From positions 186,001-250,000 of the forward strand of contig NZ_CP054051.1 of assembly GCF_013372265.1 (NCBI RefSeq): DNA of 64,000 bases, written 5' to 3'. The notes below the pieces were generated by a model that worked only from the letters and a program-made list of their open reading frames with translations, made no database searches and was not told the origin of the DNA. Every line of letters begins with the position of its first letter. Within the stretch, counting starts at the first letter, position 1. Shown one piece after another: positions 1 through 64,000 of the stretch. Origin of the DNA: Aliarcobacter cibarius. GTDB taxonomy: Bacteria; Campylobacterota; Campylobacteria; Campylobacterales; Arcobacteraceae. The position numbers and the translations under genes were made by a program.

Positions 1-528
1 GACCATTATGGTGTAGTAAGAGATGAATTCAATAGAATTCAGAAAAAGCAATTTTTTCTTTTTAGCTTCTTTTTTTCTGTTTTAATAGATCAAGCCATTC
101 ATAGTGCTGCAAGACATTTACATCAAGATTTCCAAAATATTGCTCAATATCCTAAGTTGGTTGGTATTTTATCTAGCTACTGGTCGAATCTTCATCCTTC
201 ATTATTGCTAATCGCTTCAATAAAACATACTGAGAATTTAGAAACTACAGAAAATTACTTTGAAGATTTAGCGAAATTTATTTTAAATGATTACCAAAAA
301 TTCTTTTATTGTCAATTTCCAAAATATACCAAATTATTGTATTCAAATGAGGAAATAAAGTTTAATTTAAACAATATTTTTAATGAAATTAGTAGAGCAA
401 TGATATGGACTGATGTTCCAAAGTCTATATGGGCTTATCAATTAAATACAAATGAATTACATTCATATAAAACTATGATAGATATGTTAAATACTGAGTT
501 AAAAAAAGTTGCAGAGGGGTTAGTATGA
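1..528 (+). CDS. C-terminal part of an unknown protein (5' end outside window)
   Basis: The frame is open from base 1 to the TGA at 526-528, giving 175 visible residues; a TTG at 157 is an internal codon rather than a convincing start. The visible part is mostly helical and aromatic-rich, with no catalytic motif I can recognise. Its last bases overlap the ATG of the next gene (ATGA at 525), which indicates translational coupling, so it is probably the first or second gene of the same defence-like operon as the repeat protein and the DUF1998 helicase. Function unknown. Confidence 0.7.
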   Translation, partial: DHYGVVRDEFNRIQKKQFFLFSFFFSVLIDQAIHSAARHLHQDFQNIAQYPKLVGILSSYWSNLHPSLLLIASIKHTENLETTENYFEDLAKFILNDYQKFFYCQFPKYTKLLYSNEEIKFNLNNIFNEISRAMIWTDVPKSIWAYQLNTNELHSYKTMIDMLNTELKKVAEGLV

Positions 529-3500
529 GTAATTTATCTAAGTATTTATCATTTGATGAAGCAAGAAATTATGTTAGAAATCAAAATTTAGAAAACACTA
601 GAGCTTGGAAAAAATGGTCAAATGGTACATTAGAAGGAAAGGAAAGACGCCCTGATTTTATACCTTCTAATCCTGATATAGTTTATAGAAATGATGGATG
701 GATAAGTTGGAGTGATTGGATAAGTGAAAATATTGAAATAGAATATTTACCATTTGAAGAGGCAAGAGACTTTGTAAGAAGTTTAAATTTAGTAAATGCT
801 GAACAATGGCAAAGATATTATCAAGGGAAAATAGATGGGTTAGTAAAACCTGATAATATTCCTTGGAATCCACAAAAAATTTATGCTGAACAGTGGAACG
901 GAATAAAAGATTGGATAGGTACAGATTGGAAAAACTTTGAGGAAGCTAGAGAATTTGTTAGAAATTTAGGTTTAAATGGACAAGTTGAATGGCGATTATA
1001 TTGTAAAAATGAACTAAATGGCTATGAATCTAAACCTCTTGATATTCCAACAGATCCCAAAAGAGTTTATGAAGATAACGGTTGGATTGATATGTCTGAT
1101 TGGCTAGGCACTGAGAGAAAGAGAAGAACAACTCATGGTGAAGTTGACGATACATGGTTGTCATATGAAGATGCAAAGGAGTATGTTCACTCTTTAAAAT
1201 TATCATCATATGATGAATGGAAAGCATATATAGATAATAGAATCGAAAATTTGCCATTAAGACCTATGGATTTACCAAAATCACCACAATATGTATATAA
1301 AAATGATGGATGGACAAATTGGAGTGATTGGTTAGGAAATACAATTGATGAAGTGGCAGAACAAAAACACATAATTCATGAAAAACATTCAAATAAAGAA
1401 GTTCATGAGCATACAACAGTTGTTAGTTTTACTTTAGATCAACTAATAAAAGAGTATCAACGCAATGCAACAATAACTAAAATATTGCTATTTCTTAACA
1501 ATGAAAGTAGCTTTAAATCGATAATAGAGTTAGATTTAACTGTAAATGATATAAATGAAATTGAGGAGTTATTTTTCCATTTTAGAGGAGAACCAGGTAA
1601 GCTAACTCACACAAAAAAAGCATTTGTTGGATTAGTGTTTTTAACTTACGTAATTTATAAGCTTGAATCAAAACTTAGTTATTCATCACTTTGGAAAGCT
1701 ATTACAAGTGACTTGGAACATTATTCTTCAGTTACAAGACATTTTTTAGATTCATATTTTACAAGTCAAAATTATCCAAATTTCTTTTTAAAAGAGTCAA
1801 TAGAGTATGCATGTAATCTATTTCATCTTAGAAATAATTTTGATGCAAAAGATGAGCAGCAATATGTAAGAAATACTATATTGTTACAAATAGGGCTTTT
1901 AAATAAGAGCTTCGATCATTTAAAACTTTGGCTATCAAATTACAACCTACCGGTTATTGTTTCAGAATTGTTAGATGTAGATTCTCAAAATTACTCAAAA
2001 GAGTTTAATGATGGATGGAGAGTTTTAAGAAGATTTAGAGATAACATTTTATCAAATGACCAAGCAAAAAATATTTTAACTCAAAACATTTGGTTTAAAC
2101 ATCTCAATTTAGATGAATTACTAAAAGCAGCTAAACAAAGAGCTAAAAAGCAATTAATGATTACTCAAGATGAAGATTTACCTGTGTTTTATCTTGAAAA
2201 AATTAATTATTCAGACGATGGACTAAGTTTTACAATTAATGCACAAGACCTTTATTCACTAAATTTGAGCGGATTTAGATATGAAATTTATATAGACGAT
2301 GAATATAAAGGTGTTTTGATTGCTAATAATTCCAAAGAGCTTATATTAGAATCGCCAATTACTATTTTTAATCTCGCTACAAATCAGATAGATTTAGAAC
2401 TAAGAAATGAAGATGATGATGTAGTATTTGCTACAGAAATAGTGCTATTTGATTTTAGTGAACAGATGGTATTGTTTGATGAAGATGGAAATATCTATCA
2501 AAATATATTCAAAAAATTAAATGCTCATAAAAAATATCATATCTTGATGGATTCTGATTTAGATTGCGATTTTAATGATGATTTTCAAAGGGAGTATTTT
2601 GACGGATATGCTACACTAGTTCCATTTATTGGATACAAAGATAACTGTAAAATTACATACAATGAAGAAATATTATTTGAGTTAAATTTTACAGAAAATG
2701 TTGAAAAACCTGAATTCATAGATCAATTAGTTTTATATACAACGGCTAATCCTTCATTTATATTAAATAATGAATATACTTTTGAATTAAAAATTATGCA
2801 AATTGATTCTAAAACAGAAGAAGTTGATTTAAAGACATTGCCTTCAGAAGCTAAAATTATAAAATGGTCATATTTGGGTGGTTATTCAGATAGTGATGAT
2901 ATTGAAAATAACAGCTCAATAAAAAGTAAATTGTATCCTGAAATGATTACTTCTCCAAAGCATACACTACTTATTAAATATAAAAATAGGGTATTTAAAA
3001 AGGTAGTTTATTGTAACTTCTTTGAAAAACAAAATCAATATAGATTATTTCAAATGGGAAGTGATGCAACTGTTAAACTAGTTGATAGAACAGGCTATTT
3101 AACAAAGTCCGATTTAAAAAGATATAGATACTATCTTAGTGATTTTAGCAGAACTGAGCAATTCTACATTAAAAATAAATCTAGTTTTTATCAAACAATT
3201 AGACCAAATAAAATTATAAATTTTGCGAAATTTGATGGATTTGGAGAAACTATTTTTATTGCAGAGCATTTATTTAATTCCCCATTGATAAGTGTTTTTG
3301 ATTATAGAAATAGTGATGAATATATTTCAATAAATCAAGAAAAAAAGAATGAAATTTTTATCCATAGAGAGTTACCACAACAATGTAAATTAATACTTTT
3401 AGACCAAAATCTAAAAGAACATGAATTTCCACATCAACAGTTACTAGAGAGTGCAAACAATCATGAGATATGTTTTGACAATGAATTGGTTTCAGTCCTT

Positions 3501-4106
3501 GTTATTCAGGGTAATAGTGTAGTTGATAGTTCATATGATAATAGTTTTTTAGATAGTTTTAATGACTATACAAATACAGAAGTTATTAAAAATTTATTAG
3601 TCTCAAACTATCCATTTTTATCTAAGCAATCACATACAAATTTTTTAAGAAAATTTATAATGCATAACATAGAAGAGTTTTTCTCCATTTTTTATAATGA
3701 TCGAATCATCATAAATGAAAATTTATTGAGATTAGATTTCTCAAAGATTAATCTTTTGATAGAACATGTACTATTTAGTTTAAAAATAGATGCAGAAGTT
3801 AGTGAAAGAATTTTACAAAGAATAATTCTTAACAAGCAAGAAAGACTGATGCTTGATACTCCTATCATTTTATTTAAACTTTTATTATCGTGTGGTTCAA
3901 ATAAACTCAAATATTACTTTTATAATCTTGTTAATGATGCAGAACTTGAGGATGAGAGAGATGAAAGTTTTATAGAATTGATAATTAACAATCTATTTGA
4001 CACTACAACATTAAGTGGTCCACAAAAACATAATTTAAAAGTTGCTATGCACTACATCAATGGTCCATATTATTTAAAAAAAGCATTGGAGAAATTAAAT
4101 GGCTAA
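525..4106 (+). CDS. Large protein with four N-terminal integrase-type repeats, partner of DUF1998 helicase
   Basis: The 1193-aa protein opens with four repeats of about 60 aa (residues about 8-67, 75-131, 137-195, 212-271). Each has the pattern (L/F)xxEAR-x-(F/Y)V..L.L, a W about ten residues later, IP.(N/D)P..(V/I)Y and a closing GW(I/T)..(S)DW(I/L)G. This is the phage-integrase repeat unit, a short module known from integrases and helicase-associated proteins and probably nucleic-acid binding. The rest (about 280-1193) is a helical region followed by beta-rich and then helical stretches with no motif I recognise. It overlaps the upstream gene by 4 nt and the downstream helicase by 8 nt. Size and order (about 1200 aa, then a DUF1998 helicase) recall the two-gene Druantia type III layout (DruH-DruE), but I cannot confirm homology to DruH. 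Confidence 0.85.
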   Translation: MSNLSKYLSFDEARNYVRNQNLENTRAWKKWSNGTLEGKERRPDFIPSNPDIVYRNDGWISWSDWISENIEIEYLPFEEARDFVRSLNLVNAEQWQRYYQGKIDGLVKPDNIPWNPQKIYAEQWNGIKDWIGTDWKNFEEAREFVRNLGLNGQVEWRLYCKNELNGYESKPLDIPTDPKRVYEDNGWIDMSDWLGTERKRRTTHGEVDDTWLSYEDAKEYVHSLKLSSYDEWKAYIDNRIENLPLRPMDLPKSPQYVYKNDGWTNWSDWLGNTIDEVAEQKHIIHEKHSNKEVHEHTTVVSFTLDQLIKEYQRNATITKILLFLNNESSFKSIIELDLTVNDINEIEELFFHFRGEPGKLTHTKKAFVGLVFLTYVIYKLESKLSYSSLWKAITSDLEHYSSVTRHFLDSYFTSQNYPNFFLKESIEYACNLFHLRNNFDAKDEQQYVRNTILLQIGLLNKSFDHLKLWLSNYNLPVIVSELLDVDSQNYSKEFNDGWRVLRRFRDNILSNDQAKNILTQNIWFKHLNLDELLKAAKQRAKKQLMITQDEDLPVFYLEKINYSDDGLSFTINAQDLYSLNLSGFRYEIYIDDEYKGVLIANNSKELILESPITIFNLATNQIDLELRNEDDDVVFATEIVLFDFSEQMVLFDEDGNIYQNIFKKLNAHKKYHILMDSDLDCDFNDDFQREYFDGYATLVPFIGYKDNCKITYNEEILFELNFTENVEKPEFIDQLVLYTTANPSFILNNEYTFELKIMQIDSKTEEVDLKTLPSEAKIIKWSYLGGYSDSDDIENNSSIKSKLYPEMITSPKHTLLIKYKNRVFKKVVYCNFFEKQNQYRLFQMGSDATVKLVDRTGYLTKSDLKRYRYYLSDFSRTEQFYIKNKSSFYQTIRPNKIINFAKFDGFGETIFIAEHLFNSPLISVFDYRNSDEYISINQEKKNEIFIHRELPQQCKLILLDQNLKEHEFPHQQLLESANNHEICFDNELVSVLVIQGNSVVDSSYDNSFLDSFNDYTNTEVIKNLLVSNYPFLSKQSHTNFLRKFIMHNIEEFFSIFYNDRIIINENLLRLDFSKINLLIEHVLFSLKIDAEVSERILQRIILNKQERLMLDTPIILFKLLLSCGSNKLKYYFYNLVNDAELEDERDESFIELIINNLFDTTTLSGPQKHNLKVAMHYINGPYYLKKALEKLNG

Positions 4107-7100
4107 ATATTTAGATGCAATTGAACTATCGAATAATTTGAAAAATAGACTTGAAGAGATAGTTTTAAGCAGCATTAATGTAAGAGACGAAGAACTCCAA
4201 AATGAGTTAAGTGAAATAATCAAATCTAATGATGGCTTAATATCTGAAATACTTGTAGAAGGAGCATTTTCAGCAAAAAAACATGATGATATTTTAAGAA
4301 ACATTCCATTTTTGAATAAAAAGTTTTTAGATTTGCTTGACTTAAATAAAGTATTTAATCCAAATTTTTATCCGTTTAAGCATCAATTTGAAACTCTTAA
4401 AATTGTTAATGAGATGGATAGTAATAATAAACCTGCAATTGTTGTTACTGCACCAACTGGTTCAGGTAAAACAGAATCATTTTTACTTCCAATGCTTAAC
4501 GATTTAGTTTCTAATCCAAGAAAATCCGATGAAAAAGGTGTTAGAGCTATTATTCTATATCCGATGAATGCACTAGTTGCAGATCAAAATAAAAGGTTAT
4601 TTTCATACCTAAAAGGACAATCAAATGTAAGTATGTTCTTTTATAACAGTGAAACTCCTGAATCAAAAAAATATGCGACTGATGAGTTTGACGATAAATG
4701 CTTCATAAAAACAAGAAAAGAAGCAAGAGAAAATCCTCCTGATATTATGATTACTAACTATTCTATGCTTGAGTATATATTAGCAAGACCAAATGATTTT
4801 CCTCTAATTGGTAATGCACTGAGAACTATAGTAGTAGATGAAGCCCACTTATATACGGGTACTTTAGCTGCTGAAGTGTCTTTGCTTTTAAGAAGAGTAA
4901 CTACTAAGGCAAAAGTTGATAATTCAAAGATATTATATATCGCAACAACTGCAACAATTTCAGATGATAAGCAAGAACAACAGGATTTTTTTAGTAAATT
5001 TTTTAATAAAGATAATATTCTAAGAGTATCTGGAGAAAAAGAGTTTAAAGAGATAGACGCAAATATCAATGTTGATAATGAAATAGAGCAGTTTATAGAT
5101 ATATCTTCTATGATGACAGAGCCTAATTTAGATTTATACAATGAATTTAAAGGGTATAGGGTATTTCCTAAAATATTAAAAATATTATCTGAAAAATACA
5201 CAATTCAATTTAGTGAGTTATTAAAGTTAGTCTCTTCAAGTATTGACCCAAAAACTTTATTAAATATTTTTACAATTGGAGCAAAAGCTCGTTTGAATGA
5301 CAATGAGCTGCCATTACTTCCACATAAATTGCATTTACAAGTAAGGAGTTCTCAAGGTTTTTCAGTTTGCTCAAATCCAAATTGTCCTGATTCTAAAATT
5401 AAGGGTCTAGGTAAAATTCATCATGGAACTTTTTATAACTGTACAACATGTCAAAGTCCTACTTTAAATCTTGTGAGATGTTCAGAGTGTAGTGAGCATT
5501 TTTATCATGGTAAATTTAATTACAAAGATACTTTATATTTAGAGAGGTTCTTTAAAGATGATACTAAAAGTGAAAATAGCCATATATTGAGTTTTAAAGA
5601 GTCAAGTGAAGAAATCTACATCAGTAAAGATGGTAAAAAATGTTCAGAACATGATTACAACAATAAATTTTATAAACATTCTGTATGTCCTGTGTGTTCA
5701 AATGAAGAATTTTATGGGCTAAGCGTAAGCGATCAGTTTTTAATTCCATTGGTATCAGAAACAATGCTTGTTAATATGCCCGAAATAGATAAAGAGGTAA
5801 ATGTTTTCTTACCTGCTCGTGGAAGAAGACTTTTAACATTTTCAGATAGTAGAAGTGAAGCAGCTAGACTTGGGCCACTTTTAACGATGCAACATGAAAC
5901 ACAACTATTTAGAAGGTTAATAGTAGAAACAATACAAAATAATATTTTTAAAAATCAAGATAATGATCTAAGAGAATATTATCAAAATGAGATCAAAGAA
6001 AATGAACTAAAGCTATCAAATATAGATAACCCAATAGTAAAGCAAAAGCTTGTAGAAAAAATTAATGAAGCAAAAGTAGAATTATCAAAAATGAGTTCAG
6101 GGTTTTCAATTGCTGATTTAGTTGATAATCTTAAAAAACATCTTCTAATTGGAGAGTTTTTTGATAGAGAAAGGATGAAAGAGCAATTAGCTGAAGAGCG
6201 AGAGCAGTTGTCATTTGATAAAAATCAAGAAGCGATTAAAAAAAATATCTATAACAGAATTGTAGAGGCATTGATTACCCCAAATATAAAAGATATAAAC
6301 CTTGAAAGTTTGGGGCTAATAAAACTTACTTATCCAGGAATCGAGTCTATTGTTTTGTCTGATAAGTTTAACAATATTTTTAATGAAGAAAAAGAGATTA
6401 TTGACCGTTTTAAACTTAATATACTTAAACAGTTCCTATATATATTTAGAGATTATAAAAGTATTACTTCTGAATATCAGTCTAATGAATTAAAAGACTA
6501 TGAGGCTTCAAAAATAGGCTTAGGTCAATACATTGCTTTTGATGCGAAAAATAAAAATATATTTAATTTTAAAGTAACAAGTCGAAGTTCTATTTATAAG
6601 TTTATTGCTTCAGTGTTTAGAATTTTTAAAATCGAAGATAACGAAGAGAATATATACACTTTTTTAGAAGCAGTATTTGAAACATTTTTAGATGCTGCAA
6701 AGAGAGATGATATTAGGTGGTTAGAACACAATAGAGTTCAGACTGATGATGGAAGAATTGTTGATGCTTTTAGAATAGTATTCTATGAATTATCTATTGA
6801 AATACCTCAAACTTTATATATGAACAGTGTCAATAAAACAATTTGGCAAGAAGCTATAAATGGTGTTGTTCCTGAAAAACATAGTATTGTTGAATTAAAA
6901 GAAGTTACACAAAGTGATTTGGATGCAGATCCATATTTCTCAAGATATAGAAAAATGTATCTCAATACTTCTAAAGAACTTAGTATGGGATTATGGGCAG
7001 AAGAACACTCAGCTCAACTTGCACAAAAAGAAAATAGGAGGTTGCAAGATTTGTTTATACAAGGTAAGAGAAATGTATTATCTGCAACAACAACACTTGA

Positions 7101-8985
7101 AGTGGGGATTGATATTGGTGGATTAAGTGGTGTATTAATGGCTAATGTCCCTCCAAACAAAGCAAATTATATTCAAAGGTCAGGACGAGCAGGAAGAAGA
7201 ACTGATGGCTCATCTATAATTCTTACTTACACTAAAACAAGGCATTTTGATCAAAATGTATTTAGAGATTTTAAATTTTATTTAGATAAGCCTCACAAAA
7301 AATTAACAATATCTCTTGAGAAAGAAAAAATAGCAACTAGACATTTTAATTCATTAATGTTATTCAAATTTTATGAAAATCATGCAAGTAGTAAAGATGC
7401 ATTAATTTTTGATTCATTCAAAAAAATGGGATATTTTGTAGGTATATATGAAATACCAAAACATACAGATAATCCTTATGCAAAGTTAGATTTTGAAATG
7501 GATGAGAATTCTATTTATAATAAATTTATTGAGTTTTTGACTAATTTTGAGATTATTGAGGATGATAAAAAAGCATTTGATGAGATCTTTAAACATACGA
7601 GCAAGGTTCTTGATTATCAGCAATTAATCAAAGTTTTTACTGATCAAGTTCAGGCTATGAGTACAATATATATCAATAGTTTAAAAGAACTTTATTCGGA
7701 TTGGAATTTTGCTACAAATACAAGTCATAAAAATGCAGTTAGATACAACATTAAACAAAAACATGGAGAAAGTCTAATCGAGATTTTCTCAAATGCACAA
7801 GTTTTACCAAAATATGGATTTCCTATAGATATAAAAACCTTGCAAGTAATTAATGCACCTAAAATGTTTGAGTTATCAAGAGGTAGTTTTTTGGCATTGT
7901 CTGAATATGCTCCAGGATCAAAGATTTTAGCAGGTGGTATGTTGATTGAATCTAAAGGAATTTCAAAACACTTTACGGGTGAAAATTTAGATGAAGCATT
8001 TGGTGAAAAAGGGTTTACTTATCTTTGTGATAAAGGACATTTTTTTACATCACCGTATATCAAAGTTCACGAGTGTAGTATGAGTGGTTGCAAAGGTGTT
8101 GTTAAACCTGCTTCAAATTATTTAATGCCTGAACATGGATATATCACAGCTGCATCTGATAAATTGTCTTATAGAGCAGGTAGTCCAGAAAAAGTTGGAA
8201 GATTGGAGATTCATAGTGCAATTCATACAAGTTCAGAAAATGATATTAATTTCACATATGATGATTTTTCTATCATTTATAAAGAGAAAGCACTTATTTA
8301 TGGGATTAATAGAGGAAATAAAGGCTTAGGATTTGCAATTTGTACAAAGTGCGGTTATACAGAATCAGAAATAGAAAAAGTCAATACAGGCAGTTATGAT
8401 AAATTGCCAATATCATTTAAAAAGCATTCATCAATTTATAGTGAATCATCTGCAAATATATGTTTGGAAACTTCCCCTACTATATGGAGAAATCATAATT
8501 TGATGGCTAAAATGATTACAGATGCCATTATGATTATTCCAAAAAGAGATATCAAAGATATTACTATAGCTCAAACACTAGCAAATGCAATGCAGTTAAG
8601 TGGTGCAGAAGAGTTAGGTATTGATGAGAGGGAGATTAATGCTCTCATTCAAGAAGTAGATGGGAAATTGAGTATATTAATTTATGACAATCAATCAGGC
8701 GGTGTTGGATATGTTTATGACTTGGCAAAAAATCGATGGAATGACTGGTTAGAAAAAACGAGACAAAGGCTTTTTATAGATGAAAAACACAATGAAGAGT
8801 GTTTAAATGGTTGTATCAAATGTGTAGTTACTATGAATACAAGTGAACCATTACCAAGAAGAGAAACTTTAGATTATCTTGAAGGTAAAGTAATGGCTAA
8901 AGATACAGATACAAAGAAAGAGAAGAAAAAAATTGTAAAAAAAGAAGTGAGTGATACCGATAGGTTTAAAAAGTTCAAAAAATAG
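4099..8985 (+). CDS. DEAD/DEAH-box helicase with C-terminal DUF1998 domain (DruE/DrmA-B-like)
   Basis: This is a 1628-aa superfamily 2 helicase. Visible motifs are Walker A TAPTGSGKT (117-125), DEAH (247-250) followed by LYTG, a TTAT motif III, the motif V region around TLEVGIDIGG (about 1000) and motif VI QRSGRAGRR (about 1026-1034). A zinc-type cysteine cluster lies at about 424-475 (CSNPNCP, CTTC, CSEC). The C-terminus has the DUF1998 signature (YDNQSGGVGYVYDL) and a final CLNGCIKC cluster (about 1568-1575), typical of DISARM DrmB, Druantia DruE and MrfA-type helicases. Family knowledge makes it an ATP-driven DNA translocase, here most likely in phage defence because it is translationally coupled to the large repeat protein. 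A lysine-rich tail follows the last cysteine cluster. It could instead be a repair helicase, but the context argues against that. Confidence 0.9.
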   Translation: MAKYLDAIELSNNLKNRLEEIVLSSINVRDEELQNELSEIIKSNDGLISEILVEGAFSAKKHDDILRNIPFLNKKFLDLLDLNKVFNPNFYPFKHQFETLKIVNEMDSNNKPAIVVTAPTGSGKTESFLLPMLNDLVSNPRKSDEKGVRAIILYPMNALVADQNKRLFSYLKGQSNVSMFFYNSETPESKKYATDEFDDKCFIKTRKEARENPPDIMITNYSMLEYILARPNDFPLIGNALRTIVVDEAHLYTGTLAAEVSLLLRRVTTKAKVDNSKILYIATTATISDDKQEQQDFFSKFFNKDNILRVSGEKEFKEIDANINVDNEIEQFIDISSMMTEPNLDLYNEFKGYRVFPKILKILSEKYTIQFSELLKLVSSSIDPKTLLNIFTIGAKARLNDNELPLLPHKLHLQVRSSQGFSVCSNPNCPDSKIKGLGKIHHGTFYNCTTCQSPTLNLVRCSECSEHFYHGKFNYKDTLYLERFFKDDTKSENSHILSFKESSEEIYISKDGKKCSEHDYNNKFYKHSVCPVCSNEEFYGLSVSDQFLIPLVSETMLVNMPEIDKEVNVFLPARGRRLLTFSDSRSEAARLGPLLTMQHETQLFRRLIVETIQNNIFKNQDNDLREYYQNEIKENELKLSNIDNPIVKQKLVEKINEAKVELSKMSSGFSIADLVDNLKKHLLIGEFFDRERMKEQLAEEREQLSFDKNQEAIKKNIYNRIVEALITPNIKDINLESLGLIKLTYPGIESIVLSDKFNNIFNEEKEIIDRFKLNILKQFLYIFRDYKSITSEYQSNELKDYEASKIGLGQYIAFDAKNKNIFNFKVTSRSSIYKFIASVFRIFKIEDNEENIYTFLEAVFETFLDAAKRDDIRWLEHNRVQTDDGRIVDAFRIVFYELSIEIPQTLYMNSVNKTIWQEAINGVVPEKHSIVELKEVTQSDLDADPYFSRYRKMYLNTSKELSMGLWAEEHSAQLAQKENRRLQDLFIQGKRNVLSATTTLEVGIDIGGLSGVLMANVPPNKANYIQRSGRAGRRTDGSSIILTYTKTRHFDQNVFRDFKFYLDKPHKKLTISLEKEKIATRHFNSLMLFKFYENHASSKDALIFDSFKKMGYFVGIYEIPKHTDNPYAKLDFEMDENSIYNKFIEFLTNFEIIEDDKKAFDEIFKHTSKVLDYQQLIKVFTDQVQAMSTIYINSLKELYSDWNFATNTSHKNAVRYNIKQKHGESLIEIFSNAQVLPKYGFPIDIKTLQVINAPKMFELSRGSFLALSEYAPGSKILAGGMLIESKGISKHFTGENLDEAFGEKGFTYLCDKGHFFTSPYIKVHECSMSGCKGVVKPASNYLMPEHGYITAASDKLSYRAGSPEKVGRLEIHSAIHTSSENDINFTYDDFSIIYKEKALIYGINRGNKGLGFAICTKCGYTESEIEKVNTGSYDKLPISFKKHSSIYSESSANICLETSPTIWRNHNLMAKMITDAIMIIPKRDIKDITIAQTLANAMQLSGAEELGIDEREINALIQEVDGKLSILIYDNQSGGVGYVYDLAKNRWNDWLEKTRQRLFIDEKHNEECLNGCIKCVVTMNTSEPLPRRETLDYLEGKVMAKDTDTKKEKKKIVKKEVSDTDRFKKFKK

Positions 8986-9028
8986 TTTTATTTAATAGAT
9001 AGAAATTAAGTTTGAATAGTACTTTAGA

Positions 9029-9034
9029 TATAAT
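9029..9034 (+). promoter_or_regulatory. Candidate -10 box for the GHKL-nuclease gene
   Basis: TATAAT preceded by TTTAGA, about 64 bases before the ATG at 9098, in the only gap (113 bases) of this cluster. No -35 box is evident, as is usual in Campylobacterota. It suggests the next gene has its own promoter. Confidence 0.45.
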
Positions 9035-9097
9035 TACAAATTCAAATAAATATTAACAGAACGCATATTTGTTTATTTAAAATAATGAGGAAAATCT

Positions 9098-11029
9098 ATG
9101 AATTCAAATCTTGAAGGAAGATTGCGAAAGTATAAATTACCAAAATCAAAAGCTTTATTGCCTTTATTTGAAGCTATCGTAAATTCAATAGATTCATTAA
9201 TAGATGAAAAGCAAAATGAGAAATATATTAAAATATTTATACTTCGAAATGATACTTTAATGTCTTCAACAGAAAAAAAATTAGATCTTGGTGAAATAAA
9301 AGGTTTTTGGATTGAAGATAATGGTCCAGGGTTTAACAAAAAAAATTTTGATGCTTTTAAAGAATTAGATACCTTAAACAAAGTTGCTAAAGGTGGTAAA
9401 GGTATTGGAAGGCTTGCTTGGCTTAAAGCTTTTGATAAAATCAATATTTCTTCACACTATTATGATTCTGATGTTTTAAAACAAAAGAGTTTTAAATTTC
9501 ATCATTCTTTTGAAGATGGCGTGGAAATTGAAAATGAAGCTACTTCGACAGAGCAAAATACAAATACAATAATAAAACTTGATGGTATCAAAGATATTTT
9601 TTTACAACATATAGCAAAAAAAATGGAATCAATTGGAGTTAAAATTATTGAACATTGTTTATATTATTTTACAATAGGAGATATCAAATTTTCAATTTAT
9701 GATGAACAAGAAGAATCTCCTTTATTGGATTTAAATAAGCTTTTTTCAGAAAAGTATGAAACAAAAAAAAGCAGTTTAAATGTTCAAGATAATGATTTAA
9801 ATTTAATTAAAGTATATTCAAATATCTCAGAAAACAAGATTCTTTACTGTGCAAATAATAGGGTTGTAAAAGAAGATAAGTTATCTAAATTTATTCCTGA
9901 ACTTAAAACATCATTGCCTGGAGAGAAATATATACAAATTTTTGTATCCGGTAAAGTTTTCGATGATACAGTAAATGATGAAAGAACAGATTTTGATTCA
10001 AATTTATTTAATGATTACAATGTAGATTTTGGAAAATTAGAACAAGGAATTATAGAGCATATTGATAAGACATTAGGGGATTTGATTTTACAACAAAAAG
10101 AAGATAATAGAAATTATTTAAACGAGTATGTTAAAAAAGAAGCTCCGCAATATACTAAAATCATTCGTTATGCTACAGAAGAGCAAATAAGAAAAGTTCA
10201 TAAAGATATGAAAGGTGAACAAATTGAGCAAGAACTGTTTAATATTAAGCAGTCATTAGAAAAAGACATCAAATCTATAGCCAAAGATCTTTCATCTTTA
10301 AATGAAATTGATACAAAATCATTAGTAGAAAAAGTAACTGCATTAAATAGTGCTAATCTTGCTGAATATGTTATTTACAGAAAGACTATAATTGATACGC
10401 TTGCAAAATTCCTAAAAATTGATGATAAGAGTTTAGAAGATGATATTCATAAACTTATTTATCCTATGCAAACAATAGAAACAAAAGACTATAGTGAACA
10501 TAATTTATGGCTTATTGATGATAGGCTAGCATTTCACAATTTTTGTGCATCAGATGTACAGTTTAAGAAGTTTTTAGAAGATAGTAAAAGTGCAGATAGA
10601 CCTGATATATTGATATTTGACAAGCCTTTTATATATTCTCCAAATAAAGAATATATGAGTACTATGGTTTTAATTGAATTTAAAAGACCAAAAAGAAATG
10701 ATTATAGTTTAGGCAAAGACCCCATTTCACAAGTCATCAATTATTTGGATGAAATTTCTAGCAACAGCAGAATAATTGATAATGATAATATGGCTATAAC
10801 AATTAATCCAAATATTCAAAAACAAATTTTTATTATTGCTGATTTAACTTCAACATTTGAAGTTATTATTAGAAAAAACTATGGATGGCTTATGAAAGCA
10901 TCGGATGGGACAGGATATTTTGGTTATGAACCTTCAAGTCATTCATACATTGAAATAATTTCATATGAGAAATTATTGAAAGATGCAAAAAATAGAAATC
11001 GGATATTTTTTGATAAATTGGGACTATAA
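9098..11029 (+). CDS. GHKL (Hsp90/MORC-like) ATPase fused to a PD-(D/E)XK nuclease domain
   Basis: The N-terminus of this 643-aa protein is a GHKL ATP-binding fold: N box EAIVNSID (25-32), G1 DNGPGF (74-79) and G2 GGKGIGRL (99-106). A coiled-coil-like middle (about 340-430) connects to a C-terminal part with RPDILIF (D503) and VLIEFKRP (E527, K529), the D...ExK pattern of a PD-(D/E)XK nuclease. ATPase-plus-nuclease fusions of this type are common in defence islands, where ATP-dependent dimer closure is thought to gate cutting; that role is inference. The start is the ATG preceded by GAGGAAA. It may act alone or together with the upstream helicase operon. Confidence 0.8.
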   Translation: MNSNLEGRLRKYKLPKSKALLPLFEAIVNSIDSLIDEKQNEKYIKIFILRNDTLMSSTEKKLDLGEIKGFWIEDNGPGFNKKNFDAFKELDTLNKVAKGGKGIGRLAWLKAFDKINISSHYYDSDVLKQKSFKFHHSFEDGVEIENEATSTEQNTNTIIKLDGIKDIFLQHIAKKMESIGVKIIEHCLYYFTIGDIKFSIYDEQEESPLLDLNKLFSEKYETKKSSLNVQDNDLNLIKVYSNISENKILYCANNRVVKEDKLSKFIPELKTSLPGEKYIQIFVSGKVFDDTVNDERTDFDSNLFNDYNVDFGKLEQGIIEHIDKTLGDLILQQKEDNRNYLNEYVKKEAPQYTKIIRYATEEQIRKVHKDMKGEQIEQELFNIKQSLEKDIKSIAKDLSSLNEIDTKSLVEKVTALNSANLAEYVIYRKTIIDTLAKFLKIDDKSLEDDIHKLIYPMQTIETKDYSEHNLWLIDDRLAFHNFCASDVQFKKFLEDSKSADRPDILIFDKPFIYSPNKEYMSTMVLIEFKRPKRNDYSLGKDPISQVINYLDEISSNSRIIDNDNMAITINPNIQKQIFIIADLTSTFEVIIRKNYGWLMKASDGTGYFGYEPSSHSYIEIISYEKLLKDAKNRNRIFFDKLGL

Positions 11030-11080
11030 ATTACATGGTTATGTATTTCAACTATTATAAAATTACATTAGGAGTTCAAA

Positions 11081-11251
11081 ATGTCTGAAGATTATGCAGT
11101 ATCAATAGACTTGGCTTTATTGCCATTACCATTAAGAAACAAGTATATAGCAGCTATAAAGAAGTTAAATGTATATCATTTACTCGAGAATCAGGTTCTT
11201 AAAATTAGTGAAAAGAATGCTAAAAAACTTTTTGATGAAGTAAGTAAATGA
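11081..11251 (+). CDS. Small 56-aa protein of unknown function
   Basis: An open frame starts at an ATG with a well-spaced AGGAG (11070-11074). The product is 56 aa, begins MSEDYAVSID, and its middle and end look helical (KYIAAIKKLN..., KNAKKLFDEV). It ends at the TGA at 11249-11251, just where the restriction-gene remnant begins in another frame. The strong ribosome binding site supports translation. It could be a real small gene or a fusion product made when the type III restriction gene was deleted. No family recognised. Confidence 0.45.
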   Translation: MSEDYAVSIDLALLPLPLRNKYIAAIKKLNVYHLLENQVLKISEKNAKKLFDEVSK

Positions 11252-11756
11252 AGCTAGTAGAATAATCAATGAGCAAAAAGCAGCAATGGTTGTTCAAAAG
11301 TTAGCTTACACTCCGATTGATGATAGATTTGATACAGACATATTCACTATGAATCAACCAAATTATAATTTTGAGAATGCTAAAGAGGTTAAAAAGCATA
11401 TTTACAACTATCTAATTACAGATTCAAAAATTGAGAAAAACTTTGCAGATGAACTTGATGCAAGCAATGAAGTAGTTGTTTATGCAAAACTACCTAAAGG
11501 GTTCTTTATACCTACTCCTGTAGGAGATTATAATCCTGACTGGGCTGTTGCATTTAAAGAGGGAAGTGTTCAGTATATCTATTTTGTGGCTGAGACAAAA
11601 GGAAGTATGTCAAGTCTACAAATGAGAAAAATAGAAGAGATTAAAATAGAGTGTGCTGAGAGATTTTTTGATAAGTTAAGTACTGACAATTTAAAATTAA
11701 AATATAGCAAGATAGATAATTTTGATACACTGTGGAATATTGTTAATGGCAGATAA
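11244..11756 (+). pseudogene. 3' remnant of a type III restriction endonuclease (Res) gene
   Basis: The frame is open from just after a TAA at 11241 and reads through an internal ATG (11286) to 11756. The roughly 170 residues match the C-terminal end of type III Res subunits: VYAKLPKGFFIPTPVGDYNPDW, then YFVAETKG, i.e. the PD...ExK nuclease core, and a terminal helix. The helicase part (Walker A, DEAD, motif VI) is entirely missing, and no mod gene lies nearby. It is not a recent copy of the intact Res at 33463, which differs clearly in this region (NPDFGYVIEI...VVETKG). I read it as the stump of an older, deleted type III system. Confidence 0.75.
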
Positions 11757-11795
11757 GCGGCTAAGCTTTATATACGTGGACTTAGTATGCAAATT

Positions 11796-11820
11796 TTTGT
11801 TGTTTGAATTAAACAACAAA
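11796..11820. terminator. Hairpin after the Res remnant
   Basis: A perfect 10-bp stem (TTTGTTGTTT / AAACAACAAA) with a 5-nt GAATT loop between convergent genes. It is A/T-rich on both sides, so it may act as a two-way terminator. Confidence 0.5.
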
Positions 11821-11830
11821 TAGTAAATAT

Positions 11831-11859
11831 TCAATTATTCGGTAATTCCGAATAATTGA
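11831..11859. repeat. 12-bp-arm inverted repeat sharing a core with a hairpin inside rhuM
   Basis: A perfect inverted repeat, TCAATTATTCGG / CCGAATAATTGA, with a 5-nt TAATT loop. Its 15-nt core TTCGGTAATTCCGAA is the exact reverse complement of the core of the hairpin at 32615-32643. It could serve as a terminator between the converging genes, or be a copy of a small palindromic element. Confidence 0.6.
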
Positions 11860-11869
11860 AATCACTAAA

Positions 11870-12412
11870 TTATAAATTCAAAGCAAACTCTAAAATCTCT
11901 TTAGGTGTATTTTCTATATAGCTAATTATTTTATATCTAGTCATAGAACTAATAGTATCTAAAGTTCTTTCTTCAGAATCTAAAGAATTAGTATCAAAAT
12001 TATATTTTGTATCAAAATCATTAAGTTTTAACATAAACTCTTCATCGGCACACTCTATAAAATAGTAGTCATTTAAATTAAATAACTCAAATTTTAACTC
12101 TTCCATATCAATTTTATAATCATTTCTAATGTAATGCTCTTTTATTTTAACAAGTACATTATTTGCAATAAATGTATTAGATTTTTCAATCAAATTTTCT
12201 TTAAACTCTTTGATTTTATTAATTAAAACTTGATTATTATTTATAATTTCCATCTTTTCAATTTTACCACTAGATATAAATTCTTCTAATTCTTCTAATG
12301 TAAAAGCATAATTTAATAAATCAAATATCTTTCTTCTCTCTTTTTTTGACCATTTATAATATGTAGGAGCCGAAAATTCAAATAGTTCAACCATAATTTG
12401 TTCTTTTGTCAT
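11870..12412 (-). CDS. Unknown 180-aa protein divergent from TraG-like ATPase; possible regulator
   Basis: The first 40 residues (TYYKWSKKERRKIFDLL) look like a short DNA-binding helical unit, followed by a lysine/glutamate-rich helical body. No family is recognised. It is transcribed away from the ATPase gene at 12585 across a 172-base promoter region. The second ATPase at 20487 has the same arrangement with a WYL-domain regulator, which makes a regulatory role for this protein plausible but unproven. Confidence 0.55.
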   Translation of the reverse strand: MTKEQIMVELFEFSAPTYYKWSKKERRKIFDLLNYAFTLEELEEFISSGKIEKMEIINNNQVLINKIKEFKENLIEKSNTFIANNVLVKIKEHYIRNDYKIDMEELKFELFNLNDYYFIECADEEFMLKLNDFDTKYNFDTNSLDSEERTLDTISSMTRYKIISYIENTPKEILEFALNL

Positions 12413-12494
12413 ATTAAGCCTTTTGAGTTATATTAATATAATTAAGTTATTAAGTAATTTTATAAAAAATAAACTTAAAATATTTAATTTTCTA

Positions 12495-12524
12495 TTGACA
12501 AATTATATAAAATTAATATACAAT
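12495..12524 (+). promoter_or_regulatory. Candidate sigma70 promoter for the first TraG-like ATPase operon
   Basis: TTGACA at 12495-12500 and a TATACAAT run at 12517-12524 (spacing 16-18) upstream of a ribosome binding site AAAAGGA and the ATG at 12585. This is one of the few places in the window with a recognisable -35 box. Confidence 0.5.
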
Positions 12525-12584
12525 ACTTTTAATTTAGTTTTAGTTTCTAAAAACTTAAATATTTTAATATAAAAAGGATTTCAG

Positions 12585-14213
12585 ATGAAAATGGGATTTG
12601 ATATAAAAGAAAATAGAAATACAAAAAGAATAGAAGTACCAAAAGATTTTACTAATGCAATGTTTTTTGGAAGAACAGGAAGTGGTAAAACTACAGGTGC
12701 AATATTGCCAGTAATGGAAGATAGAATAAAATCTGATTATGGTTTATTAGTATATGATTTTAAAGGTAGTTTACATTTACAAACAAAATATCTTGCAAAT
12801 AAATATAAAAAGTTAAATAATGTTATTGAAATAGGTAAACCTTGGGGTAAAAATATTAATGTAATTAAATTTTTAACTACAAAACAACTACTAAATGTAG
12901 TACAATCAGATAGTGGTGTAAATGATTATTGGGATACAGCTTCAAAAAACTTACTTGAAGGAATATATTCTATTTTAAACCTTGAAAAATATATTTTTAC
13001 TAAATTATCAGATCTATTAGGTGAGAATTATATTAATGAGATTAGTTTTAAAAAAATACATGATATTGTAAATAAACCGACTAATTTAAAAAACTTTTTA
13101 TTAGAGTATAAAAACTCAAGAATTAAAACTATAGAGATAAAGTATCAAAAAGTACTAAATAAAATAGAAAATAGTGCTCTATTAAGTACTATTTCTAAAA
13201 AAATTAAACATTTAAAAGAGAATATAAAATCATTAGAGAACTATGAATTAGTTAATGATGGAGATGATAGTGGAAGAAATGGAGTTGTTAGTCACCTTGC
13301 TTCTTATACAGGAAATATAGCTTCAAATGATTTTTTAAATTATGATGACTTTGATATTGTAGGTGAGCTAAGAAGAGGAAAAATTATAATAATTAATGTA
13401 TCTAATTTAACAGAAAATAGTTTGAACTTAATAAATTTAGGTATATATTCATCACTACAAAGATTAAATCAAAAATTTTTAAATCCAGTATCAATAATAG
13501 TTGATGAAGCTCAAAAAATTTTACATGCAGATTATTTACCAGAAACAGATGTTTGTAGAGAATCAAGATTTGAATATATCTTTGCTACTCAATCGCCTGT
13601 ATTATTAGAAAATAAACTTACTACAAATAAATATAAAGAATTAATTCAAAATGTTATAACAAGAATGTCATTTGCAACGAATGAAAATGATTTGTATGAA
13701 CCACATATATACATAGATACATACTATAGAACTAAATATGCTGAGCCACTATTTATTAATGATATAGATTTGTTTAAAGTTGAAGTTTTATATCAAAAAA
13801 AATTAGGAATCTTTGATTGTGTTGAAGAAGATAGAAAAAATATTTTTTATATAAAATTTGATGCAAAACTTTACGAACAAAGTAAAGTTTATAAAGTTTT
13901 TAAAAATCATCAAAGAGAAGAAACAGATTTTTTTGAAAAAGTTGATACTTTAACTATTAATATAGAGGACTATGACAATATTCAACTTTCAATTGATTCT
14001 TTACTTGAAGATATCAAACTAAAAGATTTTAAATTTGAAGAGAAAAAGAAGATAATAACTATATCTCATGTAATATCAACTATGGAAGAAAAAATAAAAG
14101 AGAGTGAAAAAAATATTGCTCAATTAATAATTGAAAAAGATAGTTTAAAAAAAGATTTTGAAAATATCTTAAGTAGTATCAATAACAGTGATGTTGAAAA
14201 AGAGAAAAAATGA
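12585..14213 (+). CDS. Soluble TraG/VirD4-like P-loop ATPase, copy A
   Basis: This 542-aa protein has Walker A FGRTGSGKTTGAILP near residue 30, a conserved YDFKGSLHLQTKYLA block, Walker B SIIVDEAQKIL and the FATQSP sensor motif. This is the nucleotide-binding core of type IV coupling proteins (TraG/VirD4/HerA-FtsK class). No N-terminal membrane segment is present, so it is probably cytoplasmic, unlike classical VirD4. The C-terminus is coiled-coil. It is closely similar to the protein at 20487, the two sharing long identical blocks in the first 100 residues. No type IV secretion genes are seen; it could deliver the MobV-type relaxase complex to a helper system or serve another DNA-handling role. 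The next gene overlaps it by 4 nt. Confidence 0.8.
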   Translation: MKMGFDIKENRNTKRIEVPKDFTNAMFFGRTGSGKTTGAILPVMEDRIKSDYGLLVYDFKGSLHLQTKYLANKYKKLNNVIEIGKPWGKNINVIKFLTTKQLLNVVQSDSGVNDYWDTASKNLLEGIYSILNLEKYIFTKLSDLLGENYINEISFKKIHDIVNKPTNLKNFLLEYKNSRIKTIEIKYQKVLNKIENSALLSTISKKIKHLKENIKSLENYELVNDGDDSGRNGVVSHLASYTGNIASNDFLNYDDFDIVGELRRGKIIIINVSNLTENSLNLINLGIYSSLQRLNQKFLNPVSIIVDEAQKILHADYLPETDVCRESRFEYIFATQSPVLLENKLTTNKYKELIQNVITRMSFATNENDLYEPHIYIDTYYRTKYAEPLFINDIDLFKVEVLYQKKLGIFDCVEEDRKNIFYIKFDAKLYEQSKVYKVFKNHQREETDFFEKVDTLTINIEDYDNIQLSIDSLLEDIKLKDFKFEEKKKIITISHVISTMEEKIKESEKNIAQLIIEKDSLKKDFENILSSINNSDVEKEKK

Positions 14214-15031
14214 AAATAGATATATTAAGTGACCTACATTTTGATAACTACTTTTATAATAAATACACAAAAGATGATGTAATTAACTTTTATAGTCAAA
14301 TTATTGATTTTAATAATTGTGGAGATGTATTAGTAATTGCTGGTGATTTAGGACATAACAATCATCAAAATATAAAGATATTAAAAATTCTAAAAGAGTT
14401 TTATAAAAATATAGTTTGTGTTTTAGGAAATCATGATTATTATCTAGTAGGTAAAGAGAATAAGTCTTTATTTAAAGGCTCTTTTGAACGAGTTTTTAAT
14501 ATGAGAGAACTAATTAATAAGCAAGAGAATATCTATTGCTTAGATGGAGATATTATTGAAATTGATGGTGTTAAATTTGGTGGTTGTAATGGTTGGTATA
14601 ATGAAGGTTATTTACAAGTAAATTATCCTGATGAATTTTTCCCAAAATATTCAACTAATATTATGTGGCAAAACTGTACTCCTGATTATAAAAATATTTT
14701 AGAAATTGAAAATTTTGATGATATATTTGAAATAGAAAAACCTAAAATTGAAAGAGTTTATAAAGAGTGTGATGTGATGATTACTCATGTTAATCCAAGT
14801 GCTAAAAAAGAATATTTAAATATTAAATATCAAAATCCCTCAAGTACATTTTTTTGCTTTGATGGTGAAGAGTATTTAAAAAATGGAAATATGAAATACT
14901 GGATATTTGGACATAACCACGATGTTATTGAATATGAAGAACATAATGTTACTTGTATTTGTAATCCTTTGGGTTACTACAATGAGAGTGGAAATGGAAA
15001 GTTTGTAAAAATAAAACAAATAATAATTTGA
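14210..15031 (+). CDS. Calcineurin-like metallophosphoesterase
   Basis: The 273-aa protein has the metal-binding motifs in order: DLHFD near the start (SDLHF), GDLGHN, GNHDYY, THVNPS and a C-terminal GHNHD. These are the family's D-x-H, GD, GNHD/E, H and GHxH signatures. Members hydrolyse phosphomono- or diesters (nucleotides, nucleic acids or proteins); the substrate cannot be told from sequence. The ATGA overlap with the ATPase shows translational coupling, suggesting the phosphoesterase works in the same process, perhaps on DNA ends or nucleotide signals (inference). Confidence 0.85.
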   Translation: MKIDILSDLHFDNYFYNKYTKDDVINFYSQIIDFNNCGDVLVIAGDLGHNNHQNIKILKILKEFYKNIVCVLGNHDYYLVGKENKSLFKGSFERVFNMRELINKQENIYCLDGDIIEIDGVKFGGCNGWYNEGYLQVNYPDEFFPKYSTNIMWQNCTPDYKNILEIENFDDIFEIEKPKIERVYKECDVMITHVNPSAKKEYLNIKYQNPSSTFFCFDGEEYLKNGNMKYWIFGHNHDVIEYEEHNVTCICNPLGYYNESGNGKFVKIKQIII

Positions 15032-15043
15032 AGGATAAATAAA

Positions 15044-15241
15044 ATGGATATAGATTTTACAAAAGGAAAATGGACTAATCCAATTTCAAAAGAGAAAGTT
15101 GAAAACATTCAAAAAAGAGCTAAATTGTGGGTAGAACTTAGAGAAAAATACCCAAATGATGAAGAACTTAAAAACTTATCCATGGAAGATATGACTAATA
15201 ATGATTTTTGGTTTGAGAAATATAGGGAGAAATTAAAATGA
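15044..15241 (+). CDS. Small 65-aa protein of unknown function
   Basis: ATG with an upstream GAAGGAT ribosome binding site, 12 bases after the phosphoesterase gene; its stop overlaps the next start (ATGA). The product is charged and helical (KEKVENIQKRAKLWVELREK). No family recognised. It belongs to the same operon by spacing. Confidence 0.6.
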   Translation: MDIDFTKGKWTNPISKEKVENIQKRAKLWVELREKYPNDEELKNLSMEDMTNNDFWFEKYREKLK

Positions 15242-15753
15242 ATACTGAAAACTATGAAAAAACAAAAGAAGCAATAATCTATCAAAATAAGAAGTTTAGT
15301 AATGTAGTTGATGATAATTTTAATAAATTAAACAGTTTAAATCTTTATAAAGATAAAGTAGCTTTTGAATTCAAAGACGGGTGGACTGATTTAATTTATA
15401 ATTTAGGTAAAGATATAGAAGAGTTATGCAAATTAACTAATTGTGAACTTCCAAAAATTCAACAAATAAAAGAGAAGTTTGGAACATTAAGATTTTATTA
15501 CAATACTTTAAATTCACAATACCCTGAAATAGTAGAAAAAAGTATAAGAGCTTTAGTTTTTCAAGCTGAAATAAAATCATCTAATACTTACGAGGTATGT
15601 GGCAAATATGGTGAAACAAGAGTTGAGAATAGAATTTACACAACTGTTTGTGAAGAGCATAAAGGCAATTCAATTTCAAAAAATGAGTATGAAGAAATGG
15701 TTAAAAACCACCACGAAAAAAGAGCTTTAGAAAAGGTGAAAAAATGCAATTAA
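15238..15753 (+). CDS. Phage/plasmid-type protein with degenerate zinc-binding end, paralog 1
   Basis: This 171-aa protein has a core FEFKDGWTDLIYNLGKDIEELC...KFGTLRFYYN, a pattern I associate with small phage and plasmid proteins that usually end in a CxxCG zinc motif. Here the end keeps one VCGKYG and a later VCEEH, so the zinc site looks partly lost. It is clearly homologous to the protein at 16438 (shared GW.DL.Y.LGK.IEE.CKL.NCELPKI), so the gene was duplicated within the operon. It overlaps its neighbours at both ends. Function unknown. Confidence 0.6.
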   Translation: MNTENYEKTKEAIIYQNKKFSNVVDDNFNKLNSLNLYKDKVAFEFKDGWTDLIYNLGKDIEELCKLTNCELPKIQQIKEKFGTLRFYYNTLNSQYPEIVEKSIRALVFQAEIKSSNTYEVCGKYGETRVENRIYTTVCEEHKGNSISKNEYEEMVKNHHEKRALEKVKKCN

Positions 15754-16436
15754 GTAAATTTGCACAAGCAAATGATGAAGTTCTAACTATGATTGATAGA
15801 AAAATGATTTTTAAAATAAACAAGGATTTCTTTATAGATGATAAAGGAATTAAAAGTTTTACAGAAAAAAATATTGAAAATATAGTGCCTTTAAAACTTA
15901 ATCAAGAAGTACATTATGCAAAAAAATATATTAAAAGATGTACAAGAAGTGAAGATGGAATTATCTCTTTAGCTTTTAAAGAAGATATATATAATTTCCT
16001 AAAAGGCAAAGAGTATGATGAAGAAGATTGTTATGTATCAAATGGAAGTTTTTTAGTTGCTTGTTATTTAATGGGTGTTAGTGTAAAACTTCTTTATGAT
16101 GAAGTAAATGAGATTACAAAAGATTTAGAAATTACAGATGATATTAAAAACAGTGTATGTAGTTTTGCCGAAGTTTGTTTACAAAAACCATTAAAAGAAT
16201 ACACTATAAAACCTACAAAAAATAAAACTTATTTTGGTTTGGAAATTTATCAAGAAAACCTAATCAAAGAAAATGATATTAAAAAACTACCTTTTTATGA
16301 TTTTTGGCTAGATAGCTCAAAAGGAAGCACTCAACCTATTATAGATAATGAAGGGTATGTTTATTTGTGTGATTTTGAGAACTTTTCAAAACTATTCATC
16401 GAAACTGGAAAACATAGATTTCAAAAAAGAGATTAA
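15744..16436 (+). CDS. Unknown 230-aa protein in the ATPase-A operon
   Basis: The start overlaps the preceding gene by 10 nt and follows GAAAAGGTG, which supports it. The protein has mixed charge, no membrane segment and no motif I can assign; a possible compact domain lies around FLVACYLMGVSVKLLYDEV. Being sandwiched between two paralogous genes suggests that the unknown gene plus its paralog may have moved or duplicated as a unit. Function unknown. Confidence 0.55.
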   Translation: MQLSKFAQANDEVLTMIDRKMIFKINKDFFIDDKGIKSFTEKNIENIVPLKLNQEVHYAKKYIKRCTRSEDGIISLAFKEDIYNFLKGKEYDEEDCYVSNGSFLVACYLMGVSVKLLYDEVNEITKDLEITDDIKNSVCSFAEVCLQKPLKEYTIKPTKNKTYFGLEIYQENLIKENDIKKLPFYDFWLDSSKGSTQPIIDNEGYVYLCDFENFSKLFIETGKHRFQKRD

Positions 16437-16437
16437 A

Positions 16438-16863
16438 ATGCAAACAGCAAAAATATTAGTCCAAAAACCCGAAATAGGATTAAGTGAAGATAACAAAGCT
16501 AAATTACAAAGTTTAGAAATATACAAAGATAAAAAACATTTTCAATTTTCAAATGGGTGGGTAGATTTAGCTTATGAATTAGGAAAAAATATAGAAGAAG
16601 TTTGTAAATTAGCAAATTGCGAACTTCCCAAAATAGAAGCTATGTATAACAAATATAATACTCTAAGAGTTGATTATCATTTTGTTTCATCTGTACCAAA
16701 AATTGTTGAAACATTAATTGACTCTTTAATCTATGTAACAGAAGATAAGTCTATGATGATTTGTGAGTATTGTGGTGCGAATGATGAAATAGAAACAACT
16801 GAAAAAAATAATCATTATATAAATGCTTGCGAGAAGTGTTTTAACAGAAAAAATAGAGTTTAA
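16438..16863 (+). CDS. Phage/plasmid-type protein with intact CxxC zinc pairs, paralog 2
   Basis: I place the start at the ATG at 16438, one base after the previous stop and behind AGAGATTAAA; the longer frame beginning at 16348 lies inside the previous gene. The 141-aa product repeats the GWVDLAYELGKNIEEVCKLANCELPKI block of the protein at 15238. Unlike that paralog it retains a full zinc-finger pattern (ICEYCGA...NACEKCF, two CxxC pairs). Probably DNA- or protein-binding; exact role unknown. Confidence 0.65.
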   Translation: MQTAKILVQKPEIGLSEDNKAKLQSLEIYKDKKHFQFSNGWVDLAYELGKNIEEVCKLANCELPKIEAMYNKYNTLRVDYHFVSSVPKIVETLIDSLIYVTEDKSMMICEYCGANDEIETTEKNNHYINACEKCFNRKNRV

Positions 16864-16945
16864 TCCTAACGAGGTATGCAGCAAAATATAAATTAAGCTT
16901 TGAGTAATTAATAATTATTAAAAGCTAAAAAATCAAAGAGAAAAT

Positions 16946-17251
16946 ATGATGCAAAGATATAATAGTAAAAATAGAAGAATTGTTTCTAAAACAAACCTAA
17001 ATAGAAAATTTCTAGCTTTTTGTAACTGGTCTTTTGCTAAAGAAAAACATTTAAAAGAGCAAGAAACTTTAGTTTTGTTTGATAGTTTTGATATTGAAAA
17101 AAGCCCTTTTTATATAAGAATTTTTAATGAAATGCCAAGAACTGTTTTAGAAGATTTTATTACGCATAACAATATAGATAAAAGTAAAGTAATTAATATT
17201 TATAAAGAGCTAAAACAAAATACTTCTTATAGGGTTAATGATTATGAATAA
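16946..17251 (+). CDS. Unknown 101-aa basic protein
   Basis: ATG behind AAAGAGAAA; the product starts MMQRYNSKNRR and is basic at its N-terminus, then acidic and helical. It ends inside the start region of the nucleotidyltransferase gene (14-nt overlap), so the two are co-translated. By position it could be a partner of that nucleotidyltransferase, but it has no recognisable HEPN RxxxxH motif, so I do not call it a toxin. Confidence 0.5.
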   Translation: MMQRYNSKNRRIVSKTNLNRKFLAFCNWSFAKEKHLKEQETLVLFDSFDIEKSPFYIRIFNEMPRTVLEDFITHNNIDKSKVINIYKELKQNTSYRVNDYE

Positions 17252-17753
17252 AGAGATAATTTTAAATTGTTTAAAAAATAATCTTCAACAATTCAAAGAA
17301 AAATACAATATTGAACAAATAGGATTATTTGGTAGTTATGCAAGAGATGAAGCTACCAAAGAGAGCGATATTGATATTTTTGTAAAAATGCCTCCAAAAA
17401 TCTTTGATATGTTTGCTATTAAAGATTTAATTGAAAATGAATTAGGAAAAAAAGTTGATTTGATAAGAGAGCATACGCATATTAAACCATTACTTTTAAA
17501 AAGAATTAATAGAGATATAATATATGTCAAAGATATTTATGACGAGCTGTATCTACACGACCCCAAAGATTACACCTTTAATTGTTTTTGGCAAACACCG
17601 TTTCCTGCAAAACAAAAAGTTACATTAATTATTAGAAACTATTTAGGAACTATGAATAAACAAGATATTCATACTCTTTGTAAAAAATTTGGAAAAGATA
17701 GAGTTTTACAAGAACTAAACAATAAATATTACTCCACCGATAAATTAAACTAA
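17238..17753 (+). pseudogene. MNT-type nucleotidyltransferase fusion gene, 5' part, broken by IS630
   Basis: Residues 1 to about 97 are a minimal nucleotidyltransferase: GLFGSYARDEATKESDIDIF holds the GS...DxD catalytic site, as in MntA antitoxins that AMPylate HEPN toxins. A second region (about 105-163, FWQTPFP...IIRNYL...DIHTLCKKFGKDRVLQEL) loosely resembles the DUF6922-type segment. The last codons (YYSTDKLN and stop) are supplied by the left inverted repeat of the IS630 element at 17729. Joining 17728 to 18865 restores a continuous frame to a stop at 18989-18991. The disrupted product may still be made, with a substituted tail. Confidence 0.7.
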
Positions 17754-18862
17754 TATTATGGATATTGTTGGTACAATTTCTAATGGAAAAATTAGATAAA
17801 AATGATGCAAGAAAAGTAGATTCAAAAACATTGCAATATCTTCGGGATAGAGCAATAAAATTAAGAGAGAATGGTGTTAGTAATATTGAGACAGCTAGTA
17901 TTTTAGGTTTATCAAAAATTACAACTTCAAGATGGTATAGTAAATATAAAAAAGATGGAGAGAAAGCTCTTAAAGTTCAAAAAACAGGTAGACCAAAAAA
18001 GAGTGGTAAACGCCTTAGTGATGAACAAGAATCAAGAATTATTAGTATGCTAATAGATACAACACCAGAACAGCTAAAATTTAAATTTGCCCTATGGACA
18101 AGGGAAGCAGTAAAACAATTGATTTTGAGAGAACTTGATGTTGATATGCCAATATCAACTGTTGGAGATTATTTAGCTAAATGGCAATTTACATCTAAAA
18201 AGCCAATAAAAAGAGCTTATGAGAGAAAAGATAGTGCTACAAAAGCTTGGCTTGAAATAGAGTACCCAAAGATAAAAAAAGAAGCAAAAATAAATAATGC
18301 TGATGTTTGGTGGGCAGATGAAACAGCTTGTGTTTCATTGCCAAGTAATCTAAAAGGATATGCACCAATAGGAAGTAAAATAAAACCAATATTAACTCAT
18401 ACAGCTAAAAAGTTTAAAGTTAATATGATAAGTGCTATTACTAATACAGGTAAATCAATGTTTGCACTTTATGATGATTCAATAGCTACTGATAATTTTA
18501 TAGATTTTTTAGAAAAAGTAATAAAGTCAAATGATAAAAAAGTATTTATGATAGTAGATAACCTAAGAGTACATCATGCTAAAAAAGTAAAAGAGTGGGA
18601 AGAAGAGAATAAAGATAAAATAAAACTATTTTATCTACCACCATACTCTCCTGAATTTAACCCAGATGAATATTTAAATCAAGATTATAAAAGTAATGTA
18701 CATAAAAATGGTCTGCCAAAGAATCAAAAAGAGTTAAAAGAAAATACGCAAAATTATATGGAGAGTTTACAAAAAAATCCACAAAAAGTTGCAAATTTCT
18801 TTTTACATCCTAGTGTTAAATATGCTAGTTAATAAAATTAACTCTGTTTATTGGGGGAGTAA
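17729..18862 (+). mobile_element. IS630-family insertion sequence with TA target duplication
   Basis: The left end TTACTCCACCGATAAA (17729-17744) and the reverse complement of the right end, TTACTCCCCCAATAAA (18847-18862), match at 14 of 16 positions. TA lies directly outside on both sides (17727-17728, 18863-18864), the hallmark IS630/Tc1 target duplication. The 1134-bp element holds one DDE transposase gene and has inserted into the nucleotidyltransferase gene. Confidence 0.85.
17783..18832 (+). CDS. IS630-family DDE transposase
   Basis: The 349-aa product from the ATG at 17783 (a TTG at 17765 is also possible) has an N-terminal helix-turn-helix (ASILGLSKITTSRWYSKYKKDG) and a GRPKKSGK linker. 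The catalytic core shows WWADET, MIVDNLRVHHAKKV and YLPPYSPEFNPDE, the D, D and D/E positions. It lies within matching terminal repeats and appears full length, so the copy may be active. Confidence 0.92.
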   Translation: MEKLDKNDARKVDSKTLQYLRDRAIKLRENGVSNIETASILGLSKITTSRWYSKYKKDGEKALKVQKTGRPKKSGKRLSDEQESRIISMLIDTTPEQLKFKFALWTREAVKQLILRELDVDMPISTVGDYLAKWQFTSKKPIKRAYERKDSATKAWLEIEYPKIKKEAKINNADVWWADETACVSLPSNLKGYAPIGSKIKPILTHTAKKFKVNMISAITNTGKSMFALYDDSIATDNFIDFLEKVIKSNDKKVFMIVDNLRVHHAKKVKEWEEENKDKIKLFYLPPYSPEFNPDEYLNQDYKSNVHKNGLPKNQKELKENTQNYMESLQKNPQKVANFFLHPSVKYAS

Positions 18863-18864
18863 TA

Positions 18865-18991
18865 TAAAGAATTATTTGAGGTAGGTTTTGTAAATATCAA
18901 AGGTTTAGAAATCCCTTTGAGAGGTGATTATAAAGAATATGGAACTTTTAAAGAGATATTGGAAATAGTGAATGAGTTTAGAACTAATTAA
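18865..18991 (+). pseudogene. 3' part of the nucleotidyltransferase fusion gene displaced by IS630
   Basis: After removal of the IS and one TA, the frame NNKY joins to KELFEVGFVNIKGLEIPLRG and continues as DYKEYGTFKEILEIVNEFRTN to the TAA at 18989-18991. This fragment has no start of its own. Its end overlaps the ATG of the next gene (18972), as expected in an operon. The uninterrupted product would be about 205 aa. Confidence 0.7.
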
Positions 18992-19343
18992 TAAAGCTAA
19001 TGAGCTGATTAAACAAACCGAAATAGAAGCTTTAAAAATAATCAAAAAAAGAGAATTGATTAAAAGTAAAATTGTTAATAATAGCCTAGCAATAGATTTT
19101 ATAATTAATGCTCTTACTAAAAAAAGATATGATGATTTAACTTACAATGAAAGATTATTTGTAAATGATATTTTTGAAAATGCAACTAAAAAAGATTTAC
19201 AGATTTTAAAAGATAAATATTTTATTGATTTAGAAGATTTAAAATCTATTTTTTTAAGCTCCCCGTATAGTAAAAATCTAAAGTTTTTAAAAGAGGTTTT
19301 AAATCAGTATTTTAATCATGATCAAAAAGCTGTTTTAGATTAG
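18972..19343 (+). CDS. Unknown 123-aa helical protein
   Basis: The ATG overlaps the end of the disrupted nucleotidyltransferase gene. The product is almost all helix, starts MSLELINKANELIKQTEIEA and is rich in K, E and L. No family or catalytic motif is seen. It was probably the last gene of the ATPase-A operon before IS630 separated it from its promoter. Confidence 0.5.
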   Translation: MSLELINKANELIKQTEIEALKIIKKRELIKSKIVNNSLAIDFIINALTKKRYDDLTYNERLFVNDIFENATKKDLQILKDKYFIDLEDLKSIFLSSPYSKNLKFLKEVLNQYFNHDQKAVLD

Positions 19344-19424
19344 AGATGAGACTAATTAACTATCCACAAATAATAAATGTTACTGGTGAAAGCTGTAGAT
19401 TAAAATAAAAAGTAAATCACTATT

Positions 19425-19444
19425 GCTAGATACAGACATCTAGC
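19425..19444. terminator. Hairpin between convergent genes
   Basis: GCTAGAT / ATCTAGC (7 bp) with a 6-nt loop, between the unknown helical gene (+) and the WYL gene (-). No clear T-tract, so the terminator role is tentative. Confidence 0.35.
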
Positions 19445-19459
19445 GAAAATAGATACAGT

Positions 19460-20383
19460 CTAAAATTGTTTATAATTTTCTATATTTTCCATACATTTTT
19501 TTTCTAAAGAAATAGGGCCTATTATTTTTATGTAAGGAATAAATTTTTGAATAGTAGGTATTATTTCCATATCATTAGTTATAAAAAGTTCTATATCTAT
19601 AGAATCATCTTCATAATTTTTTATGATTCTTTGTGATGGTGAAATTTTTTTTCTTTTAAACAAGTGTGAAATTTCCTTGTTTACATATAACTGGACTGCA
19701 TATTCTTTTTTATTTCCATCAAAATAAGCGTTGATTGCATTATCTAATTTTTTCTGTAAATCATCTATGGTATCTTTAAATTGTTCTTTTGATACATCAA
19801 TATTTTTTATATCTTTAAAATAGAACTTTTTGATTAAATTATCACTATCTTTAAAAACTAAATACCAATATCCATTAAAACTAGCTAGTTTTAATGGTTT
19901 GATTATTCTTGGCTTATTGTTATAAATACAAGAGATAATATTTTTATTTAATATCGCTTTTTCAACTTTTATTAAATCAGACTTTATTTCAGAAATATCT
20001 TCAACATCAATTTTGGTGTAAATAGTATTGTTATGAAGGGAATCTTTAAATTTATCTACAATTTTCAAAGTGTTTTTATATAAAGTAGAGTCGATATTCT
20101 TGCTTTGCTCAATAAGTAAATTTAAAGTAAGCTCTTCCTCTTCGTTTAGTAGCATATTATTTTTTGATTTTTCTAAAAACCATTTTTTTGTAGATTTTTC
20201 TTTCAAAAGAGCCTCTCCTAAATATTTAGGTAATCTTTCTGTAAAATCTCTCTCAGCATTTCTTTTACTTATCTCATATTGTTGCTCTACATCTTCTGTA
20301 CTTATATATTCGCCATTATTTAATCTTTTAATTAAAGAGCCTATTCTTTGATGTAATGATATTTTTTTTGATAATTTAGCCAA
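19460..20383 (-). CDS. WYL-domain transcriptional regulator
   Basis: The 307-aa protein has an N-terminal winged-helix region (HQRIGSLIKRLNNGEYISTEDVEQQYEISKRNAERDF) and a central WYL domain with LASFNGYWYLVFKD. A C-terminal extension contains RIIKNYEDDSIDIELFI. WYL proteins act as ligand-sensing, usually repressing, regulators and are frequent controllers of phage-defence genes (BrxR/CapW type). It diverges from the second TraG-like ATPase gene, which it probably controls along with itself through the shared 103-base region. Confidence 0.85.
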   Translation of the reverse strand: MAKLSKKISLHQRIGSLIKRLNNGEYISTEDVEQQYEISKRNAERDFTERLPKYLGEALLKEKSTKKWFLEKSKNNMLLNEEEELTLNLLIEQSKNIDSTLYKNTLKIVDKFKDSLHNNTIYTKIDVEDISEIKSDLIKVEKAILNKNIISCIYNNKPRIIKPLKLASFNGYWYLVFKDSDNLIKKFYFKDIKNIDVSKEQFKDTIDDLQKKLDNAINAYFDGNKKEYAVQLYVNKEISHLFKRKKISPSQRIIKNYEDDSIDIELFITNDMEIIPTIQKFIPYIKIIGPISLEKKCMENIENYKQF

Positions 20384-20408
20384 ATTATTTCCTCGAATAA
20401 ATTACTCT

Positions 20409-20438
20409 TATCATATTAAAAATGTCAAAACTTGTCAA
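20409..20438 (-). promoter_or_regulatory. WYL gene promoter with overlapping repeated TGTCAA boxes
   Basis: On the minus strand TTGACA, 17 bases and TATGAT form a good sigma70 promoter for the WYL gene. On the plus strand the same bases contain two TGTCAA boxes ten bases apart (20423-20428, 20433-20438), i.e. the same helix face. Overlap with the -35 box suggests an autoregulatory operator; this is inference. Confidence 0.5.
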
Positions 20439-20486
20439 TAATATATTTTAGACTTTCATTATCAAAAAAATCACAAGGATAAGAAG

Positions 20487-22082
20487 ATGGCAATCGGTTT
20501 TAATAATTCAAATAATAAATCTAAAAAAGAGATGATTTTTAATAAAGAGTTTACAAATGGTATTGTTTTTGGAAGAACTGGTAGTGGTAAAACAACATGT
20601 GCTATATTACCAAATATTGAAGATAGAATAAAATCTGACTATGGATTATTGATATATGATTTTAAAGGTAATTTGCACCTACAAACAAAATATCTTGCAA
20701 ATAAGTATAATAAATTATCAGATGTAATTGAAATTGGAAAACCTTGGGGTAAAAATATTAATCTTTGTGATTATCTATCTTTAAAACAAATTCCTATGAT
20801 TGTAAAAACTGAAGAAAATAGAAGTAACTATTGGGATACTGCTTCAAGAAATCTACTTGAAATGATTTTTATTATAAATAAAAAGTTCAATATCCTTGAA
20901 AATGAATTTAAAAGAATGGATAAAAATTTCACTCTTCCTTATGAAGTAAAACAAGTATCCTTTGAAACTGTTTATAATCAAATATCTTCAGTTGAGGAAA
21001 CAAAAGTTTTCTTTGAAACAATGAGTTTAAATTTAGAATATGTAAGAGATAAATTACATTTTTATGAAACAAATTTATATAAAAATAGATTAAATATTTT
21101 TAATGAATCTATTAATTGCATTTCAAAATCTCTAAATAGTTTAAAAATTTATAAATCAGTAAATAAAGATGATGATCATGGTAAAAATGCTGTTGTTAAT
21201 CATTTAAATAGTATTTTAAATCAAATTGCAAGTAAAGAGTATCTAAATAAAAATGATATTGATATCATAAAAGAGTTAAGAGCTGGAAAAATTGTAATTA
21301 TAGATGTTTCGACTTTTAGTGAAAATATACTTGATTGTATCAATACAGCAATATATACTAGATTACAACAAGTAAAACATGAGATAATGAAACCTGTATG
21401 TATAGTAATAGATGAAGCTCAAAAAGTTTTAAGTTCTCAATATTTACCACAAACTGATGTTTGTAGAGAAAGTAAATTTGAATATATCTTTGCAACTCAA
21501 GATAAAATACTTTTAATAAATAAACTAGGTAATTCAAAATTTGAAGAACTATATTCAAATTTAGTAGATAAATTTAGTTTTAGTTCTAATAATTTAGAAA
21601 TAATGGAACAATTTGAATATTTAAATATCTCTAACAATAGAAAATATTTTGCAACTCCACTGTTTATTGATAGAAAAGAATTAATAAAAGTAGAATATGA
21701 ATTTTTGAAATTAAATAATCTTTTACAATTAGTAGATTACCAAAGTAATGAACCTTATATTTTTATTTATGACAGTAAGTTAATTGAAGAGTATAAAATA
21801 ATGATAGAAACAGTAGATGAAAAATATTTTACAGTAGATTATTTATCCGTATCTTGTGATATAGAAACTATAGATACTAATGATAAAGATAGGGTTGCTA
21901 TAAAAATTAATCCAAATAAATATTATTCAAAATTAGATGAGATGGAAAAATATGTAAATGATTGTTTACGTTCTGTTGGAGCAATTATAAAAGCTGAAAA
22001 AAGACTAAGCGATAGAATTATGATGCTTGAAAATAAACTTGAATTTCTTGAAGCTGAATCAAAATTTGAAGAGTTATTTTAA
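20487..22082 (+). CDS. Soluble TraG/VirD4-like P-loop ATPase, copy B
   Basis: The 531-aa paralog of the protein at 12585 has Walker A VFGRTGSGKTTCAILP, YDFKGNLHLQTKYLA, IEIGKPWGKNINL, Walker B CIVIDEAQKVL and FATQDK. The two proteins diverge in the middle helical insertion and the C-terminus. No transmembrane segment. It has its own ribosome binding site (CAAGGATAAG) and divergent promoter region, and is followed with zero spacing by a GGCT-like gene. Coupling-type role for mobilisation is likely; a defence role cannot be excluded because of the WYL neighbour. Confidence 0.8.
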   Translation: MAIGFNNSNNKSKKEMIFNKEFTNGIVFGRTGSGKTTCAILPNIEDRIKSDYGLLIYDFKGNLHLQTKYLANKYNKLSDVIEIGKPWGKNINLCDYLSLKQIPMIVKTEENRSNYWDTASRNLLEMIFIINKKFNILENEFKRMDKNFTLPYEVKQVSFETVYNQISSVEETKVFFETMSLNLEYVRDKLHFYETNLYKNRLNIFNESINCISKSLNSLKIYKSVNKDDDHGKNAVVNHLNSILNQIASKEYLNKNDIDIIKELRAGKIVIIDVSTFSENILDCINTAIYTRLQQVKHEIMKPVCIVIDEAQKVLSSQYLPQTDVCRESKFEYIFATQDKILLINKLGNSKFEELYSNLVDKFSFSSNNLEIMEQFEYLNISNNRKYFATPLFIDRKELIKVEYEFLKLNNLLQLVDYQSNEPYIFIYDSKLIEEYKIMIETVDEKYFTVDYLSVSCDIETIDTNDKDRVAIKINPNKYYSKLDEMEKYVNDCLRSVGAIIKAEKRLSDRIMMLENKLEFLEAESKFEELF

Positions 22083-22508
22083 ATGAAATATTATTTATTT
22101 GTCTATGGCTCAATGAAAAAAGATTTTATTAATCATAATAGATTAATAAATGAAAAATTTATAGGAAATGCTATTTCTAAAAATAAATATAATATGTATC
22201 CAGATAGTTTGTACCTATTTCCTTATGCAATTGAAAATGAAAAGATACATCACCTAAAAGGAGAATTATATATTCTTGAAAATAGTAATATAAAAGATAT
22301 TGATCTATTTGAAGGTGTTCCAGATTTTTACTATAGAAAATTAATTCCTGTAATTTGTAATGAGGTAGAAATAAACGCATATATTTATTTTAGAGCTTTT
22401 AATAATCCAAATAGTTTTGAAAATCAATTGCAAATAGATTATTGGAAAAAAGATTTTGAGAATTTTGGAGTGAAACTAGGGGAGATATTTAATATAATTA
22501 AAAGATAA
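22083..22508 (+). CDS. Gamma-glutamylcyclotransferase-like (AIG2/GGCT) protein
   Basis: The 141-aa protein begins with YYLFVYGSMKKDFINHNRL, the YGS substrate loop of the GGCT fold. A central GELYILE...DLFEGVPDFYYRK block carries the acidic residue expected in the active site, followed by a VEINAYIYF strand. Family members cyclise gamma-glutamyl amines or cleave related isopeptide bonds. The start abuts the stop of ATPase B, so the two are co-expressed. In module A the equivalent place is taken by a phosphoesterase. Confidence 0.75.
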   Translation: MKYYLFVYGSMKKDFINHNRLINEKFIGNAISKNKYNMYPDSLYLFPYAIENEKIHHLKGELYILENSNIKDIDLFEGVPDFYYRKLIPVICNEVEINAYIYFRAFNNPNSFENQLQIDYWKKDFENFGVKLGEIFNIIKR

Positions 22509-22513
22509 AACAA

Positions 22514-22597
22514 ATGACACATGATTCACTCTTTGAATATTTAATTGAAAATGTAAAAAACTTCTTTAAAAACAATTTTAGGATTAAATTTTTATAA
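22514..22597 (+). other. Possible 27-aa micro-ORF or gene remnant
   Basis: ATG...TAA frame starting MTHDSLFEYLIENVKNFF, similar in style to the first residues of Rpn/YhgA-type nuclease-transposase proteins. No clear ribosome binding site. I see nothing else in 22509-22721. Confidence 0.2.
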
Positions 22598-22721
22598 GAG
22601 CATAAATAATAGAACATAAAAAATACAAAAATATTATAGGTTTTTACAGAAAAAATAACTACAACTGTATTTTAAAAATTCTATTATATGCATTTAAATA
22701 TTAGACAATTATTGTTTTTTA

Positions 22722-23042
22722 TTATAATTGATTTTTAATTTTTTTAAACCACTCTTTTTTTGATAATGCATTTTTACCATTTTTATACTTATACTCTTTA
22801 TATTCATTATTTATTTTTTTTTCATTTTTTATTTCATTTATTAGTTCTTTAAATTTTTCAAGTAAAAAATAATTAGTTTCACTTTCATTTTTAATATTTA
22901 ATGTCTTTATTAAATTTTTATGTATTTCTTCTATATCATATTCATTTATTCTGTTTATATTTTTAGAAGTTGCTTTTTTTATTTCATCATCATTTTTGAT
23001 TCTAGTAGTTATAAAAGCATTATTTAAATTTTTTTTAGCCAT
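22722..23042 (-). CDS. Unknown 106-aa basic protein opposite the relaxase gene
   Basis: I choose the ATG at 23042 (MAKKNLNNAF), which has AAGG seven bases upstream, over an in-frame ATG 36 bases earlier. The product is highly charged, with N-terminal TTRIKNDDEIKKAT and a lysine-rich tail. A small basic protein divergent from a MobV-type relaxase and next to its putative oriT could be a relaxosome accessory (MobC-like) protein, but I see no ribbon-helix-helix signature strong enough to claim it. Confidence 0.5.
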   Translation of the reverse strand: MAKKNLNNAFITTRIKNDDEIKKATSKNINRINEYDIEEIHKNLIKTLNIKNESETNYFLLEKFKELINEIKNEKKINNEYKEYKYKNGKNALSKKEWFKKIKNQL

Positions 23043-23114
23043 AGATAAACCTTGTATAAAATTTATTATATTATACAAAAATATAAATTATAAATCAATA
23101 TTTAAAAAATATGA

Positions 23115-23120
23115 TATAAT
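23115..23120 (+). promoter_or_regulatory. Candidate -10 box of the relaxase gene
   Basis: TATAAT in ATGATATAATATTA, ending six bases before the 52-bp palindrome. Transcription from here would place the whole palindrome at the very start of the mRNA. Confidence 0.5.
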
Positions 23121-23125
23121 ATTAA

Positions 23126-23177
23126 TAATTTTATTACAACTGTTAGGGGGTACCCCCTAACAGTTGTAATAAAATTA
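23126..23177. repeat. Perfect 52-bp palindrome, candidate oriT/cruciform
   Basis: Two 26-base arms are exact reverse complements with no loop, centred on GGGGGTACCCCC; mismatches begin only at 23125/23178. The G/C centre is striking in this very AT-rich DNA. It lies 25 bases upstream of the MobV-type relaxase gene, where oriT lies in MobV systems. It could also be a hairpin controlling relaxase expression, or a two-way terminator. Confidence 0.8.
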
Positions 23178-23202
23178 AATATTTTACTAAAAAGTTAATA
23201 AA

Positions 23203-24810
23203 ATGGCTATATCATCAATACATATTGAAAATTCTCAAATATCTGCTTTGTTACATAATCTAAGAATATTAATTCCTGATTATTTAATAAATATAAATGG
23301 TAAAAAAATTAATGAATCAAGAAAATATATTAAATTTAAATATGTATTTACTAATAAAAAAAATGGAGAAGAAATAAAAACAGTATTTGAGAATGTCTTT
23401 ATAAATGATTTAATCAAATTTGCTATTGAAGATTATCAAAAATATAATAAACAAGGAAAAAAATTACCAAGTAATGCGAAACTTTTAAAAGAAGCTATTT
23501 TAAATATAAATGAGAATCATAATATAGATGACCTAGAAAAAGTAAAATTAGAATTAGAAAAAGAATTTGGATATACAATCACAGACATAAATCTTCATAA
23601 AGATGAAGGCTATATTTATACAGAAGAAAAAAACTTTGTGATGGGAAGAGATGCTTATAAAAACAAAGAGGAAACTTCATTTATTGCTGAATTAGATTTT
23701 GAGGAAAATAAGTTCTATGAGTGGTTTTTAGATAAAAATAATGATTGGGTTAAAGGTGACGAAATAGTAAATTACAAAATGCATTATAACTACCATGCTC
23801 ATTTCATGATTATAAACTATGATTTTACAAAGCATAGAACAATAAGAAATCAATTAAAAGATATGTCTAGAATGCAAAGCATTGTAGCCGATACTTTAAA
23901 AATGACTCGTGGAAAATGTAGTAGTACGGTTGAAGCAAAAAGACTAGGAGTTGAAGTAGAAGTAAGTAGAAAAAGGTTAAGCATTAAAGACTGGAAAATA
24001 CAAAAAAGAAAAGAGCGAGAATTAGAAAAGAAAATTGAAACACTTGAAAAAGAGGTTGAGAAATATAATTCTAAAGATAAAGAAAACGAAATAACTATCC
24101 AAACATTATATGAAAAAATTAGAGAATTAATAAAATTAGTTTATCATGAAACTGAATTAAATGAAGTAACAAAAAAACCTTTAAAAAACAAAGAAATAGT
24201 AGAAAACCAATTAAAGATCATAAATGACAAAGACAAAAATATAGAAACTTTACTGTTTGATAACAACCTTAAAGATGAAATTATAATAAAACTAAAAACG
24301 GAGAATAAAAATCTAATTTTAAGTACACAAAAAGATAGCCTAGAAAAGAAAATTAGTTCTATACAAAATATAAGCAGCGATTATGATGAATTAAAAAAAG
24401 AAAATCTAATGCTTAAAAAAGAAAATCAATCATTAAAAGAAAATACAAAAAATATTTTAGAAGTATCAAATACAAAAATAAAAAGTTTATTTAGATTCAA
24501 AGTATTTCATAATCTCGTACTTAAAGATAGATTTGAATATTTAATTGAAAATGATGAAGATTGGGAGTATAGATGCAAAGATAATAGAGGTGTAAACAAA
24601 GGATTACAAATATGTTATGATGAAAATATAAATAATGAACTTTTAAAAGAAGAAGATTTTAATAATCAAGAAAGTGAAGAAAATCAAGAAAGTATTTTAA
24701 ATAGCTTAGAAGATTTAAAGATGAATTTAGAAGAAAAAACTATACCCATAAAAGAACAAGAAGAAGCTAAAGAGTTATTTCAAGATAATGATAATTTATT
24801 GCAAATATAA
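23203..24810 (+). CDS. mob: MobV/Pre-type plasmid mobilisation relaxase
   Basis: The 535-aa protein has an N-terminal relaxase domain: a conserved NLHKDEG (about residue 131) and HYNYHAHF (about 195-202) correspond to the H.DE and H.H metal/active-site motifs of Mob/Pre proteins. These are followed by the family block MSRMQSIVADTLKMTRGK. The C-terminal half (about 270-420) is a long coiled coil, and the end is acidic. It nicks and pilots one strand from oriT during mobilisation; here it sits in cis to the palindrome. It needs a helper conjugation apparatus, none of which is present. Confidence 0.75.
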   Translation: MAISSIHIENSQISALLHNLRILIPDYLININGKKINESRKYIKFKYVFTNKKNGEEIKTVFENVFINDLIKFAIEDYQKYNKQGKKLPSNAKLLKEAILNINENHNIDDLEKVKLELEKEFGYTITDINLHKDEGYIYTEEKNFVMGRDAYKNKEETSFIAELDFEENKFYEWFLDKNNDWVKGDEIVNYKMHYNYHAHFMIINYDFTKHRTIRNQLKDMSRMQSIVADTLKMTRGKCSSTVEAKRLGVEVEVSRKRLSIKDWKIQKRKERELEKKIETLEKEVEKYNSKDKENEITIQTLYEKIRELIKLVYHETELNEVTKKPLKNKEIVENQLKIINDKDKNIETLLFDNNLKDEIIIKLKTENKNLILSTQKDSLEKKISSIQNISSDYDELKKENLMLKKENQSLKENTKNILEVSNTKIKSLFRFKVFHNLVLKDRFEYLIENDEDWEYRCKDNRGVNKGLQICYDENINNELLKEEDFNNQESEENQESILNSLEDLKMNLEEKTIPIKEQEEAKELFQDNDNLLQI

Positions 24811-24936
24811 AATTTTTGTGATAAAACACAGTTTAGTTTACGGTCCCCTCAAAAGCAATTACAAAACCTCTAAATTATAATGAAGAAATTTCCAATAAAG
24901 AGTAGTTATTAATTAGCAGCATAATTTTACTAATTT

Positions 24937-24966
24937 TATCAACATAATAAAATTATTATGTTGATA
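24937..24966. terminator. Hairpin between relaxase and HU genes
   Basis: TATCAACATAATAA / TTATTATGTTGATA, 14-bp perfect arms with a 2-nt loop (in practice a somewhat larger loop). It lies just past the HU stop, between converging genes, so it probably terminates one or both. Confidence 0.55.
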
Positions 24967-24976
24967 TTAAAAGATA

Positions 24977-25258
24977 TTAATTAGAGTTAGCAATAGCCTC
25001 TTTTAAAGCTTTTCCAACTTTAAATTTTGCAACAATTGTAGCTGGTACATTAACAGTTCTATCAGTTCCCGGAACCTTTGCAGTTCTAGCTTCTCTTGAA
25101 GCAGTTGTGAATGTCCCAAAACCTACAAAAGCAACAGAATCTCTCTTCTCTAATGCTTCTGTAATAGTATCTAACACAGCATCTAGTGCAGTTTTAGAAT
25201 CTTTTTTTGTTAATCCAGATTTTGCAGCAACTGCATCAATAAATTCATTTTTATTCAT
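24977..25258 (-). CDS. HU-family nucleoid DNA-binding protein
   Basis: The 93-aa protein has full HU length: MNKNEFIDAVAAKSGLTKKD, then VAFVGFGTFTTASREAR, the beta-arm with the DNA-intercalating proline region VNVPA, and a C-terminal KVGKALKEAI helix. HU bends DNA and helps site-specific recombination and replication. Standing between a relaxase and a serine resolvase, it is probably an element-carried HU that assists resolvase synapsis, though a displaced chromosomal hup cannot be ruled out. Base composition is less AT-extreme than its neighbours. Confidence 0.9.
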   Translation of the reverse strand: MNKNEFIDAVAAKSGLTKKDSKTALDAVLDTITEALEKRDSVAFVGFGTFTTASREARTAKVPGTDRTVNVPATIVAKFKVGKALKEAIANSN

Positions 25259-25330
25259 TTGTTTTCTCCTATTTGATTTATTATTTCATTTTATCTAAAT
25301 TATTAGTGAATTTAAGTTGAAAAATAAAAA

Positions 25331-25891
25331 TTAAACATTCTCTCTATTTAAACTATCAATCAGTGTACTTCTTTTAACTCCAAATGTTCTACAAATTGCA
25401 GCTTTACTCATTCCCTCATTTAGAGCTTTTTTAATAGCTATCATTTTTTCAGTATCAATAGCTCTAGGACGTCCACCTCTAATACCTCTATCTTTAGCAG
25501 CTTCTAATCCAGCTTTAACTCTTTCTTGAATTAAACTTCTTTCAAATTGAGCTAAAGCTCCAAATATATGAAAGAATAATTCTCCTGAAGCTGTTGTTGT
25601 ATCCATACCTTCAGTAATAGATACAAAAGAAATATTTTTATTTTTTAAATCTGTAATAACAGATATAAGATGAGCTAAACTTCTTCCAAGACGATCTAGT
25701 TTCCATACAACTAAAGTATCACCTTCTTTTAAAAATTCTAATGCTTTATCTAAACCAACTCTTTTATCTTTTGAACCAGATGTTTTATCAGAAAATATAT
25801 TTCTTTCATCTACTCCATATTTTAAAAGTGCATCTTTTTGTAAAAAAAGATTCTGATCATCAGTTGAAACTCTAATATAACCTACATACAT
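25331..25891 (-). CDS. Serine resolvase/invertase (Tn3-resolvase type)
   Basis: The 186-aa protein starts MYVGYIRVSTDDQNLFLQKDAL with the catalytic serine (S9). It keeps the conserved DKTSGSKDKRVGLDKAL, VWKLDRLGRSL, GELFFHIFGALAQFERSLIQER and GGRP hinge motifs, and ends in a helix-turn-helix (SKAAICRTFGVKRSTLI). Enzymes of this kind resolve cointegrates or dimers, or invert DNA, at inverted-repeat subsites. Two such repeats sit directly at its 5' end. A second resolvase lies at 51125. Confidence 0.92.
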   Translation of the reverse strand: MYVGYIRVSTDDQNLFLQKDALLKYGVDERNIFSDKTSGSKDKRVGLDKALEFLKEGDTLVVWKLDRLGRSLAHLISVITDLKNKNISFVSITEGMDTTTASGELFFHIFGALAQFERSLIQERVKAGLEAAKDRGIRGGRPRAIDTEKMIAIKKALNEGMSKAAICRTFGVKRSTLIDSLNRENV

Positions 25892-25949
25892 ACGAAAAAC
25901 CTCTCTTATATAGTTTTCGTATTATATCACAATCCGATAGTATTTATCG
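25890..25949. promoter_or_regulatory. Putative resolvase binding (res) region
   Basis: Two inverted repeats: ATACGAAAA / TTTTCGTAT (25890-25898 and 25914-25922) and CGATA-GTATT-TATCG (25935-25949). A minus-strand TATAAT lies at 25921-25926 between them. The layout fits autoregulated resolvase subsites covering the start codon and the -10 box. Confidence 0.5.
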
Positions 25950-26053
25950 TATAAAAAATAGCTATTTTTTTGAATGTTTTTGAGAAGGAAAAGAAAGTGT
26001 CGGAAAACAAGTGTTTTAATTACAAATTATTTTTACTTTTTAGTTTAAATTGT

Positions 26054-26059
26054 TATAAT
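26054..26059 (+). promoter_or_regulatory. Candidate -10 box of the restriction island
   Basis: TATAAT in TTGTTATAATTGA, preceded by a T-rich stretch typical of Campylobacterota promoters, 36 bases upstream of the DUF2130 ATG, which has AGGGGAA as ribosome binding site. Confidence 0.5.
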
Positions 26060-26094
26060 TGATAATATTATATTTATAGGGGAAATATGCTCAA

Positions 26095-27384
26095 ATGTCA
26101 ACAGAATCAAGTATAAAATGTCCAAATTATGGTGAGTTAATAGATGTTAATGAGATACTTTATCATCAATTAGAAAATGAGTTTAAACAAAAAAATTTAA
26201 ATGAAAAGAAAAAGTTTGAAGAAGAGATAGCTTTAAAACGAATTGAGTATAAACAAGCACTTGATATGCTTAAACAAAAAGAAGAAGATATCAAAGAACA
26301 AAAAGAGAAGTTTGATGAAGAACTAAAAAAAGCTACAAAAGAACTTCTTAAACAAGAAAAACAAAAACTTCAAGAAGAACTAAAAAAAGAGATACTAGAA
26401 GAACAAAGTGAATCTATAGCACTACTTAAAAAAGAGCTAGATGAAAAATCTAATCAAGTAAAAGAATTAAACACTGCAAAAGCTCAAATAGAACAACTTA
26501 AACGTGATAAAGAAGAGATGGAGTCAGCTATCATGGCAAAAGCTCAATTTGCTCTTAATGAACAACTAAAAATAGAAAAAGAGAAAATACAAAAAACTGT
26601 TGATGATCAAAATGAATTAAAATTAAAACAAAAAGAAGAACAATTAGAACAACTTAAAAAACAACTCCAAGATACCCAAAGAAAACTAGAGCAGGGCTCA
26701 CAACAACTTCAAGGAGAAGTACAAGAACTTGCTATTGAAGAGTATCTACAAAATAAATATCCTTTTGATTCTATAGAAGAAATCAAAAAAGGTGTAAGAG
26801 GTGGGGATTGTATTCAAACAGTTCATACTAGAGAAATACAAAACTGTGGAAAAATATATTATGAGAGTAAAAGGACTAAAGATTTTCAACGAACATGGAT
26901 AGAAAAGTTTAAAGCTGATATGAGAGAAAAAGGAGCTGATATAGGTGTACTTGTAACAGAAGTGTTACCAAAAGAACTAGAACGTATGGGACTTATTGAT
27001 GGAGTGTGGATATGTACATATGAAGAGTTTAAAGGTTTATCGTCAGTTCTTAGAGAAAGTATTATTAAAATTAATCAAGCAAAAAAATCAGAAGAAAATA
27101 AAACTGATAAGATGAGTTTATTGTATGGTTATTTAACAAGTACAGAATTTAAAATGCAAATAGAAGCTATAGTAGAAGGTTTTACTCAAATGCAAAGTGA
27201 CCTTGATAGTGAAAAAAGATCCATGCAAAGAATCTGGAAACAAAGAGAAAAACAAATAGAAAAGGTACTTGATAATACTATAGGAATGTATGGTTCTATA
27301 AAAGGCATAGCGGGAAATAGTATTGGTAATGTTAAGGCTTTAGAATTGCCTTATAATTTGTTAGAAGATGAGAATGAATTATGA
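26095..27384 (+). CDS. DUF2130 protein: zinc-finger-like N-terminus, coiled coil, PD-(D/E)XK-like end
   Basis: The 429-aa protein begins with the family's usual CPxCGE-type start, but the second cysteine is tyrosine here (KCPNYGELIDV), so the zinc site is probably lost. Residues about 30-215 are a long charged coiled coil. The C-terminal DUF2130 domain shows ELAIEEYL, RGGDCIQTV and IYYESKRTKDF, with the D and ExK of a PD-(D/E)XK nuclease. Proteins of this family often accompany restriction-modification genes and are presumed DNA-acting; their exact job is not established. It overlaps the next gene by 4 nt. Confidence 0.8.
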   Translation: MSTESSIKCPNYGELIDVNEILYHQLENEFKQKNLNEKKKFEEEIALKRIEYKQALDMLKQKEEDIKEQKEKFDEELKKATKELLKQEKQKLQEELKKEILEEQSESIALLKKELDEKSNQVKELNTAKAQIEQLKRDKEEMESAIMAKAQFALNEQLKIEKEKIQKTVDDQNELKLKQKEEQLEQLKKQLQDTQRKLEQGSQQLQGEVQELAIEEYLQNKYPFDSIEEIKKGVRGGDCIQTVHTREIQNCGKIYYESKRTKDFQRTWIEKFKADMREKGADIGVLVTEVLPKELERMGLIDGVWICTYEEFKGLSSVLRESIIKINQAKKSEENKTDKMSLLYGYLTSTEFKMQIEAIVEGFTQMQSDLDSEKRSMQRIWKQREKQIEKVLDNTIGMYGSIKGIAGNSIGNVKALELPYNLLEDENEL

Positions 27385-29618
27385 TTAATAATATAGAATT
27401 AAAGAATATAGCTACTTATGATGAAGCTGGAACATCTCTAAATAATTTAAAAGAAATTAATTTTATTTATGGGGCAAATGGAAGTGGAAAAACTACGGTT
27501 TCAAACTTAATGAATAATCCACAAGATGTTAAATATCGAGATTGTAATATAATATGGAAGGATGGATACATTGTTGATACTATGGTTTATAATAAATCTT
27601 TTAAAGAAACAAATTTCAACTCTTCAAACCATATCAAAGGTGTTTTTACACTAGGACAAGCAACAGATGATGATATAAAACTTATAGATGAAAAAAAAGA
27701 ACAATTAGAAGCTATTAAAATACAAGGTACTGGATATAAGAAAAAATTAGAAGATTTAAAAGGAACACGTGAAAGTTTAGGGAAGATACAAGATTTAGAA
27801 AATGAATTTAAAGAGTTTTGTTGGACAAAAATTTATAAACCATATGAAGAAACTTTTAAAGAAGCCTTTAAAGGTTTTATGCAAAAACAAACTTTTACAG
27901 ATAAAATACTTAGTGAATTTGCAAATAATCAAGTAACTATATTAAGTATTGATGAATTAAAAAAGAAAGCACAAACAATTTTTGGTGAAACTCCAAAACA
28001 TCTAAATCTTATCTCAACGATTTCATTTGATGAATTGAATAATATTGAGAATGAAGATATTTGGAATAAAAAAATTATTGGTAAGTCAGATGTAGATATA
28101 GCTAGATTAATTCAATATTTAAATATAAATGATTGGGTTAATCAAGGTAAGGGTTATCTTAAAGATGATAACATCTGTCCTTTCTGCCAAAAAGAAACAA
28201 TCACTGATGATTTTAGACAACAACTTGAAAAATATTTTGATACAACATATGTTGATTTAATTAATAAAATTAAGAAATATCAGCAAGATTACGATTTACA
28301 TTCCTCAAATATTATAGAACAATTAAACTATATTGAACATGAACAAAAACAAAATAATAATTCAAAATTAGACTTAGAAAAATTTTCTATTTATATCAAA
28401 ACACTTATAAGTCAAATAAACTCAAATAAAGAAAATTTACAAAGTAAAATAAAAGAACCAAGTAGGTCTTTAGAGCTTACATCAACAAAAGAGCAATTTG
28501 AAAATATTAAAGTTGCTATTGATAGTGCTAATGAAGAAATTAAAAAACATAATAAAATAGTAGCAAATTACCAAACAGAAAAAACTAATTTAATTTGTGC
28601 AATTTGGAAATTTCTAGTGAAATCATTTGAAGATGAAATAAAAGAATATACAAAAAAGCATAAAGGTTTAGAAAAAGGTATAGACAGTTTAACGATACAA
28701 TATAATAAAAAACGACAAGAATATAGGGAACTTAGTCAAGAAATAAAAGATTTAGAAAAAAATGTAACAAGTGTACAGCCGACAATAGATGAAATAAACA
28801 AACTTTTAAATTATTATGGATTTTTAAATTTTGAGATAGTACCTTCTCAAACAGAAATAAATCAATATCAAATTAAAAGAGAAGATGGAACTTTAGCACA
28901 AGAGACATTGAGTGAAGGAGAAATTACATTTATTACATTTTTATATTATTATCAACTTACAAAAGGGGCAGTAAAAGAAGATGAAGTTTCTAATAATAGG
29001 ATTTTAATAATTGATGATCCAATATCAAGTTTAGATAGTAATATTTTATTTGTTGTAAGTACCTTACTAAAAAAAATCATAAATGATGTTAGAAATGGAA
29101 TTAGTAATATTAAACAGGTTATTATATTAACTCATAATGTCTATTTTTATAAAGAAGTGTCATTTATAGATGGTCGGGATACTGGGAGAAGAAATGATAC
29201 ATATTTTTGGATACTAAGAAAAAATAATAAAGTTTCAAAATTTTATCCATATGATACAAATCCAATCAAAACTTCATATGAATTGTTATGGCAAGAACTA
29301 AGAGATAAAGAAAAAAGTTCAAATATAACATTACAAAATACAATGAGAAGAATAATTGAAAATTATTTTAAAATTCTCGGTAATTTCAGCGATGATAAAC
29401 TGATTAAAAATTTTGAAGAATATGAAGAACAGGTTATTTGCCGTTCTTTAATTTCTTGGATTAATGATGGTTCTCATAGTATATCAGACGATTTATTTAT
29501 AGAATCACATGATGATACTATAGATAAATATTTAGAAGTATTTAAAAAAATATTTATTTTTACTGATCATGAAGGACATTATAAAATGATGATGGGTATT
29601 GATGAATTAAATATATAA
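27381..29618 (+). CDS. RloC/PrrC-like ABC-type ATPase, candidate anticodon nuclease
   Basis: The 745-aa protein has Walker A GANGSGKTT (31-39), coiled coils around a CPFC zinc-hook motif (about 266-269), signature TLSEGEITF, Walker B ILIIDDPISSLDSN and a THNVYF switch histidine. The order is that of AAA_13 proteins such as RloC and PrrC. After the ATPase comes MRRIIENYF (R...E) and, about 40 residues later, WINDGSHSI (H), compatible with the R/E/H triad of PrrC-family tRNA-cutting domains. Known PrrC/RloC proteins are silent partners of restriction systems that cut tRNA when DNA damage or anti-restriction is sensed. The type III genes downstream fit that. The nuclease assignment is inference. 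Confidence 0.75.
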   Translation: MINNIELKNIATYDEAGTSLNNLKEINFIYGANGSGKTTVSNLMNNPQDVKYRDCNIIWKDGYIVDTMVYNKSFKETNFNSSNHIKGVFTLGQATDDDIKLIDEKKEQLEAIKIQGTGYKKKLEDLKGTRESLGKIQDLENEFKEFCWTKIYKPYEETFKEAFKGFMQKQTFTDKILSEFANNQVTILSIDELKKKAQTIFGETPKHLNLISTISFDELNNIENEDIWNKKIIGKSDVDIARLIQYLNINDWVNQGKGYLKDDNICPFCQKETITDDFRQQLEKYFDTTYVDLINKIKKYQQDYDLHSSNIIEQLNYIEHEQKQNNNSKLDLEKFSIYIKTLISQINSNKENLQSKIKEPSRSLELTSTKEQFENIKVAIDSANEEIKKHNKIVANYQTEKTNLICAIWKFLVKSFEDEIKEYTKKHKGLEKGIDSLTIQYNKKRQEYRELSQEIKDLEKNVTSVQPTIDEINKLLNYYGFLNFEIVPSQTEINQYQIKREDGTLAQETLSEGEITFITFLYYYQLTKGAVKEDEVSNNRILIIDDPISSLDSNILFVVSTLLKKIINDVRNGISNIKQVIILTHNVYFYKEVSFIDGRDTGRRNDTYFWILRKNNKVSKFYPYDTNPIKTSYELLWQELRDKEKSSNITLQNTMRRIIENYFKILGNFSDDKLIKNFEEYEEQVICRSLISWINDGSHSISDDLFIESHDDTIDKYLEVFKKIFIFTDHEGHYKMMMGIDELNI

Positions 29619-29632
29619 ATAGGAGTGACAAC

Positions 29633-30544
29633 TTGAGTTTACTGTATGATAGAGTTACTAGAGAACATGACAATCGTGAATATAAAAGAAAACCGGCTAA
29701 AGGTGATTTAATATTAGAACTAGAGAAAATAATTAATTTAACACACAAAATAATTGGTTTTGATGGATATATTATTCCTAAAAATGGAAGTAGAGTAACT
29801 TTACTACTATATTGCCGTGAATATAATCAAGAGCTTGTTAAAGATAAAGAGTTGGTTGCTTTAGCACAAATTTTATTTGATGAAATGAATAAAGCAATAG
29901 ATTTTAAAATTGCTATAGAATTCAGTAAAAAACTTAAATGTGATTTAACTTGTGTATTTATTCCATACAATTATCCAAAAGATGATGAGCAAGCTATAGA
30001 GCAGGAAATAATATTATTTCCAAAAATCAATATAGAAAAAAAAGTTAAAAGAACTAATGTTGATGGTTTAAGGTTACTATTGAAAAATTATGAAAAAAGA
30101 TTTACTCGAAAAGCAGTAACATTTATACCTACAAAATTAGAATATTATTTAGCAAATATTCCAAAAGATCAATGGAAAATAGCTTTTCCAGGGGATGCCG
30201 ATGGTATTTTTATGGATGAAAACTATAATGTTCAAGCTATTTTAGAATATAAATCTGATACACAAGGAAGAATTTTAGAGGAAGAATCTATTCAAAAATA
30301 TAATGCAGACTCAACTAGATTTAGTGTTCTTGATGATTTTTGTAAACTTTTAAATGTGCCTTTAGTTGTTGTTTTTTGGTCTGATACTCATTCTAATACA
30401 AAAATAACTATCAGAAATTCAGTTAAAGGAATAGAAAATAGCTTACCTATTATTAAATCTAATGATTATAATTCTTGTGCAAAAAAGATTTATGATGTTT
30501 TACTTAATTTAAGCATACACATGAATAAATTGGATTTATTATAA
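29633..30544 (+). CDS. Predicted PD-(D/E)XK nuclease-like protein in the restriction island
   Basis: The 303-aa protein uses a TTG start behind AGGAG, 15 bases after the previous stop; no nearby ATG fits. Residues about 186-210 carry GDADGIFMD and AILEYKSDT, the D...E-x-K core of a PD-(D/E)XK enzyme, followed by a strand/helix pair (PLVVVFWSDT). No close family recognised. Its position between the ATPase and mod suggests a partner nuclease or a substrate-recognition subunit for the ATPase; that is inference. Confidence 0.65.
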   Translation: MSLLYDRVTREHDNREYKRKPAKGDLILELEKIINLTHKIIGFDGYIIPKNGSRVTLLLYCREYNQELVKDKELVALAQILFDEMNKAIDFKIAIEFSKKLKCDLTCVFIPYNYPKDDEQAIEQEIILFPKINIEKKVKRTNVDGLRLLLKNYEKRFTRKAVTFIPTKLEYYLANIPKDQWKIAFPGDADGIFMDENYNVQAILEYKSDTQGRILEEESIQKYNADSTRFSVLDDFCKLLNVPLVVVFWSDTHSNTKITIRNSVKGIENSLPIIKSNDYNSCAKKIYDVLLNLSIHMNKLDLL

Positions 30545-30567
30545 TCCCAATCTAACAAACATTTAAA

Positions 30568-30573
30568 TATAAT
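30568..30573 (+). promoter_or_regulatory. Candidate -10 box of mod
   Basis: TATAAT in TAAATATAATATC, 29 bases before the ATG of mod, with AGAGGA as ribosome binding site. It suggests that mod can be expressed separately from the upstream ATPase genes, which would let methylation precede restriction. Confidence 0.45.
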
Positions 30574-30602
30574 ATCTACTTTATAAAAGAGGATTAAAGT
30601 AA

Positions 30603-32426
30603 ATGAGTTTAGAGAAAAACGTTATAGAAGAACAAAGTATAAATGATGTTAATTATGAATTATTAAAAAAACAATTTCCTAACGCTGTAAGCATAGATGA
30701 AAATGGTAAGTATGTAATAGACCCTCAACAGTTACAATTGAGTTTAGACCCATCACTTGCCCAAATAAAAGAAGATGGTTATGGGCTTAATTGGGTTGGG
30801 AAAAAAGAGGCTTATCATAATGCATTTACAAAAAACTATAAAGTTCTAAAACCACTTAAAGAGATTTCTAAAAATTGGGATGAAACAGAAAATATCCTTA
30901 TAAAAGGGGATAATCTTGATGCTCTAAAAATACTTAGACAAAACTATTATGAATCTATCAAAATGATATATATCGACCCACCTTATAATACTAAAAATGA
31001 TGGCTTTGTTTACAATGATGATTTCACAACTTCAACTGAACAAACACTTGAAGAGCTTGGATATGATAAAGAATATATAGACTATATTGAAAATATTCAA
31101 GGAGCTAAAACACATAGTGGTTGGCTTAGTTTTATGTATCCTAGACTTTTATTGGCAAAAGATTTTCTCAAAGATGATGGAGTTATTTTTATATCGATTG
31201 ATGATAATGAAAATGCACAGTTAAAACTTCTATGTGATGAAATTTATGGTGATGATAATTTTGTAGGAGAATATATTTGGAATAAAAAGAATGTTGTACA
31301 AAATGATGCTACACATATGTCAATTAATCATGAGTATATTTTAGTATATGCAAAGAATTTTAATATATTTAGATTTAATTTATTAGAAAGAACAGAAGAA
31401 CAACTAAAAAGGTATCAAAATCCTGATAATGATCCTAGAGGATTGTGGACAAGTGTGGCACTACAGGCTAAAAGTGGCTCAAATACATATAGTATTGAAT
31501 TTGATAATGGTGTTCAATGGGAGCCTGTAAAAGGTACATACCCTAGATTATCTAAAGATAGTTTAATAAAAGCATACAATGATAACAGATTATGGTTTGG
31601 TAAAGATGGGAAAAATGTTCCTAGGTTAAAAAAGTTTTTATCTGAAGTTAAGGAAGGTGTTTTATCTTCATCTCTTTTATTAGCTGATGATGTTGGTTCA
31701 ACACAACTTGCGAAAGAAAATTTAAAAAAGTTAATGAATAATAATTTATTTGATACACCTAAACCAATAGGTTTAATTTCAAAATTTTTGCAATTAGCTA
31801 CAAAAAATGACCTTATTCTAGACTTTTTCGCAGGAAGTGGAACAACTGCACATGCAGTAATGGATTTAAATGCTCAAGATAATGGAAATCGTAAATATAT
31901 TTGTGTTCAATGGGCAGAAGGGACACCTGAAAATAGTGAAGCTAAAAAAGCTGGGTATGAAACAATATTTGATATTACAAAAGCAAGAATAGATAAAGCA
32001 GGAGAACAGTTAGCAAAAGGTGATATAGGTTTTAGAACTTTTGAAATAGTGGAAGACCAAAAACAAAAAATTTACCAAAAATCACTAGAAGAGGTAAATC
32101 AAGAAGATTTATTAGTGATGATGGAAAAACCTGATATTTCATCAAATGAAGAGATACTTTATAATCTATTTGTAGCAGAAGCTTTACCACTTAGTACAAA
32201 ACATCAAGAGCTTATTAAAGATAAACTTTATTTAGCGTCAAATGTAGCTTTTATTCTTGGTGATATAACTTCTGATGAATTGGTTGAAGCTTTAAAAGAT
32301 AAAAAAGAGTGTGAATATATCACTGTGTATTCTCCAAATATTAGCAATGATAAGTTTACTCTTGAAATAGAAAGTAATATATCAAAACTTGGTATCAAGA
32401 GTGATAAACTAAGATTTAGAGGATAG
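30603..32426 (+). CDS. mod: Type III restriction-modification DNA methyltransferase (Mod)
   Basis: The 607-aa protein has motif IV DPPYNT (125-130), followed much later by motif I DFFAGSGTT (about 406-414), the beta-class amino-methyltransferase order used by type III Mod subunits. The target-recognition region lies between. Mod binds the asymmetric recognition site, methylates one strand at N6-adenine and supplies specificity to Res. I saw no long simple repeat of the kind that phase-varies mod in other genera. RhuM follows two bases later. Confidence 0.92.
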   Translation: MSLEKNVIEEQSINDVNYELLKKQFPNAVSIDENGKYVIDPQQLQLSLDPSLAQIKEDGYGLNWVGKKEAYHNAFTKNYKVLKPLKEISKNWDETENILIKGDNLDALKILRQNYYESIKMIYIDPPYNTKNDGFVYNDDFTTSTEQTLEELGYDKEYIDYIENIQGAKTHSGWLSFMYPRLLLAKDFLKDDGVIFISIDDNENAQLKLLCDEIYGDDNFVGEYIWNKKNVVQNDATHMSINHEYILVYAKNFNIFRFNLLERTEEQLKRYQNPDNDPRGLWTSVALQAKSGSNTYSIEFDNGVQWEPVKGTYPRLSKDSLIKAYNDNRLWFGKDGKNVPRLKKFLSEVKEGVLSSSLLLADDVGSTQLAKENLKKLMNNNLFDTPKPIGLISKFLQLATKNDLILDFFAGSGTTAHAVMDLNAQDNGNRKYICVQWAEGTPENSEAKKAGYETIFDITKARIDKAGEQLAKGDIGFRTFEIVEDQKQKIYQKSLEEVNQEDLLVMMEKPDISSNEEILYNLFVAEALPLSTKHQELIKDKLYLASNVAFILGDITSDELVEALKDKKECEYITVYSPNISNDKFTLEIESNISKLGIKSDKLRFRG

Positions 32427-32428
32427 AT

Positions 32429-33463
32429 ATGGAAGAAAATCTAAATATTATTATCTATTCAAGTGAAGATGGGAAAACAAAACTTGATGTAAAACTTGAA
32501 AATGAGACTTTGTGGTTAAACCAAAAGCAACTTTGTGAACTCTTTGGAAAATCTAAATCAACTATAAGTGAACATATTAAAACTATTTTTGAAGATGAAG
32601 AACTAGATGAAAAAGTGGTTGTTCGGAATTACCGAACAACCACTCAGCATGGTGCAATAGAGGGAAAAACTCAATCAACTGATGTGAAATATTATAATCT
32701 AGATATGATAATTGCTCTTGGATTTAAAGTACGAAGTAGAACAGGTGTACAATTTAGAAAATGGGCAAATAATATACTAAAAGAGTATGTTGTAAAAGGT
32801 TTTGCAATGGATGATGAAAGGCTTAAAAATCCTCCTGTAGCAAATTCTTTGGTTCCTGATTATTTTGAAGAGATGATAGAGCGAATTAGAGATATAAGGG
32901 CTAGTGAGAGAAGAGTATACTTGCGAGTGAAAGAGATATTTGCACTTGCTAGTGATTATGATCCTTCATGGAGTGAAACAACACGATTTTTTCAGCATAT
33001 ACAAAATAAACTTCATTTTGCTATTACAAAATTAACAGCAGCTGAAATTATTTCTCAAAGAGCAAATGCTAGTTTACCAAATATGGGTATTACAACTCTT
33101 TCTACAGATAGTATAAAAAGTACAGATATAACAGTGGCTAAAAATTATCTAAGTGAAAAAGAGATTGAAGAACTTAATCGTATAGTTGTAATGTGGTTGG
33201 ATTATGCAGAAGATCAAGCTAAAAGAAAACAACAAGTGTTTTTAAATGATTGGGAAAATAAATTAGATGCATTTTTAGAGTTTAATGAAAGAGATGTTTT
33301 ACAAAATTTTGGACAAGTTTCAAAAAAAGAAGCAGATAAAAAAGCTAAAGATGAATATAAAATATTTTCTGCACAAAGAAGAGCTCAAAAAGAAGAACAA
33401 GGGTTTATAGAAAATATAAAAGCCTTAGAGAATATTGCAAAAATGGTAAAAGAGAAAAAATAA
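32429..33463 (+). CDS. rhuM: RhuM-family protein inside the type III operon
   Basis: The 344-aa protein shows the family features: N-terminal DNA-binding-like LWLNQKQLCELFGKSKSTISEHI, then KYYNLDMIIALGFKVRSRTGVQFRKWA (Bro-N/KilA-N-like core), a middle YLRVKEIFALASDYDPS block and a coiled C-terminus. RhuM was named for a Salmonella pathogenicity island gene; its function is unknown, but it recurs inside type I and III restriction operons. The ATG lies two bases after mod, and the stop overlaps the Res start (TAATG). A 12-bp-arm hairpin is embedded in frame in its coding sequence. Confidence 0.9.
   Translation: MEENLNIIIYSSEDGKTKLDVKLENETLWLNQKQLCELFGKSKSTISEHIKTIFEDEELDEKVVVRNYRTTTQHGAIEGKTQSTDVKYYNLDMIIALGFKVRSRTGVQFRKWANNILKEYVVKGFAMDDERLKNPPVANSLVPDYFEEMIERIRDIRASERRVYLRVKEIFALASDYDPSWSETTRFFQHIQNKLHFAITKLTAAEIISQRANASLPNMGITTLSTDSIKSTDITVAKNYLSEKEIEELNRIVVMWLDYAEDQAKRKQQVFLNDWENKLDAFLEFNERDVLQNFGQVSKKEADKKAKDEYKIFSAQRRAQKEEQGFIENIKALENIAKMVKEKK
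32615..32643. repeat. Perfect inverted repeat inside rhuM
   Basis: GTGGTTGTTCGG / CCGAACAACCAC around AATTA, coding for VVRNYRTT. The 15-nt core TTCGGAATTACCGAA recurs, inverted, in the intergenic hairpin at 11831-11859. Confidence 0.65.
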
Positions 33464-36408
33464 TGCTAAAAATAAAATTTGACAGACTTGATTATCAAGA
33501 ACTTGCAGTAAATAGTATCAGTGATGTATTCAAAAATATAGCATTTAAACCAAATGATAATAAGAAAAGTAATCCATCTTTTGATTTACAAGCTTCAAAA
33601 AGTATATTAGTAAATAATATTACAAAAGTTAGAGAAATAAATAAAGTAGATATTGGCGATATCTCTATCAAAGATGAGCTTGTTATAGATACTTTAATGG
33701 AAACAGGTACTGGAAAAACTTTTACATTTTTAGAGTCAATATATAGGCTAAATAGAGATTATGGACTTTGTAAGTTTATAATCTTAGTGCCTTCAAATCC
33801 AATTCGACAAGGTACTATTAAAAATATCAATATTACAAAAGAATTTTTTACAAAAGAGTACGGTAAACAAATATCAGTTTATAACTATAGTGAAAAAACT
33901 GTTTTAAATTATATAAATGCAAGTAGTCAAAATATCTCTGTTTTGGTATCGACTTATCAATCATTTAACAAAGCAACAAATAGTATTAATAAAAATAAAA
34001 TAGAACAAACTCTTATTGGTCGTTCTCGAAGTTATATGCAAGCAATAGGACATTTAAGACCTGTAATAATTATAGATGAACCACATAGATTTGAGGGAAA
34101 ACAAACAGCAAAATATCTAAAAGAGTTTAATGCACTTTTTACATTAAGGTTTGGTGCAACTTTTAAAGGTGATGAGTATAAAAATCTCATATATACACTT
34201 GATAGTGTAGATGCCTTTAGTAGGGGACTTGTAAAGGCTATAACAGTCGATACTGTGGGAAATGAAAATGTAGATAATCATACGATTAGGCTTAAAGAAG
34301 TAAAAGGGGCTAACCAAAAAGATTATGTAGCAAAAATAGAGTATAAAGATATTAATTCTAAAACAAAACCTACTGAATTAAAGCATGGTGAGAACTTAGG
34401 AGAAAAAGTAGGGATTGAATATCTAACTAGTTATGTAGTTGAAAAAATTACTAAAAGTGAAGTGATATTCACAAATGGTATTTCAATACTTCTTGGAGAG
34501 AGTGAGAGCTATGGTGTGCTTCTTGATGAAGTGCAAAAAGCTATTGTTGATACAGCTATAAAAAATCATTTTGAAAGAGAAGAAGAATTATTTAAACTGA
34601 ATATCAAATCACTTTGTCTGTTTTTTATAGATAGAGTTGATAAATATTTGACTGAAGATGGGATTAATGGAAAGTTAGCACTTCTTTTTGAAACTTTATA
34701 TTTAAAAAATTTAGAACAAGTTTTAAAAAAAGATAATTTAGATGAAGATTATAAAAAATATCTTTTGAAAACAAAAGATTCTGTAAAAGAAGTACACAGT
34801 GGATATTTTGCAAAATCTAAAAAAGAGGGAGATGAAGCAGAAGCTATTGAGCTAATTTTAAATAAAAAAGAAGAATTATTAAGTTTTGATAGTGATCTTA
34901 GATTTATATTTTCTCAATGGGCTTTACAAGAAGGATGGGATAATCCAAATGTAATGACACTTTGTAAATTAGCTCCTAGTAATTCTAAAATATCTAAATT
35001 GCAACAAATAGGTAGAGGATTAAGACTTGCAGTAAATCAAGATGGAAAAAGAATTACAAAAGATGATAGTAATTTTGATTTTGTAAATGAACTTTTTGTT
35101 GTTATTCCATCAACTGAAGAAAATTTTGTAACTTCAATACAAAAAGAGATAAGTGAAAACAGTATTAAGCAAGTATCGAAACTATTTAACGAAGATATTA
35201 TGGTAGAAAATCATATTGCTACAACTTCAAGAACAGCAGTAAAATTACTTGATAAACTTGATGAAATAGGCTTTATTTCAATAGATGAGAATGATATGAG
35301 TGAGATAATCATATCAAAAGAAGATTATTCAACAAGATCAAAAGAATTAGAATCTTTAGATATAAAAGGTTGTGATAATAGTAAATTAAAAGAGTATTTT
35401 GATAGTTTCTTTAAAACAACAAACAGAATAAAAGCAAAAGATAGAAGTGATAAAAAAGAAAAAGGAAAAATAAAAATTCATAAAGAAAATTTCCAAAAGT
35501 TTAAAACTTTATGGAATAACTTAAATTATGATGCAGTTGTAAAATATGACATAAATAGTGATATTTTAATTGAAACAGCAATAAAAAAAATAAATGAAAA
35601 TTTTTTGATAAGTGGACAAGATATTATTGTTAAAAGAGATAAAAATATTGAAGATAAAGATAAACATGATAGTGAAAAAGAAACTATCAGTGTTGAAACA
35701 CATTCTATTTTTACACTATATGAGTTTGTAAAAGCAGTTTCTAATAGTACTAAATTAAGTATGCAAACAGTTGCAAAAATATTACATGGTATAAAAAAAG
35801 AAAAATTTGATTTAATATATCAAAATGAAAATTTAGCACTTAAAAAAATAGAAGAACAATTAGTAAGTTCAATTTATGAAGTTATTATAAATAAAATATC
35901 TTATGATTTAAAAGAAATAAAAACTTGTAATACATCTTTAACAGATAAGAATGGAAATTTAAAAGAGTTTATACCTGAGGGAAGTTTAGGTACAGAAACA
36001 TATAAAATTAAATCTAAGAATATAAGAGATTTGTCAATCTATGATGAAGACTTTATGGAGGTTGATAGTGGAGCAGAAAAAATTGCTATTGATGAATCTA
36101 GCGACAAAAGAATTACAGTTTTTGGAAAATTACCAAAAGTAAATATTCCAACAGCACATGGAAGGCATTATAATCCTGATTTTGGTTATGTAATAGAAAT
36201 AGGTAATGGAAAAGAATTATATTTTGTAGTAGAAACTAAAGGATATGATAAATTTGATGATATAAGCACAAAAGAAAAACTTCAAATCAAAAGTGCTGAA
36301 GCATTTTTCAAAAAATTGCGTGAAATGGGTGTAAATGTAGAGTATCAAACTAAGTTAAATAGTCCTGATTTGTCTCAACTTATAAGTGAAATATTAAAAG
36401 ATAAATAG
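33463..36408 (+). CDS. res: Type III restriction enzyme, helicase-nuclease subunit (Res)
   Basis: The 981-aa protein has Walker A METGTGKT (79-86), a DEPH Walker B (IIIDEPHRF, about 205), motif V/VI QWALQEGWDNPNV and QQIGRGLRL, and a C-terminal PD-(D/E)XK nuclease with NPDFGYVIEI and FVVETKG (about 904-926). Res uses ATP to translocate or switch along DNA from a Mod-bound site and cuts after meeting a second complex. Full length with all motifs, so the system looks functional. It is the last gene of the operon. Confidence 0.92.
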   Translation: MLKIKFDRLDYQELAVNSISDVFKNIAFKPNDNKKSNPSFDLQASKSILVNNITKVREINKVDIGDISIKDELVIDTLMETGTGKTFTFLESIYRLNRDYGLCKFIILVPSNPIRQGTIKNINITKEFFTKEYGKQISVYNYSEKTVLNYINASSQNISVLVSTYQSFNKATNSINKNKIEQTLIGRSRSYMQAIGHLRPVIIIDEPHRFEGKQTAKYLKEFNALFTLRFGATFKGDEYKNLIYTLDSVDAFSRGLVKAITVDTVGNENVDNHTIRLKEVKGANQKDYVAKIEYKDINSKTKPTELKHGENLGEKVGIEYLTSYVVEKITKSEVIFTNGISILLGESESYGVLLDEVQKAIVDTAIKNHFEREEELFKLNIKSLCLFFIDRVDKYLTEDGINGKLALLFETLYLKNLEQVLKKDNLDEDYKKYLLKTKDSVKEVHSGYFAKSKKEGDEAEAIELILNKKEELLSFDSDLRFIFSQWALQEGWDNPNVMTLCKLAPSNSKISKLQQIGRGLRLAVNQDGKRITKDDSNFDFVNELFVVIPSTEENFVTSIQKEISENSIKQVSKLFNEDIMVENHIATTSRTAVKLLDKLDEIGFISIDENDMSEIIISKEDYSTRSKELESLDIKGCDNSKLKEYFDSFFKTTNRIKAKDRSDKKEKGKIKIHKENFQKFKTLWNNLNYDAVVKYDINSDILIETAIKKINENFLISGQDIIVKRDKNIEDKDKHDSEKETISVETHSIFTLYEFVKAVSNSTKLSMQTVAKILHGIKKEKFDLIYQNENLALKKIEEQLVSSIYEVIINKISYDLKEIKTCNTSLTDKNGNLKEFIPEGSLGTETYKIKSKNIRDLSIYDEDFMEVDSGAEKIAIDESSDKRITVFGKLPKVNIPTAHGRHYNPDFGYVIEIGNGKELYFVVETKGYDKFDDISTKEKLQIKSAEAFFKKLREMGVNVEYQTKLNSPDLSQLISEILKDK

Positions 36409-36472
36409 TTAAATTAAAAATATTCTACTTAATTTTGTCACTATACTATTATTTTTTAATTTAAATTCAAAG

Positions 36473-36626
36473 GCTCGATTTTTTAAGTTTACTTAAAAAA
36501 TGAGCAAACAACTGGGAAGAGTCTTTATTTAAAATAAAATATACAATCCAGTTGTTACAGAGTAGTTTTTTAAGATTTATTTTATATATTAAATTTATTT
36601 TGCCAAACTTCCAAACTTGCCAAACT
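36473..36626. other. oriT-like repeat block upstream of a relaxase remnant
   Basis: This intergenic stretch holds a long hairpin (GCTC-g-ATTTTTTAAGT / ACTTAAAAAAT-GAGC, 36473-36505), a second inverted pair ACAACTGG (36508-36515) / CCAGTTGT (36548-36555), and three direct copies of CCAAACT(T) at 36603, 36611 and 36620. Inverted plus short direct repeats just ahead of relaxase-derived sequence is the usual anatomy of an oriT. No nick site can be identified by eye. Confidence 0.4.
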
Positions 36627-36655
36627 ATTACTATATAGCTATTTATTTGAATTAA

Positions 36656-37075
36656 CTTATTAAAATTGATAAAATTAAATTATTTTTCTCAGTAATTGTT
36701 AGTAATTTTTCCAAAAATATTAAAATAATAGATAAAGGAGAAGAAATTGTATCTGTTAAAAATAGAACAAATATAGAAGAACAAGTAAAAATAATGATAC
36801 AAATAGCACTTGCAAAAGATTGGAAACTTGAAAATATAGAACCATATGGAGATGAAGATTTTATAAATGAAGCAAATAGACAAATAGCAGATTTAATTTT
36901 GAAGAAAAATCAAATTAAAAATAGTAATGTAGAAATCAAAAGAGTAAAATCACCACTTCAACAGCAAAAAGTAAATCTACAAAATGAAGATTTAAACCCT
37001 AAAATAATTTGTGAATTAATCATTAATTTTGTTTCAACAATTATCTATTTACATAAACTAATATTTATAAAATGA
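36656..37075 (+). pseudogene. Fragment of a conjugative relaxase (LPD7-like region)
   Basis: The frame is open from just after a TAA at 36653; the first ATG is at 36794. In-frame residues include DKGEEIVSVKNRTNIEEQ, then MIQIALAKDWKLENI, YGDEDFINEANRQIADL. The 'invariant DKG, then a helix ending in A.A..W, then G.E.F..EA' pattern is that of the LPD7-type domain found after the catalytic domain of large MobP/TraI-like relaxases. The catalytic domain itself is missing and the tail is short and hydrophobic, so it is a leftover. Its presence indicates a second, decayed mobilisation unit. Confidence 0.55.
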
Positions 37076-37142
37076 GTATTAGTTTATGATTATATTAAAT
37101 TATAAACATAATATGTCTATAATATTAAATAAAATTCCATTA

Positions 37143-37253
37143 GTAGCCTTACTACAATATTGTAGTAGATCTTTTTTATAAAAAGGTATTTCACATTAAA
37201 ATTACTAATAATTCTACTTAAGTGTAGGGTTTCAAAGCAAAGTTTTGGGCTAC
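37143..37253 (+). ncRNA. Candidate structured leader RNA of the reverse transcriptase
   Basis: GTAGCC (37143-37148) can pair with GGCTAC (37248-37253), enclosing a perfect TACTACAATATTGTAGTA hairpin (37150-37167), CTTTTT/AAAAAG with a 3-nt loop, a CTAC/GTAG hairpin and a weak CAAA/TTTG hairpin. This would be a closed multi-branch fold about 26 bases before the RT ATG. Retrons and DRT systems carry an ncRNA in just this position. By-eye folding only. Confidence 0.35.
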
Positions 37254-37279
37254 ATAAATTTAGTTTACAAGGTTTAAAA

Positions 37280-38488
37280 ATGGAAAATAAGTTATATAAA
37301 ATATATTCAAATCTAAAATCAAATCAAAGTACAGGAATTGACGGTATTTCAAAACAAAAACTTGATGAGATTATAGATGATGAAATATCAATAATTAAAC
37401 GAAAAATAGAAAATAATAGTTATGATTTTTCATTTTATAAACAAAAACTTCTAATAAAATCTATAAATAAAACTAGAGAAATATCAATACCTACACTAAG
37501 AGATAAAATAGTTTTAAAGTATTTATTTAATGAGATATCAAATAGTTTTAAAGAAAATTTAACTTCAAAATCACATGCAAATATTATAGTAAATGAAGTA
37601 ATAAAACAAAGACAAAATTTTAATGCTTTTATAAAAGTAGATATTGTAAATTTTTTCCCATCTATAAATCATGAAATATTATTAGAAAAATTAAAAACTA
37701 AAATATTTGATGAGAATATCTTAAATTTAATTACTAAAGCTATAAAACAAACAACTGTAGATGAAAAAACTTCTAATAAAGAAAGAATAAAATATAACAA
37801 CAATGTTGGTGTTCCACAAGGATTGTCTATTTCAGGACTTCTTGCAGAAATTTATGTAAATGATTTAGAAGTAAAATATAATAACAATAATAAATTGAAG
37901 TTTTTTAGATATGTTGATGATATATTGATTTTATGTAATAAAGATCACTTAGAAAATATAATGATTAATTTAGAATCAGATTTTAGAGATTTAAAGCTAA
38001 CAATTCATAAATTTGAAGAAAATTCAAATAAATCTACATATGGTAATAAAGAAGATTTATATGAATTTTTAGGCTATAAATTTGAAAATGAGCTAATTAG
38101 TGTTAGAAATAGCTCAGTTCAAAAAATGTACACAAATATAAGTAAATTATTTACATTGTATAAAAATGAAAGAATATATTCAAAGGATTATTTTATTACG
38201 AGATTGAATTTAAAAATAACAGGCTGTATAATTGAAAATAAGAAGTATGGTTGGATTAGTTTTTTTTCAAATATTAATGATCATAAGCTTTTATTTCAAT
38301 TAGATCAATTTGTAAGAGAGAATTGTGAAAAGAATAATATAGAGTATGACAACATAAAGAAATTTTCTAGAGCAATTTATGAGATAAAAAATACAAATTC
38401 AAATTACATAATTTATGATTTTAAAAAAAATAAAATTTCTGAAAAAGATCTAATAATTGATTTCTATGATGATATAGAGTTTTATTAA
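37280..38488 (+). CDS. Stand-alone reverse transcriptase (retron/DRT-like, class unresolved)
   Basis: The 402-aa protein has STGIDGISKQKL near the start, then KVDIVNFFPSINH (first catalytic aspartate, about 120), GVPQGLSISGLLAEIYVNDLE, FFRYVDDILIL (Y211-VDD) and a FLGYKF block, i.e. RT motifs 1-5. There is no maturase or HNH domain, so it is not an ordinary group II intron protein. The C-terminal part (RLNLKITGCI...GWISFFSNINDHKLL) contains an ITG that may echo the retron VTG, but the retron NAxxH motif is not obvious. Lone RTs in defence islands with a structured upstream RNA include DRT2 and DRT9; I cannot place this one without a phylogeny. Ribosome binding site AAGG. Confidence 0.85.
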   Translation: MENKLYKIYSNLKSNQSTGIDGISKQKLDEIIDDEISIIKRKIENNSYDFSFYKQKLLIKSINKTREISIPTLRDKIVLKYLFNEISNSFKENLTSKSHANIIVNEVIKQRQNFNAFIKVDIVNFFPSINHEILLEKLKTKIFDENILNLITKAIKQTTVDEKTSNKERIKYNNNVGVPQGLSISGLLAEIYVNDLEVKYNNNNKLKFFRYVDDILILCNKDHLENIMINLESDFRDLKLTIHKFEENSNKSTYGNKEDLYEFLGYKFENELISVRNSSVQKMYTNISKLFTLYKNERIYSKDYFITRLNLKITGCIIENKKYGWISFFSNINDHKLLFQLDQFVRENCEKNNIEYDNIKKFSRAIYEIKNTNSNYIIYDFKKNKISEKDLIIDFYDDIEFY

Positions 38489-38596
38489 TTGATTATAGAA
38501 TATTTATTAACAATGCTATATTAGTATATATTTTGCTTTGTTGATAAAATGATTTATAAATAAAAATTTTCAAAATGCATAATTTTTTAGTTATGT

Positions 38597-38602
38597 TATA
38601 AT
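38597..38602 (+). promoter_or_regulatory. Candidate -10 box of the zinc-ribbon gene
   Basis: TATAAT in ATGTTATAATACG, 25 bases upstream of the ATG with AAAGGA as ribosome binding site. Confidence 0.45.
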
Positions 38603-38627
38603 ACGATAATTATATAAAAGGATTTTA

Positions 38628-39008
38628 ATGGGTTCAATAATTACTGCAAAATGTAATAAATGTGATTTTATAAAGAAAGGTATAAAAATTGAATGTGGAA
38701 TGACGAATCATAAGGTATTTGAAGGATATCCATATTCTTGTAATGAATGTAATGATTTTTTCCAAGGTAATTATAAAGATCCAAATTTATGTTGTCCAAG
38801 CTGTTCTTCTAAAAATGTAGTTATATATAGTGAACACAAATTAAATAAAGAACCAGAACCACCAAAACAAAAGTTATCATTTTTTTCAAAACTTCTTGGA
38901 AAAAAAGAAAGAGTTGAGTTACCAAAATTTGATATTTATGGTTATTATAAATGCCCAAAATGTAATGAATTTACAATGGAATTTTATAAAACAGCACTAT
39001 ATGATTAA
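38628..39008 (+). CDS. Small protein with three CxxC zinc-ribbon pairs
   Basis: The 126-aa protein has CNKC near residue 9, CNEC, CPSC with an adjacent C, and CPKC near the end, plus a basic linker (KQKLSFFSKLLGKKERVE). Such multi-ribbon proteins usually bind nucleic acid or scaffold a complex. No specific family recognised. It has its own promoter, so it is not obviously part of the RT unit upstream or of MYG1 downstream. Confidence 0.65.
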   Translation: MGSIITAKCNKCDFIKKGIKIECGMTNHKVFEGYPYSCNECNDFFQGNYKDPNLCCPSCSSKNVVIYSEHKLNKEPEPPKQKLSFFSKLLGKKERVELPKFDIYGYYKCPKCNEFTMEFYKTALYD

Positions 39009-39187
39009 AATTTTTTTACAAATAGTTAAGATAATAAATAAAAATAAAAGATAATTCTATTAAATAGTTCAAAATAAATCAAAACTGTAAATCATAATTT
39101 AAACAAGGTATATTTTTTATTTTTAGACAGAATATGTCTTAAGTAGTTTATATAATCCAACTAAGATTACATCAAAGGTTATATAAA

Positions 39188-39967
39188 ATGAAAAAATTAA
39201 TAGCAACACATAATAAAATGTTTCATGCAGATGAAATAACAGCCATTGCACTTTTAGAAGTTTTCACTGATTTTGAAATAGAAGTGGAAAGAGTAGAGCA
39301 TGATTGTAAAGATTTTTCTAAATATGATTTTGTTATAGATATTGGTAAAAAATTTGATGGAATAAAATATTTTGATCATCATCAATATAAAGGTGGAAAG
39401 AGTTCAGCTGGATTAATTTGGGATTATATAGGATTGAATGAAGAATATCCAAAATTATCTAAACTTATTGATTTAGTAGATAGAAATGATGTTGGTATTG
39501 AAAAAGCAAAACCATTTGAATATTCATCTTTAATTAAATGCTACAATACAAGAAATCCAAGCTCAAAAGAACAAGATGAACAATTTTATCAAGCAGTAAA
39601 TTTTTCAAAAAATATAATATTATCAATGAAAGATATGGAAGAGGGTATGATAAAAGCAAAAGAGATTATAAATAATTCTTTTAATTTTAATCGTAATCCA
39701 GAAATTATTGAATTAAGTGAATTTACACCTTATTGGACAAGTTATATAAATGGAATAACTATGCCATTTGTTAAAGCTGTTGTATGGGAAGATGAAGATG
39801 ATAGAACTTGGAAAGTAAAAGTACCTTCAAAAACTGTTGGTTCTTTTGAATTAAATGGAAATCCATTAAAACAAGATAATAATATGGAATTTGTTCATTC
39901 AAGTGGACATTTTGCAATTGCAAAAGATGAATTAACTATGATTAAATATCTATCAAAAAATATTTAA
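39188..39967 (+). CDS. MYG1-family (DHH-like) predicted metal-dependent phosphohydrolase
   Basis: This 259-aa protein begins THNKMFHADEITAIALL, then DFVIDIGKKFDG, FDHHQYKGGKSSAGLIW and LIDLVDRNDVGI: the HxxHxDE, D, DHH and D motifs of the MYG1/DHH superfamily. MYG1 proteins act as 3'-5' RNA exonucleases in eukaryotes; the bacterial role is open. It is slightly shorter than typical MYG1 (about 300 aa), with a degenerate C-terminal half (ELNGNP..., HSSGHFAIAK). A TATAAT lies at 39151. Not an obvious mobile gene, but all neighbours are. Confidence 0.8.
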   Translation: MKKLIATHNKMFHADEITAIALLEVFTDFEIEVERVEHDCKDFSKYDFVIDIGKKFDGIKYFDHHQYKGGKSSAGLIWDYIGLNEEYPKLSKLIDLVDRNDVGIEKAKPFEYSSLIKCYNTRNPSSKEQDEQFYQAVNFSKNIILSMKDMEEGMIKAKEIINNSFNFNRNPEIIELSEFTPYWTSYINGITMPFVKAVVWEDEDDRTWKVKVPSKTVGSFELNGNPLKQDNNMEFVHSSGHFAIAKDELTMIKYLSKNI

Positions 39968-40024
39968 TATATAAATTACGAAGAGTTTAAAATATAATTA
40001 ACTAAAAATAAAAGAAATAAACAT

Positions 40025-41527
40025 TTGAATACTTTATCATGGCACTTAAATAAAAATATTAACAATGTTAGAAATCTATTTTCACAAATAGATCTTCCTT
40101 ATGAACTAGATTGCTTTGTTTGTAGTTGTGGTCATAATGAAATTATAATCAAAGATCAATATACTAATTTAGAAAATTATAGTTGTAAACATTGTGATAA
40201 TAATGAGTTTTATGATGCAAATTTTTATAATAATAATTCTACTTGGTATGAACCAATTTATGAGTTATTCAAAGAAGATTATATTTTATATTTAAAACCA
40301 AATATATATTATGATGAAAATAATAAGATAATAAGAGCTGCTTTTCAAATTAAAATTCCAACAACAATAGATTTAGCAAGAAATGAAATAGTTTATATTT
40401 ATAAAGATGTTTATGAATTTAATATTGATCAATTTGGTAACTATACAGGACAGTTACACACTAATTTTAATTTAAGTGGTGAATTAACTGAAAAAGAAAT
40501 AATGTTTGATAAATATGTTTCCCAAGAAGATTTGATTAATAGAAATTTTTATTTAAAAGAGTATAAAAGAGCTATTTTAAAAGAGTTACAAAATTGTAAA
40601 TATACATTTAACTCTAAAGTTGCATTAAAAACATCTAATTTAGATGAGTATTGCTATTTTGTGAAATATAATAATCTTCTAGATTTAGATTTTTATAAAT
40701 GGAAAAATGTAGATATCTTACCTAAAGATGAGAAGCTTACTATAATTCAAGCATTAGATTTTGTGATGAATTATAGAAAAGAAAAATCATTGAAAAAATT
40801 AGTATTTGATAATTATAAATTTCAAATGAGAGAATATAATTTCTATAATTTTATTTATATTTATTCTATTTCTAGAAGTATAAAAGATATAAATGTTTTA
40901 AATAGAATGATTACATTAGATTTTAATTTATATATGTCTTATACAAATTATCCAATGAACTTATATCAATTTATAAAATTTTTAACTAAATATTTTAGGG
41001 ATAAGCAAATTGAAAAACTTTTTATATCATATCAAGACTCAGAGTTATTTTGGTTACATGATTCTGTTTCAATGTTTTATGAAATTGCTAATGATGCTGA
41101 TGATTTAATATTAAGTAAATGTAACAAAGGTAATATTCACCATGATATTATTCAATATCATCAAATGCTAATGAATAAAATAGATTTTGATACAACATTT
41201 GAATTTGAAGATAAATTTCTAAAAGCTTGTGTAGATATCTTAGATTATGATATTAGATTACCAATGAATGGAATAGAACTATATGATTGGTCAAATAAAC
41301 TTCAAAATTGCCTATCAGGATATTGCAGAATCATTAAAGAGAAAGAAACAATAGTATATGGTTTTTTCAAAGATAATGTAATTAAATTTGCAGTTGAAAT
41401 ACAAGATAATAAAATATTTCAATCTAAAAGTAAATATAATCAAGATCTTCAAGATAAAGAGATGAGTTTAGTAAATGGTTGGTTCAAAGAGCATTTTGAA
41501 GAAAAAATGTTACGTTTAGAAAGTTAA
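40025..41527 (+). CDS. PcfJ-domain protein
   Basis: The 500-aa protein begins at a TTG at 40025; a TATAAT at 39993 is close upstream. It has N-terminal cysteine pairs (CFVCSCGH, CKHC) suggesting a zinc ribbon, and a C-terminal PcfJ-like domain (ELYDWSNKLQNCLSGYCRIIKEKETIVYGFF split over about 420-450, ending with the SKYNQDL motif). PcfJ is named from the Enterococcus pCF10 conjugative plasmid, is widespread on plasmids and phages, and has no firmly known function. The stop codon lies in the target duplication of the adjacent IS4-type element, so the gene was left intact by the insertion. Confidence 0.75.
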   Translation: MNTLSWHLNKNINNVRNLFSQIDLPYELDCFVCSCGHNEIIIKDQYTNLENYSCKHCDNNEFYDANFYNNNSTWYEPIYELFKEDYILYLKPNIYYDENNKIIRAAFQIKIPTTIDLARNEIVYIYKDVYEFNIDQFGNYTGQLHTNFNLSGELTEKEIMFDKYVSQEDLINRNFYLKEYKRAILKELQNCKYTFNSKVALKTSNLDEYCYFVKYNNLLDLDFYKWKNVDILPKDEKLTIIQALDFVMNYRKEKSLKKLVFDNYKFQMREYNFYNFIYIYSISRSIKDINVLNRMITLDFNLYMSYTNYPMNLYQFIKFLTKYFRDKQIEKLFISYQDSELFWLHDSVSMFYEIANDADDLILSKCNKGNIHHDIIQYHQMLMNKIDFDTTFEFEDKFLKACVDILDYDIRLPMNGIELYDWSNKLQNCLSGYCRIIKEKETIVYGFFKDNVIKFAVEIQDNKIFQSKSKYNQDLQDKEMSLVNGWFKEHFEEKMLRLES

Positions 41528-41531
41528 TTAA

Positions 41532-43033
41532 CTCAACTTTCGCACATAAAACCGAGCTGTTTTTTAGTGTGAACTCTGAGCATATGAATGATTTGTTCTA
41601 AATCTTTATTTCTCTTGACAATTTCTTGAGATTCTATTATTTGTTCTAGGATTTTTACAAATAATTCCATAGATATTGCTAGAGTTTCAAGCTGGCATTC
41701 TAAATCTCTAAAAAGATTACCTAAGGTTTGTGGTTCATTTTGAACTCTATTAATATAGCTTGTAAGATTATAAGCTAAAAACGATAGAGTTATTCTAGCA
41801 ATAATTGCTTCATAGATTCTATTTTCTTCTTTTCCAAATTGAAAATACTCTCTTAAATCTTTATATCCTTGTTCTATGTTCCATCTTTTTTTATAAGTAT
41901 TGATAATTTCAATATCAGATAAATTTGTATTTGTTGATATTATTGGAATAAGATTATCTTTGGTTTTAATAAATACAATTTTTACTCTTCCAAGTGTTTT
42001 ATGTGTAGTTGTAGTTGAAACATAAGTGTATTTAATAGAGTTATAGTTACCAAGTTTTAAAGTTTTGGTTTTATTTGTTTGAATATACAAGCTTTCAAGC
42101 GTATTATATTTTCCTGTAAATTGCCAAATTCTATTTGATTTTGATAATCTTGCAATTACATCAATACCATTTTCTTTTACTTCATTTATAAAATTTGGTT
42201 TAGCATACCAACTATCAACTAGTAAATAATCTACATATATTCCAGATTTTAAAACTCTTTGAATCATATGTAGAGCTAAAATATTTTTACCATCATTACC
42301 TTCAACTCTTCTTTTATAAGCATTACTTTTATGATGAAAATAGTTTTCATTAACATTTACAATTTGATTTTTGTTGTAGTTAATAGAAAAATCTAACATC
42401 ATATCAGTATAACAATCACTATAATTGAGTGATACAATATTCAAACCTTTTACAGTTCTATGTTCTTTATTGCTCCAAAGATTTTTACAACTACCTTCTA
42501 TAAATTTACCTCTTTTAATTTCAACAGTATCATCTATAATCAATACTTTTGTATCAGTTGTTTTTTGAAGTTTATGTAATTTACAAATTAATTTTACAGA
42601 TGTCAGTAATAGTAATTTTCTCCAGTTATATCGATTATCTTTTAAAAGTCTGTAATATACATCTTTTTTCTTGTGCTTGCACTCTCTTTGAGAAAACTAT
42701 CATTACTATATTTCATAAAACTAGAAATTTTTCTATTTATTACAAACATATACAGAAAATGTAAAATAACTAGATATGGAGATTTTCCAATATCTCTTTT
42801 TATAAAATTACTCTGTTTTAAAATAGAACTAAAATTTATATCTCTTAAAATAGAAAGAATAGGATTTTTTAATACATTGTTCATAGCAGTTTGGATAAAA
42901 TTGTCAATACCCATAAAAATACCTTTTATAATTGATTTGTGGTGATGAAATTATATCAAAAAGTGTCTATTTATGGGCTTTAGAAAGCTTTTACACATGA
43001 GAAATTGATGATTTTTTATGTGCGAAAGTTGAG
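41532..43033 (-). mobile_element. IS4-family insertion sequence with 20-bp perfect terminal repeats
   Basis: CTCAACTTTCGCACATAAAA at 41532-41551 is repeated exactly in inverse orientation at 43014-43033. TTAATTAA flanks both ends (41524-41531 and 43034-43041) and is either an 8-bp target duplication or, being itself palindromic, an extension of the repeats. The 1502-bp element carries one transposase gene in two frames. It sits at the stop codon of the PcfJ gene. Confidence 0.88.
41533..42914 (-). CDS. IS4-family DDE transposase split by a -1 frameshift
   Basis: Frame 1 (42914-42642) encodes the N-terminus, beginning MGIDNFIQTAMNNVLKNPIL and ending STRKKMYITDF. Frame 2 takes up with DVYYRLLKDNRYNWRKLLLL and runs to 41533. 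The switch coincides with A_AAA_AAG (complement of 42663-42669), read in phase AGA AAA AAG, the classical -1 slippage heptamer. Slippage gives one product of about 460 aa with LIIDDT (D), LLVDSWY (D) and YKKRWNIEQGYKDLR (the Y-R-E-K/R signature of IS4). Either programmed frameshifting controls the transposase, or one A has been lost from a run and the copy is dead. Confidence 0.8.
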
Positions 43034-43066
43034 TTAATTAAGTTATAATTTTTTGTATCCTCGAAA

Positions 43067-43138
43067 GTGTTAACGGAACAAAAGAACAAAATATTAAACA
43101 AATTACAAAGTGAATTAAATCAGGTGGCTATAAAATGA
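43067..43138 (+). other. Possible 23-aa remnant peptide right of the IS
   Basis: GTG...TGA frame VLTEQKNKILNKLQSELNQ directly outside the IS element, helical and gene-like in codon use but without a ribosome binding site. Probably debris of a gene. Confidence 0.2.
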
Positions 43139-43174
43139 TAGAGAATGTTGTGCAAAAAAAGGAGAATTTATAAT

Positions 43175-43528
43175 ATGAAATTTTTCAAAAGATTGATAAA
43201 TAATTTTACTAATTTTCTTCGATATCGTGTGTTAAAACAGAAAGTAATTGAAATTAATGTTGTACACACAAGAGAATTATATTCATTAGAAAGAGTAGAA
43301 AATGAAAACATGGTAACAGACCCAAGCTTTGGAGACAAACCAGTTGTATTTGGTTTTCTAAATTATCGTTGGATAGATATAAAATCAAAATTAGGAAATG
43401 AGGATAAAATATATAAATACACAAGAGTTACTAAAATATCTGACTCTAATAATGGATGTATGGAAGAAGGATTTGAAATAATGAGAAACAATGAGATAAT
43501 TTTCGAACTAAGGACTTCTTACTATTAG
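43175..43528 (+). CDS. Unknown 117-aa protein, possibly frameshifted at its end
   Basis: I take the ATG at 43175 (MKFFKRLINNFTNF), which has a strong AAGGAG 12 bases upstream, rather than the TTG at 43145. The N-terminus is basic and amphipathic; the remainder is predicted strand-rich (PVVFGFLNYRWIDI). No family recognised. After the stop another frame continues with protein-like sequence (DFLLLENRCLSNK..., KFDFNEVLYGKFLHTESFK...) to a TAA at 43669-43671, so the gene may have lost its original C-terminus to a frameshift. Confidence 0.45.
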   Translation: MKFFKRLINNFTNFLRYRVLKQKVIEINVVHTRELYSLERVENENMVTDPSFGDKPVVFGFLNYRWIDIKSKLGNEDKIYKYTRVTKISDSNNGCMEEGFEIMRNNEIIFELRTSYY

Positions 43529-43822
43529 AAAATCGGTGTCTATCTAATAAAATAATAATATCAAGTCTTGAGAAAGGAAGAGAGAATAAATTTGACTTTA
43601 ATGAAGTTTTATATGGTAAATTTTTACACACAGAAAGTTTTAAATCCAAATTTTTTTTAGAAAAACAATAAGCTTTAAAGTTTGTTATTATTCCTTTAAT
43701 TATATATTTTTAAATTTTATATTGTTGAGTTTTTATTATAAGAAATTTCTAACCCCTAATAAAACTTATAATTAATAAAAATAAAGTTTTTTATCTCAAT
43801 TGGTTTCGTTTAAATAAAAAAT

Positions 43823-44014
43823 CTACAATATCTCTTGCACTCGCCCTACTTGCCCATCTTGTAATCTTACTTTTATACCATGTGGATGAGATGGTGAGTT
43901 TGTTAAAACATCTTTTACTATTCCTTGAGTTAATTTATTAGTTCTTTGATCAGCTTTTAAAACTATATTTACTTTTAGTCCTGCTTTTACATTTATTCTT
44001 TTTTTTGGATCCAT
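43823..44014 (-). CDS. ywbE: YwbE-family small protein
   Basis: The 63-aa protein has the complete YwbE (DUF2196) pattern: KAGLKVNIVLKADQRTNKLTQGIVKDVLT, then SHPHGIKVRLQDGQVGRVQEI. This is a small beta-barrel-like fold of unknown function, conserved across many bacteria. It is likely a core gene, making it a possible chromosomal landmark at the edge of the island beside the integrase. Confidence 0.9.
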   Translation of the reverse strand: MDPKKRINVKAGLKVNIVLKADQRTNKLTQGIVKDVLTNSPSHPHGIKVRLQDGQVGRVQEIL

Positions 44015-44071
44015 TTATATTTCTTTCTAATTTATATTTAATTTTAAGGGTTTAAGCTTACTAGTTTATTC

Positions 44072-44989
44072 CTAATACTTTATAGCATTCAAATAAGCTT
44101 TTTGAACCTCTTTTTGATTTGGATTTGTATATATCATTGTTGTTTGAATACTTGCATGTCCTAGTAACTCTTTAACTGTTACAATATTTACATCTTTAGC
44201 TATCATTGATTTTGCAAAAGTATGTCTTAGTATATGAGCGCCTGAATATTTAATACCAATTTTTTTATAAATTTTATTTAAAAATCTATATATTTGAGAA
44301 CCATCCATTGTTTTACCTGATTTTGTTGAAGCTATATAGTTTATACCATTATTAATGTAATACAATAATTCTTTCTGAATATAAACTTTAGGGATATATA
44401 GAGTTCTTTCTTTATCACCTTTACCAATTGTATGTATAACATACAACTCTTCATCTTCAATGAAGTTTTTTGTTTGTAAAACTTCTAACTCTCCTCTTCT
44501 AGCACCAGTGTAAAGAAGTATTTTTAATATCAAAGATGATCTAATATCTATAAAGCTATTAAAATTTAAATTAGCTAAATACTTTTCTAATATTTTTACA
44601 TCATCTTTCTCTACTCCTTTTGGAGTTCTTTTTTGAAGTTTAATATTTATTTTAAATATAGTAGATAATTTTATATCAATATCAAGATTTTCATTTATAA
44701 ATGTAAAAAATGTTTTTAAATGAGTAATGTATAATTTTTTACTACTCATTTCTAATTCACTATGTTTTTCTAACATCTGATTTTTATACTCTAAAAAATT
44801 CATAATGTCTATTTTCTTTAAATTTTCAAATGAAATAGATTTTTCATACTCTCTAATAAATGCAATAAAACTTTTTATTGTAGTGTTGTAAGAGATGATT
44901 GTATATTTTGATTTATTAGTAAGTTTTAACTCATTTACAAAATGCCCGAAAAATCGTTCTATTTCTAAAGCAAAAGTTTCATTTTTCAC
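44072..44989 (-). CDS. Tyrosine recombinase/integrase
   Basis: The 305-aa protein has an N-terminal SAM-like core-binding domain (about 10-110) and a catalytic domain with TGARRGELEVL (Arg I), GKGDKERTLYIP (Lys), AHILRHTFAKS (H-x-x-R), LLGHASIQTTMIYT (His and Tyr nucleophile). It is Xer-like in length. It could integrate the neighbouring island or be a Xer-type resolvase. Standing beside ywbE and a strong inverted repeat (45023-45054), it is probably the island integrase; no tRNA is visible as attachment site. Confidence 0.9.
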   Translation of the reverse strand: MKNETFALEIERFFGHFVNELKLTNKSKYTIISYNTTIKSFIAFIREYEKSISFENLKKIDIMNFLEYKNQMLEKHSELEMSSKKLYITHLKTFFTFINENLDIDIKLSTIFKINIKLQKRTPKGVEKDDVKILEKYLANLNFNSFIDIRSSLILKILLYTGARRGELEVLQTKNFIEDEELYVIHTIGKGDKERTLYIPKVYIQKELLYYINNGINYIASTKSGKTMDGSQIYRFLNKIYKKIGIKYSGAHILRHTFAKSMIAKDVNIVTVKELLGHASIQTTMIYTNPNQKEVQKAYLNAIKY

Positions 44990-45022
44990 AAAAACCTCCT
45001 AAAAACTACATATTTTTTCATA

Positions 45023-45054
45023 TTATACACTATTATAGTAATAATAGTGTATAA
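45023..45054. repeat. 14-bp-arm inverted repeat upstream of the integrase
   Basis: TTATACACTATTAT-AGTA-ATAATAGTGTATAA, perfect, 34 bases upstream of the integrase start. Its size and symmetry resemble a recombinase binding (dif/att-like) site or a strong operator for the integrase. Confidence 0.55.
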
Positions 45055-45758
45055 ATAAAAAAGATTTTATAGTTTTAATTTAATTCGAATACTATGGAAT
45101 TGATTTTAATAAAGCCTTTCTATTATTAAAAATGAGTCTTTTGACTAAATATATTTTTTAGCTATTATGATTGCTTATGTAAATCTCCAGAATCTTTTTC
45201 ATTCCACGCATTGCACTTTTAGAATCAAATTTAAACAAATAGACCATCTAGGAATTAAGCTAAAGTATTCCTAAATACCAATTTATTTCAATTTTAATTT
45301 AATTCAGATTCTCTATCTGTTGGTTAAGTTATATTTTCTCTTGAGGTGTTACATCAATAAGGACTTATTTATTGAAAAATTTTGATTTATAATCAAACAC
45401 TTTACTTTTAGTTTTCTTATTTTACTTCTACTCTTTCTTAATTGAAATAGTAAATATTTGATATCTAAACATAAATAACAAAATTTTCAATGTTGCTAAT
45501 CTGAATAAATTTTATATTAATATATAATTTATATTATCATTATGATTAAATAATTATTTCTTATTTAGATAATATTATTAATTTTAGTAATTAAATATAA
45601 GAATTTAACTCATATATGATAAATACTTTTATTCAAGATCTAGAAATAAAATCGTTTTTAACTTTAAGTGTAACTAATAACATTATAATTTGATTTTAGT
45701 TCTTTACTAATATATTTAAGACTTAGAGGTTATTTTAACTTTTAAATAATCGTTAATT
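45055..45758. other. 700-base stretch without a recognisable gene
   Basis: Extremely AT-rich, with stops in all frames. I notice only a 14-base direct repeat TTTTAATTTAATTC at about 45074 and 45293. It may be decayed coding DNA or an attachment region. Confidence 0.4.
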
Positions 45759-48086
45759 TTAAATATCATCCAAATAATCAAACTCTTCTTCTTCAAGAGT
45801 TTGGTTATTTTCCACTAAAGTTACATTATTTAATTCATAAGCAACCCATTTTTTTCCATTAAATAAAATTTTAGCATTTGCTTTTGCAGAGCAAACCTTA
45901 TCAATATTATTTAAAATTAATAAATTTTCTGGAATGTAATAGTCCTTTATAAATCCAAAAAAACCATTAGAATTATGTTTTACTTGTAATTCTCCCGAAA
46001 CATCTTTTAACAAAGAATTATCGATTTTATCTGTAAGCTCTACTTTTAAGATATTAATTTTTGTTTTACTGCTATTTTTATCATTAGATGAGTAATACTT
46101 TATTTTTATGAAATCACCAATATTAGGCCTCAAGTCAGTTTGATCAAAGTGAATAACTCCATCTTGCCTAGAATTTATAACATAATGAAATAATTTCTTT
46201 TGAGTATTTATATGGTCAACTATGGCTATTTCTTCTTGTGCACTATTAATTATTTCATCTATTTTATGAAGTGACTTTTCTATTTTTAAAACTAAATATC
46301 TTTTATTTGCATTGTCATAATGCAATTTAACTTCGAAAACATCATTCTTTATTGCATTAACAAGAGATTTAGATTTTTTTCTATTAGTAACAAATTCAAC
46401 ATTTTTAAAATCTGTAAAAATTAATCTCTCTTTTCCTTCCTTATTTTTAAAAGTTTCATATAAAACTACATAAGTCGAAGGAATATTAGATAAGATATAT
46501 TCTTCTGCTTCTGATTTAGAAGATTCATAAAAAGTTTTATTGTCTAATGAAGAAGATTCGATATTTGAAACTTTAGAAAATAGTATATGAAATTTTTCTG
46601 TAATTTTCCATCCTTTTTCTTCTCTATGATTTCTGTATTTAGTTAATTCAACAAGTCCTTCATTTAATTGTCCACTATCTAATAATAATTCTGCTAAATC
46701 GAGTCTAATCTCTCCCAAAAAATCCTCATTGGGTTGAATAGTAATAGCTTTGCATAACATAGAAATAGATAGGTATTTATTTCTATTTTTGATAATATTT
46801 GAAAATTCATGCCATGCGTATGCTTGATCACTCAATTCTAAAATAATACTTTTGTAAATTTGAATAGCTTCATCTATTTTATTTGTTTTATTAAGTAATA
46901 TTGCATATTCCCTTAGTAACCAAATGTCATTTTCTAGTTTTTTTAGAGCATATTGATATAAATTAATTATCCAACCAATATCTTCTTGATCTTTATTTGA
47001 TGATCTGACAATATCAAATAGTTTTTTTAGAGATTTTAATGCAAGTGACTTGTTGGTATATTCTCCATTAATTTCCTCCCTCCAGTCTTCATTCGTAAAG
47101 TTTTGAATATTCCAATTTTTAATAAACTCATAAAATCTCCATTGGTTATCCTCTATCATATATCTTTCTGCAAGCTTTAAAATTTCAGAGTGCCAGTGAG
47201 ATGGTCCATAATTAGAATATGTATTTACATAATAATTTAAAACACTCCACATAAAATTTATCTGATTATCTTTGTGAGCTTGAAATATCTTCCAAAAAAA
47301 TGTTTCTCTAATACTCTCTATAATAAGATTTTCATTTTTAATTTCATGGATTAAATAGTTAATATCATACGGTGTCTGATTGTTAATAATTACTTTGAGA
47401 AGCCTACTTAGTAAAGATGGAAACTCTTTACCTTCATTATATTGCTTTCTAATATCGTCTTTTTGTAAATATTTAGGATTCCAAATTTGAAAAAATTTGA
47501 AAATATCAAAATCTTTATGTGTAGATGCATAATGAACTGCAATTTGCAATATCATTGAATGTAATAAAGAGGGTCTTTCATTTTTTAGATTTAAATATTC
47601 AAATAATATTTTTTTAAGAGCATCAATAGTTAGAGTATTTTCAAATGCTTTAACATACCTGTACAAAATCCATCCGTATGACTCATGATGATTAATACTT
47701 AAATTACCTGATTGCTTAATATTTTGAAATATATTTAATGCTTCTTGGTGTTTTCCATTTTTACTTAGTTGTTCAGCTTGTTGTATATGTGAATAGGCAG
47801 AGTCTAGTTTTGGCTTTAATAGTTCAATTTGCTTAGTCAAAATATCATCATGCGTTACAAAGTTTATAGAATTCAATTGATTAAAAAAGTTTTTTGCTAA
47901 CTCCAAGTTTTTAGTTGATTCAATTTTAATAATATCAATTAGTACCCAAGCATAAGCTTTTTGAGTCCATTCATCATTTGGATCATTCTTAAAGAGATGC
48001 GAAGCTATTTTATATGCATCGCTTAACTGTTTATTTTTTCTAAGTTCAAAAACTTTTTTAGTTGTATATTCTTCAATTTCAGACAT
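45759..48086 (-). CDS. TPR-type repeat protein, second gene of an unassigned helicase pair
   Basis: I start at the ATG at 48086 (MSEIEEYTT), 9 bases after the helicase stop; a TTG three codons earlier is possible. The 775-aa protein is mostly helical repeats: LFKNDPNDEWTQKAYAWVLI, EQLSKNGKHQEALNIF, IDEAIQIYKSIILELSDQAYAWHEFS and ELLLDSGQLNEGL all have TPR spacing. The last 200 residues are strand-rich, with NGFFGFIKDYYIP resembling a cold-shock/S1-type nucleic-acid-binding barrel. A TPR array plus an RNA/DNA-binding end suggests a sensor or scaffold for the helicase. No known system recognised. Confidence 0.7.
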   Translation of the reverse strand: MSEIEEYTTKKVFELRKNKQLSDAYKIASHLFKNDPNDEWTQKAYAWVLIDIIKIESTKNLELAKNFFNQLNSINFVTHDDILTKQIELLKPKLDSAYSHIQQAEQLSKNGKHQEALNIFQNIKQSGNLSINHHESYGWILYRYVKAFENTLTIDALKKILFEYLNLKNERPSLLHSMILQIAVHYASTHKDFDIFKFFQIWNPKYLQKDDIRKQYNEGKEFPSLLSRLLKVIINNQTPYDINYLIHEIKNENLIIESIRETFFWKIFQAHKDNQINFMWSVLNYYVNTYSNYGPSHWHSEILKLAERYMIEDNQWRFYEFIKNWNIQNFTNEDWREEINGEYTNKSLALKSLKKLFDIVRSSNKDQEDIGWIINLYQYALKKLENDIWLLREYAILLNKTNKIDEAIQIYKSIILELSDQAYAWHEFSNIIKNRNKYLSISMLCKAITIQPNEDFLGEIRLDLAELLLDSGQLNEGLVELTKYRNHREEKGWKITEKFHILFSKVSNIESSSLDNKTFYESSKSEAEEYILSNIPSTYVVLYETFKNKEGKERLIFTDFKNVEFVTNRKKSKSLVNAIKNDVFEVKLHYDNANKRYLVLKIEKSLHKIDEIINSAQEEIAIVDHINTQKKLFHYVINSRQDGVIHFDQTDLRPNIGDFIKIKYYSSNDKNSSKTKINILKVELTDKIDNSLLKDVSGELQVKHNSNGFFGFIKDYYIPENLLILNNIDKVCSAKANAKILFNGKKWVAYELNNVTLVENNQTLEEEEFDYLDDI

Positions 48087-48095
48087 TTTAACCAA

Positions 48096-50198
48096 CTAAT
48101 TTAAAAGAGATAATATCAATTTACTTAATTCAATTGATGAATTACTTTGTGGTTGTGAACGAGTAAATTGTTTTTTACCGTTGTAGTAAAAATCTATAAT
48201 GGAAACTTCATTATTTTGTTTAAATGTATATCTTTCTAAATAATTAAAATGCTCTATTTGTATGATTTCAATATCATAATTGCTGATTGTATTTAAAATA
48301 GCATTATAATATTCTTCTAAAAAATTTTCAGCAAATACAAAATGTTTTTTATCCTCTGCCATATTAGCCAAAAATAGTGTTTTATTTTCTAGAGACTTTA
48401 GTAAAATCTCAGCAAGTTTTGCAAGAGTATTTGTTTCAATTGCAGATACTTTAGTAATTTTATTTTTACTATTATAGATAAATTTAATTCTACATATTTC
48501 ATTGTTGTATTCAAGTGTGTACTGTTCACAATATTGATTATGAATTGTATCTGTAATTTTTATATCACTTTGATCTAATAATTTTTTGGTTTCAGAATAA
48601 ATTGCATCTTCTATAAATTCTGGTAAAGTAATTTGTGCTGAGAATTCATTATTAGTGCTATCATTTATTTCTTTTGTTTCAATAGGTTGTAGTACAGGAG
48701 AATTATATTGTTGCATTTTAGTAAATGGTGAAAAATGAGGTTCATCAAGTGTAAACAGTTTTTCAGAACTTCTTGTTATTGCTGTATATATCCATCTAAA
48801 ATAGCTTTGACTTAATACACTTTGATGAGTTTTGCAATTTAAAAATACATTTTTCCATTCACTACCTTGGGCTTTATGACAAGTAATTGCATATCCAAAC
48901 TTTATTTTTAAAGCATTAAAATAAGGATCTTTTTTTAATGCATCTTTCCATTCTTTAGTATTTGATTTTAAATGTGGATTTCTCATCACAAAATCAACAT
49001 ACAATGCTTTATGTTGGTTTGAACTAAGGTTTGATTTGTCTGAGTAAAGAAGGTTTTCTATAATTTTAGATTTTATAGAGTGTGGTACTCCATTGATATC
49101 ATGAAATAGAATTGTAACATCCCTAAAATATAAGGTTTCATTAATTATTCCATTTTTTGTAACAATATGTTTTACTTCAGGTTTATAAGATACTTCTTGA
49201 ATAATTCCAAAGTCACCGTTAGAAATAAAGATTTCATAGTTTGCATTATTTGAAACAACCAATACTTTATCATTTACTGTAATATTATTTGTATTGCCTG
49301 GAAAAAAATATTCTCTGATTTTATCGTTATACTCTTTAACTGATGCATTTGAAAAAGCAATAACAATTGTATCTTGATCAATTCTATTATTGCATTGCAT
49401 TAAATAAGTATTTAAAAAATCCTCGTGAGCTATATGAGCTACATCATTATAATTTGTATCGATATCTAATTGATTGAATGTTTGATTGTCAAGTGATTTT
49501 CTGATGGGCACAGTATTTTTTAAAATACCACTATCAGATTTTTGTCTAACTACTTCTGTAAGTTCATAATCATTAACTAATAGATTAAAAGTTTGTTTTA
49601 AATACTGAGCATCCAATGCAGGAGAAAAATTCATTCCAATAGGAGGTAGCTGAGCATTATCTCCTATAAATATGATTTTTTTATTATGGTCATTACAATC
49701 TATATTGATATATTTTAATAAATCTTGTAATAAAAACCCACTACCAAATCTAAAAAATTCAGGTTCACTATAAATATTAGATATCATTGATGCTTCATCT
49801 ATAATGTAAATAGTATTATTGGAATCTTCATTCACTCTAAGATCGAAATAGAATTTATAAGTTTTATCATTTTCATTTTCTTTATATTCCTTTATGTCAT
49901 TTGTGGAATAGATAGTTTTATGAATAGTGTATGCTTCATTTTGTGTTTTATTTGCAATAACTTTTGCCGCTTTTCCAGTAGGAGCTGCAAGAATAAACGT
50001 TCTTCGTATTTCTTTTAAATATTCAGTTAAGCCTTTTGTAATAAATGTCTTACCAGTACCTGCATACCCTTTTAAAAGAAAAATATTTTGTGAAGAATTA
50101 GGAGCATCTATAAAAGCTTCTAATTTACTTACAAGTTCACTTTGAGAATTAGTCAAATTATATTTTTGAAAAAATTGTGACAGTTTTATTGCTGACAT
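48096..50198 (-). CDS. RecD/UvrD-like superfamily 1 helicase with duplicated C-terminal domain
   Basis: The 700-aa protein has Walker A KGYAGTGKTF (44-51), AAPTGKAAKVI (Ia), IYIIDEASMI (II), IFIGDNAQLPPIG (III), LTEVVRQ (IV), AITCHKAQGSEWKNVF (V) and YTAITRSSEKLF (VI), all typical of RecD/TraA-type 5'-3' helicases. After residue about 525 come two related modules of about 75 aa (about 528-605, 626-700) with the pattern DI.I...H..Y.E.YT...N.E...I.F.YN.K, an internal duplication I do not recognise. It is followed at once by the TPR gene; together they look like a two-gene operon, plausibly for defence. Confidence 0.85.
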   Translation of the reverse strand: MSAIKLSQFFQKYNLTNSQSELVSKLEAFIDAPNSSQNIFLLKGYAGTGKTFITKGLTEYLKEIRRTFILAAPTGKAAKVIANKTQNEAYTIHKTIYSTNDIKEYKENENDKTYKFYFDLRVNEDSNNTIYIIDEASMISNIYSEPEFFRFGSGFLLQDLLKYINIDCNDHNKKIIFIGDNAQLPPIGMNFSPALDAQYLKQTFNLLVNDYELTEVVRQKSDSGILKNTVPIRKSLDNQTFNQLDIDTNYNDVAHIAHEDFLNTYLMQCNNRIDQDTIVIAFSNASVKEYNDKIREYFFPGNTNNITVNDKVLVVSNNANYEIFISNGDFGIIQEVSYKPEVKHIVTKNGIINETLYFRDVTILFHDINGVPHSIKSKIIENLLYSDKSNLSSNQHKALYVDFVMRNPHLKSNTKEWKDALKKDPYFNALKIKFGYAITCHKAQGSEWKNVFLNCKTHQSVLSQSYFRWIYTAITRSSEKLFTLDEPHFSPFTKMQQYNSPVLQPIETKEINDSTNNEFSAQITLPEFIEDAIYSETKKLLDQSDIKITDTIHNQYCEQYTLEYNNEICRIKFIYNSKNKITKVSAIETNTLAKLAEILLKSLENKTLFLANMAEDKKHFVFAENFLEEYYNAILNTISNYDIEIIQIEHFNYLERYTFKQNNEVSIIDFYYNGKKQFTRSQPQSNSSIELSKLILSLLN

Positions 50199-50376
50199 TG
50201 TATTCCTTTTTTATTTTAATAATACTAGAAAAAATCGACATATTTTGTCTATATTATATAATATTTATAGTTCTTCTATCAAAATTTGTTTGGCTATTTA
50301 ATATAGTATTAAAGATTTAGTGTTTGGCTTCATGATTTGTCTTTACTTGCTTTATTTAAGATTTAATGAATTAAAT

Positions 50377-50805
50377 CTAACTGTTAAATCCCAATTTCAT
50401 ACTATTTAATTTTTTTAATTTAACTATATCATTTGGTAAATTTCCAAAGTATAAATTTAAATTTAATTCTTCTAGGTTTTTTAAAGCTGAAATACCTTTT
50501 GGAATTTCATTAAAAAAATTACCTGATAAATCTAACTTTTTTAGTTTCTTTAGTTTATACAAATTAGGGTGTATTTTATTTATATATGATAATCCTAAGA
50601 TTAGTTCTTCAAGGTGTTTGAAATATTTAATTTCTTTTGGTAAAGGTCCATCTATTCCTTTGACATTAACAACTAATTTTTTAATATTTTTTACTTGAGA
50701 TATCTCTTTTGGAACTCTATGGCAAAGGCAACATAGATCTAATCTTTTTAATTTAAATAGTTCTTCTTTTGTTTTTGGGAAAGTATACTCTTCATTTTCC
50801 ATCAT
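50377..50805 (-). CDS. Leucine-rich-repeat protein, 5' end uncertain
   Basis: The 142-aa protein has about five LRR units with the pattern L..L.L....(I/L)P..I..LK.L..L.L (e.g. IKYFKHLEELILGL, LYKLKKLKKLDLSGN, ISALKNLEELNLNL). The ATG ATG at 50805 lacks a clear ribosome binding site. The same frame is open for 27 more codons upstream, with convincing residues (WKKNPFVGLYPSLDKIFKW) but no start codon before a stop. The gene may therefore be 5'-truncated or use an unusual start. A protein-binding role is likely; partner unknown. Confidence 0.6.
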   Translation of the reverse strand: MMENEEYTFPKTKEELFKLKRLDLCCLCHRVPKEISQVKNIKKLVVNVKGIDGPLPKEIKYFKHLEELILGLSYINKIHPNLYKLKKLKKLDLSGNFFNEIPKGISALKNLEELNLNLYFGNLPNDIVKLKKLNSMKLGFNS

Positions 50806-51069
50806 GGAAAACCATTTAAAGATTTTATCTAAAGATGGGTATAGACCTACAAAGGGATTTTTTTTCCAACAATATTTAAAAATAGCTTAAATCTAATTCT
50901 AATATAAAATCATTAACTATTTTCTCTTAATTTTTTGTAAAAATTTCTAAAAGTACAAAAAACTCCTTTTTAGTGTATTTTATTTAAATTCTATGATATA
51001 TTTAATATACTTTGAATAATATATTAGTTAATTTACATTTTTACAATATAATTTGGTATGGTTTTTATA

Positions 51070-51099
51070 ATGTAAATTAAACGTTCATTTAATTTACAT
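51070..51099. promoter_or_regulatory. Putative res subsite of the adjacent resolvase
   Basis: ATGTAAATTAAA-CGTTCA-TTTAATTTACAT: perfect 12-bp arms with a 6-base centre, 26 bases upstream of the resolvase ATG. A half-copy TTAATTTACAT lies about 40 bases further upstream (51029-51039). Length and position match Tn3-type res subsites that double as operators. The remainder of 50806-51124 shows no gene. Confidence 0.6.
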
Positions 51100-51124
51100 A
51101 TTTTTTCAAAAAGGAATTTTTAAA

Positions 51125-51736
51125 ATGTTAATAGGTTATGCTCGTGTTTCAAAATCAGATAATTCACAAGTTTTAGATTTACAAATTGATGCTCTTACAA
51201 ATTCAGGAGTAAAAGAAGAAAATATTTATAGTGATAAAATTTCTGGAAGTAAAGATGCAAGACCAGGACTAGAAAATTGTCTAAAAGCTTTAAGAGAAGA
51301 TGACATATTAGTTGTATATAAACTTGATAGGCTTGGAAGAAATTTAAAACATCTTATTCAAACTGTTGAAGATTTAACAAAAAGAAAAATAGGATTTAAA
51401 GTTTTAAGTGGTCAAGGTGTAAATATAGATACAACAACACCTGCAGGTAAAATGATATTTTCTATATTTGGAGCATTAGCTGAATTTGAAAGAGAACTTA
51501 TTCGAGAAAGAACAATAGCAGGTATTACTGCAGCTCGTGCAAGAGGAAGAATGGGTGGAAGAAAATTCAATCTTACAAAAGCTCAAGTAAGACTTGCAGA
51601 AGCTAGTATGAAAAATAGAGATACAAGTGTTACTGAACTTTGTAAGGAGTTAAAAATCACAAGAGCAACTTTATACAAATATATTTCACCAAATGGTGAA
51701 TTAAGAGATTATGCAAAAAGAGTGCTTGAAAAATAA
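51125..51736 (+). CDS. tnpR: Serine resolvase of Tn3 type
   Basis: The 203-aa protein has MLIGYARVSKSDNSQVLDLQ with catalytic serine (S9), DKISGSKDARPGLENCL, VYKLDRLGRNLKHL, GKMIFSIFGALAEFERELIRERT, the hinge GGRKF and a C-terminal helix-turn-helix (SVTELCKELKITRATLYKYI). The start follows AAAAGGA. Its binding-site repeat lies directly upstream. The partial Tn3-type transposase at 62119 makes it plausible that this is tnpR of a large Tn3-family unit, though the 10-kb separation is unusual. Confidence 0.92.
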   Translation: MLIGYARVSKSDNSQVLDLQIDALTNSGVKEENIYSDKISGSKDARPGLENCLKALREDDILVVYKLDRLGRNLKHLIQTVEDLTKRKIGFKVLSGQGVNIDTTTPAGKMIFSIFGALAEFERELIRERTIAGITAARARGRMGGRKFNLTKAQVRLAEASMKNRDTSVTELCKELKITRATLYKYISPNGELRDYAKRVLEK

Positions 51737-51823
51737 TATTTCAATTAAAGTTTATATAAGCTATTTTAGTAGATTGTTTAAATGGTAGAAGGATTTTTTA
51801 TTAGAATAATTTAATATCATAAT

Positions 51824-53575
51824 TTAAATTTGTGAATTTATTAAATAAATTATAAATTTTGCACCATTTATTGTATTTTCAACTTCTAATTTACCACCAA
51901 TATTTTTTTCAATTATAACCTTGCTCATATAAAGTCCAATACCTAAGCCTTTTTCTTTTGTTGTAAAATAAGGTTCAAAAATCTTTTTGATTATTTTTTC
52001 ACTTATTCCACCTGCATTATCAATAATTTCTATAAGTATATTTTCTTCTTTTTTAATTATATTTATTATAATTTTTGCATCTTTTATCTCTTGTTTTATA
52101 AATTCATCTTTTGCGTTATTTAAAAGATTAAAAATTACTTGAGCGAACTCACCTTTATAAGTTCTGATTCTAAAATTTTCAGTGTAATTAAAATTTAATT
52201 TTATATCTAAAGATTTAAAACTTTCATTTAAAAGATTTATGCTTTCATTTATACATTCTATTAAACTAAATTCCTCTTTTTGTTTAGAAATCTTAAAAAA
52301 GTTTCTAAAATCATCTATTGTATGAGACATAAATTCTATCTGCTTATTAGCTTCATCGGTTTTTTTTTCTAAATATTTTTTATCAAGTTTATCATTTTCA
52401 TAAGCAGCTTTTAAATTCATAATTATATATGAAAGATGTGTTAAAGGTTGTCTCCATTGATGGGCTATATTCCCAATCATTTCTCCCATTGAGGCTAATT
52501 TACTTTTATTTATTAAAATAGTTTCATTTTGCTGTTTTTCTAATTCGGTTTGTCTCATTTTGAATCCAATTGCAAATGAAAATAGTAAAGACTCCAAAGG
52601 AATGCCAATATGCAACATATAATTTTCATTATAATCAGAAAAACTACTTTGAGATAAAAATACAAAAATAAATAGAGAAAACCATCCAATAATATAAAAT
52701 AATGCTGGTTTATAGCCTTGCTTTAAAACAAAAAAAGCAAAGATAAGCAAAAGAAAGATTAATATATAGGGTGGAATATAATCAATAATAAATGATTTAT
52801 TTGTAATTAATAATGAAAAAATATCTAATAAATCTAAAAAAATTAAAAGCCATAAAGAAGTATGTATTTTTGGTGTATATTTTTTAGTATTTAAAAATTC
52901 CATATTAAATAAAATTGATAATAATATTGATAAATTTAATAAAAGAGTTAATGAAATATCTATATTATTTCCATTGTTATCAAGTAAATTAATAATGTAA
53001 GAATTTTTTGAACATAGTACTAAAAGAAATAAAAGAGATACTTGTAATAATGAATAATAAAGAAAAATCTTTTCTTTATTATAAAGAAAAAAGACAAAGT
53101 TATATAAAAAAGCACATAATATTATCCCATAAGTAATTCCAAATAAAAGTTTTTCTTCATTTAAAATATTTTTATATTCAAACTCATTAAAGAGCTCCAA
53201 ATCAAAAAAAAGATGTTGATTTTCTAAATCAAAATTTATTATTAAATCATTTTTTATATTTTCAAGTTTAATAATAGGTACTTTGTTTATAAATTCATAA
53301 GAGTAATTACTATTTTTAAAACTATCTTTTGTACTTAATATCTTTATATAATAAACATCATTTTTTAAAAGTTTTTCATCAATTTCTATTTTTAATACTA
53401 AGTTAGTATATTTTTGTTCATAGTTTTTTTTATCTAATTGTTTAAATTTAATAAAATTTTTCCCATCAAATGAGATAAAAGTTTTTTCTAACATCTGTTC
53501 TTTAAGATTCTGTGCATGTAAATTTATAAAAAAAAAGAGATTTAAAATAAGAATTCTTATCATTAGATTAAACAT
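51824..53575 (-). CDS. Sensor histidine kinase with 7TMR-DISM input
   Basis: The 583-aa protein has a signal sequence (ILILNLFFFINLHAQ), a periplasmic beta-rich domain (about 22-130), then seven hydrophobic segments (about 140-325). HisKA follows with GNIAHQWRQPLTHL (phospho-His about 375), and HATPase_c with FNLLNNAKDEF (N), EIIDNAGGI (G1) and GLGIGLYMSK (G2). 7TMR-DISM kinases with an HQWRQPL H-box are abundant in Arcobacter and relatives. The first codons overlap the regulator stop by 8 nt, so the pair is translationally coupled. Input signal unknown; adjacent efflux genes suggest a toxic compound or envelope stress. Confidence 0.9.
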   Translation of the reverse strand: MFNLMIRILILNLFFFINLHAQNLKEQMLEKTFISFDGKNFIKFKQLDKKNYEQKYTNLVLKIEIDEKLLKNDVYYIKILSTKDSFKNSNYSYEFINKVPIIKLENIKNDLIINFDLENQHLFFDLELFNEFEYKNILNEEKLLFGITYGIILCAFLYNFVFFLYNKEKIFLYYSLLQVSLLFLLVLCSKNSYIINLLDNNGNNIDISLTLLLNLSILLSILFNMEFLNTKKYTPKIHTSLWLLIFLDLLDIFSLLITNKSFIIDYIPPYILIFLLLIFAFFVLKQGYKPALFYIIGWFSLFIFVFLSQSSFSDYNENYMLHIGIPLESLLFSFAIGFKMRQTELEKQQNETILINKSKLASMGEMIGNIAHQWRQPLTHLSYIIMNLKAAYENDKLDKKYLEKKTDEANKQIEFMSHTIDDFRNFFKISKQKEEFSLIECINESINLLNESFKSLDIKLNFNYTENFRIRTYKGEFAQVIFNLLNNAKDEFIKQEIKDAKIIINIIKKEENILIEIIDNAGGISEKIIKKIFEPYFTTKEKGLGIGLYMSKVIIEKNIGGKLEVENTINGAKFIIYLINSQI

Positions 53576-54236
53576 TTATTTGATAACCAATTCCAGAAAT
53601 ATTTTTAACTATATTTTTAAACGTTTTTTTTCTAATATCTTTTACAATAGAACGCATCGAATCTTCTGTCATATCTCCATGCCATACGTAGTTATTAAAT
53701 TCACAATACTTAACGGCTCTCTTACTATTTTTAATCAAAAGTTCTAAAAATAGTAATTCTTTTTTTGTTAAAATTATTTGTTCCTCTTTTAAAAATAGAG
53801 TTTTATTTAAAGTATCAAAAGTGAACTCCTCATTTAAATAAAATATACTTTTATCTTCAATAATATCTTCAATACAAGATTTAAGAACAGGTAAAAGTTT
53901 ATCAGCTGTAATTGGTTTTAATAAATATTTTATAAGACCTAATTCTATTGCATCCAATAAATAAGATGTTTCTAAAAATGCAGTAGCGAGAATAATTTTA
54001 GTTTTTTTATCTTTTTGTCTAATTTTTTTAACCATTTCAATACCATTTAGCTTAGGCATTTTTATATCACTGATTATAATATCAGGTTGAAATCTTTCAT
54101 AAGCTTCAAAGCCACTTATTCCATTATCTGCTTCATAAACATTATTACAATAAAACTCAAGATATTCAACAGCATTTTCTCTTATAGAATTTTCATCATC
54201 AATATATAAAATCTTTAAACTTTTAAACTCATTCAT
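53568..54236 (-). CDS. OmpR-family response regulator
   Basis: I start at the ATG at 54236 (MNEFKSLKILYIDDENS) with AAGG nine bases upstream; a longer frame begins with a TTG at 54269. The receiver domain has the DDE acidic pocket, ISDIKMPKLNG (phospho-Asp), ATAF and LLKPI. The C-terminal winged helix contains LTKKELLFLELLIKN...EDSMRSIVKDIRKK...ISGIGYQI. It is the first gene of the two-component operon. OmpR-type regulators bind tandem direct repeats of 10-11 bp, as found upstream of the efflux operon (55931-55952). Confidence 0.9.
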   Translation of the reverse strand: MNEFKSLKILYIDDENSIRENAVEYLEFYCNNVYEADNGISGFEAYERFQPDIIISDIKMPKLNGIEMVKKIRQKDKKTKIILATAFLETSYLLDAIELGLIKYLLKPITADKLLPVLKSCIEDIIEDKSIFYLNEEFTFDTLNKTLFLKEEQIILTKKELLFLELLIKNSKRAVKYCEFNNYVWHGDMTEDSMRSIVKDIRKKTFKNIVKNISGIGYQINV

Positions 54237-54317
54237 CTTTAACCTTCGTATAATACATTTATCAATCAAAGTTTAAAATATTGATTGAAGTTCTATGAAA
54301 CTCATAGCTCTCACAAA

Positions 54318-54486
54318 GGCTAATAATAAACAAGTTTTTTTCCTTTTAGGATTTAAATACCTACATATAAAACGTCTTGTGTTAGCTTTATTAAATCATC
54401 TATAGGATGCTCGGGAGAAAAATATTTTCTACCTGTTATAACACGAAGCTATGAGATTTTAAACTATCACATTATGGAGGATTATT
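54318..54486 (+). ncRNA. Candidate bridge RNA region of the IS110 element
   Basis: IS110-group elements encode a bridge RNA in the long non-coding left end. The 170 bases here include CTTGTGTTA (about 54374) that can pair with TAACACGAAG (about 54438), bracketing a segment with possible internal loops. By-eye only, with no fold computed. Confidence 0.35.
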
Positions 54487-55704
54487 ATGTATTATGTTGG
54501 AGTTGATATTGCTAAAGACAAACACTATGTTTGTATTTTAGATGATGCAAAAGAGTTAGCTTGCAAACCTTTTTGGATTTATAGTGATATATTAGGATTA
54601 AGAGAACTACTCAAACGATTAGCTGAACTATCATTAGATATGAATGACTTTATTATTGGTATAGAATCAACTGGAGCATTTAGTGAAAATTTCTATAGTT
54701 ATATTACTGATGCAGATTATAAAGTAATACTTTTAAATTCTTATCAAACTTCTAAGTATAGAGATTTCTCTACTCTTAAAAAGATTAAAAATGATTCAAT
54801 AGATGCTTATGTTATTGCTGAATTACTTGCTAGTGGTAAATACAAAGCTAGTTATATTAGCAATGAAGATTATCACAATTTAAAAGTTTTAAATCGATTA
54901 AAAAAATCATTAGATGATAAAATAAAAACTATTAAAAGAGAGATAACAACTGTTGTTGCTACTGTTAATCCAGAGATTGAAAAAGTATTTCCAAATATCT
55001 TTACCAAAACTGCAATAGCGATCATTAAATCTTACCCAACCGCAATGGATATTTCAAAAGCTACGCCAGAAAAGCTAACTAAGATTTTTCGACATATCAA
55101 AGGTAATAGCTTTAATCTTGAAAAAGCAAAATATCTTATAGAACTTGCTAAATCTTCTATTTATACAGGTCGTGCAAATGAATCTAGAGCTTTAATGATC
55201 AAGACTAATATTAAGATATTAGAGCTTTATATTCAAGAAAGAGATGAAGTTGAAGAACAAATTCAAATTCTTATAGACAATCAACTTGATGATGATTCAA
55301 GTAATATTGAAAATCTTAAATCAATTCCTGGAGTATCTAATAAAACTGTTACAGCAATATTAGGAGAATGTGGAGACCTTAGAAGATTTGAATCAGCTAA
55401 AGCTTTCATAGGTTTTTTAGGTCTATATCCAACTTTATATCAATCAGGTAAATCTTTATCAACTGGAACTTTAGCTAAAAGAGGAATACCCATAGCTAAA
55501 CATGCTCTTTATATGGCAGCAGTATCAGCTGTTAGACATAATAACGAACTTCATAAACTTTTTAGAGACAAAGTATCATCTGGTAAATCCAAAAAAGAAG
55601 CATTGATAATTATTGCTAAAAAATTAGCATCTATTATCTATTCTCTTTTTAAATATAACCAAGCATATAATCCATATAGAGTACTAATCCAACATAAAAA
55701 GTAA
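54487..55704 (+). CDS. IS110-family DEDD transposase
   Basis: The 405-aa protein has YYVGVDIAKDKHYVCI (first D), IGIESTGAFSEN (E), and KNDSIDAYVIAELL (two D) of the RuvC-like DEDD domain. A central coiled region is followed by Transposase_20 with LKSIPGVSNKTVTAILGECGDLRRF, AFIGFLGLYPTLYQSG and the serine-bearing GTLAKRGIPIAK block. Full length; start behind GGAGGATTATT. Confidence 0.95.
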   Translation: MYYVGVDIAKDKHYVCILDDAKELACKPFWIYSDILGLRELLKRLAELSLDMNDFIIGIESTGAFSENFYSYITDADYKVILLNSYQTSKYRDFSTLKKIKNDSIDAYVIAELLASGKYKASYISNEDYHNLKVLNRLKKSLDDKIKTIKREITTVVATVNPEIEKVFPNIFTKTAIAIIKSYPTAMDISKATPEKLTKIFRHIKGNSFNLEKAKYLIELAKSSIYTGRANESRALMIKTNIKILELYIQERDEVEEQIQILIDNQLDDDSSNIENLKSIPGVSNKTVTAILGECGDLRRFESAKAFIGFLGLYPTLYQSGKSLSTGTLAKRGIPIAKHALYMAAVSAVRHNNELHKLFRDKVSSGKSKKEALIIIAKKLASIIYSLFKYNQAYNPYRVLIQHKK

Positions 55705-55930
55705 ACTTGTTAGTTTAACACTTGTGAGAACAATGAGTTTTCATAGAACTTTGACCAAAATGTATTATTATTTTTAAATTTGATCATTTGAACATTTCAA
55801 AAAATGCTCAAAAAATCAAACCATAAAGCACGCCTTAAAAAATAGCCTAGTCGTTTAAGCTATTCTTTATAGGATGGTTTTATTTATATATTGTATTTTG
55901 AATAAATGTAGAAAAAATGTCCTTATTAAA

Positions 55931-55952
55931 TTTTTCCCATATTTTTCCCATA
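55931..55952 (+). promoter_or_regulatory. Tandem 11-bp direct repeat upstream of the efflux operon
   Basis: TTTTTCCCATA occurs twice in direct tandem, ending 47 bases before the TolC-family start codon. Direct repeats with 11-bp pitch are the usual binding pattern of OmpR-family regulators, and such a regulator lies at 53568. Function inferred. The rest of 55752-55999 has a possible ATAGC/GCTAT hairpin (about 55842-55864) but no gene. Confidence 0.5.
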
Positions 55953-55999
55953 AATTTATTCTATTCTTTTTGTAATAAAAAATAAAGAGAGAAACATTA

Positions 56000-57220
56000 A
56001 TGTTAAAAAAAATCATTGTATTAATTTTTATTGCAACTTCACTATATGCAAATTCTTTAAAAGAACTTTTAAGTAATATTGAAGTAACAAATGAAAATTA
56101 TCAAGCACAACAAGCTTTACAAGAGATGGCTAAAAAACAGTATGAATCAGCAACAAAAGATAATTATCCAACATTTAATCTAATTGGGGCTTATGAAAAT
56201 AATTCAAAAGTTTTAAGTAATGAACCTGAGGATATAGCTTATGGAGAATTAAAAGCTTCATATATTTTATATGATGGAAACAAAATACTAAATAATGAAT
56301 TATCTAAAAAAAATTTACATGAATCACAAAAACTAAAAACTCAATATTTAAAGCAAGAGATTATGTTAGAGGTAATAAAACAATATTTTTCATATCAAAA
56401 TACAAAATCTGCTATTGATGTTATAAATTACAAAATAAATGAATTAAATGGTCAAATAAAAAAATTTGAAATTTTAGTAAAAAATGACCTTGAAACAAAA
56501 GATAAACTTCAAGCTTTAATTGCATCAAAAAAAGAGGCTTTATATGATATTGAAAATTTAAAAATAGATTTAGAAAATTCAATATTACAACTATCTCTTT
56601 TGACAGGTCGTGAAATTTCACTACATGATGAAGAAAGATTGATTGAGCCAAGTTATGAAGAAAATGATAGATATGATATTGAAGCAAAAAAACTTGAAGC
56701 TAAAAGTGTAAAATATACATCTGATAGTTTTAATTATTTACCTACAATATCAATAACAGATTCTTTAAAAAAACAAGAATATTTGCATTATGATGAAACA
56801 TATAATGATAAATTGAATAATCAAATAATATTTCAAATCAGCTTTCCTATTTTAGATTTTGGAAAAATCTCAAAAGATAAAGAAGCTAGTCAATTAGAGG
56901 CTTTAGCTTTAAATAAAGAGATTGCTTATAAAGAAAAATCTATTCAAATTGAAAGAAAACTAGCTTTAAAATCACTAGAATCTTCAAAAGTTAAATTAGA
57001 TAGTGCAACATCAGGGCTTGAAGCTACAAATACAACTTATGAATTTAGTAAAAAAAGATTTGATGCAAATTTGATAAGTTACACTGAATATTTAACTGAA
57101 CTTACAAAAAAACAAGATGCAAACTATCGAGTAATCTTAGCAAAAAATGATATTGAACTAAAAAAAGCCAATCTTGCTTTCGCACTTGGAATTGATTTAT
57201 TAACACTTATAAAGGAATAA
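56000..57220 (+). CDS. TolC-family outer-membrane efflux protein
   Basis: The 406-aa protein has a signal peptide (MLKKIIVLIFIATSLYA), two long helical-barrel halves with OEP-type repeats and the QISFPILDFGKISKDKEASQLEA signature in the second half. It is the outer-membrane channel of the tripartite pump. Start behind AGAGAGAAA; the adaptor gene begins one base after its stop. Confidence 0.9.
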   Translation: MLKKIIVLIFIATSLYANSLKELLSNIEVTNENYQAQQALQEMAKKQYESATKDNYPTFNLIGAYENNSKVLSNEPEDIAYGELKASYILYDGNKILNNELSKKNLHESQKLKTQYLKQEIMLEVIKQYFSYQNTKSAIDVINYKINELNGQIKKFEILVKNDLETKDKLQALIASKKEALYDIENLKIDLENSILQLSLLTGREISLHDEERLIEPSYEENDRYDIEAKKLEAKSVKYTSDSFNYLPTISITDSLKKQEYLHYDETYNDKLNNQIIFQISFPILDFGKISKDKEASQLEALALNKEIAYKEKSIQIERKLALKSLESSKVKLDSATSGLEATNTTYEFSKKRFDANLISYTEYLTELTKKQDANYRVILAKNDIELKKANLAFALGIDLLTLIKE

Positions 57221-57221
57221 A

Positions 57222-57911
57222 ATGAAAAAAATACAAATTATGATAATACTTCTAACAAATATTTTATTTGCTGATGTTTATGCAACTTATGAAGTAAAAG
57301 CATTAAATGAAGCCTCTTTAAATGTTTCTACATCTGGTATTGTTTCTAAAATAAATACAGATGTAGGAAACAAAGTAAAAAAAGGTGAAGTTTTACTTTC
57401 ACTAAATGATTCAGAAGAAAAAGCGAATCTTGAAATATCAAAGAATGAATATAAATTTTTATTAACTCAATATGAAAGATATAAAAAAAGTGCAGAAGTT
57501 TTTGATAAAAATAGTTTAGATAAATTGGAATCAGAGTTAAAAAGTGCAAAAGATTTAATAACTTTAAATGAAGCAAAACTATCAAAAATGAAAATCATTG
57601 CTCCATTTTCTGGTGTAATTTCTGAAAAAAATATAGAAGTTGGTGATATGTCAAGTAATACTGAAAAAGCTTTATTAAAACTTGTTTCAAATGAAAAAAA
57701 ACTTTTATTAGCATTTGATTCAAAATTCGCTCAAGATGTGAAAGTTGGAGATGAATTTTGTTTAAACTCAAAAAAAGATGATTATAAAAATTGTGTTGAA
57801 ATTTACAAAATTTATCCTACATTAAATAGTGACAAAAAATTAAATGCAGAAGCTTATGGTGTAGATTTAAAAATTGGTAATTTTGGTGATGGATTAATAA
57901 AAGGAAACTAA
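57222..57911 (+). CDS. Periplasmic adaptor (membrane fusion) subunit of the RND pump
   Basis: The 229-aa protein has a signal peptide (MKKIQIMIILLTNILFA) and a first lipoyl half with VSTSGIVSKINTDVGNKVKKGEVLLSL. A short helical hairpin follows, then the second half IIAPFSGVISEKNIEVGDM and a beta-barrel end. It is clearly shorter than typical MFPs (350-400 aa), with a reduced hairpin and no membrane-proximal domain. Short MFPs of this kind are common in Campylobacterota RND operons. One base separates it from the permease. Confidence 0.88.
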   Translation: MKKIQIMIILLTNILFADVYATYEVKALNEASLNVSTSGIVSKINTDVGNKVKKGEVLLSLNDSEEKANLEISKNEYKFLLTQYERYKKSAEVFDKNSLDKLESELKSAKDLITLNEAKLSKMKIIAPFSGVISEKNIEVGDMSSNTEKALLKLVSNEKKLLLAFDSKFAQDVKVGDEFCLNSKKDDYKNCVEIYKIYPTLNSDKKLNAEAYGVDLKIGNFGDGLIKGN

Positions 57912-57912
57912 T

Positions 57913-60900
57913 ATGTACAAATTTGCTATTTCAAGACCAATTACAACTTTTATGTTTGTATTTGCTTTGGTATTCTTTGGATATACTCAAATCCAAAAAA
58001 TGCCAATTGCATTCTTACCAAATGTTGATTATCCCGTTGTTAGTGTTATAACTAATTATGACCAAGGTTCAACTGAAATTATTGAAAGTAAAATAACTGA
58101 TAAAATAGAAGAAGCGATAAGTGGTATTTCTGGAATTGATATAATAAGATCAGATACTTCAAAAAATCAATCAGTTGTTATTGCTCAATTTGAGTTAAGT
58201 AAACCTGTTGAAGAAGCTGCAAATGATGTTAGAGATAAGGTTTCAACTGTTGATTTACCAAAAGAAGCTAATAAACCTATAATTGAAAAATTTTCAAGTA
58301 GTTCTGCACCTATAATAACTCTTTTTTTATCAACAAAACTTGATAATCTTGATAAATTAATGCTTCATGCAAATGAAGTAGTAAAACCTGTTTTACAAAG
58401 TATTGAAGGTGTTGGAAAAGTAGAAATTGCAGGTTTTAGGGATAAAGTACTAAAAATATATCCAGATACTACTCTTTTAAGTAAATATAATCTTGATTTA
58501 AATGACTTATCTTCAAAAATTGATGAAGAAAATATCAAAAAAGATGGAGGAAGAGTTGTTCAAGAAAAAGAAGAATTAAATATCTCAATTGATTCAGATG
58601 CAATAAATGTTGAACAACTAGAAAATATAAAAATAAAAGATGGTGTTAGATTAAAAGATGTTGCAAAAGTTGAAGAAACAATAGAAGATGAAAGAACATT
58701 TGCAAACTATAATGAACAAAAAGGTGTATTATTACAAGTAAAAAAAATCTCAGGTGCTAATGAGGTAAATATTGCAAAATCAGTAAGGGAAAAAATTCCA
58801 TATATCAAAGGATTATCAAATGATTTTGATATAAATTTATTATTTGATACAACAAATTTTATTGAATCAACTTACAAAAGTGTTCAATTTGACTTGATTT
58901 TGGGTTGTTTCTTGGCTTCTTTAATTGTATTTGTATTTTTAAGAAATTTTACTTTTACAATCATTGCAGCTATCTCTTTACCTATTTCAATCTTAGGTGT
59001 TCTAGCAATAATGGGTTGGAGTGGGCAAACACTAAATATTTTAACACTTACAGCTTTAACATTATCAATAGGAATTATTATTGATGATGCAATTGTTGTA
59101 ATAGAAAATATTTATAAAAAACTTGAACTAGGAAAAAGTAGATATGAGGCAGCGTTAGAGGGAGTAAGGGAGATATCTTTTTCTGTTTTAGCTATTTCAG
59201 CTATGCTTTTAGCGATTTTTATACCTATTGCAAATATGAGTGGAATAGTAGGAAAATTCTTTAAAAGTTTTGGTATAACTATTGTTGCTTCGGTAATAAT
59301 TTCTTATATTGTAGCAATTACAGTTATTCCTATGATTAGTTCACTTTTGGTAAATCCAAAACATTCGAAATTTTATTTGATGACTGAATCAATATTTTTA
59401 TCGATGGATAGAATATATAAAAATCTTTTAACAAAAGCAATAAAGTTTAAATTTGTAACTTTAATAAGTGGCTTTTCTATATTTGCAATATCTATAATTT
59501 TATCTTCAAATCTAGGAATGGTATTTATGCCAAAAGAAGATAGAAGTCAGTTTGAAGTAATAATCAAAGCAAATGCAAATATTTCAATGGAAGAGATGAA
59601 AAAAACTACAATAAATATTCAAAAAGAGTTACTTTCAATAAGTGAAGTTGATTACTCTTCTTTGACTATTGGATTAAATGGAAATATTTATGAAAGTTCA
59701 ATTTATGTTAGATTAGTTCCAATAGATAAAAGAGCAAAAACTCAACGTCAAATTATGGAAGAGATTAGACATAAATCGAAAACATTTGAAAATATAGAGA
59801 TAAATGTAAATGAAACAGATGATATGAATTCAGGTGCAGAAATTATGACACCATTTCAACTTATATTAAAAGCAAATGATTCAAAACTTGCTGAAGAATC
59901 AGCTAATAAATTGATTGATTATTTAAAAACAATAAACGGAACAACAAATATTCAAAATAATATTCAGCCTAAAAAAGATGAACTTTCTATTGAGATATTA
60001 AAACAAAACTCTTCAAAATTTGGAGTAAAAAGTAGTGATATTGCAAATGTAATTGCAATGGCTTATTCAGGAGAAATTACAATAAGTAATTTTAATAAAA
60101 ATGGTAAAGAATATGATATTGTTATGAGATTATCAGATGATTTAAGAACAAATATAGATGTGATAAATCAATTAAATGTAAAAAATGATAAAGAAGAACT
60201 TATTCCTTTATCAAGTTTAATTAATATAAATACAAAACAGTTAGCTTCTGTAATAAAAAGATATAATAGACAAAAACAAGTTACTGTTGGAACTGATATG
60301 AAAGATGGTTTAGCTTTAGATACTCTAATCAATCTTGTAGTTGAAAATAAAGATAAATGGCTTTTAGATGGAGTAACTTATACTTTTGAAGGAGATGCTA
60401 AAGATATGCAAGATACTTCTGATGCCTTTGGTGTTGCTATTGTTGCTGCTCTTATAATGATATATTTAATTCTTGCTTCATTATATGAATCTCCACTCCA
60501 ACCAATTATCATCATGAGTGCAATGCCACTTAGTTTTACAGGGGCATTTTTAGGACTTTATTTAGCAAATATGAATATGAGTTTATTTAGTATGATGGGA
60601 TTATTTTTACTTCTTGGTTTAGTTGGTAAAAACTCAACTTTAATAGTTGATGCTGCAAATAGGAATAGAGAGAATAATACAACTTTAGATGAAGCAATTA
60701 TTCAAGCAGGGATATCAAGACTACGACCAATCTTAATGACAACTATATCTATGTGTTTAGGTATGCTTCCCCTTGCCCTTTCTATTGGTGAGGGATCAAG
60801 TATAAAAGCTCCTATGGCTATTAGTGTTATAAGTGGTTTAATAATATCTACAATGTTAAGTCTATTTGTAGTTCCAGCTTTATACAAATTAATAGCTCCA

Positions 60901-60939
60901 CTTGATGATAAAATCAGAAAACTTTATACTCACAAATAG
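57913..60939 (+). CDS. RND-family inner-membrane efflux transporter (AcrB/MdtB type)
   Basis: The 1008-aa protein has the whole RND architecture: TM1 near residue 10 (FMFVFALVFFGYTQI), periplasmic porter domain, TM2-6 with the proton-relay motif SIGIIIDDAIVVIENI (about 385-400), a second periplasmic domain and TM8-12 ending with GLIISTMLSLFVVPALYKL. The DD pair in TM4 indicates a proton-driven HAE-1/HME-like pump. Substrate (drug, bile or metal) not predictable from sequence. Slightly shorter than AcrB (1049 aa), mainly in the loops. Confidence 0.93.
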   Translation: MYKFAISRPITTFMFVFALVFFGYTQIQKMPIAFLPNVDYPVVSVITNYDQGSTEIIESKITDKIEEAISGISGIDIIRSDTSKNQSVVIAQFELSKPVEEAANDVRDKVSTVDLPKEANKPIIEKFSSSSAPIITLFLSTKLDNLDKLMLHANEVVKPVLQSIEGVGKVEIAGFRDKVLKIYPDTTLLSKYNLDLNDLSSKIDEENIKKDGGRVVQEKEELNISIDSDAINVEQLENIKIKDGVRLKDVAKVEETIEDERTFANYNEQKGVLLQVKKISGANEVNIAKSVREKIPYIKGLSNDFDINLLFDTTNFIESTYKSVQFDLILGCFLASLIVFVFLRNFTFTIIAAISLPISILGVLAIMGWSGQTLNILTLTALTLSIGIIIDDAIVVIENIYKKLELGKSRYEAALEGVREISFSVLAISAMLLAIFIPIANMSGIVGKFFKSFGITIVASVIISYIVAITVIPMISSLLVNPKHSKFYLMTESIFLSMDRIYKNLLTKAIKFKFVTLISGFSIFAISIILSSNLGMVFMPKEDRSQFEVIIKANANISMEEMKKTTINIQKELLSISEVDYSSLTIGLNGNIYESSIYVRLVPIDKRAKTQRQIMEEIRHKSKTFENIEINVNETDDMNSGAEIMTPFQLILKANDSKLAEESANKLIDYLKTINGTTNIQNNIQPKKDELSIEILKQNSSKFGVKSSDIANVIAMAYSGEITISNFNKNGKEYDIVMRLSDDLRTNIDVINQLNVKNDKEELIPLSSLININTKQLASVIKRYNRQKQVTVGTDMKDGLALDTLINLVVENKDKWLLDGVTYTFEGDAKDMQDTSDAFGVAIVAALIMIYLILASLYESPLQPIIIMSAMPLSFTGAFLGLYLANMNMSLFSMMGLFLLLGLVGKNSTLIVDAANRNRENNTTLDEAIIQAGISRLRPILMTTISMCLGMLPLALSIGEGSSIKAPMAISVISGLIISTMLSLFVVPALYKLIAPLDDKIRKLYTHK

Positions 60940-60943
60940 ATAT

Positions 60944-60966
60944 TTTCCAAGCATTTAGCTTGGAAA
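60944..60966 (+). terminator. Hairpin terminator of the efflux operon
   Basis: TTTCCAAGC / GCTTGGAAA, 9-bp stem with a 5-nt loop, five bases after the transporter stop and followed by an A/T-rich tract (ATATTTAAAATTATATTTT). Confidence 0.6.
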
Positions 60967-61058
60967 TATTTAAAATTATATTTTAAAATCTTTTTAGTTT
61001 CACATAACTTCCACACTAATTTTTTTTAAAATCTTTTTATTAAAAAATTGGAGGAAAA

Positions 61059-61964
61059 ATGAAAAAAATATTCTTATATATTTTATTAGCAACTATTTTA
61101 TTTGCTAATGAACAAAATTATATAGAAATAGGTGGTGGTAGTGAAAAATTAAAAAATAATTTTTCACCAGAATCAAGAAAAACTATTATTCAATTAAATG
61201 AAGCACAAGATGAAAATGAAAGTTTTCCTTATTTTGAAATGTACTATGGACATAATCTAAATGATACTTTAAATTTATATGTATCCTCAGATATAAATGG
61301 AGCTCATATAGGTTCATTAATTAATTCAGATTTTGGAGTATTTGATTTTGGATTAAAGTTTAATTTATCTAAAGAGTGGAAAAATCCATTTTTAAAAGAA
61401 GTTGATAGAGAAAAAACAGATGTAACAGAAATTGGTTTTTACACTGGCTATGGTTTATCACTTTTTGATAATCATGAAGGAATGATTAAATATGAACTTA
61501 GCACAATTGAATACAGCAAGGAAACTATAAATAATGATTTAAAAAGAGAAGGGAATAGGCATCTTTTTCTTTTTGAAAACAAATTTAATTCAAAAATTTT
61601 CGATAATGATTTAAGTTATATAACTAATTTATCTTATGAAATATATGATGCTAAAGGGAAATCAAGTTCATATAATAAATATGAATTACTAGTAGGAACA
61701 ACTATAAATTTAACAGAAAATTTTTTATTCTCTATTTTTTCTAATATTGGAAAAAAAGATTATGAAGAAATTAATCTTGAAGTAAATAAAAAGATAAATG
61801 CTGATATTTTTGGTATTAATACTATATTTAGATGGGATAAACCTTTTTCTTATGAAAATATATATTTAAATATTAAAACTGGATTTGAAAAAGAAGATGC
61901 TAATCATAGTTTTTATAATAAAGAGAATACTTATTCAATACTATCAATTGGGTATAAATTCTAA
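61059..61964 (+). CDS. Secreted, probably outer-membrane beta-barrel protein
   Basis: The 301-aa protein has a signal peptide (MKKIFLYILLATILFA) and is then rich in alternating aromatic/polar strands (YFEMYYGHNLNDTLNLYVSSDI, GVFDFGLKFNL, IGFYTGYGLSLFDN). It ends with the C-terminal aromatic signature ...ILSIGYKF, as in outer-membrane barrels assembled by BAM. Own ribosome binding site GGAGGAAAA. It probably lies outside the efflux transcript (hairpin at 60944) but may belong to the same regulon. No specific family recognised. Confidence 0.65.
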   Translation: MKKIFLYILLATILFANEQNYIEIGGGSEKLKNNFSPESRKTIIQLNEAQDENESFPYFEMYYGHNLNDTLNLYVSSDINGAHIGSLINSDFGVFDFGLKFNLSKEWKNPFLKEVDREKTDVTEIGFYTGYGLSLFDNHEGMIKYELSTIEYSKETINNDLKREGNRHLFLFENKFNSKIFDNDLSYITNLSYEIYDAKGKSSSYNKYELLVGTTINLTENFLFSIFSNIGKKDYEEINLEVNKKINADIFGINTIFRWDKPFSYENIYLNIKTGFEKEDANHSFYNKENTYSILSIGYKF

Positions 61965-62118
61965 AAATAAAAGCTTTTAAAAGTAGAATTATAGATTATT
62001 TAAAACCATATAAAATAATTTATAGAAACTATTATTAAATCAATTTCTTTGCTAAATTTAGTTCAAATATGTAAATACAGACATATGTATACAATTTCCT
62101 ATAATTTAAAGGTTCTTC

Positions 62119-64000
62119 ATGCCACTTATTAAGATTTTAACATCTATCCAAAAAAAAGAGTTTGAAGAACCACCAATTCTAAATCAAGAGCTAAAAAATG
62201 AAATTTTTAAACTGCCAATTGAATTAGAACAACAAGTTTATTCATTCAACAACAGTAGTAATCAAATTCATTTTATATTGATGTTTGGATATTTTAAAAT
62301 AACACATAGATTTTTTAATCCAACTTCATATTATGATGAAGATATAAAATACATAGCTTCTAAATTTAAATTTGATGATAATTCATATTCCACTGATATT
62401 GGACATAGTTCATTAGCTACATATAAAAATACAATAAAAAAACATTTTTCTTGTGTTAAATTTACTTCACATATATATGATATTCTTCAAAAAGAATCAG
62501 ATTTATTAGTAAAAAAGCTATTAAAAACACAAGATATTTTTTATTTGTTAGTAGAAAAATCAATGGAATTAAGAATAGAAGTTCCTAGCTATACTCAAAT
62601 AACAACTATCATTTCATCATCAATAAATGCACAAAACACCTTAGATTATAAAAAAATCAAAAAATATGAAAATCATGAAGCCTTAAAAAATCTTGATTAT
62701 CTTTTAAAAGAAGATGTTTCAAACCCTACTAAATATGTTCTTGGTAAATATAAAAGAGTTTTACACTCTGTAAATGCTACTAAAGTTAGACAATCTAATA
62801 TTGATTTTAGATATTTAAATGATTTATCAAAACAACTTGAACCTATTTTAAAAGAGCTTTCATTAGATGATAACACTATTATTCACTATGCAAAATGGGT
62901 TGAAAAATCTGATATGCATCAAATTAGTAGAAAAGTAAAACATAAACAATATTTTGATTTGATATGTTTTGTGCTACATCAAGTAAAAATAAGAAGTGAC
63001 TATTTAATTGATATTTTCGTACAAGTGATGCAATCAATAAAACAAACCACATTAAGAGAACACCAAACAATTTATTATGATCAAAAACATAGCAGAACAA
63101 AGAATTTTAAAGACTTAACACAATTCTTACAAACAGAAATTATTCCAAATATATTAAATTTAGAATCAATTATTAAAAATGATTTCTCAAGTGAAGATAA
63201 AATATCTTTTATAGAGAATATAATTACAGAATTAACAAAAAATGAAGAGTTTCAAAAAATAAAATCAATAGATTTTAATTCATTAAATGAAGAGACTTCT
63301 TTTTATGATATGCTAGAGAATAACTCTTCTAAATTACAAATAAGAATAGCTAAGATTATCCAAAATGTTGATTTTGATACAAACAATTCACAAAAATCTT
63401 TTATAAAAGCAATAGAACATTATAAAAACAATAATGGGAAATTGAATTCATCAACTCCAAAAGATTTTTTAGAGAAAAATATTCAAAGTTTACTATTTCA
63501 AAAAGATGAAAATAATACTAAACATTTTAGAATTTCATTATATAAAATACTATTTTTTATTGAAATATCACAAGCTATTAAATCAGGAAAATTAAACCTT
63601 CTAAACTCTTATAGATATAGAGCATTTGAATCATATTTATTGGATATTAATAAATTCAAAAAAGAAAAGATGGATTTATTGGAACAATACAATCTTTTAC
63701 ATTTTGCTAATTGCAAAAAAACTACAACCTATTTAAAAGAGCAACTAAACTCATCTTTTAAAGATGTTAATGAAAAAATTTCAAAGGAATTAAATCTATA
63801 TTTTCATCTAAAAGGTGAAAATAGTTTTACAATAACTACTCCAAAAGTTGAAAAAGATATATCATTAGATCCATTAACAAAATGGCTTCCAAAAGACAAA
63901 TTTATTCCATTAATATCAATTTTGGAAGAGATTAATAGCTATATTAGTTTTACAAAAGTATTTACACATTACTCTTTAGGAAGGAATAGAAGTAACATAA
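62119..64000 (+). CDS. tnpA: Tn3-family transposase, N-terminal part (runs off the window)
   Basis: The frame is open from the ATG at 62119, behind TTTAAAGGTTC, to the last base, giving 627 residues with no stop. The N-terminus (KILTSIQKKEFEEPPILNQELKNEIFKL..., FILMFGYFKITHRFFNP) matches the DUF4158 start of Tn3-type TnpA. The body is charged and helical like this family's DNA-binding region. The catalytic DDE domain would lie beyond the window. I cannot see a 38-bp GGGG...TAAG-type terminal repeat between 61965 and 62118, so the unit's end is not located. Confidence 0.75.
   Translation, partial: MPLIKILTSIQKKEFEEPPILNQELKNEIFKLPIELEQQVYSFNNSSNQIHFILMFGYFKITHRFFNPTSYYDEDIKYIASKFKFDDNSYSTDIGHSSLATYKNTIKKHFSCVKFTSHIYDILQKESDLLVKKLLKTQDIFYLLVEKSMELRIEVPSYTQITTIISSSINAQNTLDYKKIKKYENHEALKNLDYLLKEDVSNPTKYVLGKYKRVLHSVNATKVRQSNIDFRYLNDLSKQLEPILKELSLDDNTIIHYAKWVEKSDMHQISRKVKHKQYFDLICFVLHQVKIRSDYLIDIFVQVMQSIKQTTLREHQTIYYDQKHSRTKNFKDLTQFLQTEIIPNILNLESIIKNDFSSEDKISFIENIITELTKNEEFQKIKSIDFNSLNEETSFYDMLENNSSKLQIRIAKIIQNVDFDTNNSQKSFIKAIEHYKNNNGKLNSSTPKDFLEKNIQSLLFQKDENNTKHFRISLYKILFFIEISQAIKSGKLNLLNSYRYRAFESYLLDINKFKKEKMDLLEQYNLLHFANCKKTTTYLKEQLNSSFKDVNEKISKELNLYFHLKGENSFTITTPKVEKDISLDPLTKWLPKDKFIPLISILEEINSYISFTKVFTHYSLGRNRSNI

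What the first reader, a model, noticed from the sequence alone, without database searches (positions are those of the whole stretch)
37076..38488. Lone reverse transcriptase behind a foldable leader: candidate DRT/retron-like defence system
Seen: a 402-aa RT with a complete YVDD active site, no maturase or endonuclease domain, and a 200-base leader in which GTAGCC/GGCTAC can close a multi-branch fold containing a perfect 18-base TACTACAATATTGTAGTA palindrome. Known: retrons and DRT systems (e.g. DRT2, DRT9) pair an RT with an upstream ncRNA and sit in defence islands. Inference: this RT uses the leader RNA as template or primer. The ITG in its C-terminal part may echo the retron VTG, but other retron hallmarks are not obvious, so it may belong to an unclassified group.
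Basis: partly seen in the sequence, partly recalled or inferred. Interest (0 to 1): 0.8.

Follow-up and report, generated by a model that had tools for sequence, protein, structure and literature searches.

The report
DRT10-like telomerase-type system lacking SLATT
This bacterial gene is a reverse transcriptase of the family that copies a short RNA template over and over, as telomerase does, to fight viruses; it sits behind its own folded template RNA but has lost the membrane protein that tested relatives need, and four related genomes share that loss, so it is a natural two-part version worth testing.

Summary
At 37280-38488 there is an intact 402-aa RT with YVDD, directly behind a stable multi-branch leader. 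It is not a retron, a group II intron or an unclassified group: it belongs to RT family UG17, the RT of the published DRT10 system (ncRNA + SLATT membrane protein + RT; protein-primed, telomerase-like tandem-repeat cDNA). The leader matches the DRT10 ncRNA plan: closing stem, SL1, SL2, linker, boundary hairpin (SL5), then a template loop with a CAAAG|CAAAG repeat. The RT ends in tyrosine, where the 27 canonical relatives compared have their last, priming residue (Ser or Tyr).

What is new is an absence. Nearly every canonical relative with readable flanks carries SLATT just upstream of the RT. Here, and in four related genomes of one order (three genera in all), the ncRNA abuts the RT, no DRT10-type SLATT gene was found in the genome, and the RT's C-terminal segment is reduced. 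These RTs group together inside UG17. The leaders fold alike while their template loops differ in sequence.

Verdict: a two-component, SLATT-free variant of a known kind. Predicted product: (CTTTG)n ssDNA primed on Tyr402. Product, priming and defence are untested.

The parts
37103..37119 (+). Palindromic operator/-35 region TAAACATAATATGTCTA in front of the ncRNA
   Evidence: Aligned in front of the ncRNA in all 5 SLATT-less loci; related sites cluster at 133-236 kb of this genome, 13 of 23 against about 1 expected
37130..37135 (+). Probable -10 box (TAAAAT; TATAAT or TATACT in the relatives), about 8-10 nt before the ncRNA closing stem
   Evidence: Alignment A10; inferred, the consensus scan alone is not above chance
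37143..37253 (+). DRT10-like ncRNA: closing stem GTAGCC (37143-37148) / GGCTAC (37248-37253)
   Evidence: z -4.7 to -4.8; same architecture in 5 SLATT-less leaders and in canonical L003
37149..37168 (+).
37169..37187 (+). SL2, 3' arm AAGGT
   Evidence: the SL2 position covaries in canonical ncRNAs
37188..37209 (+). Single-stranded linker ending in ACTAAT (CTAAT is near-invariant in the canonical ncRNAs of alignment A2; not kept in L121)
37210..37231 (+). SL5, putative template-boundary hairpin (core CTACTTAAGTGTAG 37214-37227)
   Evidence: the SL5 position covaries in canonical ncRNAs
37228..37246 (+). Putative template loop GGTTTCAAAGCAAAGTTTT; A = CAAAG 37233-37237, A' = CAAAG 37238-37242
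   Evidence: Homologous position to the Eco3DRT10 template; repeat alone P = 0.06 (mononucleotide) / 0.22 (dinucleotide shuffle)
37280..38488 (+). UG17 (DRT10-family) reverse transcriptase, 402 aa
   Evidence: PADLOC RT_UG17 389 bits, E 5.8e-117, next best UG family 96 bits; phylogeny
37910..37921 (+). YVDD catalytic motif (residues 211-214)
38483..38485 (+). Terminal Tyr402, putative protein primer
   Evidence: Last residue is Ser in 24 and Tyr in 3 of 27 canonical UG17 RTs, Tyr in 4 of 4 intact SLATT-less RTs

Best explanation
A two-component, SLATT-free variant of DRT10. The leader 37143-37253 is an ncRNA that binds the UG17 RT. The RT starts DNA synthesis on its own C-terminal tyrosine (Tyr402), copies the template loop up to hairpin SL5, lets go, re-anneals at the repeated CAAAG and copies again, giving long single-stranded (CTTTG)n attached to the RT. 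With no SLATT pore protein, defence would come from the cDNA itself (as for DRT9) or from an unlinked partner. Shown here: RT family, ncRNA architecture, absence of SLATT, terminal Tyr. Inferred: RNA binding, priming, repeat product, antiviral role, effector.
For: RT: RT_UG17 389 bits against 96 for the next UG family; nested in UG17 at 100/99 support. ncRNA: z -4.7; all six leaders tested, including SLATT-bearing L003, fold alike on their own, against 13 of 2400 shuffles. Conservation with L121 stops at the template loop, as DRT10 templates vary (PMC12632851). Last residue is Ser or Tyr in 27 of 27 canonical RTs compared and Tyr in all 4 intact SLATT-less RTs; the published primer S456 is the last residue of the 456-aa Eco3 RT. 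SLATT absent: no confident hit in G000, G447, G759, G665 or G751 while G341 gives E 1.9e-60. Repeated in five genomes of three genera. Defence-island setting: type III R-M and further PADLOC candidates nearby.
Against: No expression, cDNA or phage data. Published DRT10 needs SLATT, so the loss could mean lost or changed function. The A-B-A' repeat is not individually significant, and in L143 it is at most 2-3 nt. A covariance model of canonical ncRNAs with only 9 base pairs (R1) did not hit the SLATT-less leaders. The tail carrying Tyr402 is disordered in the model.
Confidence: 0.7

Rival explanations
1. Degrading DRT10: the locus lost SLATT and part of the RT tail and is on its way to becoming a pseudogene.
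For: SLATT and a C-terminal segment are gone; the G665 copy is broken in mid-RT.
Against: The window RT and three others, 42-49% identical to it, stay full-length and open with [YF]VDD and the same terminal D-[IV]-[ED]-F-Y motif; their leaders keep fold and promoter. That points to selection after the loss, not decay.
Confidence: 0.1
2. Canonical DRT10 logic with the effector supplied in trans or replaced, for example by another island gene (the MYG1-like gene downstream, or a WYL regulator).
For: A MYG1-like gene follows the RT at the window, G751 and G759 and lies about 7 kb away in G665; WYL genes lie in the palindrome-marked islands of G447, G759 and G665.
Against: No neighbour is conserved next to all five RTs; G447 has no MYG1-like gene in the 20 kb read. 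Several neighbours have their own palindrome promoters.
Confidence: 0.3
3. A retron or group II intron RT with an ordinary untranslated leader.
For: TIGR04416 group II RT/maturase matches weakly (139.7 bits, cut-off 300); the fold resembles group II RTs.
Against: RT_UG17 is far better; no maturase, endonuclease or Rfam intron/retron match; group II RTs form a separate outgroup at 100/99.
Confidence: 0.02

Closest known systems
DRT10 (UG17 RT + SLATT + ncRNA), Tang et al. 2025, PMC12632851
   Same: RT family; ncRNA plan with a template loop behind SL5; variable template with a repeat; last-residue Ser/Tyr; defence-island setting.
   Different: No SLATT gene; RT has a reduced C-terminal segment before the terminal Tyr; ncRNA abuts the RT and in the window has no SL3/SL4 between SL2 and SL5.
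DRT9
   Same: Class 2 UG RT with ncRNA template; protein-primed; reported ncRNA structure resembles that of DRT10; cDNA itself is the toxic product (from the literature).
   Different: Different RT family (66 bits against 389); DRT9 template is poly-U, here CAAAGCAAAG.
Telomerase (TERT + TR)
   Same: By analogy, short alignment/template repeat and a template-boundary hairpin.
   Different: Bacterial, compact, predicted protein-primed; only distant sequence similarity (PDB TERT E about 3e-9 with the family profile).

Membership tests
UG17 RT family | Best match to the UG17 profile by a wide margin | tested here: met
   389.1 bits vs 96.3 for the next UG family
UG17 RT family | Falls inside the UG17 clade, outside group II | tested here: met
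   UG17 100/99; with L003 and other SLATT-less RTs 98/99
DRT10 system (published, tripartite) | SLATT gene between ncRNA and RT, required for defence | tested here: not met
   ncRNA abuts the RT; HMM of 13 SLATTs finds none in G000; positive control G341 1.9e-60
DRT10 system (published, tripartite) | Upstream structured ncRNA with SL5 followed by a template loop | tested here: met
   Same fold in six leaders incl. canonical L003; but canonical CM R1 did not hit it
DRT10 system (published, tripartite) | A-B-A' repeat in the template loop | tested here: inconclusive
   CAAAG|CAAAG at the right place, P 0.06-0.22 alone; five loci together P 0.03-0.09
DRT10 system (published, tripartite) | C-terminal Ser/Tyr primer | tested here: met
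   Terminal Tyr402; residue present, priming not tested
DRT10 system (published, tripartite) | Makes tandem-repeat cDNA and protects from phage | not testable with these tools
   Needs cDNA sequencing and plaque assays
Retron | Retron-type RT with msr/msd RNA | tested here: not met
   UG17 is the best family and no retron family is among the 25 best PADLOC matches; no Rfam hit in the leader
Group II intron | Maturase domain and intron RNA | tested here: not met
   No Pfam maturase domain, TIGR04416 below cut-off, no Rfam intron
DRT9 | DRT9-type RT and poly-U template | tested here: not met
   66 bits only; no poly-U template loop

The most novel reading that the evidence does not exclude
A telomerase-like RT-ncRNA pair that protects cells without any membrane effector: its tandem-repeat ssDNA acts directly, or signals to the palindrome-bound regulator of the surrounding island (WYL-type regulators are candidates).
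Probability: 0.3. Interest if true: 0.82.

Novelty: new variant of a known kind. Interest (0 to 1): 0.6.

Why it matters
How DRT10's repeat DNA stops phage is unknown, and the published model routes it through SLATT. A lineage that dropped SLATT but kept RT, ncRNA and primer residue is a natural experiment: if it still defends, the repeat DNA has a SLATT-independent role; if it does not, it shows what else the RT is kept for. It may also be one of the smallest telomerase-like repeat-synthesis units (about 110-nt RNA, 402-aa protein).

Tried and rejected
Retron and group II intron readings. CTAAT as a universal ncRNA signature: present in the window linker but not in L121. A loose structural descriptor scan: useless, 127 hits in AT-rich DNA, replaced by a shuffle test on MFE folds. 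CM R1 from canonical ncRNAs with only two hairpins: finds canonical loci but not the SLATT-less ones. MAFFT alignment of all short leaders does not align the helices, so no pair-count covariation is claimed for them. Two-copy repeat as proof of A-B-A': too weak statistically. blastn of a canonical locus against E. coli genomes: no match. A partner gene next to all five RTs: none found. The second RT hit of this genome (145.6 kb) branches with group II RTs. Weak SLATT-model hit in G751 (E 0.006, 66 residues): falls in the ORF starting MQKILLIEDR, judged chance. Left out of the canonical set: L083 (no SLATT-sized ORF seen upstream, last residue Lys; not examined further), frame-broken L068, L084 and L085, and L001, a distant hit not shown to be UG17.

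Full report
Observation. The ORF 37280-38488 (+) encodes a 402-aa RT with R-YVDD and no other domain. GTAGCC/GGCTAC close a fold at 37143-37253 with z about -4.8.

Family. The PADLOC UG17 profile scores 389 bits; the next UG family 96. UG17 was shown to be the RT of DRT10, a system of ncRNA, SLATT protein and RT in which the RT primes on its C-terminal serine or tyrosine and makes tandem repeats from an A-B-A' template behind hairpin SL5, like telomerase (PMC12632851). In an IQ-TREE phylogeny the window RT lies within UG17 (100/99) and apart from group II RTs.

What is missing. In nearly every canonical relative with readable flanks, from plasmids (L033-L038), viral contigs (L041-L086) and G341 (L003), a SLATT gene or an ORF of SLATT size and sequence precedes the RT directly; L083 is a possible exception that I did not examine. 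The window has none: the ncRNA ends 26 nt before the RT start codon. Searches found four more such loci: L121 in G447 (another genus of the same family, 49% identity), L142 in G759, L143 in G751 and L144 in G665 (one genus of another family of the same order; the last is interrupted). An HMM of 13 DRT10 SLATTs finds none in G000, G447, G759 or G665, only a weak 66-residue match (E 0.006) in G751, and E 1.9e-60 in the positive control G341, which belongs to the same genus as G759, G751 and G665. The four intact SLATT-less RTs form one group (89/68, 92% of bootstrap trees), sister to L003 (98/99). One loss of SLATT is the simplest reading; its node has only moderate support. A survey reported SLATT_5 next to about 82% of UG17 RTs (PMC8934634), so the remainder may include such systems; I found no description of one in the papers searched.

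The RT tail. Window and L121 RTs lack the roughly 30-residue segment that precedes the terminal motif in canonical RTs; L142 and L143 differ in the same region and have insertions elsewhere. All four keep the very end, D-[IV]-[ED]-F-Y, where L003 has D-I-Q-M-Y. Across 27 canonical RTs the last residue is Ser (24) or Tyr (3). Published primers are S456 in a 456-aa RT and Y444 in Eco1. Tyr402 is therefore the likely primer. AlphaFold2 gives a good RT model (pLDDT 84.7) but a disordered tail, so its place near the active site is not shown. Foldseek finds group II RTs first, then DRT9.

The ncRNA. Six leaders (window, L121, L142, L143, L144 and canonical L003) were folded separately. Each gives closing stem, SL1, SL2, linker, SL5 and a template loop; z -3.5 to -5.5; 13 of 2400 shuffles show that architecture. 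Window and L121 leaders align with E 2.5e-12, and the similarity stops at the start of the template loop. Template loops differ: CAAAG|CAAAG (window), GATA|GATA (L121), ACAAAC|ACAAAC (L142), AAAA-TAG-AAAA (L144), at most AG-AAC-AG in L143. By position (five nt behind the SL5 core, as in Eco3-like ATGTT|CAAT) the window template is CAAAG, product (CTTTG)n. The repeats alone are weak evidence: summed over five loci P = 0.03 (mononucleotide) or 0.09 (dinucleotide shuffle). In the MFE fold of the window a weak hairpin covers part of the template loop. A covariance model of canonical ncRNAs did not detect the SLATT-less leaders, so ncRNA homology rests on position, architecture and RT kinship, not on a profile score.

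Promoter and setting. In all five loci the ncRNA is preceded by a TAGACAWWATATGTCTA-like palindrome and a TATAAT-like box (TAAAAT in the window) about 10 nt before the closing stem. Such sites cluster in the surrounding island: 13 of 23 in 133-236 kb of this genome (expected 1), and mostly on the one contig that holds the RT in G447 and G751. The window locus lies between a type III R-M system (30603-36408, with a PDC-S06 ATPase at 27381-29618) and PDC-M16A/B genes (45759-50198). G447 has Zorya genes just upstream. This supports a defence role by association only.

Mechanism and uncertainty. Shown: RT family, architecture, SLATT loss, terminal Tyr. Inferred from DRT10: protein priming, template re-alignment, (CTTTG)n. 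Open: effector. I prefer a cDNA that acts without SLATT, directly or through an unlinked partner. The system is best filed as a SLATT-free variant with a UG17 RT that works like DRT10, not as a canonical DRT10, because the SLATT criterion was tested and not met.

Noticed in passing
window 37103-37119, 39124-39140, 50235-50251; G000 133-236 kb; L124, L145, L146: A palindrome TAGACAWWATATGTCTA, oriented with transcription, precedes many genes of one island in several genomes (13 of 23 sites of G000 in 4% of the genome, p about 2e-12). It looks like the shared operator of a defence/mobile island; WYL-family regulators lie in several of these islands.
   Followed up: partly
window 39188-39967; L146 11492-12274; L145 12507-13289; L147 1747-2574: A MYG1-like (UPF0160) gene lies downstream of, or within about 7 kb of, the SLATT-less RT in four of five islands.
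   Followed up: partly
L144 2052-2552: The G665 copy of the RT has a deletion and frame break in the palm region, so it is probably inactive, while its leader keeps the fold.
   Followed up: partly
window 27381-36408: Type III restriction-modification genes with a PDC-S06 ATPase in front and a PDC-S05 (RhuM-like) gene between mod and res.
   Followed up: no
window 45759-50198: Adjacent PDC-M16A/PDC-M16B candidates; the 700-aa helicase carries a TBP-TOTE domain.
   Followed up: no
L145 11233-12448: DarT1 toxin and NADAR antitoxin genes directly behind the SLATT-less RT of G759.
   Followed up: no
L142, L143 upstream of the ncRNA; L121 2930-3051: An ssb gene lies directly before the ncRNA in two loci; in L121 a stretch reading like an SSB acidic tail lies nearby in the opposite orientation.
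   Followed up: partly
window 36749-37075: A 108-aa open stretch just upstream of the leader looks like a gene remnant; no family match.
   Followed up: no
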